Below the pieces are notes generated by a model, which saw only the letters and a program-made list of their open reading frames with translations, made no database searches and had not been told where the DNA came from. Of a stretch of DNA of 33,936 bases, positions 1-33,936 are shown one piece after another. Position 1 is the first letter of the stretch; each line of letters begins with the position of its first letter. The position numbers and the translations under genes are program-made. This DNA comes from a virus: IMG/VR virus record IMGVR_UViG_3300032214_000369, positions 1 to 33,936 of that record. One strand, written 5' to 3'.

Positions 1-1
1 C

Positions 2-193
2 GACGAAAAGCCGTTCCCTGACAGCCCGGACTTTGACCGCGAGGCTACCTCCCGGGTGGAGTTTGTGGACGGTGCCGTGAGTCCCGCGCCCCGGGTCGGG
101 GAGATCATCACCCAGGGGACAAAATACCATCGCATCCAGTCGGTCCGGTTCAACGGGCTGGCTTGGCTCATGGACTGCGAGGTGACGACGTGA
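2..193 (+). CDS. head-tail joining protein, C-terminal part (partial)
   Basis: The frame is open from the window edge to a TGA at 191-193 and gives 63 residues with no start codon, so the gene begins outside the window. The fragment contains a short run reading PRVGEIITQGTKYHRIQSV, which looks like a beta-sheet protein. The assignment is by position: it lies directly before the Z-like, U-like and V-like tail genes, where lambda carries FII, the tail-attachment protein of the head-tail joint. Its stop codon overlaps the GTG start of the next gene. The frame is believable because its composition matches the neighbours and it ends exactly at the downstream start. The family itself cannot be named from this fragment. 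Confidence 0.6.
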   Translation, partial: DEKPFPDSPDFDREATSRVEFVDGAVSPAPRVGEIITQGTKYHRIQSVRFNGLAWLMDCEVTT

Positions 194-897
194 CTCTAAC
201 CTTTCAGACCAACCTCGACGAGTTCAACGCCGCGCTGACCCGCTACGCCGCGCTATCGAGCATTGGGGCGGCCGAGGCCGTCGCAAAAAAGGGAGCCGAC
301 TTCGGGTTCCGATTGTCCCGGAAGTTACTCGCGCTCGCCCCGGACAAAGGGTCCGTCCGCGAGAGCCGCCTGGCTGCGCTTGCTTCAGGTGGGGGGCTCA
401 AGGTCCGCGACAAGATCCGGCAAAGGGTCTACGCCAAGCTGGGCGTCTCCCAGACCCTGGCCGGTCGCAAGCTCCGCATGGGCGGCAAAAAGTTGTCCGC
501 GTCAAAACTGGTCGGAGGAAAGCGCCTCAATCTCCAGGCGCTACTGGTCCGCGCCGAACTTAACGCCCGCGAAAGCGGCCGCGGGTTCTCCGCGTTTTCC
601 GCCCGGTACAAGTCACTTTCCCAACAACTGGCCGCCGACCGTTTCGGTGAGCAGCGCCGGAAGATAATCGACCGCTACAGCCGGTTCCTTTCCGAAGTCG
701 GTTTCAAGCGGGACAAAGATGCTTCGACGCTCACGTTTCGGTGGGGCGGCAACGAGTCATCCGGCAAACTGGCCGCGAGCCTCCAGAAGCCGCGCCAACA
801 GGCCGCCATCGCGGACGCGCTCGACGAATCACGCGCTGACATGATGGCCTACATCCTCCGCAAACAAACCCAGGCCGCCCGCACCTTGGCAATCTGA
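190..897 (+). CDS. minor tail / tail completion protein (lambda Z-like position)
   Basis: The product has 235 residues and is basic, mainly helical and rich in Lys, Arg and Ala. I chose the GTG at 190 because it overlaps the upstream stop (GTGA), the coupling used throughout this window; the longer TTG start at 163 would run back into the previous gene. The opening, MTLTFQTNLDEFNAALTRY, followed by a helical Ala/Lys-rich stretch, is typical of HK97 gp10-like and lambda Z-like tail completion proteins, which act at the head-proximal end of the tail. A basic region around residues 60-110 could contact the DNA end or the tail tube. The gene sits between the joining protein and a U-like gene, matching the lambda order. 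The functional class is inferred from position and general character, not from a diagnostic motif. Confidence 0.55.
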   Translation: MTLTFQTNLDEFNAALTRYAALSSIGAAEAVAKKGADFGFRLSRKLLALAPDKGSVRESRLAALASGGGLKVRDKIRQRVYAKLGVSQTLAGRKLRMGGKKLSASKLVGGKRLNLQALLVRAELNARESGRGFSAFSARYKSLSQQLAADRFGEQRRKIIDRYSRFLSEVGFKRDKDASTLTFRWGGNESSGKLAASLQKPRQQAAIADALDESRADMMAYILRKQTQAARTLAI

Positions 898-900
898 CCG

Positions 901-1353
901 ATGCTCGCCCTCGCATCCATGCAATCGACGGTGGCCGCGGCAATCACTGCCAACGCCTTCTTCTCGGCGAGCCCGGCCGTGTCCTGCATCGCCGACGACG
1001 GCCTCCAGGACTCAGCCATCGAAACCCAGCTTCGATCCGTCGGGTGCGTGGTCGTTGTCCCACCGATTCTCCGGGCAATGCGTCGGGACTTGGGTGCCGG
1101 GAAACTGTTGCTCGACGCCGAGATCGTGGTCCGGGTTCTCATCAACCCGCACGTCAACGCATCGGTCGGAGGGGCCAACCGGAACATCTACTCGGCCGTG
1201 GCCGCCGCAACCCAGGCGGTCTTGTCGTGGGTTCCGGCAACCGCCGGGGACCGCCGCTTCGAGACCTCCGAGGACTTTCTCCAGATCGCAGTCAACGACA
1301 CCGGGCTTCTCGGCTACCACTTGCTTTTCACCAAACTCTCAACCCTGAACTGA
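901..1353 (+). CDS. tail terminator-like protein (lambda U position)
   Basis: The product has 150 residues and starts at ATG 901, three bases after the previous stop. The order of elements is a helical N-terminus, a conserved-looking VVVVPPI segment near residue 50, a run of beta strands (DAEIVVRVLINPHVN), and a helix followed by a strand. This is the alpha/beta pattern of tail terminator proteins, which cap the tail tube and set the joint with the head. Lambda U is 131 residues, so the length is comparable. The next gene is a tail tube candidate, as expected for U followed by V. There is no catalytic motif. The function rests on size, fold impression and gene order. Confidence 0.5.
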   Translation: MLALASMQSTVAAAITANAFFSASPAVSCIADDGLQDSAIETQLRSVGCVVVVPPILRAMRRDLGAGKLLLDAEIVVRVLINPHVNASVGGANRNIYSAVAAATQAVLSWVPATAGDRRFETSEDFLQIAVNDTGLLGYHLLFTKLSTLN

Positions 1354-1366
1354 TCCCAACCCAACC

Positions 1367-1900
1367 ATGAACACCGCCCCAGTCATCCTCGGCAATCACG
1401 GCTTTTTCTTCCGCGATGGCGCGAGCTTCACCGTCCCGTCCGCCGGCACCGCGAGCCGCACCGCAAAGCCCGGAGCCGCTGACACGTCTTGGATCGACCT
1501 CGGCATCTTGTCCGAGGTGACCATCCAGCACGAACGCGAGGAGCGCGACATCTTCGCCCCGACCCCGGGCGTGATGCGTCTCTATGACGTCATCGAGACC
1601 AAGCGCCAGTTGTCCGTCAACCTGACCGCCCAGGAACTCAGCCCGCTGGCATTCGAGATGATCTTTGGCACGTTGGCCCTCACCAACGCCTCGACCCAGT
1701 ACAACCCGCTGGAGGGCGCGACCAAGAAGGGCTGGCTCAAGCTGCAGCAGTACAACCAGGCCGACGCCATCGTCAACACGGTGGACCTCTACGTGCAGAT
1801 CAAGGTCTCGGGCGAGATCACCTTTGGCGACAACGTGGTGACCGCTCAATTCGAGGCCCGCGTTCTCCATTCGACGCTGAACACCGGCACCTTGGCCTAA
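1367..1900 (+). CDS. major tail tube protein (lambda V-like)
   Basis: The product has 177 residues and forms the tube through which DNA is ejected. The sequence alternates beta strands with acidic and basic loops, and has a central helix (TAQELSPLAFEMIFG, about residues 85-100) followed by strands ending in VVTAQFEARVL. This strand-helix-strand plan is that of siphovirus tail tube subunits and Hcp-like rings. It immediately follows the terminator-like gene and, once the inserted fibre block is removed, precedes the tail chaperones. The ATG at 1367 follows CCCAACCCAACC and has no Shine-Dalgarno sequence, a leader type shared with the coat protein gene. It is likely made in high copy late in infection. 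The tail identity is well supported by context, the exact family less so. Confidence 0.7.
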   Translation: MNTAPVILGNHGFFFRDGASFTVPSAGTASRTAKPGAADTSWIDLGILSEVTIQHEREERDIFAPTPGVMRLYDVIETKRQLSVNLTAQELSPLAFEMIFGTLALTNASTQYNPLEGATKKGWLKLQQYNQADAIVNTVDLYVQIKVSGEITFGDNVVTAQFEARVLHSTLNTGTLA

Positions 1901-1913
1901 CCCACCCACCGCA

Positions 1914-3083
1914 ATGCCAGCCGATCCAATCACGCCCGGCTTGGCCGCGGCATGGAGCAACAGCACCCCGACGATCTACGGTGTTCCTTCGAGGTTCACC
2001 GCGGTCGTTCGGGCTCAGAGCAACCTCACCTTGGCGGCTGCCCTGTCCGGTACCCTGGACGGGGTCAGCTTGCAGGGCACCGCGGCCACGGTTTCAAGCC
2101 GGGCCGTGTTGGTGACCGCGCAATCGACGACCAGCCAAAACGGCATCTACGTCGCCGCCGCGGGGGCAACCTCGGTGGACATCTCCGCGTCGTTCGGGGC
2201 GGGCACCAAGACCCAAACGGGACTGACCGCCGGTCGTCTCTATTACTGGTCCCAGGCCAACGGATACAACGTCACCAACGGCACCGAGACGCTGACCGTG
2301 TCCGGTCTCATTGCGGCATCACCGAGCGGGACGTTGACTTTCCAGGGCCCGGCATCGACCGGCCAGGCCGACCAACTCAACGAGGCCGTGCTGGCCCGGT
2401 TGAACCTGTTTGACGCCCCAAACGAGTTCCCGGTTGAAATCATCGTCGCTGTCACCGGGGGCACGTCCGCGAACACCTGGTGGCAACTCACCTCGACCGT
2501 GACCACGGTGGGAACGTCGCCCGTGATCTTTACCCAGATCACCGTGGGAAGCCTTGACGTCGGTCTGGAGGACAACCCATTCGACAACACCCCGCCGGGA
2601 GCCGCCACGCCCAACAACGCCACGGCATTCGACAATACCTCGCCGGTTCCGGTGATGCCAAACTTGTCCCAGTCGTTCGTCAACTCGACTCCCGACAACA
2701 AGACCCCGGGCAATGCGGCCGCGTTCGACAACACCGGAGCCACCGCGCTTGTCCTCCAGGGCGAGACTTCGCCGGTCGCCGGCATCACCACGCCCGCCAG
2801 CCCGACCGCCGTGGACCATACCGCCACGCTGGTCGCCGGGACCAACTACCTGGTGCAGGTCGGTGCCCGCCTCGCCCCGGTCACCATCAACCTGCCCAAC
2901 CCGGGCAGCCTCGCCCAGCGCATCGAGATCGCCGACATCTCCGGCCAGGGAGCAAGCCAGGCCATCACGGTCAACGGCGGGACAAGGGACATCGAGACGG
3001 CCGGCCAGACGTCCTACACCATCGACCGCAACGACGCGGTTCTGGTCCTCAGCTACACCGGCACCAAGTGGAAAATCCTCTGA
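1914..3083 (+). CDS. repeat-containing tail-associated / adhesin protein
   Basis: The product has 389 residues and is very rich in Thr, Ser, Ala, Asn and Gly, with almost no Cys. Residues 1-105 form beta-rich segments; residues 110-210 look like a second beta domain; residues 223-274 hold three tandem 16-residue units beginning FDNT or FVNS; the C-terminus (about residues 290-389) reads like a small beta-sandwich ending in LVLSYTGTKWKIL, an ending common in phage fibre and particle-decoration proteins. This composition suggests an extended virion-surface protein that contacts the host or supports a fibre. It opens an inserted block of adhesin genes between the V-like gene and the G-like chaperone. 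The leader again carries AACCC instead of a Shine-Dalgarno. The specific receptor role is not visible. Confidence 0.6.
   Translation: MPADPITPGLAAAWSNSTPTIYGVPSRFTAVVRAQSNLTLAAALSGTLDGVSLQGTAATVSSRAVLVTAQSTTSQNGIYVAAAGATSVDISASFGAGTKTQTGLTAGRLYYWSQANGYNVTNGTETLTVSGLIAASPSGTLTFQGPASTGQADQLNEAVLARLNLFDAPNEFPVEIIVAVTGGTSANTWWQLTSTVTTVGTSPVIFTQITVGSLDVGLEDNPFDNTPPGAATPNNATAFDNTSPVPVMPNLSQSFVNSTPDNKTPGNAAAFDNTGATALVLQGETSPVAGITTPASPTAVDHTATLVAGTNYLVQVGARLAPVTINLPNPGSLAQRIEIADISGQGASQAITVNGGTRDIETAGQTSYTIDRNDAVLVLSYTGTKWKIL
2580..2735 (+). repeat. tandem 48-bp repeat encoding 16-residue FDNT units
   Basis: Phenylalanine codons that start FDNT-type motifs fall at 2580, 2628, 2676 and 2724, exactly 48 bases apart. 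The units read FDNTPPGAATPNNATA, FDNTSPVPVMPNLSQS, FVNSTPDNKTPGNAAA and then a partial FDNT. Each has Pro near positions 5-6 and 10-11 and an Asn-Asn or Asn-X near the end. DNA identity between units is only moderate, so the duplications are old and the protein spacing is under selection. The likely role is a flexible spacer in a fibre. Confidence 0.8.
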
Positions 3084-3091
3084 CCTAACCC

Positions 3092-3376
3092 ATGATCTCC
3101 AAAATCGCCGTGGCGACGACCGCCACCCTTGTCGATCCGGCCACCGAACGGCAGTGGCTGATGATCCAAAACCAAAGCGACACGCCCATCTTTCTGTCAT
3201 TCGACGGCACCGCCACGGTGACCACGGACACGGGCGCGACTCCTGGAATCCGACTTGCCCCGTGGGATGTCATCATGTCCACGGATATCTCGGGCCGGTT
3301 CACCGGCAACAACTTTGCCATCTACGCCATCCACGGCGGGACCGGCACCAAGAACCTAGCCGTCCACGAAGCCTAA
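3092..3376 (+). CDS. small beta-rich tail-associated protein
   Basis: The product has 94 residues. Its layout is a short strand (KIAVATTATLVDPA), a WLMIQNQSDTPIFLSF strand pair, a Thr-rich loop, a GIRLAPWDVIMSTD segment and a final YAIHGG strand. I have a general recollection of similar one-domain proteins beside fibre genes in many phages, where the QNQSD-type motif recurs; they probably form a small beta-barrel on the fibre or baseplate. The ATG at 3092 follows CTAACCC directly. The gene sits between two adhesin-type genes and is probably co-expressed with them. I cannot assign an enzymatic function; a structural role is the reasonable reading. Confidence 0.6.
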   Translation: MISKIAVATTATLVDPATERQWLMIQNQSDTPIFLSFDGTATVTTDTGATPGIRLAPWDVIMSTDISGRFTGNNFAIYAIHGGTGTKNLAVHEA

Positions 3377-3388
3377 CACTTACCTACC

Positions 3389-4471
3389 ATGAGTTGGAAC
3401 ATCAAGACCCCAGGGGACTACATCAACGGACCGCTCACGGTGGCGGGCGTTACTCAATTTAATAGCAATGTCGGTGTTGGTATTTCACCAACGAGCCGGC
3501 TTCATATTGGCAACACGGCAGCGGCAACACGCCTAACAATCACCGACGATGTAGCAAACGGAAGGTCCGGCTACATTGAGTCAAATTACTCAGACGCGCT
3601 TGTAATTGGTACAACTTCTGGAGTTCGTGCAATTCGATTCTCTCCCGACGGAAAGCCTTACTACCAGATTGCAACCGACGGCGTTCAGACTTGGCTAGAC
3701 GGTGTTGGTGGAACTCGGATGACGCTCAATAGTTTCGGGTTTGGAATCGGTGAGAGTCCTAATCAAAAGTTCTCCGTCCTCGTTGCTGATGGCGCTCAAG
3801 CCGCTTCGTTTCGTGCTGCTTCTGGAAGACTTCGCATTCGGCCTTACGTCAACGCTGCTTACGGCTGTGCAATTCAGGCCACAAATGTGGCAGAAAACGC
3901 ACTGCAACTGCTGACGCTTGAGGGCGTTTCGATCAACTTAAATACGAACGGAGGAACGGCGTTGAGTCTCAACGCGAATGGAGCTGCCGCACTCATGGGA
4001 GCTTCGACTACCGCCAGCGGAGTCGGCATCACGTTCCCTGCCGCCCAGTCCGCCTCGACCGACGCCAACACGCTCGACGATTACGAGGAGGGGACTTGGA
4101 CGCCGATTATTGTTGGAGTCACAACCGCAGGAGTTGGAACATATTCTGCAAGAGTTGCACGATACACAAAGGTTGGAAACATGGTCACTTGCCATTGTTA
4201 CATGGATTGGACCGCGCATACTGGAGTTGGTGAAATGCAGCTTGCAGGACTTCCGTTTCAAACAAGCTCCGAAGCATCAAGTCATACTGCGGTTGCGTTT
4301 GGTTATGTTAACGGCATTAATTTAAGTGCTAACAATACACTTTATGGTTGGACTATCCCTGGAACAAACTCATTTAACTTTAATCAAGTTCCAACAGGTG
4401 GTGGTTCGATGGCTTCAGTTACTATTGATACTTCTGCTGCGTTGATTTTCACGGTCAGTTACCGAGTCTAA
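3389..4471 (+). CDS. tail fibre / receptor-binding protein of lower GC
   Basis: The product has 360 residues. The N-terminal 20 residues (SWNIKTPGDYINGPLTVAG) should anchor it to the tail. A repetitive beta region follows with VGVGISPTSRLHIG and SFGFGIGESPNQKFSV, the style of trimeric beta-helical fibres. Near residues 225-240 is NTLDDYEEGTWTP, a junction typical of the C-terminal receptor-binding module, followed by YSARVARYTKVGNMVTCHCYMDW and LAGLPF. From about 3450 to 4010 and again from about 4100 to the end, the DNA is clearly richer in A and T at codon third positions than the rest of the window, with a GC-rich patch around 4010-4095 over the conserved junction. This points to exchange of the host-specificity parts. 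It is followed by two small genes of a type often found beside fibres. Confidence 0.8.
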   Translation: MSWNIKTPGDYINGPLTVAGVTQFNSNVGVGISPTSRLHIGNTAAATRLTITDDVANGRSGYIESNYSDALVIGTTSGVRAIRFSPDGKPYYQIATDGVQTWLDGVGGTRMTLNSFGFGIGESPNQKFSVLVADGAQAASFRAASGRLRIRPYVNAAYGCAIQATNVAENALQLLTLEGVSINLNTNGGTALSLNANGAAALMGASTTASGVGITFPAAQSASTDANTLDDYEEGTWTPIIVGVTTAGVGTYSARVARYTKVGNMVTCHCYMDWTAHTGVGEMQLAGLPFQTSSEASSHTAVAFGYVNGINLSANNTLYGWTIPGTNSFNFNQVPTGGGSMASVTIDTSAALIFTVSYRV

Positions 4472-4475
4472 CACC

Positions 4476-4733
4476 ATGCAACTCACCGAAAAAACAATCC
4501 TCTCACTTGTTGAGGTCACGCCGAATGGCGTGATTCAAGTGCGTCTTGCTAACCAAATTCTGGACGGCGAGACCATAAAGGCGCAGACCTTCCACCGCTA
4601 TTGCCTGGCCCCTGGATCCGACCTGGACGGCCAGCCCGAGCAGGTGGTGACCGTTGCCACCGCGGCCTGGACTCCCGAGGTCATCGCTGCCTACCAGGCA
4701 CAACTCGCCACCAACATCCAACCCGGAGCCTAA
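4476..4733 (+). CDS. small fibre-adjacent protein, paralogue of the next gene
   Basis: The product has 85 residues. After an N-terminal TEKTILSLVEVTPNG and VQVRLANQILDG-like strand region it has FHRYCLAPGSDLDGQP near residues 45-60 and AAWTPEVIAAYQAQ near residues 68-82. I recall short proteins with this pattern next to tail fibre genes in many phages, where they may help fibre folding or assembly; that role is not established here. The next gene shares the same scheme. The first third of the gene has the lower GC of the upstream fibre, so the transferred segment may extend into it. Confidence 0.6.
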   Translation: MQLTEKTILSLVEVTPNGVIQVRLANQILDGETIKAQTFHRYCLAPGSDLDGQPEQVVTVATAAWTPEVIAAYQAQLATNIQPGA

Positions 4734-4736
4734 CCC

Positions 4737-5078
4737 ATGATCGAAACCAAGAACCGCTGCGCCGTCACCGTGCGGCCTGACTGCTCGTTGCTCGTCCAGG
4801 AGACTGTCGCCTATCTCAAGGACGGCGTTCAGGTCTCCGTGGAGCCGGTTGGCACCTACGACCTTGCTCCGGGCGATTCGCTCGATGGGAAACCGGCCGA
4901 GGCTGTCCGCATCGCTAACGCGCTGTGGACGCCGGAGGTCATCGCCGCGTGGGCCGCCGCGCACCCGAAGATCGAGCCCGAGATCGAGATCGTTGAAGTT
5001 GTCACCGCTGACGCTTCGGTCTCGACAGACGACACGCTGACGGCTGAGATCGCCGTGGAGGAAGTCTCCGCTCCCTGA
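4737..5078 (+). CDS. small fibre-adjacent protein, paralogue of the previous gene
   Basis: The product has 113 residues. It aligns over its first 75 residues with the preceding protein: both have a basic/hydrophobic opening, a ...LKDG- or ILDG-type strand turn, LAPG followed by a Leu-Asp-Gly-x-Pro motif, and WTPEVIAA at the end of the shared domain. It adds an acidic Glu/Asp/Val/Thr-rich tail of about 35 residues (for example EPEIEIVEVVTADASVSTDD). The start follows CTAACCC. The pair probably arose by duplication and then diverged. The GC here is back to the window norm. The function is unknown but presumably linked to the fibre. Confidence 0.6.
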   Translation: MIETKNRCAVTVRPDCSLLVQETVAYLKDGVQVSVEPVGTYDLAPGDSLDGKPAEAVRIANALWTPEVIAAWAAAHPKIEPEIEIVEVVTADASVSTDDTLTAEIAVEEVSAP

Positions 5079-5079
5079 C

Positions 5080-5331
5080 ATGGAAAACGCACCTGCACTC
5101 GCGCCCAAGCACGCCACGATCAAAGTCTTCGTCCTGAAGTTCACCGAAGCCGAGGCCCAGAAGGCCCTCGACATCTACGAGTGGGCCACCAGGACCGGAG
5201 GCCTCCCGATTGCCAAGGAAGTGCTGCCGCTCGCTGAAAAGTTCATGCAAGCCGCGCTCAAGGCGAAGGAAGCCGAGGAGGCAGCCAAGGCCGCCGCCGC
5301 CAACAAGCCCGAGGAACCCACCAAGAACTGA
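5080..5331 (+). CDS. hypothetical protein, helical, Ala/Lys/Glu-rich C-terminus
   Basis: The product has 83 residues. It begins one base after the previous stop (TGACATGG). After a short strand ATIKVFVLKFTE, the rest is predicted helix: EAEAQKALDIYEWATRTGG, then EVLPLAEKFMQAALKAKEAEEAAKAAA, ending in a charged tail. A helix of this kind could be a small coiled-coil or a peripheral membrane protein. I do not recognise the family. It sits at the entry to the small membrane-protein genes and may be transcribed with them. Confidence 0.6.
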   Translation: MENAPALAPKHATIKVFVLKFTEAEAQKALDIYEWATRTGGLPIAKEVLPLAEKFMQAALKAKEAEEAAKAAAANKPEEPTKN

Positions 5332-5339
5332 CCGCGACG

Positions 5340-5516
5340 ATGACGAACCAGACCCACGAAATCCGGGACGGATCCATCGGCATCGGATCCGGGCTCATGT
5401 CCGCGATCATGGGATGGCTCAAGCCGTTGGGCGAGTTCGCCTCGTCCATCGGTTCAATCGTGACCTGCATCATCGCCTGTGTGATGCTTTACCGTCTGCT
5501 CCGAAAGAAAGACTGA
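5340..5516 (+). CDS. small single-span membrane protein, holin-like candidate
   Basis: The frame encodes 58 residues from the ATG at 5340, eight bases after the previous stop. After a soluble start (MTNQTHEIRDG) comes a Gly/Ser/Met-rich stretch, then a clear membrane segment at about residues 34-52 (SIGSIVTCIIACVMLYRLL), closed by the positive tail RKKD. The positive-inside rule predicts the C-terminus in the cytoplasm. Small size, a late hydrophobic segment, and two further short membrane or lipoprotein genes following it suggest a lysis role such as a holin or antiholin. This is inference: no holin family signature is visible. Confidence 0.6.
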   Translation: MTNQTHEIRDGSIGIGSGLMSAIMGWLKPLGEFASSIGSIVTCIIACVMLYRLLRKKD

Positions 5517-5518
5517 CC

Positions 5519-5731
5519 ATGAACCTCAAAACCACCCTTGCCGGACTCGGCTCCATTCTCGCCGCCGTCGGCTTCGCGCTGAAGGCCATCTTCGACAACG
5601 ATCCCACGACCAACGTGGACATCGGGGCGACCATCGCGGCAATCACCGCGGGAGTTGGGCTCATCGCCGCCAAGGACGCCAAGCCCGCCAAGGCTGCCCA
5701 ACTGCCGGAGCCCACCGAGCCGAAGGCGTGA
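5519..5731 (+). CDS. small two-hydrophobic-segment membrane protein, holin-like
   Basis: The product has 70 residues. The ATG at 5519 comes two bases after the previous stop. There are two hydrophobic stretches, residues 5-25 (TTLAGLGSILAAVGFALKAIF) and 33-50 (IGATIAAITAGVGLIAAKD), joined by an acidic loop DNDPTTNVD. A Lys/Pro/Glu tail ends the protein. Two short membrane spans with Gly/Ala-rich helices and a charged tail are usual for class II holins and also for many uncharacterised phage membrane proteins. The neighbours strengthen a lysis-cassette reading. Whether this or the preceding gene makes the lethal pore cannot be decided here. Confidence 0.6.
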   Translation: MNLKTTLAGLGSILAAVGFALKAIFDNDPTTNVDIGATIAAITAGVGLIAAKDAKPAKAAQLPEPTEPKA

Positions 5732-5901
5732 ACTGGGTCGAACAGATCGTCACCGCCCTGGTGAAGTTCCTCTACGGCCTGACCAAGGAAAACCCGACCG
5801 CCCGAAATGCTGAAACACCTCCAGAGGTTCGCCGCGGTTGGAATGCTTGGCTTCGTGACCGGCTGCGGAACAAGGGCGGTGATGATCGACCCCAGGGCTG
5901 A
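5728..5901 (+). CDS. small protein overlapping a lipoprotein gene
   Basis: The frame encodes 57 residues. The GTG at 5728 overlaps the stop of the previous gene (GTGA), and the last 95 bases are shared, in another frame, with the lipoprotein gene at 5807. The N-terminus (NWVEQIVTALVKFLYGLTKE) is an amphipathic or weakly membrane-associated helix; the rest is basic, with Arg-Asp-Arg-Leu-Arg. The nested arrangement with a downstream lipoprotein recalls Rz/Rz1 spanin pairs, but the protein is much shorter than a normal inner-membrane spanin and lacks the long periplasmic coiled coil. It is a plausible real gene given the coupled start. Confidence 0.5.
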   Translation: MNWVEQIVTALVKFLYGLTKENPTARNAETPPEVRRGWNAWLRDRLRNKGGDDRPQG

Positions 5902-6037
5902 CGTCGTTCGCCTTGGGCCGGGAGTGCGCGGGCCGGTCTACGTGTTCGTGGATGGCCGTTGGACGCTGACCCGGAAAGTGACTCTGCCCGAAGGCTGGTT
6001 CGCCGGTCCCGGGCCTCAACCAGAAACCAAACCCTGA
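5807..6037 (+). CDS. putative lipoprotein (possible outer-membrane spanin)
   Basis: The product has 76 residues. The N-terminus has Lys-His-Leu-Gln-Arg, a hydrophobic core AAVGMLGF and a lipobox VTGC, with Cys at residue 20, so it should be cleaved by signal peptidase II and lipid-anchored. The mature part is about 57 residues, with PVYVFVDGRWTLTRKVTLPEGWF and a Pro-rich end (GPGPQPETKP). Short lipoproteins with Pro at the tail that overlap an upstream small membrane gene can be outer-membrane spanins. The mature domain, with its DGRW...LPEGW strand pattern, also resembles a small beta domain I loosely associate with other uncultured phages, so a spanin role stays a hypothesis. The lipobox itself is directly visible. 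Confidence 0.65.
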   Translation: MLKHLQRFAAVGMLGFVTGCGTRAVMIDPRADVVRLGPGVRGPVYVFVDGRWTLTRKVTLPEGWFAGPGPQPETKP

Positions 6038-6046
6038 CAGAACCCC

Positions 6047-6427
6047 ATGACTGACAGCATGGAAACATTGAAGGGCGGCCGTGAAATGGTCGCCTACACC
6101 ATCGACCGGAAGACGGAAATCGTTTTCCTCCGCCAACTCCCGGTTCGATTGCTCCCGCAGTACCTCGCCACCATCGACGACGAGGCTGCCCGGTTGGAAC
6201 TGCTGGCCGACAAGCCCGCGGGCTGGGCCGACAAGCTGACGGCCGATTCTCACGTCGAGTTGCTTGAGGTCGGGGAGGGCCTCAACACCGATTCTTTTTC
6301 CGCGTGGCTCCGTCGCAGAGTGCAGCGACAGGAGCAACTGGTGCCGGGATCAAGCGGCGAGTTGGGCAAGCAACTGCTGTCAGCCTCGCCGACTGGGTTG
6401 CCGAATGCGCGGTCCGCTGTGGTCTGA
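6047..6427 (+). CDS. tail assembly chaperone, short form (lambda G-like)
   Basis: The product has 126 residues in frame 2. It is helical and acidic, with VFLRQLPVRLLPQYLATIDDEAARLELL around residues 27-55 and SHVELLEVGEGLNTDSF at 70-86. Proteins of this size placed immediately before the tape measure gene are chaperones that bind the tape measure during tail assembly. A second open frame, one base back, begins inside this gene and runs to the tape measure, the classical lambda G/GT layout. The last 40 or so residues of the zero-frame product are Arg/Ser/Pro-rich and look less protein-like than the rest. That fits a short terminal extension made only when no frameshift occurs. The ATG follows AACCCC. 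Confidence 0.7.
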   Translation: MTDSMETLKGGREMVAYTIDRKTEIVFLRQLPVRLLPQYLATIDDEAARLELLADKPAGWADKLTADSHVELLEVGEGLNTDSFSAWLRRRVQRQEQLVPGSSGELGKQLLSASPTGLPNARSAVV

Positions 6428-6624
6428 CGCTCGCCCAGGCCGTCGAACACAGTCCGGCCCAGTTGCGGCTTTTGGCGGCTGCGGCCTCGCGCATTGACGC
6501 GGGGGCGGGGCTGCTCAATCTGCACACAACCTATGCGGCAACGGCCGCGACGGTTGCCAAGGAGGGCCGGACCGTGTTGGAACGCCTCCAGAAGCAACTG
6601 ACGAAACAAGCGAAAGGCGGCTGA
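6268..6624 (+). CDS. T-like extension of the tail chaperone, reached by -1 frameshift
   Basis: Frame 1 is open from 6268 (after a TGA at 6265-6267) to the TGA at 6622-6624, one base before the tape measure ATG. The only start codons in it, such as GTG 6304, have no ribosome binding site. From about 6380 on, the protein is clearly helical and coding in character (SLADWVAECAVRCGLTLAQAVEHSPAQLRLLAAAASRIDAGAG and onward to the Lys-rich end). It is therefore best read as the C-terminal part of a fusion of about 190 residues with the preceding chaperone. In lambda the GT product recruits tail tube subunits and G coats the tape measure. The frame relation (2 to 1) is the -1 direction, as required. 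Confidence 0.65.
   Translation, partial: GRGGPQHRFFFRVAPSQSAATGATGAGIKRRVGQATAVSLADWVAECAVRCGLTLAQAVEHSPAQLRLLAAAASRIDAGAGLLNLHTTYAATAATVAKEGRTVLERLQKQLTKQAKGG
6292..6301 (+). other. candidate -1 frameshift slip site
   Basis: The bases TTCTTTTTCC lie at the start of the region where both frames are open. In the zero frame they read ...GAT TCT TTT TCC. The TTT codon can re-pair perfectly one base back (T TTT), while TCC would re-pair as TTC with a second-position mismatch. It is thus not a textbook X-XXY-YYZ heptamer, but it is the best run of identical bases in the overlap 6268-6427. GC-rich sequence follows within 10 bases. The exact site is uncertain; the need for a frameshift is better supported than its position. 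Confidence 0.35.
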
Positions 6625-6625
6625 C

Positions 6626-9088
6626 ATGGCGGACACAAATCTACGGATCAAGATCGGGCTCCAGGGGTCCGCGGACGTCAACGCGGGTCTTCGGGCCATT
6701 GGGTCGGCCGCGTCGAGCCTCAAGGCAACGCTGGCCGGGGTGGCCGCGTCTGTCGGCGGCTTGGTAAGTCTCGGGGCCGCGATCCAGCAGTCCGTCCGGT
6801 TCAACGCCCAATTGGAGCAACAGGCGGTCGCATTCAAGACGCTGTTGGGCAACGCCGAGGCCGCGAGCCGTAGAATGGCTGAACTGGCCCGGTTCGCCGC
6901 TCAAACCCCGTTCGAGCTTCCCGAGATCGTCCAGGCGTCCAAGGTTCTCCAGAGCCTCACCAACGGAGCGCTGGCCACCGGGGACGGACTCCGCCTTGTC
7001 GGTGACGCCGCCGCGGCCACGGGACGACCGTTGGAGGAGGCCGCAATGTGGATCGGCCGCTTGTACGCTGGACTGCAGTCGGGAACGCCGGTCGGCGAGG
7101 CCACGTTGCGCCTCATCGAGATGGGTCTGATCTCCGGCACGACTGCCCGCAAGCTTAACGATCTTGCCGAGTCAGGTGAAGGTGCCGGCCAGGCCATGAC
7201 GATCCTCCGGGACACGTTCGGCCGCCTCGGTGGGGCGATGGCCGACCAGTCTCAGACGTTCAGCGGGTTGCTCTCAACCCTCAAAGACACGTTCAACATG
7301 GCGTTGGCCGACATCGGCAAGCCGTTGTTCGACGCGCTCAAAATCGGCATTGCCGAACTCATTCCGGTCGTCGAGGACGTTGGAGCCCGCATCGGTGCAT
7401 GGACCAGGATCGCCGTCCAATCGTGGCGGGATGGACGCTTGGCCGAGTTCATTGGTCTCACCATCGAGGCCGGGGTCGAATATGGCACCGAGGCTTTCGC
7501 AGAACTCCGCGACAAGGTCATCGGATTCTTTACCGACGAACGGGTGGCCAACGCTATCGGGAACTCGGCCGCGACGTTGGTGGCCGGCACCGCTAAGACA
7601 TTCATCGACCTCAACACGTTCTTCCAAAGCTATTGGAACTCCGTCGGGATCTACGCCGCCCAGGCCATCGGAGCCGCTATCCGCGCTTCAATCAACGCGG
7701 TCCTGGCCTCGGTTTCTGTCGCAACGTTGGGTAGGGTCAACCTTCCTCAAATCGAGCAAACGACCCCGAACTTTGCCGAGGCGCTGGCCGGTGGAACTGC
7801 CATTGCCCAGGCCAACGCCGCAAACCAAAAGCAGATCATAGACGCGCTGCTGGAAACCTACCGCGAGTTCATCGGAATTGAGTCCGGCATCACCGACGAA
7901 AGCGGAAAACAGATCACCGCCCGCGAAAAGCTCAAGGCGCTAATCGACCAGGTCTTGGCGACTGAGAGAGCCCGGAAAGAAATCACCGGAGGGGCCCAAG
8001 CCGTCATCGAAAACGAGGCGAAGCTCATCAACGTAAAGTTGGAGCTTCAAAAGCTCGAACTGTCCTACAACCGCCAACTTCAGCAAATCAACCAGGCCCG
8101 CGGGGCCGTCGAATCTAGTTGGCTGATGACCAACCTGGAAAAGTACCAGGAGAAAAAGCGTCTGATGCAGGGCGAGCTTGATCTCATCGCCCGGCAGATC
8201 ACCGAACTCGAAAAGCTCAAGGCCACCGCCACCGAGGCCGAGCGGGTGCAGATCGAGCAACGCATTGTCGGACTCCAAGGCACCGCGGGAGGGGTCCAGA
8301 ATCAAATGGTCGGCATGGGGCCGTCGCCGGAATCGTTCGGGGAGAACTTCCAGGCCACCGTCGTTCAACTCCAAAACCAGTTCGGAACGGTTGCCCAGCA
8401 AATGGCTTCGACGTTCGCCGACGTGTTCAACTCCGCGATCTCGTCCATCTCGAACGGGATCACGGGGCTCATCATGGGAACGATGTCTTGGGGTCAGGCC
8501 CTGATGATGATCGGGACCACGATTCTCACCACCATCGTCCAGTCCATCGTCCAAATGGGCGTCCGGTGGGTGGCGACTCAGATCCTCATGGCCACGGTGG
8601 GCAAGTCGATCATGGCCGCCAGCTTGGCCGCTACGATGCCAATCGCTGCCGCCTCAAGTGCGGTCTGGGCCACGCCCGCCACGTTGGCCACCATCGCGTC
8701 CTACGGTGCTGCCGCGGCCGCCGCTCCCGGATTCATCCTTGGAGCCCAGGGCATGGTCCTCGCGCAGTCGCTGGCCGCATTCAAGACGGGCGGCTACACG
8801 GGCGACGGCAACCCGAACGACGTGGCCGGCATCGTTCACCGGGGCGAGTTCGTGGTCCCGGCCGACGCTGTGGACCGCATCGGGTTGTCCACGCTCCAGG
8901 CCATGACCGCCGCGGGCGCATCCGATCCAGGTGCCTTCACGTCGCCGGCCGCCCCGGGTCCGATCACCCTCAATATGGGAGTCTTCGACAACCCGGCCAG
9001 GCTCGCTGACTGGGCGAAGTCCAACGACGGCCGGACGGTGTTGGTGGACATCATGCGACAACACGCCCACGAGTTTTCCCGCGCATGA
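6626..9088 (+). CDS. tape measure protein
   Basis: The product has 820 residues and starts two bases after the chaperone stop. It fixes tail length and is ejected with the DNA. Residues 1-50 are a Gly/Ala/Ser-rich strand-helix region; residues about 55-215 (QLEQQAVAFKTLLGNAEAASRRMAELARFAAQTPFELPEIVQASKVLQ and following) are the conserved tape-measure N-terminal domain known from many siphoviruses. Residues about 430-560 are a long coiled coil rich in Glu, Gln, Lys and Leu. Residues about 600-720 hold hydrophobic Gly/Ala/Met-rich segments able to cross the host membrane. The end (FKTGGYTGDGNPNDVAGIVHRGEFVVPADAV, about residues 709-739) is a motif common near the C-terminus of tape measures. 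At 820 residues it predicts a tail of lambda-like length. Confidence 0.92.
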   Translation: MADTNLRIKIGLQGSADVNAGLRAIGSAASSLKATLAGVAASVGGLVSLGAAIQQSVRFNAQLEQQAVAFKTLLGNAEAASRRMAELARFAAQTPFELPEIVQASKVLQSLTNGALATGDGLRLVGDAAAATGRPLEEAAMWIGRLYAGLQSGTPVGEATLRLIEMGLISGTTARKLNDLAESGEGAGQAMTILRDTFGRLGGAMADQSQTFSGLLSTLKDTFNMALADIGKPLFDALKIGIAELIPVVEDVGARIGAWTRIAVQSWRDGRLAEFIGLTIEAGVEYGTEAFAELRDKVIGFFTDERVANAIGNSAATLVAGTAKTFIDLNTFFQSYWNSVGIYAAQAIGAAIRASINAVLASVSVATLGRVNLPQIEQTTPNFAEALAGGTAIAQANAANQKQIIDALLETYREFIGIESGITDESGKQITAREKLKALIDQVLATERARKEITGGAQAVIENEAKLINVKLELQKLELSYNRQLQQINQARGAVESSWLMTNLEKYQEKKRLMQGELDLIARQITELEKLKATATEAERVQIEQRIVGLQGTAGGVQNQMVGMGPSPESFGENFQATVVQLQNQFGTVAQQMASTFADVFNSAISSISNGITGLIMGTMSWGQALMMIGTTILTTIVQSIVQMGVRWVATQILMATVGKSIMAASLAATMPIAAASSAVWATPATLATIASYGAAAAAAPGFILGAQGMVLAQSLAAFKTGGYTGDGNPNDVAGIVHRGEFVVPADAVDRIGLSTLQAMTAAGASDPGAFTSPAAPGPITLNMGVFDNPARLADWAKSNDGRTVLVDIMRQHAHEFSRA

Positions 9089-11109
9089 TCTCAACCACGT
9101 TCGCCGGCCAATCGGTTCTCTTGCTCAACGACGCCCCGGACTGGGGATCGCCGGTTGGAGCGACGTTCGACCTTGTCAGCCAGTTCGAGGAGGGGCTGAC
9201 CGGCCGCGAAGCTCGACGCCCCCACGCCGCGACGATGCGGGCCAAGCTGCGGTTCAGGGTCACTGTCCAGGGCACCGAGGCTTTCACGCTCAAAAACGCG
9301 CTGAGAGGCTACCAGGCGCAACCCATCATCGTCCCGTTCTGGCCGCTGGCCGAGACGTGGGCAAACCGGGCGAACATCGCCGCAACCGGTCTCCGGGTCG
9401 CTTACAAGGCCGACTGGTCAACCTGGGAACTCTACACCACGGTGGAGCCCGGGTGGGTGTTGGCCGATGACATGGTCGCCCCGGCATTCTGGGGACGCTT
9501 GGAAGATCGAGAAATGCTGTGGCTCAATGCCACGGTCGCCCAGTTCGACGTCGATTTCACAGAGACAGGCCCGACGACCTACGCGCTCATCCCGGGGAGC
9601 CAAACCTTCCAGGGTGGCCCCAACCTGGCAGGGTACGCCAGCAACCCGCGCTTGTGGCCGACCGCGTTGGATTGGCGGGACGTGCCGGAGTCGTTTTCCG
9701 TCCGCATCATCCGGGAGCAACTGGGCTTTGGCCGGACCCCGTTCGAGACGATCTACCCGCAGACCAACGCCCGAGAAGCCCAGTTCCGCACCGTCACCCA
9801 GTCGTCGGCCGAGTGCTGGAAGTTGCTGCGATTCTTCGCCGACCACGGGGCCGGCAAGCCGTTCTGGACGCCGACGTGGCATTCTGCCGCCGTGATGGCC
9901 GCAGACTTGGCCGCCGGATCATCTGCGCTGTCGGTGCAGTCGGCCGCCGGGATCCAGGCCGGAGACTACCTTGCGTTCATCCAGGGGACCGGGATCCAGG
10001 CATTCTCGAGGAGTTCCACCATCGTCGGGACGACGGTAAACCTCAACAGCGCCCCGGGAGCATTCGCTGCGGCCGAGACCGTGGTGGCCACGTTGGTCCT
10101 TGCCCGGCTCGACAAGCCGCGCATCGGTCTCGAGTTCATCATGGGGTCCGTTGCCCAGGGGGCGGTCTCCGTCGTCGAACTCCCGCCGGAATATTCGCCG
10201 GCCGCCGACGAAACCATCGGGACGACCATCGGGCTCCTGACGACTCGGGGCTACATCTACGAACTGGCCCAGACCATCGGTGTCACGACGACCACAACCC
10301 GATTGACCAGCTACGAGTCCGACCTGACCGTCGGGGCGAACACCTACACCGCCCGCCGCATGGATCACGGGGCGGTCAAACAGTCGCTTTTCCTCGACCG
10401 CGACGAGATCGAGGTCCGGTCCGAGATCATCGCAGGGGATCCGTTGGTCAAACTGGCGACCGCCCAGGCCGAGGCCCCGGTCAGGCTGACCATCTCATCG
10501 GTAGACGTGTCCGAGGCGACCGGCAGCAACGCCACGGTGCTTTTCACCGGAGACATCATCGGGCTGGCCGTTCGAGGCTCCAGACTCACAGCAAAGGCCG
10601 TTTCCGCGGGCACAGTGTTCGACCGCATCTATCCGCGTTTCAGAATGCAGGTCGGCTGTAACCACGCGCTGTTCTCACCCGGCTGCGGCCTGGCCAGCGC
10701 CGCCTGGCAGTTCACCGCGACACTCAGCAACCCGGGAACCATCGGCTACCCGTTCACGTTCGATCTCACCGGGCTCGCCCGAACCATCGGGACGGTCCCG
10801 ACGATCACCGCGGGCTGGTTTGCTGGAGGCTGGGCCGAGTTCGGATCCGGGGCGACACTCAGCCGCCGGGCGATCATCGACAACACCGCCGCAGCCGCAG
10901 GGGCTCTGACGATCACAATGGCCAGGGATCCGAGCCCGTTCCCGCCGCCGTTCTCAGCCGTGAAACTCTACCCGGGTTGCAACGGGGCAAAAGCGACGTG
11001 CGTGGACAAGTTCGCCAACTACGTCAACTTCGGCGGCCACCCGTTCATGCCCGCGACGAACCCGTCGCTGGTCAAAGTCTCGCAGAACATCGGAGGGGGT
11101 AAGAAATGA
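9085..11109 (+). CDS. distal tail fusion protein with Fe-S type domain (lambda M + L like)
   Basis: The product has 674 residues and overlaps the tape measure by ATGA. The first half holds two related segments: residues about 35-95 (GREARRPHAATMRAKLRFRVTVQG... then PIIVPFWP) and about 225-265 (NAREAQFRTVTQ... then GKPFWTPTW), as in DUF2460/distal-tail ring proteins. The second half, from about residue 345, resembles the DUF2163/gpL type. Four cysteines at residues 525, 534, 632 and 639 are spaced 9 and 7 apart within the pairs; as I recall, lambda gpL binds an Fe-S cluster with cysteines at 173, 182, 205 and 212, the same spacing. The last region reads CVDKFANYVNFGGHPFMPA, the usual signature. 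Lambda encodes M and L separately, so this looks like a fusion. The next gene is K-like, as expected. Confidence 0.8.
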   Translation: MISTTFAGQSVLLLNDAPDWGSPVGATFDLVSQFEEGLTGREARRPHAATMRAKLRFRVTVQGTEAFTLKNALRGYQAQPIIVPFWPLAETWANRANIAATGLRVAYKADWSTWELYTTVEPGWVLADDMVAPAFWGRLEDREMLWLNATVAQFDVDFTETGPTTYALIPGSQTFQGGPNLAGYASNPRLWPTALDWRDVPESFSVRIIREQLGFGRTPFETIYPQTNAREAQFRTVTQSSAECWKLLRFFADHGAGKPFWTPTWHSAAVMAADLAAGSSALSVQSAAGIQAGDYLAFIQGTGIQAFSRSSTIVGTTVNLNSAPGAFAAAETVVATLVLARLDKPRIGLEFIMGSVAQGAVSVVELPPEYSPAADETIGTTIGLLTTRGYIYELAQTIGVTTTTTRLTSYESDLTVGANTYTARRMDHGAVKQSLFLDRDEIEVRSEIIAGDPLVKLATAQAEAPVRLTISSVDVSEATGSNATVLFTGDIIGLAVRGSRLTAKAVSAGTVFDRIYPRFRMQVGCNHALFSPGCGLASAAWQFTATLSNPGTIGYPFTFDLTGLARTIGTVPTITAGWFAGGWAEFGSGATLSRRAIIDNTAAAAGALTITMARDPSPFPPPFSAVKLYPGCNGAKATCVDKFANYVNFGGHPFMPATNPSLVKVSQNIGGGKK

Positions 11110-11558
11110 CGCCTACATGGTTCACCGAGGAGCGCATCGACGCGCTCGAAGCCGAGGCCACCACTTGGGTGGGGACGCCGTTCGCTGCCAACTCATCGGC
11201 AAAGGGACTAGGCGTTTCCTGCCATACACTCGCGGGTGCCCTCTACGCCGCCGCGGGTTGGGGCGAGGTCATGATCCCGCAAGTGCCGATCTCCCACGGC
11301 CGGTTCGGTGAGGACTCACTCGCCAACCCGTTCTTCGAGGCCATGGCCGAAAGGTTCACCCAGCTTCCCCACGACGCCGAGGTGCTGCCCGGGGACGTCC
11401 TCGGGTTCCGCATTGGCCGGATCGTCCACCACCTCGGGGTGGCACTCCGCAATGGCCGGTTTATCCACGCGCTCGACGGCATCGGGACGACCGTGTCCAC
11501 CATCGAGGACGCAACTTATCGGTCGAGACTGACGACCATCTGGAGGCCCAACCCGTGA
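11106..11558 (+). CDS. NlpC/P60-type tail peptidase (lambda K-like)
   Basis: The product has 150 residues and is preceded by a strong GGAGGGGG ribosome binding site. The catalytic triad is visible: Cys39 in GVSCHTLAGALYAAAGWG, His108/His109 in GRIVHHLGVAL, and a third polar residue, probably His121 in FIHALDG. Before the histidine comes the usual LPGDVLGFR turn (residues 94-102). This is the compact peptidase type found in GTA gp14 and as a domain of lambda gpK. It cleaves peptide cross-links in peptidoglycan so the tail tip can penetrate. Its place between the gpL-like and hub genes is conserved in lambda and in gene transfer agents. It lacks the extra JAB domain of lambda gpK. Confidence 0.88.
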   Translation: MTPTWFTEERIDALEAEATTWVGTPFAANSSAKGLGVSCHTLAGALYAAAGWGEVMIPQVPISHGRFGEDSLANPFFEAMAERFTQLPHDAEVLPGDVLGFRIGRIVHHLGVALRNGRFIHALDGIGTTVSTIEDATYRSRLTTIWRPNP

Positions 11559-11752
11559 AAGGCGAGACCCGAAACCAACCCGACCCCGAGATCAACGACG
11601 GCAACACCGAGCCGGAAGACTTCTCGACCAACCAGGAGGCCGCTTCGATCCCGTGGTTCTGTGGTGAGCGCAAACTCGCGCTCCGGTGGGTCAGCCCGAT
11701 CTACAACCAGTTCACCAAGGAGGCCCCGGTCGAGCGCCCGGGCAAGAAATAG
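11555..11752 (+). CDS. 65-residue N-terminal piece of a split tail hub protein
   Basis: The frame encodes 65 residues and overlaps the peptidase stop by GTGA. The first 30 residues are acidic and disordered (Asn, Asp, Glu, Pro). The rest reads IPWFCGERKLALRWVSPIYNQF, then a basic KEAPVERPGKK. Hub proteins of the J type often open with a comparable G-x-R/K...W...P.Y segment, followed by a Lys/Gly-rich linker and the YxGxxAxxxCxGPVD segment, which here begins the next gene. The stop is TAG, and 11762 lies in the same frame with only TAG GAA ACG ACC between them. The two genes can therefore be one protein interrupted by an amber codon. The function alone is unknown. Confidence 0.7.
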   Translation: MKGETRNQPDPEINDGNTEPEDFSTNQEAASIPWFCGERKLALRWVSPIYNQFTKEAPVERPGKK

Positions 11753-11761
11753 GAAACGACC

Positions 11762-14665
11762 ATGGCAAAGAAAGGCGGGGACGCAGGAAGCAAGCTTTAC
11801 GATTACTACGGCACCATCGCGGGCGTGGTTTGCGCCGGGCCGGTGGACGAACTGGTCGCAATCTTGGTGGACGGCCGCATCGTCTGGCCTACCGCTACGT
11901 TCTGGAATGCCGGGCAAACCGTCGCAATCGGTGACCTCCGGCAATGGCTTGGGGTCGTCTGGAAGGCCACCCAGGCGCACACGACGAGCAACGCCAACAA
12001 GCCGCCGACCGCCACGCATTGGGTCCGGTACTCGTTGGTCAGAACTGTTGGGCCGAGTGCCACGAACCCCTACCCGCTGACCGTGGATGGCTACGGGTCG
12101 GCCTATTTCTATTGGGGCACTGACGACCAAGTTCTCGACACCGTCGGGGAGGCTCGCCTGTCAGCCAACGGGCACCCAGCCTACCGGCGGCAAGCCGTCC
12201 TTGTTCTCAAAGACTTCCTTTTCGGCCGGGAGCGCACGTCCGCGCCAAACGTCGAGGTCGTCGTCCGCAGGAAGCCCAACCAGACGATGCTGACCGGAGA
12301 TCCGGCCACGCTGATCGACGGACAGGCCAACCCGGTCGCCGCGATGGCTGACCTTTACACTGACCCGGTGTTCGGGGCGGCACTGACGCCGGACGCCCCG
12401 GGAGGCCCGGACACGACGACGTGGCAGTCCGCCGCCAACGCGATCCAAACCAGCATCGACGAGACCGGCATCTCTCCGGTTCTCACCCAGGCCAAGAGTC
12501 TCCGACAGATCACCGCAGACATCCTGGCCTACTGTGACGGGTGGGTCCGGTTCTCCGCTGCCGGGGAGATCGAGGCCGGGCGATTCCCGCACAACGCCGC
12601 GCCGCCCGCATTCACCGCGGCAACAACCATCGACTACAACGACCTGATCGACGAGGTCAGCTACACGGCCGACGGTTGGGCGACGACCTACAACCAAACC
12701 CAAGTCAAGTTCAACGACCGGGAGCGGTCCTACCGTGACGGGTCAGTTGCCGTGGTGAGTGGCTACAATCTCGCCGTGACCGGGGAGCCGCGCACCGCAA
12801 AGGTGGACCGCCCGTGGATCACTAGGAGAGCCCAGGCGGCCGAACACGCGGCCGAATATCAGAAAATTGTCGGTGAGCCAAAGTTGTCTGGGTCGCTGGT
12901 GGTCCGCGCCGAAAAGGCATCGAGCATCCGCCCAGGTGACCTGTTCTTACTCACCCACGATGCGCTGTCGGTCTCCATCGTCTGTCGGTGCATCGGGAAG
13001 GACATTGCGCAACCGCCCGCCGGCCGCGCCACGATCCGCTTCGAGTCCGACAGGGCCGCCGCCCCGGTTCCGTTCGCCCCGACGGGAGCCGCCGACGAGG
13101 GCAGCGCCTACCCGGACAACGAAACGCTTTCGCTACAGCAGTTCTTCCAGCCGCCGCCCGCGATGTTTGACTCAGACACCGACGCGGCCGTGGTCCCGTT
13201 GGTGGCCAGGACGTCGCCGGTCACAACCGGGGCCAACGTCTGGTTGCGGAAGGATGACTTGTCCGGGTTCTACCGCCTCGGGGTCATCGACCAGTTTGCA
13301 ATCCACGGCACGATTCAGGCGTCCTGGCCGTACTACAGCCGGGCGACATCGACGCGGAGCCGTTCGACCAACGTGGCCACCGTGGTCACTTCGACCGCGC
13401 ATAACCTGACGACCGGGGACGTCGTGACGATTTACGGGTTTGCTGACGCGACGTTCGACGGAACCGTGACCGTCACCGTGGTCAACTCCACGACGTTCAC
13501 CTACCCGAACACGGGAAGCTTCGTTTCCACCACGACCGACACCGGGGGAACCGTGACCACTGGCAACGAGGACAACACCGAGAACCTGCGGGTCACTTTG
13601 GACGCCGGCACCGTGTCCGCGGACTTGTCGAAGATGCTTTCGACCCAGACCGAGGACGCGATCAACGATAACGCGGTCTACGTGGTCATCTTCAAGGCAT
13701 CCGACCGCAAGGTGTTTGAGGTCTGCACCCTCCGCGCCATGAGGATCATCTCGGGAGATTCGTTCTACCGGCTCAAGGTCCGTCGGGCTCGGTACGGCAC
13801 TGAGACCAGGACGGCCGACGTCGGGGACAAGGTCTGGATCGGCTACAGGTCGGATCTCGCCTCGATGACCCACGAATCGTTCGTGGCCTACCTCGAAAAC
13901 CTTTCGACCGCGACGTTCCGCCTTCAGTCCGCCAACGCCGAATCGGTAGCCGACCTGTCGAACACGACCCTATGCCCTAATATTTCCTACACGTTCGCCG
14001 ATCCCTACGCCCCGACGACCACGTTTAACTCGGTGAAGGCGAACGGTGGGGAGATCACCGACTTCACGGTCCACTATGAAACGACTGACAGATGGACTGT
14101 CGAGGCCACGATCACCGACAAGTCAGCGGACCTGATCGGTGCCCGCCTCTATGCGAAAAACGGGGCGACGGAATTGCTCCTGTGGTCGGCCGACTACACG
14201 CCGTCGAGCTATCAAAAAGTGGTCGCCGAGTTCGTCATTCCAACAAACGGGAATTGGCAGGTCTACATGGCCGGACTCGACACGTCGGGCCGCATCCGCC
14301 GAAAGCAACTCACCGCGGGCGGAGGCACTTCGTCGGTGACGATTCAGATCCGAGGAAACAACGACACCGCCGCGCCGACGTTTGATCCTCCAGGCATGGG
14401 CTTCAGGTCCGGGCAGTTCCCGATCACCGTCACGTTGTCAACGCCCACGGCCGGGGCTCATATCGAATACAGCCTGGTGGCTTTGGGTGCGGCCGCGGGC
14501 ACTTACACGACGATTGCGGCAACGTCCGGGACCGTCGTGGTCGGGCGAAATAAACGCCTATACGCGAAGGCCCACGTCGGCGGCATGAACTACTCGGTCA
14601 CCGTCTACCACGATTACTACGTGGAGGTGGACGATTACTTCCCGCCTGGAACTCAGCCGCCATAA
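11762..14665 (+). CDS. central tail hub / tip attachment protein (lambda J-like)
   Basis: The product has 967 residues. The start has an AGGAAA ribosome binding site eight bases upstream. Residues 12-40 (KLYDYYGTIAGVVCAGPVDELVAILVDGRIVWP) form the conserved hub opening. An inserted GDLRQWLGVVWKA... segment (about residues 58-75) looks like a small carbohydrate-binding type loop. VLVLKDFLFGRERTSAPNVEVVVRR (about 146-170) and SLRQITADILAYCDGWVRFSAAGEIEAGRF (about 247-277) match hub beta domains that bind the tail tube. Fibronectin-like beta regions fill the middle; near the C-terminus (about residues 880-950) is a chitobiase C-terminal type fold (GAHIEYSLVALG... LYAKAHVGGMNYSV). It probably contacts the host surface. 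The gene ends the late operon. Confidence 0.85.
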   Translation: MAKKGGDAGSKLYDYYGTIAGVVCAGPVDELVAILVDGRIVWPTATFWNAGQTVAIGDLRQWLGVVWKATQAHTTSNANKPPTATHWVRYSLVRTVGPSATNPYPLTVDGYGSAYFYWGTDDQVLDTVGEARLSANGHPAYRRQAVLVLKDFLFGRERTSAPNVEVVVRRKPNQTMLTGDPATLIDGQANPVAAMADLYTDPVFGAALTPDAPGGPDTTTWQSAANAIQTSIDETGISPVLTQAKSLRQITADILAYCDGWVRFSAAGEIEAGRFPHNAAPPAFTAATTIDYNDLIDEVSYTADGWATTYNQTQVKFNDRERSYRDGSVAVVSGYNLAVTGEPRTAKVDRPWITRRAQAAEHAAEYQKIVGEPKLSGSLVVRAEKASSIRPGDLFLLTHDALSVSIVCRCIGKDIAQPPAGRATIRFESDRAAAPVPFAPTGAADEGSAYPDNETLSLQQFFQPPPAMFDSDTDAAVVPLVARTSPVTTGANVWLRKDDLSGFYRLGVIDQFAIHGTIQASWPYYSRATSTRSRSTNVATVVTSTAHNLTTGDVVTIYGFADATFDGTVTVTVVNSTTFTYPNTGSFVSTTTDTGGTVTTGNEDNTENLRVTLDAGTVSADLSKMLSTQTEDAINDNAVYVVIFKASDRKVFEVCTLRAMRIISGDSFYRLKVRRARYGTETRTADVGDKVWIGYRSDLASMTHESFVAYLENLSTATFRLQSANAESVADLSNTTLCPNISYTFADPYAPTTTFNSVKANGGEITDFTVHYETTDRWTVEATITDKSADLIGARLYAKNGATELLLWSADYTPSSYQKVVAEFVIPTNGNWQVYMAGLDTSGRIRRKQLTAGGGTSSVTIQIRGNNDTAAPTFDPPGMGFRSGQFPITVTLSTPTAGAHIEYSLVALGAAAGTYTTIAATSGTVVVGRNKRLYAKAHVGGMNYSVTVYHDYYVEVDDYFPPGTQPP

Positions 14666-14680
14666 AAAAAGCCTGGACGG

Positions 14681-14698
14681 TAACCCATCGTTGGGTTA
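14681..14698 (+). terminator. candidate terminator hairpin after the tail genes
   Basis: Seven bases TAACCCA (14681-14687) pair perfectly with TGGGTTA (14692-14698) across a TCGT loop. It lies 15 bases after the hub stop. An A7 run precedes it at 14664-14670, and a moderate T-rich stretch (TTCTTC) follows. An A tract on the left and a T-rich stretch on the right would suit termination, but the T tract is weak and broken by C. It overlaps a stronger competing hairpin that reaches into the next gene. Confidence 0.45.
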
Positions 14699-14716
14699 TT
14701 CTTCAACCCGACGATG
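14686..14716 (+). promoter_or_regulatory. alternative 12-bp hairpin covering the next start codon
   Basis: CATCGTTGGGTT (14686-14697) can pair with AACCCGACGATG (14705-14716) over all 12 positions, with one G-T wobble and a 7-base loop ATTCTTC. The last three bases of the right arm are the ATG of the small gene at 14714. The left arm contains TGGGTT, the 3' arm of the terminator hairpin, so the two structures exclude each other. The arrangement could be a translational switch or attenuator. It may be an accident, but the pairing is long. Confidence 0.5.
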
Positions 14717-14857
14717 AAGTGCCCCGTCTGCAATTCGATCTTTGCTGCAAGCCTTGGCGACCTCGCCAGGGAGATGGGGCGCAGCACGTCAAAATCAAAG
14801 GCTGCCGCCGCTCGCCGCAACGGCAAGAAAGGTGGACGGCCGAGGAAGAAACAATGA
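14714..14857 (+). CDS. 47-residue basic protein with CxxC and AT-hook-like tail
   Basis: The frame encodes 47 residues. It starts MKCPVCNSIFAASLGDLAREMG with a Cys-x-x-Cys pair (residues 3 and 6) and ends in a basic stretch AARRNGKKGGRPRKKQ, which includes GGRPRKK, an AT-hook-like core. The stop overlaps the ATG of the next gene (ATGA), supporting real translation. The role may be DNA binding, for instance as a small regulator of the early region, or a zinc-binding protein if it dimerises. No ribosome binding site is seen; the leader is AACCCGACG and is held in a hairpin. The family is not one I can name. Confidence 0.65.
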   Translation: MKCPVCNSIFAASLGDLAREMGRSTSKSKAAAARRNGKKGGRPRKKQ

Positions 14858-15933
14858 CTGACGAGACAATGCCCGTCGAGATCGTCCAAAACGACGCCCT
14901 CGCTTCTATCGAACGCGCCCAGGTGGACGTTCAGATCTCCACCGCCCGCAAGTACCCGCGCACCTTGTCGAAGGTAAAAGAAAGGATGCTGTCCTTTGCC
15001 ACGCTCGACGAGGAGACCGCATCATCGTGCTTCTACACGTTGCCCGCCCGCCGGGGTGGGGACGACAAGCCGATCCAGGGGCCCTCGGTCCGCATGGCGG
15101 AGATCGCGCTCGCCAGCTATCAGCACGTCAAAGCGGGTTCCCGCATCATCGCAGACGACGGAAAGTTCCTCACCGCCCAGGCCGTCGTCCACGACCTGGA
15201 AAACAACGTGGCGGTCTCCATCGAGGTCCGCCGTCGGGTCACCTCAAAGTCCGGTTCCAGATACTCCGACGACATGATCGCGGTGACCGGCAACGCGGCT
15301 TGCTCCATCGCTCTCCGCAACGCCGTGTTCCGGGTCGTGCCTCGGGCGCTCATCACGCCGGTCTACGAGGCCGCCAAGCGGGTGGCAGTTGGGGACGTCA
15401 AGAGCCTGACATCGAAGCGGGCGCAGATCATCGCCCGGTTGAAGCAGATGGGAGCCAAGGACACCGCCATCCTCGCGGCCGTCGGGGCTGACAAGGTCGA
15501 GGACATTGACCTGGCCAGGTTGGAAGTGCTGATCGGCCTCGGGACCGCCATCAAGGACGGGGAGATCACCCTCGAGACCGCTTTCCCAGGGGCTGCCCCG
15601 AAGGAGGAAGGTAAGCCAATCTTCAAGGACGAGCCAAAAGCCGTCGAGGCCACGCCGCCCGCCCAGGAGCCGGCAACCGCGCCATCGACGGCACCCGTCG
15701 CAACGGAACCGGCCACGGCCGCCCAGGAGCCCGCGGGGACGCCCCAGGAACGCCTCGCCGCATTGGTGACTGGTGCCGGGTTCAACCTCGAAGCCTTCAA
15801 CCGGTGGGGACTCGAAACAACTTTCCTCCATGCAGAGGTCGGCGCTTGGTCCGAAATCTCCGACGCGCTTGCCAACCGATGCCTCAAGGGCTCCCGCGGC
15901 CTCATCACTCAACTTAAGGGGGTGGCCAAGTGA
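14854..15933 (+). CDS. probable phage single-strand annealing / recombination protein
   Basis: The product has 359 residues. I chose the ATG at 14854, with GAGGAAG upstream and a 4-base overlap with the previous gene, instead of the longer frame from 14719. Residues 20-265 form a conserved core: VQISTARKYPRTLSKVKERML, SCFYTLPARRGGD, QGPSVRMAEIALASY, SRYSDDMIAVTGNAACSIALRNAVFRVVPRA and YEAAKRVAVGD. I recognise this as a widespread phage family of recombination-type proteins (RecT/Erf-like by context). The C-terminus has a disordered Pro/Ala/Glu/Thr-rich linker (about residues 255-300) before a small terminal domain. A Fe-S nuclease three genes downstream would be its partner exonuclease, as in Red-type systems. 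The biochemical activity is inferred. Confidence 0.65.
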   Translation: MTDETMPVEIVQNDALASIERAQVDVQISTARKYPRTLSKVKERMLSFATLDEETASSCFYTLPARRGGDDKPIQGPSVRMAEIALASYQHVKAGSRIIADDGKFLTAQAVVHDLENNVAVSIEVRRRVTSKSGSRYSDDMIAVTGNAACSIALRNAVFRVVPRALITPVYEAAKRVAVGDVKSLTSKRAQIIARLKQMGAKDTAILAAVGADKVEDIDLARLEVLIGLGTAIKDGEITLETAFPGAAPKEEGKPIFKDEPKAVEATPPAQEPATAPSTAPVATEPATAAQEPAGTPQERLAALVTGAGFNLEAFNRWGLETTFLHAEVGAWSEISDALANRCLKGSRGLITQLKGVAK

Positions 15934-16697
15934 ACGCCCTAGCACTCCGCAATGTCGGGTCCGTCGAGATCACCATCGCGCCCGACGCATTCACCGCCCG
16001 AGACGAGGCCGTGGCCAACGCCGCGCTTTTCTGTCGGGTCTCGAATCACCTGCAAGCCGGTGGGGCGGCCGACGCACTAAAAGCATTGAAGGCGATCACG
16101 AAGGCCGTCGAGGCATCGCGGACTGCCATCAAGGCTCCGGTGCTGGACCTAGGGAAACGCATCGACACGACGGCAAAGCAGTTCATCGCCGAGGTCGAAG
16201 TCGAGATCACCCGACTGACCGGACTTCTGACCGCCTACGAGGTCGAGCAACGCCGCATCGCCGCCGAGGAGGAGCGGAAACGCCAGGAGGAGGAACGCCG
16301 ACGCCAGGCCGAGGAGGACGCTCGCATGGCCGAGATTCGCCGCAAGGTCCATGAGGCAGCCCAGGCCGAACTCATGGCCGACACCGAACGAAAGCGGGCC
16401 GCCGCCGAAGCGCAACGAATCGCCGCCGAACAGGCCGCAGCCGCAGAACAAGCCGCCGCGGCAGAGCGCCAAGCAAACGCCCCGGCAATCGTCGAGGCCC
16501 CGAAGGTCGCCGGGACCGTGGTCCGCGAGGACTGGACGTTCGAGGTGACCGACCTCCGAGCATTCGCCCAGGCCCACCCGGAATTGGTCGAGATAACCGT
16601 CCGCCGGGCCGACGTGTTGAAGATGATCCGGGGGGGGTGCCGGCAGTTGGCCCACGCCCGCATCTACACCGAGACGAAAGTGGGGGTGCGCCTGTGA
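15930..16697 (+). CDS. coiled-coil protein of the recombination operon
   Basis: The product has 255 residues. The GTG start overlaps the upstream stop. Residues 1-95 are a helical domain (NAALFCRVSNHLQAGGAADALKALKAITKAVEASRTAIKAPVLDLGKRID). Residues about 95-195 are an unbroken charged coiled coil dominated by Ala, Glu, Arg and Gln (EEERKRQEEERRRQAEED...). The C-terminal 60 residues form a compact domain (VVREDWTFEVTDLRAFAQAHPELVEITVRRADVLKMIRGG). Phage proteins of this plan (DUF1351-like) commonly lie between annealing protein and nuclease genes, which is why I place it in recombination. The function is unknown; it may organise the recombination complex. Confidence 0.6.
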   Translation: MNALALRNVGSVEITIAPDAFTARDEAVANAALFCRVSNHLQAGGAADALKALKAITKAVEASRTAIKAPVLDLGKRIDTTAKQFIAEVEVEITRLTGLLTAYEVEQRRIAAEEERKRQEEERRRQAEEDARMAEIRRKVHEAAQAELMADTERKRAAAEAQRIAAEQAAAAEQAAAAERQANAPAIVEAPKVAGTVVREDWTFEVTDLRAFAQAHPELVEITVRRADVLKMIRGGCRQLAHARIYTETKVGVRL

Positions 16698-17110
16698 ACG
16701 ACCGCATTGCAGAACTCGCCGCGCTCATAGCGGACCGCATCCCGGCTCTCATCGAGGAAGCCCGGGACCAGATCAACGAGGCCATCAACGCCGCCATGGA
16801 GGACGCCCAGGAGCGGGAAAACGGCAAGGCCGTGTTGTCGCTGGCGATCACCGCAAAGTGGGACCTCGACGGCAACGCCGTGGTCATCTCGATGCCCGTC
16901 GCTGTCCGCCGCAAGTTCGAGGTGACCGCCGCGCTCGAAGATCCAAACCAGGAACGCCTTCCTTTCGTCGAGGCAGTGGAGGATCGAGACGGTGATCCGA
17001 TGCCGCCAAAAATGGGGAAGGCTGTCGGGCTTATGGTTCAACGACTCAAGGCTCAAGGATTCAAGGTGACGGAAAACGCCGCGCTCAAGACTGGGGGTGC
17101 CCATGAGTGA
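16694..17110 (+). CDS. hypothetical protein between recombination genes
   Basis: The product has 138 residues. I chose the GTG at 16694 because it overlaps the previous stop and has a GGGGG run before it. The N-terminal half is helical (IAELAALIADRIPALIEEARDQINEAINAAMEDAQ), and the middle is a strand pair, LSLAITAKWDLDGNAVVISMPVAVRRKFEV, followed by acidic EDPNQERLPF. I do not recognise the family. A helix followed by two strands could suit a small nucleic-acid associated protein. Its place in the operon suggests a role with the annealing protein or the nuclease. Confidence 0.6.
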   Translation: MNDRIAELAALIADRIPALIEEARDQINEAINAAMEDAQERENGKAVLSLAITAKWDLDGNAVVISMPVAVRRKFEVTAALEDPNQERLPFVEAVEDRDGDPMPPKMGKAVGLMVQRLKAQGFKVTENAALKTGGAHE

Positions 17111-18194
17111 CGAACGCCACGGACTCCCGTCCGCATCATCCGCGCACCGGTACGCACTCTGCCCAGGGTCGTTCCTGCTCGAGCAGTCAATCCAACGCCT
17201 TGACGTCACCGGACCCGACGCGCAGGTCGGAAACCGCATCCACGGCTATCTGGCCGGGGAAGGGATCGCACTCAACGAGGAGGAGGCCAAGCTGGCCATC
17301 AACTGCCGTCTCCAGGAGGTCGAGCTTGCCAAGGCCGTCTTCCCGTTCCAGGACCGCCTCCAGCGCATGCGGGAAAAACGTCTGTGGGAGTACGACGCCG
17401 ACTTCTCAAGGTCATGGTCTGGAAAGCCGGACGTGGTCTACCATGACGGAACCCGGGCACTGGTCATCGACTACAAGACCGGACGCGGTGAGGTCCAACA
17501 CGCCACCGGCAACGTGCAGCTTCGGGCGCTCGCCGTGTTGGTCCATGTCGCCTACGGGCCGTTCGAGGAGGTGACGGTCGCCATCATTCAGCCATTGGCC
17601 GGGGAACCCACGACCTGCACCTACGGTGCCGAGGACTTGGTCCGTGCATCGACTGAGATGACCAGGCTGATGGATGACATCCGCAAGCCGGGACAACCGC
17701 GCAACCCGTCATCCGAGGCTTGCAAATATTGCAAGGCCAAGGAGGTCTGCCCCGAGGCCCGCGGGATCGTCGAGACATTGCCAACTCTGGTTCCGCGGGA
17801 CGGTCTCGAAATCGTCATGACTCCCGAGCAGATCGCGGAGTTCTTGGCGAAGGCACCGCTGGCCGAGGCCGTTATCGAATCAGTCCGCGGCAAGGCCCGC
17901 AGAATGATCGAGGCCGGCCAGGTCGTCCCGGGATGGAAACTCAAGCCCGGGTCGGTCCGCGAGACCATCACAAACCCGGAAATGGCTTTCGCTCGGTTCA
18001 TGGACGCGGGCGGGACTCAAGCCCAGTTCGTCCAAGCCATCACGGTTGCCAAGACCAAGTTCAAGGACGCCGTGAAGTCAGCCACCGGCCGAAAGGGCAA
18101 AGACCTCGACGGGTTCGTCGAGATTATGCTCGAAGGATGCACCGAGGCCAAACAGACCGCGCCGTCGTTGGTCCAGGACAAGGAGGCCGCATGA
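17103..18194 (+). CDS. PD-(D/E)XK nuclease with Cas4/AddB-like Fe-S cluster (DUF2800-like)
   Basis: The product has 363 residues. The ATG at 17103 is preferred over the GTG at 17097 because of the GGGGG run upstream and the overlap with the previous stop. Catalytic motifs: His47 in NRIHGYLAGE, Pro-Asp at 109-110 (GKPDVVYHD), Asp123-Tyr-Lys125 (VIDYKTGRGE) and Gln139. One N-terminal Cys (20, in YALCPGS) and a C-terminal cluster Cys207-x2-Cys210-x5-Cys216 (CKYCKAKEVC) reproduce the Fe-S cage of Cas4 and AddB. Such nucleases resect ends to make 3' overhangs. Together with the annealing protein it would form a phage recombinase pair. The C-terminal 140 residues are helical, of unclear role. Confidence 0.85.
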   Translation: MSDERHGLPSASSAHRYALCPGSFLLEQSIQRLDVTGPDAQVGNRIHGYLAGEGIALNEEEAKLAINCRLQEVELAKAVFPFQDRLQRMREKRLWEYDADFSRSWSGKPDVVYHDGTRALVIDYKTGRGEVQHATGNVQLRALAVLVHVAYGPFEEVTVAIIQPLAGEPTTCTYGAEDLVRASTEMTRLMDDIRKPGQPRNPSSEACKYCKAKEVCPEARGIVETLPTLVPRDGLEIVMTPEQIAEFLAKAPLAEAVIESVRGKARRMIEAGQVVPGWKLKPGSVRETITNPEMAFARFMDAGGTQAQFVQAITVAKTKFKDAVKSATGRKGKDLDGFVEIMLEGCTEAKQTAPSLVQDKEAA

Positions 18195-18646
18195 GGCCGA
18201 CCATCATGGAACCCGAAGATGCCCACCCGATGGAATTCGTCCGCGAGTTCATGCTTCGCTTCGGGCAGTCGGTTCCTCCGACCGTCTCGATGCCAGACCC
18301 GGAGACCCACAACCTTCGGTGGAGACTGATCGACGAGGAGGCCCACGAACTGCGGGACGCTACCAACCCGACGCAGTACCTCGACGCTGTCGGGGACTTG
18401 CTCTACGTGGTCTACGGGGCCGCAATCGCCGCCGGGTTCACGACCCACCAAATCGAGTCCGCGGTCTACGAAATACACCGCTCGAACATGAGCAAGTTGT
18501 GGTCCGAGGACGAACTCGGAAACGTGCCCGGGGATTCCCGAGCCCACCACGTCGGGGACGGTCGCTACATCGTCCGCCGCAACGACGGAAAGATCATCAA
18601 GAGCCCGTCCTACTCGCCGGCAAACCTTCAACCGATCATCGAATGA
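18191..18646 (+). CDS. MazG-like all-alpha NTP pyrophosphohydrolase
   Basis: The product has 151 residues and has a GGAGG ribosome binding site. The metal-binding motifs of the MazG/HisE superfamily are visible: Glu49-Glu50-x2-Glu53 (RLIDEEAHEL) and Asp65-x3-Asp69 (YLDAVGDLLYVVYGAA). The family splits NTPs or dNTPs to monophosphate and pyrophosphate. The C-terminal part (residues 96-151) has HRSNMSKLW and a beta hairpin DGRYIVRRNDGKIIKSP, a tail I associate with phage versions. In phages with modified bases such enzymes can remove the normal nucleotide from the pool, but housekeeping of the dNTP pool is an equally good explanation. Confidence 0.8.
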   Translation: MRPTIMEPEDAHPMEFVREFMLRFGQSVPPTVSMPDPETHNLRWRLIDEEAHELRDATNPTQYLDAVGDLLYVVYGAAIAAGFTTHQIESAVYEIHRSNMSKLWSEDELGNVPGDSRAHHVGDGRYIVRRNDGKIIKSPSYSPANLQPIIE

Positions 18647-18981
18647 GAAGCCTTCGAGGTGCCGGGTTCGCCCGCATTCTACACGCCGCCGAAATGCACA
18701 CTGCCGAGTCCGGCAACCCGGTGATGCTGCTGACGGTCGAGTTCGAGCAACGGACACTTGCCAAAGGGGCGCTCTACGCCCAGCGGGTGCAGTTCCGGTC
18801 CTTTGCGGCCGAGGACCACGCGCTGGTCAACCGCCTCCGGGTCGGGGTGTTTGTGTCGTTCGATGGGGACTGTGATGCCATCGCCGAAAAGAGCCCGACA
18901 GGCTGGTGGTACGCCAACCCGAGGGTCACTGGCCGAATCCTCGGCGTCTACGATCCAGACCAGGAGGTTGTCCATGGCTGA
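18643..18981 (+). CDS. OB-fold-like (SSB-type) protein
   Basis: The product has 112 residues. It overlaps the previous stop by ATGA. The sequence order GFARILHAAEMHTAESGNPVMLLTVEFEQ, then YAQRVQFRSFAAEDHALVNRLRVGVFVSFDGDCD, then WYANPRVTGRILGVYD follows the strand pattern of bacterial SSB OB-folds: a first strand with Arg, a loop with Ser-Gly-Asn, a central strand pair, and an ending strand. It lacks the acidic DDDxPF tail. It lies between the NTP pyrophosphohydrolase and RusA. I infer a single-strand binding or related role; no close family is certain. Confidence 0.55.
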   Translation: MRSLRGAGFARILHAAEMHTAESGNPVMLLTVEFEQRTLAKGALYAQRVQFRSFAAEDHALVNRLRVGVFVSFDGDCDAIAEKSPTGWWYANPRVTGRILGVYDPDQEVVHG

Positions 18982-19444
18982 TATCCTCCAGTTTCTCGTC
19001 GTGGGCCACCCAAAGGCCCAACCGCGGGTCAAGGCGTTCCGCAGGGGCAACCACGCGGGCGTCTACGATCCAGGCACCGCGGACGCGTGGAAACTCGCCG
19101 TTGGTGCCACCGCAAAAGCCAACTGGAACCGGGTGCAGTTCATCGGGCCATTGCGCCTTGTCCTCGGATTCTTCATGCCGAGGCCCAAGGCCCACCTGAA
19201 CCGACACGGGGACCTCAAACCGACCGCTCCGGTCTGGCATGAGTCCAAGCCCGACCTCGACAACCTCGCCAAGGCCGTCATGGACGCGCTCACCCAACTC
19301 CAGGTCTGGCGCGACGATTCACAGGTCGTCCAACTGGAGGTCTCCAAGGCCTACGGAGCCCGTGCGGGCTGCATCGTCATCCTCGGGCCGGCATCATCGC
19401 CGGATCCGCTCTTGCGCCTGGACATGGGGCGCTTCATCGACTGA
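18974..19444 (+). CDS. rusA: RusA-family Holliday junction resolvase
   Basis: The product has 156 residues. The start at ATG 18974 has an AGGAGG site seven bases upstream. The family motif is clear: SKPDLDNLAKAVMDAL with Asp94 and Asp96, followed by WRDDSQVV with Asp115, which together coordinate the metal, as do the three catalytic Asp residues of E. coli RusA. An N-terminal strand with HPKAQPRVK and a Gly/Arg loop fits substrate binding. RusA dimers cut four-way junctions, here probably resolving branched recombination intermediates before packaging. Length is close to that of the family (about 120) plus a C-terminal extension, residues 135-156. Confidence 0.9.
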   Translation: MADILQFLVVGHPKAQPRVKAFRRGNHAGVYDPGTADAWKLAVGATAKANWNRVQFIGPLRLVLGFFMPRPKAHLNRHGDLKPTAPVWHESKPDLDNLAKAVMDALTQLQVWRDDSQVVQLEVSKAYGARAGCIVILGPASSPDPLLRLDMGRFID

Positions 19445-19576
19445 CAGCACGGGGGCCGCGCATCCGAAACACGCGGGCAAAATCTTTTTGAAAAAGTTCT
19501 TCCCATATGCGGCTTCCTCGTTAAATTAGGCGCATCGAAGGCAACGAAGCCTGCGAAAAACAGAACGAATCGAATC
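19445..19576 (+). promoter_or_regulatory. intergenic region with possible promoter and weak terminator
   Basis: This 132-base gap is among the few in the window and contains AT-rich DNA. A CCGCG (19456-19460) and CGCGG (19472-19476) pair can form a short stem, followed by a T5 run at 19485-19489, a weak terminator for the upstream operon. Further on, TTCCCA, 16 bases, then TAAATT gives a poor sigma-70 style match upstream of the gene at 19577, and TTGAAA lies 27 bases before it. No strong candidate is visible. A fresh transcription start here is plausible but unproven. Confidence 0.3.
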
Positions 19577-19885
19577 ATGAACAACGCCAAGAAAATCACC
19601 CTCACCACGATCAAGTCCTTCATCCGCAAGTCCGGCGAGCAACTGCACTTCGTCAAGCGCACCGCGTTCGACGGGATGCAGGACATGGTCTGCGCCACCG
19701 GCAACAAGGAGTTGGTGAAGGCGATCCGCTGCGAAGAGAAAAGCCACAACCACGGAGTGACCGGGGCCTGGTTCGTCGGATCGAGCCGGGATTACTTCCA
19801 GCCCTACAACGACGGGAAGTTCCAGGGCTTCAAGGTTTCCAACTGCTGCGGAGAGTTCATCCTGGCGGTTCCTGTCGCCGGCTAA
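19577..19885 (+). CDS. hypothetical protein with conserved FIRKS-type N-terminus
   Basis: The product has 102 residues. It begins MNNAKKITLTTIKSFIRKSGEQLHFVKRTAFDGMQD, has Cys at residue 39, a central basic/His stretch SHNHGVTGAWFVGSSRDYF, and ends in GFKVSNCCGEFILAVPV with adjacent Cys. The FIRK...L-x-FVK...FDGM pattern gives a loose recollection of small proteins in phages and mobile elements, but no function is known to me. It is not overlapped by its neighbours, with gaps of 132 and 52 bases on either side, so it may have its own promoter. Confidence 0.6.
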   Translation: MNNAKKITLTTIKSFIRKSGEQLHFVKRTAFDGMQDMVCATGNKELVKAIRCEEKSHNHGVTGAWFVGSSRDYFQPYNDGKFQGFKVSNCCGEFILAVPVAG

Positions 19886-19937
19886 ATCGACAACCAGGGG
19901 CGCGACTGGCCAACGCGCACACTTCAACACTGACCGA

Positions 19938-20198
19938 ATGATTCCTATGATTACCGTCCAACTTCCGACCGATCCCGCCTACTGGAGTTGCTTTTGGGGC
20001 AGCGACTACGAGGAAGGGGTCGCCCGCGCCAACGACAACCTCGAAGCCATGATTCGCAGAGAGTTTGCTGACGCGCCGTTTGAGATCCGTTTTGAGCGCA
20101 CGGCCACTCCAGCGCCCCGCGGGGTCCTTGGACACGACGAGGAGGCTGTCGAAGCCGTCTTCGAGTTCATCGCCACCAACTGGACCAACGCCCTTTGA
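19938..20198 (+). CDS. hypothetical protein, acidic/aromatic
   Basis: The product has 86 residues. It starts at 19938 (or at 19947, giving MITVQLPTD). It reads DPAYWSCFWGSDYEEGVARANDNLEAMIRREFADAPFEIRFERTATP and ends with an acidic helix DEEAVEAVFEFIATNW. The alternation of strand-like ITVQLPT and helix suggests a small alpha/beta domain. The preceding 52-base gap carries no clear ribosome binding site. I do not recognise it; it is followed four bases later by the lysozyme-like gene. Confidence 0.5.
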   Translation: MIPMITVQLPTDPAYWSCFWGSDYEEGVARANDNLEAMIRREFADAPFEIRFERTATPAPRGVLGHDEEAVEAVFEFIATNWTNAL

Positions 20199-20202
20199 TC
20201 CC

Positions 20203-20547
20203 ATGAACCTGACCAACCTCATCACCGCACTCATCGCCGTCGAAAGCAGCGGGAACGACCAGGCCATCGGTGACCAAGGCCGCGCACTCGGGGCGCTCCA
20301 GATTCACCGGGGAGTCGTCTTGGACGTCAACCGATTCACCGGATCCAGGCACCGCTGGGAGGACATGACCAACCGGGCGCTGGCCCGTAAAGTCTGCCAG
20401 GCCTACCTCGAACGCTACGCCCGCGGGGCGACCGCCGAACAGGCCGCCCGACGTTGGAACGGTGGACCCCGGGGCGACCAAAAGCCCGCCACGTTGGACT
20501 ACTGGCGGAAGGTCGAGAAGCAACTCGCCAAGGATTCCAAGCCGTGA
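20203..20547 (+). CDS. lytic transglycosylase / lysozyme-like protein
   Basis: The product has 114 residues. The core ALIAVESSGNDQAIGDQGRALGALQIHRGVVLDVNRFTG has the lysozyme-superfamily plan: catalytic Glu14 in a helix end (VESSGND), then a Gly-rich hairpin with G-x-L-G-x-L-Q-I. Near the end come ARRWNGGPRG (about residues 82-91) and an Arg/Lys-rich tail. It cleaves peptidoglycan glycan strands. There is no signal peptide, so it needs a holin or remains in the cell until lysis. It sits far from the small membrane genes at 5340-6037, in the early/middle region. It may be the endolysin or a remodelling enzyme. Confidence 0.75.
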   Translation: MNLTNLITALIAVESSGNDQAIGDQGRALGALQIHRGVVLDVNRFTGSRHRWEDMTNRALARKVCQAYLERYARGATAEQAARRWNGGPRGDQKPATLDYWRKVEKQLAKDSKP

Positions 20548-20741
20548 AACTCCACGAACTGCCGCCGGATCACCGACTCCGCAACGTGCCGATCCAATCC
20601 ATCGAGGGGCTCCGCATCCACTGCCGAAAAACCACCTACAAGGCCAAGCCGGCCACTTGGAAGATCGGCCGCGAGACGTTCAACCGCCTCGGGGAGACCT
20701 GGCGGGTCAACTTTGACTTCGTGGTGGAGGTGCCAAATTGA
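20544..20741 (+). CDS. small hypothetical protein
   Basis: The frame encodes 65 residues from the GTG at 20544, overlapping the lysozyme stop. It is basic and strand-rich: KLHELPPDHRLRNVPIQSIEGLRIHCRKTTYKAKPATWKIG and then WRVNFDFVVEVPN. One Cys at about residue 27. No family recognised. Its coupling to the lysozyme gene suggests joint translation. Confidence 0.55.
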   Translation: MKLHELPPDHRLRNVPIQSIEGLRIHCRKTTYKAKPATWKIGRETFNRLGETWRVNFDFVVEVPN

Positions 20742-21094
20742 AAGCGACGACCGAACAACTCGTCTCGGCGCTGCGGGTGTTGTCCGTCGAGATCCACTCC
20801 GAGGACGGGGTCGCAAACGCCGTCGTGGCCGAGGCCGCCGAGCGCCTGACGCTGATGGCCAACCTGGTCGCCCGACACGTCCAGGAGACCAAGGACGACG
20901 TCGAGCAGATGAACACGGCCTCCCAACAAATGGTCGCCGCGGCCGAGAAGATCCGGGAACTCCGCGAGCGCATCGGGCGACTGGAAAACATCATCTCAAG
21001 AGCTTCCACGGCATTCTTCAAGGATGGATCGGACAAGGTTGCTGCTGTCGCAATGCTGATGATTCTGGACGAAGCCAAGGAGGCCAAGCCGTGA
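20738..21094 (+). CDS. coiled-coil hypothetical protein
   Basis: The product has 118 residues. The TTG at 20738 overlaps the upstream stop (TTGA) and has GGAGG eight bases before it, which decides the start. It is helical throughout: LVSALRVLSVEIHSEDGVANAVVAEAAERLTLMANLVARHVQ, then a heptad coiled coil EQMNTASQQMVAAAEKIRELRERIGRLENII and an Ala/Val/Met helix. No enzymatic motif. It may be a structural or adaptor component of the early operon. I do not recognise it. Confidence 0.55.
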   Translation: MKATTEQLVSALRVLSVEIHSEDGVANAVVAEAAERLTLMANLVARHVQETKDDVEQMNTASQQMVAAAEKIRELRERIGRLENIISRASTAFFKDGSDKVAAVAMLMILDEAKEAKP

Positions 21095-21249
21095 GCAGTT
21101 CAAGGGTCCGACGCATCCTGTCCGACGGAATCGACGCCCCGGGTCTGACCAAGGCCCAAGCCGGGGAGATCGCCCGGCACGTTCGGAAGATCCGCGTGGC
21201 CGACGGGCCCACCCACTTCACCCGGAAGAAACGAAAGGGCACCAAGTGA
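21091..21249 (+). CDS. small basic hypothetical protein
   Basis: The frame encodes 52 residues and overlaps both neighbours by GTGA. It reads SSSRVRRILSDGIDAPGLTKAQAGEIARHVRKIRVADG and ends in FTRKKRKGTK. The middle helix with Lys-Ala-Gln-Ala-Gly-Glu-Ile-Ala-Arg could be a short DNA-binding helix, and the tail is strongly basic. The reading frame is supported only by the coupling and by composition. The function is unknown. Confidence 0.5.
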   Translation: MSSSRVRRILSDGIDAPGLTKAQAGEIARHVRKIRVADGPTHFTRKKRKGTK

Positions 21250-21494
21250 AGGCACCGCTGACCGCCGACCAGGTCGCCAGACTCTTGGGTGAGCAACCCG
21301 TCCAGGCCAAGCCATCCAAGAAGCTCACCCACGGGGTGTTGCTCAACCCGCCGCTGCCCGACGACTCCGTCCGAGACATCCGCCGCCGTTGGACTGCAGG
21401 GGAGCGCCTCAAGGTCATCGCCGCAGACCACAACGTCACCCAAGCCGCGGTCTCGCTCATCGGGTCCGGCCAGCGTCGAAAGGACGTTCCGTGA
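21246..21494 (+). CDS. helix-turn-helix protein, small
   Basis: The product has 82 residues from GTG 21246. Residues about 40-80 (DDSVRDIRRRWTAGERLKVIAADHNVTQAAVSLIGSGQRRKDVP) have the spacing of a helix-turn-helix of the resolvase/homing type: a first helix, a Val-x-Gln-Ala-Ala-Val-Ser recognition helix and a basic tail. It could bind DNA near the early genes. The N-terminal 35 residues are Lys/Pro-rich. It may be a regulator or part of a split endonuclease; no nuclease motif is present. Confidence 0.6.
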   Translation: MKAPLTADQVARLLGEQPVQAKPSKKLTHGVLLNPPLPDDSVRDIRRRWTAGERLKVIAADHNVTQAAVSLIGSGQRRKDVP

Positions 21495-21567
21495 GCCCAT
21501 GCTCGCCCGCTTGTCACCGCGGGCTTGTACCGAAGCGCGGTTTCTGTTCCACGGGACCGCATCGTGA
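21491..21567 (+). other. ambiguous 77-base junction (possible tiny gene)
   Basis: Two readings compete before the metallophosphatase. In frame 1 an ATG at 21499 gives 22 residues (MLARLSPRACTEARFLFHGTAS) ending in TGA 21565-21567, which overlaps the GTG 21564 of the next gene. In frame 2 a GTG at 21491 overlaps the previous stop and starts with four Cys in MSPCSPACHRGLVPKRGFC and HREC, a zinc-ribbon-like beginning, but the frame runs on to 21769 inside the phosphatase. The second would need a lost stop or frameshift to be a small zinc protein. I cannot decide between them. Confidence 0.25.
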
Positions 21568-22313
21568 ATGTCATCACCGCCCGCCGCCGGGTCATGGCCG
21601 TCGGGTGTTCCCATGGAAATCGGGCCAACCCGAACGCGCTGGCCGCCGCGCTTTTGTTCCGCGAACAGTTCCGCCCCGACGAGGTCATCCACCTCGGGGA
21701 CGCCTACGACCTGGCATCGCTGCGGGCCGGGGCGCTGGCCAACCCGGACGACTCCGACCATGCCGATGACTACCTCGACGACATCGACAAGGGCCGGGAG
21801 TTCCTCGACGCACTCCGTCCCACCGTCTTCATCGTCGGCAACCACGACCTCCGGGCGCTCCGGTACACCCACCACCACAACACCGTGGTCCGCGGATTCG
21901 CCCAGGCCATCTGGGAGAAAATGGTCGAGCCCATCGAGCGGCACTGCCGGGTCTTCATTCGGCACCACGACGTCCTCCCGCGGTCGTGGTACACCCTGGG
22001 CGGCTACAAGTGGGGCCACGGGCTGCTGTTCGGTGAGAACTTCCTCCGGGACACCGCCGAGTGCTGGGGCAACACCGTCGTCGCTCACGCCCACCGGGCC
22101 GGGATCGCCACCGGCCGACGGGACGGAAACCCGACCTGCCTTTCGCCGGGGACGTTGGCCGATGCTGCCGCGATGGACTACGCCCTGCGCCGCCGCGGGA
22201 CGCTCGCGTGGTCTCACGGGATCGTGTTCGGGGAGTTCACCGAGACCAGCGCCCAACTTTACCTTCACCAATGGCCGCAGGGGGAAACAGCATGGAATCT
22301 GCCGAGCTTCTAA
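21564..22313 (+). CDS. calcineurin-like metallophosphatase
   Basis: The product has 249 residues. The GTG at 21564 is chosen for the GTGA overlap; ATG 21594 is an alternative. Metal-binding motifs in order: residues 13-17 VGCSH, in the place of the usual D-x-H and with Cys15 where Asp is expected; GDAYD at 45-49; GNHD at 92-95; and later His residues in HHHNTVVR and VVAHAHRAGIATG. The family hydrolyses phosphodiesters or monoesters using two metals. The Cys for Asp change affects one metal site, though I recall related phage proteins with GCxHG, so it may be a subfamily feature. Possible substrates are DNA ends, nucleotides or second messengers. Confidence 0.75.
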   Translation: MNVITARRRVMAVGCSHGNRANPNALAAALLFREQFRPDEVIHLGDAYDLASLRAGALANPDDSDHADDYLDDIDKGREFLDALRPTVFIVGNHDLRALRYTHHHNTVVRGFAQAIWEKMVEPIERHCRVFIRHHDVLPRSWYTLGGYKWGHGLLFGENFLRDTAECWGNTVVAHAHRAGIATGRRDGNPTCLSPGTLADAAAMDYALRRRGTLAWSHGIVFGEFTETSAQLYLHQWPQGETAWNLPSF

Positions 22314-22537
22314 GACGGATCCGTGACGAGATCCAACGCAAGATCGAGATCCCAACCGCCGAGTGGAAAACCTCCCGGCAATGGATGGCCGAGTGGGGAC
22401 TTCAGCAAAGCCAAACCAACCGCATCTTGAACCAGGGCGTCGAGGTCGGTCTCATGGAGACCAAGAGCTTCCGCATCCCGTGCCCGACACGCGGGTCCTA
22501 CCCGGTCCCGCATTACCGCCAGAAAAAGACCCCATGA
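22292..22537 (+). CDS. small winged-helix DNA-binding protein
   Basis: The product has 81 residues. The start at ATG 22292 has a GGGGGA run eight bases before it, better than the ATG at 22271. It overlaps the end of the phosphatase gene by 22 bases. The sequence EWKTSRQWMAEWGLQQSQTNRILNQGVEVGLMETKSFRIP is a helix-turn-helix with a following beta wing (Met-Glu-Thr-Lys-Ser-Phe-Arg). It resembles small phage regulators. The target site is unknown. Confidence 0.6.
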   Translation: MESAELLRRIRDEIQRKIEIPTAEWKTSRQWMAEWGLQQSQTNRILNQGVEVGLMETKSFRIPCPTRGSYPVPHYRQKKTP

Positions 22538-22716
22538 AATACCAAAGCCGCCACAATCCCGCGGTGATCGTCGAAGTCATCGCCGAGGCTGAACTCCGCA
22601 TCGGTGAGACCAAGCGCCAGGCCGTCGTCTACACCCGCAACGGCCGCGCCTACGTGCGCCCCAAAGCCGAGTTCCACGACAAGTTTTCGCTGGCAGTCTC
22701 GACCGAGTCGAAGTAA
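22534..22716 (+). CDS. small hypothetical protein, beta-rich
   Basis: The frame encodes 60 residues and overlaps the previous gene by ATGA. It reads MKYQSRHNPAVIVEVIAEAELRIGETKRQAVVYTRNGRAYVRPKAEFHDKFSLAV. A five-strand small domain is plausible. No catalytic or Cys motif. The family is unrecognised. After its TAA there is a 50-base stretch with a short 5-bp hairpin (22729-22741) and no clear T tract. Confidence 0.55.
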   Translation: MKYQSRHNPAVIVEVIAEAELRIGETKRQAVVYTRNGRAYVRPKAEFHDKFSLAVSTESK

Positions 22717-22766
22717 CTGTGAGCAGTCGCCGCAAGGCGGCACGGGTGTAGCAGCCCAAAGCAGAC

Positions 22767-22889
22767 ATGAAACAGTCACAAGAACCTCCAATCCAGCCAA
22801 TGCCGGCGGGTTTCCCTGAAACGCAACGTTCAGGGCTGCACCCACTGCTACCCGGTGTTGGTTGGATTGGGGCTTCACTTGCCCCATGA
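22767..22889 (+). CDS. possible 40-residue coupled protein
   Basis: The frame starts at ATG 22767 and ends in TGA at 22887-22889, overlapping the replication gene start at 22886 (ATGA), the same coupling used elsewhere in the window. The peptide is Pro/Gln/Gly-rich (KQSQEPPIQPMPAGFPETQ...) and has no domain. It may simply provide translational coupling for the replication gene. No ribosome binding site is visible, and coding bias is poor, so the call is weak. Confidence 0.3.
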   Translation: MKQSQEPPIQPMPAGFPETQRSGLHPLLPGVGWIGASLAP

Positions 22890-23587
22890 GAATCAGATCC
22901 ATCAAACCCGAGTTCTGGGAGTCGGAAAGCCTAGGCAGAGTCTCGCGAGAGGCCCGCTTGCTTTTCATCGGACTCTTTTCGTGCTGCGACGACCAGGGAA
23001 GGGCTCGCGCATCCTCGCGACTACTCGCGAGTCGTCTCTACCCATACGACGACGACGCATTCAAGAAACTGCCGGCCTGGATTGCCGAACTCCAAAAGGA
23101 GGGGTGCATCCGCATCTACCAGGTCGATGGGGAGAGCTACCTCGACATCCCGAAATGGCTGAATCACCAGAAAATCGACAAACCATCGGCTTCAAAGCTT
23201 CCGCAATTCGACGAGTCTCGGGAGGATTCGAGAGGATTCGAGAAAGATTGCTCTGGAATGGGAACAGGGAACAGGGAACAGGGAGAGGAACAGGGAACAG
23301 GGAACAAGGAACCCGAGGTCGCTTCCGCTCCCCGCGCTCGATTCGTTCCTCCAACCCGCGAGGAGTTGAACCTCGAAGCTGCAAAGATCGGACTCCCAGG
23401 CACCGAGGTGGACAAGTTTGTGGCCTACTACGCCTCAAACGGATGGCGGGTCGGAAAGGTGCCAATGAAGTCATGGCCCCATGCGTTGGCGGGATGGGCC
23501 GCCAGATGGAAAGAGCGATCCCAGAGCCTGAGCTTCGGCCAGGACAACCGCTACGCCACCTCAACCCCTGACGACGCCGCATTCTGA
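22886..23587 (+). CDS. replication initiation protein (lambda O-like position)
   Basis: The product has 233 residues. Residues 1-95 are a winged-helix type domain (RSIKPEFWESESLGRVSREARLLFIGLFSCCDDQGRARASSRLLASRLYPYDD... then LQKEGCIRIYQVDGESYLDIPKWLNHQ), usual in phage replisome organisers. Residues about 110-145 are a low-complexity linker encoded by tandem repeats (GTGNREQG-type). The C-terminal domain (about 150-220, with DKFVAYYASNGWRVGKVPMKSWPHALAGWAARW) is typical for binding the helicase loader. The next gene is a DnaC-like loader, matching lambda O-P. It probably binds the origin, recruits the host helicase and fires replication. Confidence 0.75.
   Translation: MRIRSIKPEFWESESLGRVSREARLLFIGLFSCCDDQGRARASSRLLASRLYPYDDDAFKKLPAWIAELQKEGCIRIYQVDGESYLDIPKWLNHQKIDKPSASKLPQFDESREDSRGFEKDCSGMGTGNREQGEEQGTGNKEPEVASAPRARFVPPTREELNLEAAKIGLPGTEVDKFVAYYASNGWRVGKVPMKSWPHALAGWAARWKERSQSLSFGQDNRYATSTPDDAAF
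23223..23312 (+). repeat. tandem repeats in the replication gene, candidate origin iterons
   Basis: AGGATTCGAG occurs twice in tandem (23223-23232, 23233-23242). It is followed by the heptamer GGAACAG at 23261, 23268 and 23275, a 5-base GGAGA break, two more exact copies at 23287 and 23294, then GGAACAA at 23301 and a partial GGAAC at 23308. The repeats are at DNA level on a 7-base period, which does not fit the codon period, so the DNA itself may be selected. In lambda the origin lies as iterons inside the O gene. The alternative is a low-complexity linker that grew by slippage. Confidence 0.65.
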
Positions 23588-23589
23588 CC

Positions 23590-24342
23590 ATGGACACCAT
23601 CGACGAATTGGAACGGGTGCCGTCCAAGTGCCCGGCTTGCCTTAAAGACTTCCAGGCCGCCGTCATGCGGTCGCCGTTCAACCCGGGCAAGGTGTTGTTC
23701 CAGGCACGTTACTGCGACCCATGCATTATCTCGAAGCGGGCGCACGAACAGGAACGCGAGTGGGACCAGGAACAAGCCGAACGCCAAAGGGCTCGCCGTG
23801 AAGCCTGGGAGGCGCTCTGCCCGTTCGAGTTTCGCTGCACAACTGAAGGTGGCCGAACCCAGACCCAACGCCTCCTGGGCGAGTTTCCGATCCTCCAACA
23901 GGTCATCGACCACGACCTGACCGTCCACGGGCTCATCGTCCGCGGAAAGTCAGGGTCGGGAAAGACTCGGGCGACGTGGCGACTTTTGCGCCGGTCGTTC
24001 GACGCCGGCAAACGAATCCGGGCCCTTGCGTCCGGGGAGTTCGACCGGGAAGCCAGGGACGCGGGTGGCAAGTTCACCCTGACCGAGTTCGTGGACCGCC
24101 TCATCGAGGCCGACGTGCTTTTCATCGACGACCTGGGCAAAGCGCCGTGGACCCCGGCCACCGTGGGCATCTGGTTTGACGTTCTGGATGGACGCTACCG
24201 CCACGGCCGCCCCATTGTAGTCACAACCAACCTCGACGGGGTTGCCCTCGTCAAACAGCTTCGGATCGGACCCGATATCGGGGAGCCGATGCTCCGCAGA
24301 ATGAGAGAAACCACCCGACAGATCGTTATCAAGACCCCATGA
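23590..24342 (+). CDS. DnaC/IstB-like helicase loader ATPase
   Basis: The product has 250 residues. An N-terminal zinc motif has Cys14-x2-Cys17 and Cys42-x2-Cys45, followed by a Gln/Glu/Arg helix (residues 50-75). The AAA+ core has Walker A at 119-126 (GKSGSGKT), Walker B at 176-181 (VLFIDD, followed by LGKAPW) and a sensor motif TTN at 212-214, and a likely arginine finger among RRMRE (236-240). This order is that of phage and bacterial DnaC-type loaders, which open the replicative helicase on DNA. It directly follows the initiator gene. No own primase or helicase is visible in the window, so a host DnaB is the expected partner. Confidence 0.88.
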   Translation: MDTIDELERVPSKCPACLKDFQAAVMRSPFNPGKVLFQARYCDPCIISKRAHEQEREWDQEQAERQRARREAWEALCPFEFRCTTEGGRTQTQRLLGEFPILQQVIDHDLTVHGLIVRGKSGSGKTRATWRLLRRSFDAGKRIRALASGEFDREARDAGGKFTLTEFVDRLIEADVLFIDDLGKAPWTPATVGIWFDVLDGRYRHGRPIVVTTNLDGVALVKQLRIGPDIGEPMLRRMRETTRQIVIKTP

Positions 24343-24638
24343 TTATCGCAAAAATCGACGTCACCAAGCTCGACAAGGGCCACTTTTTCAAGGGCCAAAA
24401 GGGCATCTACGCAGACCTCATATTGATTCCCAACAAGGACGGGGTGGACCAATACGGCAACGACGGGTTCGTCTCCCAGGGCGTCTCGAAGGAAGCCCGG
24501 GAAAAGGGCACCAAGGGGGCAATCGTGGGGAACTACAAGAAGATCAACCGAGGAGGGGACGCGCCCGCGCCTCAAAAGGCCAAGCCCGAGACCAAGCCCG
24601 ACCCGAGCCTCGATCCCGACGACGATGTTCCGTTCTGA
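24339..24638 (+). CDS. small protein with SSB-type acidic C-terminal tip
   Basis: The product has 99 residues and overlaps the loader by ATGA. The first 70 residues (IIAKIDVTKLDKGHFFKGQKGIYADLILIPNKDGVDQYGNDGFVSQGVSKEARE...) form a compact strand-rich domain. A Pro/Lys/Ala/Glu linker follows, and the end is DPDDDVPF. That acidic tip matches the conserved C-terminus of SSB (DDDxPF), which binds many host repair and replication proteins. The domain is shorter than a standard OB-fold SSB, but I recall a broad phage family of this shape. It probably binds ssDNA or acts as a hub during replication. Confidence 0.7.
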   Translation: MIIAKIDVTKLDKGHFFKGQKGIYADLILIPNKDGVDQYGNDGFVSQGVSKEAREKGTKGAIVGNYKKINRGGDAPAPQKAKPETKPDPSLDPDDDVPF

Positions 24639-24641
24639 CCT

Positions 24642-25175
24642 ATGAGCCGCCGACAAGCCTACCTCTGCCGGAAGGTTCAGCCCGGGGAGATCAAACCCAT
24701 GGACGCCGACGCCATGCGGACGCTGTCCCAGGCCGACGACCTGGTCGCCTACGGCATCCGCCGAGGGCTCCTATCCTACCCGGTCGGCACCCAGTTTGAC
24801 CAGGAGGGGCGACCGATCCCGAAACTGTTTGCCCCTGAACAATCCTATTCCAAACCCATCGAGGCCTACCCATGCCTCCGGGCGTACCTGATGCACGATA
24901 ACGGGTCCACCCACGTCCAGGTCGCCAAGGCCATCAAGGCGTCCACGGCCAAGATCGGGGACATCATCGCCCACGGACGCGAAATCTACCGCCGCCAGGC
25001 AGTCGAGCTTGCCCGGGAGGGTCAAGAGACTGTCTCGCAATCAAAACGCGCAGGAAGGCCAGCCAAAGCGCAGGGCGTGGCCACCAAGGACAGCCACCTC
25101 CCCCCGGGTGGGAACCCTCCGGCCAAAAACCTGTCACGCAGGGGCCAAAGCAGACCGAGGAGCCCGCGAGCGTAA
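24642..25175 (+). CDS. hypothetical protein with basic disordered tail
   Basis: The product has 177 residues. The N-terminal 140 residues hold YLCRKVQPGEIKPMDADAMRTLSQADDLVAYGIRRGLL and a helix pair PCLRAYLMHDNGSTHVQVAKAIKASTAKIGDIIAHGREIYR, of helix-turn-helix spacing. The last 45 residues are Lys/Arg/Pro/Ser-rich (SKRAGRPAKAQG... RRGQSRPRSPRA), probably disordered and DNA binding. The GRPAK motif could bind AT-rich DNA. It lies between the SSB-tail protein and a small gene before the terminase. I do not recognise the family. Confidence 0.55.
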   Translation: MSRRQAYLCRKVQPGEIKPMDADAMRTLSQADDLVAYGIRRGLLSYPVGTQFDQEGRPIPKLFAPEQSYSKPIEAYPCLRAYLMHDNGSTHVQVAKAIKASTAKIGDIIAHGREIYRRQAVELAREGQETVSQSKRAGRPAKAQGVATKDSHLPPGGNPPAKNLSRRGQSRPRSPRA

Positions 25176-25185
25176 CCTTCCACCC

Positions 25186-25196
25186 GTTTAGTAAAC
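25186..25196. promoter_or_regulatory. 11-base palindrome GTTTAGTAAAC in intergenic gap
   Basis: GTTTA, G, TAAAC is an exact inverted repeat, placed in a 29-base gap between the 177-residue protein and the gene at 25205. It is AT-rich in a GC-rich genome and 9 bases before the next ATG. It could be an operator or a binding site for packaging or replication proteins. It is short, so chance is possible. Confidence 0.3.
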
Positions 25197-25204
25197 CCCA
25201 AGCC

Positions 25205-25429
25205 ATGCCCCTGACCACCTCCGCCTATTACGTCTCCCTCAACTACGGGCACCACCTCATCAAGTGGGCCATTGGCCGGATCCGGGCCGGCACCATGACC
25301 CCGGAACAGTTCGCCGAAAGCCAGACCATGGACGCCCACCCGCGGGATCCCAGGCGGGCCACCATCGCCCGGGGCCTCCGGGAGATCATGGCCGAAAAGC
25401 CGGAAAACTTACCGGACACCCTCCGATGA
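25205..25429 (+). CDS. small hypothetical protein before the terminase
   Basis: The product has 74 residues: MPLTTSAYYVSLNYGHHLIKWAIGRIRAGTMTPEQFAESQTMDAHPRDPRRATIARGLREIMAEKPENLP. It is helical with a His-His-x-x-Lys segment. The end overlaps the ATG of the small terminase gene (ATGA). It might be a regulator or a packaging accessory. The family is unknown to me. Confidence 0.5.
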   Translation: MPLTTSAYYVSLNYGHHLIKWAIGRIRAGTMTPEQFAESQTMDAHPRDPRRATIARGLREIMAEKPENLPDTLR

Positions 25430-26040
25430 CCCAGGCCGACTACGCGAGGGCCACCGGGCTCACAAAGGGGAGGGTCTCCCAGTTGGTGAAAGCCGGGATG
25501 CCGCTGTCGTCCCGGGAAGCCGCGGACAAGTGGCGCGGCATGAGCGCCAAGGCCAGGCCAACCCCAGGAGCCAAGGGCAAGCCGGCCGCCCCGGTGGATC
25601 CGGGACCGTACCGTCCGCCCGAGGCCCAGGCCCCGACGGATCCCGCGGCCGTGTCCGCCGACACTCCGCAGGGGGCCTACGAACGCCAACGGCAAATCGA
25701 GAGGGCCGCCTACGCCTTGGCCGTCCGGGCGCTCAAAGCCGGGCAGCCCGATGCCGGCCGCCTTGTTTCGATCCACGCCCAGGCCGCCAGGAACTTGTCC
25801 GCCGCCCGGGAGGAAGTACTTGCCCTGTCCGAGAAAGAGCGGCACCTCGTCTCCGGGGACTGGGTACGAAAGGCCATGACCGAACACGACGGAGCGGTCG
25901 CCACGTTGCTCCGCGCCATGCCGAAGCAACTCGCCGGACGGATCGCCCCTCACGACCCAGAACACGCCGAGAAAGAACTGGACCGCTGGGTCCAGGAAGT
26001 CGCCCTCGCGACCTTGCAGCAAACCGACCCTTGGAAATGA
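25426..26040 (+). CDS. terminase small subunit (Nu1-like)
   Basis: The product has 204 residues. Residues 3-27 (QADYARATGLTKGRVSQLVKAGMPL) are a helix-turn-helix of the Nu1 type, which binds cos-type DNA sites. A Pro/Ala/Gly linker (about 40-80) follows, then a helical domain QRQIERAAYALAVRALKAGQPDAGRLVSIHAQAARNLSAAREEV for self-assembly and large-subunit binding. The large subunit is 1.4 kb further on, separated by the ParB-like and glycosyltransferase genes. That spacing is unusual because the two subunits are usually adjacent. The GpA-type large subunit supports cos packaging, but I could not locate a cos site. Confidence 0.75.
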   Translation: MTQADYARATGLTKGRVSQLVKAGMPLSSREAADKWRGMSAKARPTPGAKGKPAAPVDPGPYRPPEAQAPTDPAAVSADTPQGAYERQRQIERAAYALAVRALKAGQPDAGRLVSIHAQAARNLSAAREEVLALSEKERHLVSGDWVRKAMTEHDGAVATLLRAMPKQLAGRIAPHDPEHAEKELDRWVQEVALATLQQTDPWK

Positions 26041-26675
26041 AGAACAAACCCGCCATCGAGATCGTCCCAATCGGGGCGCTCAAAGCCTACACCCACAACG
26101 CCCGGACCCATTCGCCCGACCAGGTCGCCCAGATCGCCGCCTCAATGGTCGAGTTCGGCTTCACCAACCCGGTCTTGATCGACAAGGACGAGACCATCAT
26201 CGCCGGCCACGGTCGGGTGGAGGCCGCCCGGTCGCTTGGCATGGAGGACGTCCCGTGCATCCGCCTCGAACACCTCACCCAGGACCAGGTGCGGGCCTAC
26301 TGCCTGGCCGACAACAAGTTGGCGCTCAATGCCGGGTGGAACGAGGACACCCTCGCCGCGGAACTCAAGGCGCTCGAGGCCGCCGGGTTCGACGTGAGCC
26401 TGACCGGGTTCAGTCCCGAGGAATTGGCCGAGATCATGGGAGAGCCAGCCGGGGACACCGACCCGGAGGAGCCCGCCCCGGAAGTAGAGTTCTCCGAGGA
26501 GTTGCTCCACGCTCACAACTACGTCGTGTTGTACTTTGACAACCCGCTGGACTGGCAGGTCGCCCAGGAAAAGTTCGGGCTCAAGGAGGTAAAGGACCTG
26601 ATCCCGAGGAAGGGGCAACCCACCGGCATCGGCCGGGTCATCCGCGGGTCCGACTGGCTCAACCGCATAGCATGA
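26037..26675 (+). CDS. ParB-like domain protein with extra C-terminal domain
   Basis: The product has 212 residues and overlaps the small terminase by ATGA. Residues 8-105 are a ParB/Srx-type domain: GALKAYTHNARTHSPDQVAQIAASMVEFGFTNPVLID, then IIAGHGRVEAARSLG with the GHGR signature (57-60), then VRAYCLADNKLALNAGWN. In phages this domain is often fused to a DNA methyltransferase; here no such domain exists. Instead residues about 165-212 (HNYVVLYFDNPLDWQVAQEKFGLKEV... GIGRVIRGSDWLNRI) form a compact domain I associate with phage ParB-type proteins beside glycosyltransferase-like genes. It may act with the next gene in DNA modification. It could instead be a nuclease or CTPase; this is not decidable here. 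Confidence 0.75.
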   Translation: MKNKPAIEIVPIGALKAYTHNARTHSPDQVAQIAASMVEFGFTNPVLIDKDETIIAGHGRVEAARSLGMEDVPCIRLEHLTQDQVRAYCLADNKLALNAGWNEDTLAAELKALEAAGFDVSLTGFSPEELAEIMGEPAGDTDPEEPAPEVEFSEELLHAHNYVVLYFDNPLDWQVAQEKFGLKEVKDLIPRKGQPTGIGRVIRGSDWLNRIA

Positions 26676-27457
26676 AAGACCCCACCGTTTCCGTCATCAT
26701 CCCGTCGTTTCGGCGGGCTCACCCGGATCGCCTACCCGGTCGGGACTACTTCCAGTCCGCCCGATACTGCGTCCCGGAATCCCAGGCGAAGGACTACGCC
26801 AACGTGGTCGGGTCGTCCCGGGTGTTGGCGATCCCAGACTCGGCCGACGGTAACATTGCCCGCAAACGAAACTGGATCCTCCGAAACATCCCACGGCCAT
26901 TGCTCATGATCGACGACGACGTGAGCGGGCTTTGCCATACCGAGGGGGTCTACAAGCGGGGCCGGTGGACGGGCAAGAGCGATCAAAAAATCATGCTGAC
27001 CCCGGAGGAAGCCGACGACCTGATCGTCCGCGGGTTCAACCTCGCCCACCAGTTCGGATGCGTTCTGTGGGGTCTCAACCTCAACGAGGACGGGCGCATC
27101 TACAAACAGTTTAAGCCGTTCTCGCTGTCCGCCCCGGTGTTGGGGCCGTTCACCGGGCACTTCGCCCACCGTTATCTCAATGACGAAAGGATGGGGTCGA
27201 AGGACGACTACGACTTCGCGCTCCAGGTGTTAAACCGCGAGCGAAAGATTCTCCGGCTCAATAAGTACGCCTACGTCTGCGAACACGGGGACAACGCGGG
27301 CGGGATCGTGTCGAGCCGGACCATCGAGTCCGAAACCAAGTTCTGCCGCGCCATCGAAAGGAAGTGGGGCCGCCACGTCATCCAATACCCGCTGCAACCA
27401 AAACGCATGGCCGATTTGCTCAATGCCCGGGTCGTCGTGCCGATTGGGGACGTGTAA
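26672..27457 (+). CDS. glycosyltransferase-like protein (TAGT/GREB-like), candidate DNA modification
   Basis: The product has 261 residues. It starts VSVIIPSFRRAHPDR, has a core NIARKRNWILRNIPRPLLMIDDDVSGL with DDD at 81-83 (the metal and sugar-nucleotide motif), and later GSKDDYDFALQVLNRERKILRLNKYAY (about 175-201) with the acidic KDDYD and the following basic strand. This matches the plan of glycosyltransferase-fold proteins, including those that Iyer, Burroughs and Aravind linked to TET/JBP dioxygenases and base hypermodification in phages. No dioxygenase is visible in this window. It overlaps the ParB-like gene (ATGA) and the large terminase (TAATG). Sugar or other group addition to phage DNA is the main hypothesis. 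Confidence 0.7.
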   Translation: MKDPTVSVIIPSFRRAHPDRLPGRDYFQSARYCVPESQAKDYANVVGSSRVLAIPDSADGNIARKRNWILRNIPRPLLMIDDDVSGLCHTEGVYKRGRWTGKSDQKIMLTPEEADDLIVRGFNLAHQFGCVLWGLNLNEDGRIYKQFKPFSLSAPVLGPFTGHFAHRYLNDERMGSKDDYDFALQVLNRERKILRLNKYAYVCEHGDNAGGIVSSRTIESETKFCRAIERKWGRHVIQYPLQPKRMADLLNARVVVPIGDV

Positions 27458-29274
27458 TGCTAACCGACCTTCAACGCGATCTCCTCGAGTTCCGCCGCGG
27501 GCTTTACCGGCCGACGCCGCGCCAAACCGTCGTGGAGTGGGCCGAGGCAAACCTCAAACTCACCGCCCGGCAAACCGAGAACCCGGGACCGTTCTCGACC
27601 AGTGTCCGCCCATACACCCGGGAGCCGTTGGAGTGCTGGAAGGACGCCGGGGTGGCCGAGATGACCTTGTGCTGGGGATCCCAGACCAGCAAAACGACGA
27701 CCCTGATGGCTGGCCTTGCTTGGTTGATCGACAACGAGCCGAGCCCGGCGCTGTGGCTCATGCCGACCGAAAACTTGGCCAGGTCGTTCTCGAAAAGCCG
27801 GTGGCTCCCGATGTTGGAGGACTGCCCGGCAATCGTCGCCCACTTCCCGGTGGATCGGGACAAGCTCACCAACCTCGAACAGCACTTCGACCGTTCCACG
27901 CTGACGTTCGTGGGATCCAACAGTCCGGCCAACCTCGCATCCCGGCCCGTCCGGGTGTTGGTGGCCGACGAGGTGGACAAGTTCGCCCAGGCCACCGAGC
28001 GGGAGGCCGACGCGCTGGACCTGGCCGAGCAGCGCCTCAAGGCGTTCTCATCGTCCAAACTGTTCCTGACATCGACCCCGACGACGACCGACGGGCGCAT
28101 CTGGCAACGGTTCCTCCGCGGGGACCAACGCCGATTCTACATCCCGTGCCCGCATTGCAAGGCACCAATCCGATTGGAGTGGCGGCAAGTAAAGTGGGAC
28201 GATGACGCCAAGCTCGAGGACGGCAAGTGGGACTTCTCCCGAGTCCGTGCATCTGCCCGGTACGAGTGCCAACTTTGTAAGGGGTCGATGACCGATGCCC
28301 AAAAGGTAGCCGGGCTCCGGCACGGCCAATGGATCCCGGAAAACAAGGGGGCGCTGCCCGGGGTGCGGTCCTACCACCTGTCGAGCCTCTACAGCCCGGA
28401 TCGCAAATGCACTTGGGGACACCTTGCCGTGCAGTTCCTCGAAGCCAAGGAGTCATTGCTCGGACTCCAGTCGTTCGTGAACGGAAACTTGGCCGAGCCG
28501 TGGGAAAACCAAGCCGCTCCCCGGCAACGGGAGGAACTCATCGTCGCCGGCAATGAGGGTCTGACCGAGAAGTGCGTCAAGTTCCTGACCGTAGACTGCC
28601 AGGCATCGAGCCCTCACTTTTGGTTCGTGGTTCGAGCGTGGAACGAGGACGGATCATCCCGGGCCATCGACGCCGGATCACTCGACACCTGGCACGACGT
28701 GCGCGAGAAACAGCGGGAACACGGGGTCGGGGACGTCCACGTCGTCATCGACTCAGGCTACGATGCCCCGACGGTTTACGCCGAATGCCTCCGGTGGGGG
28801 CGGTTCGTGGCTCGCACCGGGCGGGTGCCGCTTTGGGTCGGGTGGATGCCATCGAAGGGAATGCCCAGGAAGGGATGGCGCAACCCGAAGACCGGGGTGG
28901 ACGAGCCGTTCTTCCTCCGAGGGATCGACCCGCGGGTTGGTGACAACGCGGGAGGCCAGGGAAGCCTCGAACTCAAATTGCTCGAGTTCGGAACCGACAT
29001 CACCAAGGACGTTCTGGAGCGCCTTCGCAAGGGCAAGGTGGGGACACGGTGGGAGGTCTCCGAAAAGGTGGCCACGCCCGAGTACTGGCGGCATCTCGAC
29101 TGCGAGCAAAAGGTCGCCCGATTGTCGAGCGCCACCGGCCGGACGACGTGGACATGGCTGCCAAGGTCGTCGAAATGGCCGAATCACCTGGCCGATTGCG
29201 AAGTCATGCAGGTGGCGGCTGCGATTTTCTTCAACCGCCTCCGCATGAACGCCGCCGCATCCGATGCAAACTGA
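27457..29274 (+). CDS. terminase large subunit (lambda GpA family)
   Basis: The product has 605 residues; ATG 27457 overlaps the previous TAA. The ATPase half has a Walker A-like WGSQTSKTTT (residues 73-82), Walker B VRVLVADEVDKF (165-176; Asp171, Glu172) and a coupling segment TSTPTTTDGRIW. A zinc-like pair of motifs (IPCPHC around residue 230 and YECQLC around 270) lies between ATPase and nuclease, as in GpA homologues. The nuclease half has VDCQ, VVIDSGYDA and NHLADCEVM as acidic positions. It translocates DNA into the prohead and cuts genome ends, probably at cos sites. The length is close to lambda GpA (641). Confidence 0.9.
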   Translation: MLTDLQRDLLEFRRGLYRPTPRQTVVEWAEANLKLTARQTENPGPFSTSVRPYTREPLECWKDAGVAEMTLCWGSQTSKTTTLMAGLAWLIDNEPSPALWLMPTENLARSFSKSRWLPMLEDCPAIVAHFPVDRDKLTNLEQHFDRSTLTFVGSNSPANLASRPVRVLVADEVDKFAQATEREADALDLAEQRLKAFSSSKLFLTSTPTTTDGRIWQRFLRGDQRRFYIPCPHCKAPIRLEWRQVKWDDDAKLEDGKWDFSRVRASARYECQLCKGSMTDAQKVAGLRHGQWIPENKGALPGVRSYHLSSLYSPDRKCTWGHLAVQFLEAKESLLGLQSFVNGNLAEPWENQAAPRQREELIVAGNEGLTEKCVKFLTVDCQASSPHFWFVVRAWNEDGSSRAIDAGSLDTWHDVREKQREHGVGDVHVVIDSGYDAPTVYAECLRWGRFVARTGRVPLWVGWMPSKGMPRKGWRNPKTGVDEPFFLRGIDPRVGDNAGGQGSLELKLLEFGTDITKDVLERLRKGKVGTRWEVSEKVATPEYWRHLDCEQKVARLSSATGRTTWTWLPRSSKWPNHLADCEVMQVAAAIFFNRLRMNAAASDAN

Positions 29275-29449
29275 CCTGCTCACGACCAAGGAACTCGCCG
29301 CCATGCTCAAGCGGGCTCCGTCCTACGTTTACGCCATGAAGGCCCGCGGGTTCCCGATGCCAGGAGGTCGGGCCAGGCTCACCGAGGCTCTGACGTGGCT
29401 CACCCGGCACCCGCAACCACGGGCGGAACGCCGTCACGGGCGCAAATGA
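29264..29449 (+). CDS. small excisionase-like helix-turn-helix protein
   Basis: The frame encodes 61 residues and overlaps the end of the terminase by 11 bases. Residues 6-30 (LTTKELAAMLKRAPSYVYAMKARGFPMPGG) have the MerR/excisionase winged-helix layout: a helix, a turn, a recognition helix with Tyr-Val-Tyr, and a Pro-Gly wing. It could regulate the head operon or act as a second packaging-specificity protein. Its position between terminase and portal is unusual for a regulator. No integrase exists in the window, so an excision role is unlikely. Confidence 0.6.
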   Translation: MQTDLLTTKELAAMLKRAPSYVYAMKARGFPMPGGRARLTEALTWLTRHPQPRAERRHGRK

Positions 29450-29565
29450 GCAAGGACGGGCCAACGCCCCGGTGGCGTCCGGTCCCGGATCATGCGGACC
29501 TTGAATCGTGGCAGTTTCTTCAGCATTCGCCCGCGGCCTGTTGCGTCACGTCTACTCGACGGTGA
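29446..29565 (+). CDS. possible 39-residue overlapping protein
   Basis: The frame starts at ATG 29446, overlapping the previous stop (ATGA), and ends at TGA 29563-29565, so it shares 58 bases with the next gene in another frame. The peptide reads MSKDGPTPRWRPVPDHADL followed by ESWQFLQHSPAACC, with two adjacent Cys. Overlap coupling is the only support; the composition is weakly protein-like. It may be a small gene or only a leader for the next one. Confidence 0.35.
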   Translation: MSKDGPTPRWRPVPDHADLESWQFLQHSPAACCVTSTRR

Positions 29566-29867
29566 CCCATGGGGCGACGTTGCTCGACAAGCTCAACAGC
29601 CTCAACAACGAGGCGGTCCACGCGCTTGAGTCTGGAAAGGTTCTTCAGCAGACCACCGGCAATGGCAGATCGGTGACGTTCCAGGTCAACGCCAACGAGG
29701 GCGTGACTCCGACCGAAATGGCCGAGGTTTACAGCCGCCTCTTGGACCTGTATGACGACGCCGTCGCCGCGGGGAACGTGACCGACGCGACCCGCTACGC
29801 CTACATGATGGCCCGGTTGAAGCCGATCCGGTCCTACCGAAACGATTTCTCGAACCTGATCCGATGA
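29508..29867 (+). CDS. head-tail joining protein-like (gpW position)
   Basis: The product has 119 residues from GTG 29508. A helical N-terminus (LLDKLNSLNNEAVHALESGKVLQQTTGNGRSVTFQVNANEGV) is followed by a helix pair TEMAEVYSRLLDLYDDAVAAGNVTDATRYAYMMARLKPIRSYRND. It lies between the large terminase and portal, where lambda has the 68-residue gpW. The size is larger, but the plan (two helices with a short strand pair in between) is compatible. The start is uncertain because an inner TTG could be used. It is a late-expressed virion component by context. Confidence 0.5.
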   Translation: MAVSSAFARGLLRHVYSTVTHGATLLDKLNSLNNEAVHALESGKVLQQTTGNGRSVTFQVNANEGVTPTEMAEVYSRLLDLYDDAVAAGNVTDATRYAYMMARLKPIRSYRNDFSNLIR

Positions 29868-31297
29868 ACCTCCTCCGACGCCTCCAGGCAGCCACCCGGT
29901 TCGTCGTCGCTCCCAAGGCACGATATGAGGGGGCCCGTCATTCGACCCAGCGTTCCACCCTGCACGGGTCCGTCCAGTCAGCCGTCTACGACATCGACCC
30001 TTACAGCCGCTACGAGTTGGTCCGCCGGTCCCGGTACTTCGAGCGCAACAACGCCTTCGTGAATCGGATCGCCGACTTGTTCGAGCAATACACGGTCGGG
30101 CAGGGTCTGGCGTTCTTTCCGTCGTCCTCGAATCCAACATGGAACCAGGCCGCGCTCAATTACTGGCGCGACTGGCAGAAGTTCGCCGACTTGTCGTCCC
30201 GGCTGTCGTTCGGGAGCCTCCAGGGCATCGTCGCCCGGGCTTTGTTCGTGGACGGCGAGATCTTCATCGTCTTGACCAGGGGAGACTCCGGCAACCCTCG
30301 GATCCAGTTGGTGGAATCCCACCGGGTCAAAAACCCGCCCGCACCGGACGACCGAAACGTGATCGACGGCATCGAGGTGGACGACCGCGGCCGCCCGGTC
30401 GCCTATTGGATCGCCTCGGAGGACGGCAAACGGAAGGAGACTTTCCAGCGCATCGCCGCCGAGTTCATCGTCCACGTCTTCGAGCCAGGCCGCCCGGGGC
30501 AGTACCGGGGGCTCCCGGCGCTCTACCCGGTGATGAACGACCTGCACGACTTGGACGACCTCCAAATCTTCGAGATGCAAGCCGCCAAGGCTGCGTCGAA
30601 GGTCCAAAACGTCATCAAGACAAAGGAGGGAGAGGTCACCGACGACGACATCATCCGCGGCACCGTGACAGGATCCGACGGCGTCGAGCGGGCCGACTAT
30701 TACAAGGACGTCTTCGGTGGGGAGGTCGCCGTCCTCAAGCACGGGGACGAGTTCAATCAATTCCAGGTCGAGCGCCCGTCCGCGGCAACCTCTGGCTATT
30801 GGGACTACCTTACCGGGAAGGTCTGCGCCGGCATTGGAGTGCCCAAGGAGATCGTTCTCCCGACCTCAATGCAGGGCACCTCGATGCGGTCGGTTCTCGA
30901 CATCGCCAACGCATTCTTCCGGTCCCGGTCCGCCGTCATCGCCGACCACCTCCGCCGCGTCTACGAGTACGTCATCGAGGCCGGCATGCGCACCGACCCG
31001 GCGCTTCGCATCCCGCCGCCGGACTGGTATCGGTCCACGTTCCGGGCACCGAGGTCGATCAACGTGGACGTCGGCCGCAATTCCGCCGCCGCGGTCGCCG
31101 AGTTCAAAACCGGCATGAGGACGCTTCAGAGCATCTACGCCGAGACCGGTGAAGACTGGCGCGAGCAACTGCGGCAAAAGGCGGCTGAAATCGCCTATGC
31201 ACAAGAGCTTGCCCAGGAGTTCAACGTCGAACGGGCCGAGATAATGACTCTCGACCCCAACGAGCTTTCGAGCAATAACGCCGCAGCTACACCGTGA
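29864..31297 (+). CDS. portal protein (lambda gpB family)
   Basis: The product has 477 residues and overlaps the previous gene by ATGA. Landmarks of lambda-type portals are visible: DIDPYSRYELVRRSRYFERNNAFVNRIADLFEQYTVGQGL (about 39-80), a beta region GEIFIVLTRGDSGNPRIQLVESHRVKNP (about 130-157), FVHVFEPGRPGQYRGLPALYPVMNDLHDLDDLQIFEMQAAKAAS-type wing and stem residues (about 203-245), then the long C-terminal helical crown. It forms the dodecameric vertex through which DNA enters and leaves. Upstream and downstream genes match lambda W-B-C order. Confidence 0.88.
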   Translation: MNLLRRLQAATRFVVAPKARYEGARHSTQRSTLHGSVQSAVYDIDPYSRYELVRRSRYFERNNAFVNRIADLFEQYTVGQGLAFFPSSSNPTWNQAALNYWRDWQKFADLSSRLSFGSLQGIVARALFVDGEIFIVLTRGDSGNPRIQLVESHRVKNPPAPDDRNVIDGIEVDDRGRPVAYWIASEDGKRKETFQRIAAEFIVHVFEPGRPGQYRGLPALYPVMNDLHDLDDLQIFEMQAAKAASKVQNVIKTKEGEVTDDDIIRGTVTGSDGVERADYYKDVFGGEVAVLKHGDEFNQFQVERPSAATSGYWDYLTGKVCAGIGVPKEIVLPTSMQGTSMRSVLDIANAFFRSRSAVIADHLRRVYEYVIEAGMRTDPALRIPPPDWYRSTFRAPRSINVDVGRNSAAAVAEFKTGMRTLQSIYAETGEDWREQLRQKAAEIAYAQELAQEFNVERAEIMTLDPNELSSNNAAATP

Positions 31298-32967
31298 AAA
31301 ACTGGTACGAGATCAAAGCCCAGGTCCAGCCGGACCAGCCCACCGAGGTCTTCATCTACGATGAGATCGGCGGGTGGGGTATCACGGCTGCCCAGTTCGT
31401 CCGGGACATGAAGGCACTCGGTGATCGCCCGATCAACGTCCGCATCAACTCGCCTGGCGGGTCGGTGTTCGACGGCCTGGCGATCTATCACTACCTGGCC
31501 GCCCGTCCCAACGTGACGGTCACCGTGGACGGAATCGCCGCTTCCATTGCGTCGATCATCGCCATGGCCGGATCCAAGCGGGTGATGCCTGAGTCCGCCT
31601 ACCTGATGATCCACAACCCGTGGACCGGGTGCATCGGTGACGCGACAGACCTCCGCGAACAGGCCGACCTGCTCGACAAGCTGAGTCAGACGCTGGCCGG
31701 CATCTACGCGAAGTGTTCTAAGAAAACCAAGGCAACGATCCAGTCCATGATGGACGCCGAGACTTGGATCGACGGAGCGACCGCGTTGGCTGACGGATTC
31801 GTGACGGAATTGACCCATGCCCAACCAATCAAGGCCAGCGTCCGGGCCGACCGATTCGCTCGCACTCCTGCCGGACTCGTACAGGCAGCGGCACCGGCTG
31901 AACTTGTCCTGGAGGATCAAGTCGGCTGGATGGACGGGACAAGCATGGCCTACGGAGAGATCGTCGAGATCGTCCGGTCTGGAGTCCTGGAGGTGCCCGA
32001 CGCCGGCATCCGAGTCGAGGCCAGCGCCGCCGATCCTGCTGCGCTAATCCAGCGCTATCAGGCGATCCCGGGCACCGATGCCTTCTTGGAGGGCGAGATG
32101 CTAGTCGGGCTCAATTTCTCCCAACTGTCGAAGGTTGAAGACCTCAAGGTCATCGAGACCGAGGACAAGGCCACCGACGGCATCCGAGCCGTTTCCAAGA
32201 CCGCGCCCCAGGCTGCCCGCCGCGCATTTGATAAGGGGGTCCGACAGGTCGAGGACGGGCTCGGTGGAGACGGCCTTGAAGCCGCGACCGTAAAGGAGGC
32301 CCGCAGTTTGAAGGCCGGAGAAGCTCCGACCGAGAACAAAATCCGCAAAGCCTACCGTTGGTGGGCTCGCAATGAGCGGTTTCTGGATGCCGAGGCTGAC
32401 AGTCCGGCCGACGTGGCTGCAAATCTGTGGGGAGGGGCTGCGGGCCGTGACTGGTTCCGCGCCTTGCACGCTCAACTGGACGCAGAGAACGCGTCTACAG
32501 AGACCCCGGACAATTCCCAACCCAAATCCCAACCCATGAACAAACTGCTCCAGAGTCTGGCCTCCGCCGGACTCATCTCCTCCGCTGACCTCGCGGAGGA
32601 CGCCGCCGTTGCCGAGTTCGAGGCTGCCTTTGCCAAGGTAAAGCAAGCCAAGGACGACGCCCAGGCCGCGCTCGACGAGATCGCCAAGTCCAAGGTCGTT
32701 TCGACCGTCGAGGCCGCCATCGCCGACGGCCGCATCGCCGCCAACGTCAAGGATGCCTGGGTGGCCCAAATCCAGGCCGACGCCAAGGCCGCCGAGTTGC
32801 TGGCCGCGATCCAGGCCCCGAAGCCCGGAGCCGACCCCGTTGGGGCCCCGGCCTCCGCATCCGGCAAGACTTCCGACGAACTTCGCGCTGAGTTTGATCG
32901 GATCACTGATCCGAAACAGCGCACGGCTTTCTGGTCCGCAAACAAGGCCCAGTTGCTGAAACGGTAA
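31294..32967 (+). CDS. prohead protease (ClpP/S49-like) fused to scaffold
   Basis: The product has 557 residues. Residues 1-200 are a ClpP-like serine protease: NVRINSPGGSVFDGLAIYHYLA, then VDGIAASIASIIAMAG with catalytic Ser84, and YLMIHNPWTG with His107; a later Asp completes the triad. A middle region (about 230-405) carries ARRAFDKGVRQVEDGLGG... AYRWWARNERFLDAEADSPADVAANLWGGAAGRDWFRALHAQLD, a domain that also occurs in other phage protease genes. From residue 415 begins a helical scaffold domain (QAKDDAQAALDEIAKSK and onwards), ending SDELRAEFDRITDPKQRTAF. This is the C-Nu3 organisation of lambda with an additional domain. The protease matures the capsid and removes scaffold. Confidence 0.85.
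   Translation: MKNWYEIKAQVQPDQPTEVFIYDEIGGWGITAAQFVRDMKALGDRPINVRINSPGGSVFDGLAIYHYLAARPNVTVTVDGIAASIASIIAMAGSKRVMPESAYLMIHNPWTGCIGDATDLREQADLLDKLSQTLAGIYAKCSKKTKATIQSMMDAETWIDGATALADGFVTELTHAQPIKASVRADRFARTPAGLVQAAAPAELVLEDQVGWMDGTSMAYGEIVEIVRSGVLEVPDAGIRVEASAADPAALIQRYQAIPGTDAFLEGEMLVGLNFSQLSKVEDLKVIETEDKATDGIRAVSKTAPQAARRAFDKGVRQVEDGLGGDGLEAATVKEARSLKAGEAPTENKIRKAYRWWARNERFLDAEADSPADVAANLWGGAAGRDWFRALHAQLDAENASTETPDNSQPKSQPMNKLLQSLASAGLISSADLAEDAAVAEFEAAFAKVKQAKDDAQAALDEIAKSKVVSTVEAAIADGRIAANVKDAWVAQIQADAKAAELLAAIQAPKPGADPVGAPASASGKTSDELRAEFDRITDPKQRTAFWSANKAQLLKR
32536..32967 (+). CDS. nested internal scaffold protein (Nu3-like)
   Basis: The ATG at 32536 lies in the same frame as the protease, at residue 415, and would produce 143 residues identical to its C-terminus. 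Its leader CCCAACCCAAATCCCAACCC before ATG matches, in style, the leaders of the tail tube (CCCAACCCAACCATG) and the coat protein (CAACCCAACCCAAACACAC). The protein is helical with a coiled coil (ADLAEDAAVAEFEAAFAKVKQAKDDAQAALDEIAK) and an acidic/Ala-rich middle, like Nu3. Making scaffold from an internal start within the protease gene is known from lambda. This one is predicted from position and leader; it has no strong Shine-Dalgarno. Confidence 0.65.
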   Translation: MNKLLQSLASAGLISSADLAEDAAVAEFEAAFAKVKQAKDDAQAALDEIAKSKVVSTVEAAIADGRIAANVKDAWVAQIQADAKAAELLAAIQAPKPGADPVGAPASASGKTSDELRAEFDRITDPKQRTAFWSANKAQLLKR

Positions 32968-32991
32968 CCTCACAACCAACCCAAACACACA

Positions 32992-33882
32992 ATGGCTAAC
33001 ACCCTCGACTCCGGCCTGAATGGGACGCTCATCTCCCAAGCGGGCCTCGACGCCTTCGTTGGAGCTTTTGCTCCCATGTCGGCTTTCACCACTGACTTCG
33101 ACCCGGCTCCTGCCTCGAAGTCCGACACCATCCAGGTGCCCTACGTTCCGGCCGCCTCTGCCGCCGCGGACTTTTCCGGCACCTACACCCGTCAGGATAG
33201 CACCCTGAACAAGCGGACGATCACGCTCAACAAGCACAAGTTCGTCTCTTGGTATCTGTCCGACGTGGCCATCGCCAAGTCGCCGGCCGTCACCCTCGAG
33301 CGCTTCGGTATGCAGAAGGGTTTCCAGTTGGCCAAGGCTGTCTTCCAGGACGTTCTGTCCGCGGTCACCCTCGCCAACTACGGAGCCGCCGCCCACACTG
33401 GTCTGGCTGCGAACTTCGACTATGCGGACATCGTGGACATTAAAGATGCTTGCGACACCGCCGATATGCCCGAGATGCCTCGGAGCTTGGTTCTGTCCAG
33501 CAGCTACTACAATGCGCTGCTCAAGGACTCGGTCATCAAGGACGCCGCTGCCCTCGGTGCGACTGCCAACCAGACCGGCAGCCTCCCGAACCTGTCGGGC
33601 TTCATGACTTACCGTTCGAGCCTGATCCCGGCCAACGCCCAGAACCTGGTCGGCTTCGCCGCCTACCCGTCCGCCCTCATCACCGCCATGCGCTACCTCC
33701 AGCCCTCCGGCCGGAGCCAGGATGGCGTCTACCGCCCGGTGGCTGACGAGAACACCGGAATCACCCTCGGCTACCGCGAGTTCTACGACAACGACAAGGG
33801 CGAGGTCGTCGCTGTGCTGGAGTGCTTCTACGGCTACGCCCTCGGCGAGGCCTCCGCCCTCAAGCGCATCGTCTCGGCCTAA
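32992..33882 (+). CDS. major capsid protein
   Basis: The product has 296 residues and begins 24 bases after the protease stop behind a long AACCC-type leader. N-terminus: ANTLDSGLNGTLISQAGLDAFVGAFAPMSAFTTDF. Beta strands include KSDTIQVPYVP and RTITLNKHKFVSWYLSD. A helix ERFGMQKGFQLAKAVFQDVLSAVTLANYG follows, then RSLVLSSSYYNALLKDSVIKD and the C-terminal GITLGYREFYDNDKGEVVAVLECFYGYALGEASALKRI. This long helix plus P-domain and A-domain strand order fits the HK97 fold. No separate decoration gene lies before it. It should be the most abundant protein; the gene has the clean codon use expected of that. Confidence 0.88.
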   Translation: MANTLDSGLNGTLISQAGLDAFVGAFAPMSAFTTDFDPAPASKSDTIQVPYVPAASAAADFSGTYTRQDSTLNKRTITLNKHKFVSWYLSDVAIAKSPAVTLERFGMQKGFQLAKAVFQDVLSAVTLANYGAAAHTGLAANFDYADIVDIKDACDTADMPEMPRSLVLSSSYYNALLKDSVIKDAAALGATANQTGSLPNLSGFMTYRSSLIPANAQNLVGFAAYPSALITAMRYLQPSGRSQDGVYRPVADENTGITLGYREFYDNDKGEVVAVLECFYGYALGEASALKRIVSA

Positions 33883-33887
33883 TCGCC

Positions 33888-33936
33888 ATGCGCCTCGGTA
33901 TTCTCATCGCTGACGGCAAGGTCGTCCTTGGACCCG
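33888..33936 (+). CDS. partial gene after capsid (lambda FI position)
   Basis: ATG at 33888 starts MRLGILIADGKVVLGP and runs off the window end. It begins five bases after the capsid stop. By synteny it would be the next head or head-tail gene (FI-like). The fragment is too short to identify. The rest of the gene would lie outside the window, before the partial gene at position 2 if the genome is circularly permuted. Confidence 0.5.
   Translation, partial: MRLGILIADGKVVLGP

Follow-up and report, generated by a model that had tools for sequence, protein, structure and literature searches.

The stretch of DNA analysed here (the window) comprises 33,936 bases from an IMG/VR virus record, and in it a TAG stop separates a 65-aa gene from the gene of a 967-aa tail hub. 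Judged from the homologous junctions, this TAG (11750–11752) is an ordinary gene boundary. A stable split is the explanation we regard as quite probable, in which a 65-aa arm ends at the TAG, the hub is restarted at ATG 11762, and the arm would most likely bind the hub as a separate chain, in trans. On this view the 65-aa protein, which has its own start and terminates at the TAG, corresponds to the N-terminal beta arm of such a hub. Hub translation would begin anew at the ATG from an AGGA overlapping the stop, probably through coupled re-initiation. The features concerned are collected in Table 1.

Table 1. Features around the TAG junction in the window.
Feature	Position	Strand	Basis
gpL-like upper hub/baseplate protein (Phage_phiJL001_Gp84_N + Phage_BR0599)	9085..11109	+	Pfam and PHROGs matches
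NlpC/P60 tail protein, lambda K position	11106..11558	+	Pfam NLPC_P60 above cut-off
GGAGG ribosome-binding site of 65-aa gene, 8 nt 5' of GTG	11542..11546	+	sequence
65-aa hub arm protein (putative), stop included	11555..11752	+	30 homologues; dN/dS 0.06–0.3 (closer ones); AlphaFold strands
Residues 30–60 of 65-aa protein, two predicted strands	11642–11734	+	AlphaFold (strands 37–42, 50–56)
TAG stop, true terminator	11750..11752	+	homologues end in TAG, TGA, or TAA; hub frequently in another frame
AGGA ribosome-binding site of hub, 7 nt 5' of ATG	11751..11754	+	overlap repeated in TAG-bearing relatives
Stop-to-ATG spacer	11753..11761	+	3 to 15 nt in short-spacer relatives, no multiples-of-three constraint
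967-aa J/pb3-type tail hub	11762..14665	+	PHROG 1101, Phage-tail_3, Foldseek/VIA matches
HDII–HDIV core of hub	about 11768–13060	+	structural matches JBD30, Chi, RcGTA, T5, lambda

Gene order in the window runs from the gpL-like gene through the NlpC gene and the 65-aa gene to the hub, which is the same as lambda L-K-I-J. The 967-aa protein is a siphophage J/pb3-type baseplate hub; it has the HDII–HDIV fold and matched both Phage-tail_3 (above the cut-off) and PHROG 1101 (at 9e-25). The 65-aa family had no PHROG or Pfam match, and a PDB sequence search returned no match for either protein. Relatives were gathered by searches with the 65-aa protein, the hub, and alignments of both. Purifying selection acts on the 65-aa protein: compared with nearer relatives, its ORF showed pN of 0.03–0.10 and pS of 0.25–0.51, with a dN/dS of roughly 0.06–0.13 for close relatives and 0.2–0.3 for middling ones. 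Its C-terminus is strongly conserved up to the stop, mostly as RPGKK, which fits the expectation for a real protein end. The gpL-like protein of the window ends in GGGKK (11080–11109) and the 65-aa protein in RPGKK (11738–11752), and Gly-Lys-Lys or Lys-Lys C-termini recur in both families among the relatives (L038, L041, L108, L110).

The 65-aa protein and hub of the window were modelled with AlphaFold2 as one joined chain, with the TAG read as Gln and a 28-row alignment as input (mean pLDDT 74, pTM 0.63). Residues 30–60 contributed two strands (37–42 and 50–56) to the hub fold at a pLDDT of about 80, while the polar residues 1–29 (pLDDT under 40) and residues 64–78, the TAG region (pLDDT below 50), were disordered. 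Foldseek and VIA matched the joined model to the hub proteins of JBD30, Chi, RcGTA, T5, and lambda. JBD30 gp53 and the phage Chi hub matched the hub core best in structure (Z about 24), and the VIA Z values were 24.3 for JBD30, 22.1 for RcGTA, and 21 for T5. VIA alignment ranges, which give the first and last aligned residues only, began at model residues 21–27 for the RcGTA, R4C, and T5 chains, inside the 65-aa protein, whereas JBD30 and Chi aligned only from 72–74 and lambda J from 56–83, at about the start of the hub itself. In the RcGTA hub and T5 pb3, where the alignment begins within the arm, the arm is a covalent part of the hub.

One relative (L077) carries the two parts as a single uninterrupted ORF, in which the arm segment ALPWGVGKNVFALKWLTPAYNQ joins the hub GYNVYADVAGAVCAGPVDQL with no intervening stop. 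This fused ORF stands after gpL-like and NlpC genes, and its arm, of the same kind as in the window, lies ahead of the GP-containing segment of the hub as a covalent part of it. Its AlphaFold model, of lower confidence (mean pLDDT 65), placed the corresponding strands at 36–41 and 49–60. The first-pass annotation had likened the short protein to the natural start of such hubs, and the fused relative and the structure models bear this out. The long hub of L077 (L077:3980-8167) also contains Gly-rich, collagen-like stretches and repeated segments toward its C-terminal side. By eye, the tail protein of Septimatrevirus (PaMx42) has a similar arm, covalent there, before a GP-containing hub segment; the 65-aa profile aligned weakly and in the expected register with Septimatrevirus hub N-termini, at a level that was not significant. 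In a tree, split and fused hubs fell on two sides of one branch with weak support (65/32), L077 being a long branch. The natural series of fused, adjacent in any frame, separated, and relocated arms could serve to study how genes of a structural machine undergo fission.

Lambda gpI, the tail-tip insertion protein, offers a parallel for the proposed docking. Residues 135–223 of gpI line the lumen and extend the gpJ sheets with additional strands (PMC10721106). Like the 65-aa gene, gpI is encoded separately between a NlpC-type (K-like) protein and a J-type hub, and by eye its C-terminus (LPVLYGEMRVG) resembles the IPWFCGERKLA of the 65-aa protein, which is also much like the P..YG.R..GG motif in which gpI homologues end. 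Lambda gpI has 223 aa and its family about 200 aa, with an N-terminal domain and hydrophobic helices; the 65-aa protein has neither and its N-terminus is polar. An hhalign comparison of the 65-aa and gpI profiles gave a probability of 8.6% in a different register and was not significant. Given the missing N-terminal domain and this result, we did not file the 65-aa protein as gpI. With the gene order matching lambda L-K-I-J, it most likely plays the part of the gpI C-terminal arm and completes the hub in trans; the arm would dock on the hub trimer via beta-strand addition, as the gpI C-terminal segment does on gpJ, although the model itself is of a joined chain. Its role in the virion is likewise inferred. 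HK022 has extra genes right after its gpI gene, in parallel to two relatives (L043, 2505–3000; L044, 2554–3000) with an extra ORF containing CxxC-type segments between the 65-aa gene and the hub; this ORF is absent from the window.

A rival role for the 65-aa protein is that of a tail assembly factor outside the virion, its likeness to a hub N-terminus being incidental. The disordered polar N-terminus and the lack of any detected family match would suit such a factor, but the fusion to the hub in L077, the gpI synteny, and the strands predicted within the hub fold speak for an arm, and we consider the assembly factor rather unlikely. Returning to the arm docked in trans, we lean slightly toward a broader proposal, that in this phage lineage (probably of Verrucomicrobia) the N-terminal beta arm of the hub exists as a separate 65-aa protein whose gene can change place; acting in trans, it would complete the hub fold and be a pared-down functional equivalent of gpI. 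If so, hub assembly would wait on a separate donor-strand peptide. Hub domains of siphophages are distributed over one to three chains, with as many as three in lambda (PMC13243795), and for this reason a split hub arm is a modest further variant of a known theme. It again shows that the number of chains in a siphophage hub may be one, two, or more, and a small unannotated family gains a probable role.

The first-pass annotation had drawn attention to the TAG as the only one among the annotated stops, in frame with the hub, and recounting confirmed this: 47 genes, chosen by eye from the ORFs, ended in 35 TGA, 11 TAA, and one TAG. After the TAG, GAA ACG ACC lead in the same frame to the ATG of the hub, whose ORF ends with TAA at 14663–14665. 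TAG makes up 20% of all stop triplets on both strands of the window, so it is rarer as a terminator (1/47) than by chance. The TGA excess arises partly because at least 22 TGA stops can double as the start of the next gene (NTGA). For any boundary, a single TAG would share the frame of the following gene with a chance of about 1 in 3.

Among the relatives, the 65-aa protein was separate from the hub in 30 other contigs and fused in one. The stop of the 65-aa gene in the 30 split contigs was TAG in 21 (L002–L018, L039, L041, L042, L109), TGA in seven (L040, L043, L044, L073, L074, L075, L078), and TAA in two (L108, L110). The hub was in frame with the TAG in 13 of the 21 and out of frame in eight (L002, whose contig ends 20 bases past its TAG, L012–L017, and L039); at the L012 junction, TAGGACTTACCATGG, reading through would yield an unrelated peptide. 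ATGA overlaps formed the junction in L073 and L078. The stop was TGA in three relatives whose hub lies further off, the conserved hub motif following it after 567 nt (L043), 515 nt (L044), and 1,184 nt (L040). On two Verrucomicrobia MAG contigs (L108, L110), the 65-aa gene lies ~3.7 kb upstream of the hub, with another ORF, a gpL-like gene, and an NlpC gene in between.

The claimed ribosome-binding site of the hub, given as AGGAAA, was recovered as AGGA, which starts within the TAG stop and shares its AG. Nineteen short-spacer relatives that carry TAG have the same overlap. Close relatives have GGA directly 3' of the TA of the stop (TAGGA), giving AGGA or AGGAGG 5–10 nt before the hub ATG; L074 and L109 are exceptions, with a short spacer and no overlapping site. 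The TAG probably persists through sharing bases with the ribosome-binding site of the hub, since the AG of the stop begins the AGGA. What fixes an in-frame TAG boundary may be an overlap with a ribosome-binding site and not recoding, which calls for caution with such cases.

Programmed amber readthrough, by which a full-length hub of about 1,036 aa would arise as a minor or major product, would account for the in-frame TAG of the window and of 13 relatives and for the fusion in L077. It is nevertheless very improbable, as the same TAG is kept in eight relatives with the hub out of frame, short spacers of 3–15 nt show no frame conservation, other relatives have inserts, relocation, or a TGA or TAA stop, and the hub has its own ribosome-binding site. 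A suppressor tRNA had been suggested as a further sign of readthrough, but tRNA scans of the window and of 22 related loci, none of them a known complete genome, came back empty. Literature on phage readthrough yielded nothing specific. A sequencing error or recent nonsense mutation in a fused gene, to which L077 might also point, is practically negligible given the same split in 30 separate contigs and purifying selection on the short piece. Because stops, frames, spacers, inserts, and gene position vary over the 30 contigs, both are excluded as general explanations. The stable split is therefore the one of the three options first proposed that stood, and the homologue alignment proposed along with them returned two separate, well-conserved proteins with varied stops, a gene boundary. 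Reassignment of TAG, as in recoded phages, was rejected on the evidence of the relatives; the main genes of the window are open under code 11, and no suppressor tRNA was found.

A profile scan of host genomes with the hub identified relatives on three Verrucomicrobia contigs, and the host of the phage is probably a member of the Verrucomicrobia for this reason. The 65-aa profile found no relatives in the host genomes. Directly before the tape measure gene, two ORFs (6047–6427 and 6304–6624) overlap by 124 nt in a −1 relation. Tail assembly chaperones produced by frameshifting are usually encoded here; the two ORFs had no PHROG match, and no clear in-frame slippery heptamer was seen in them. 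Genes for the terminase, portal, protease, and major head protein occupy the right end of the window (27364–33882) and tail genes the left (1367–9088), and the record therefore probably represents a circularly permuted genome, cut open between head and tail genes.
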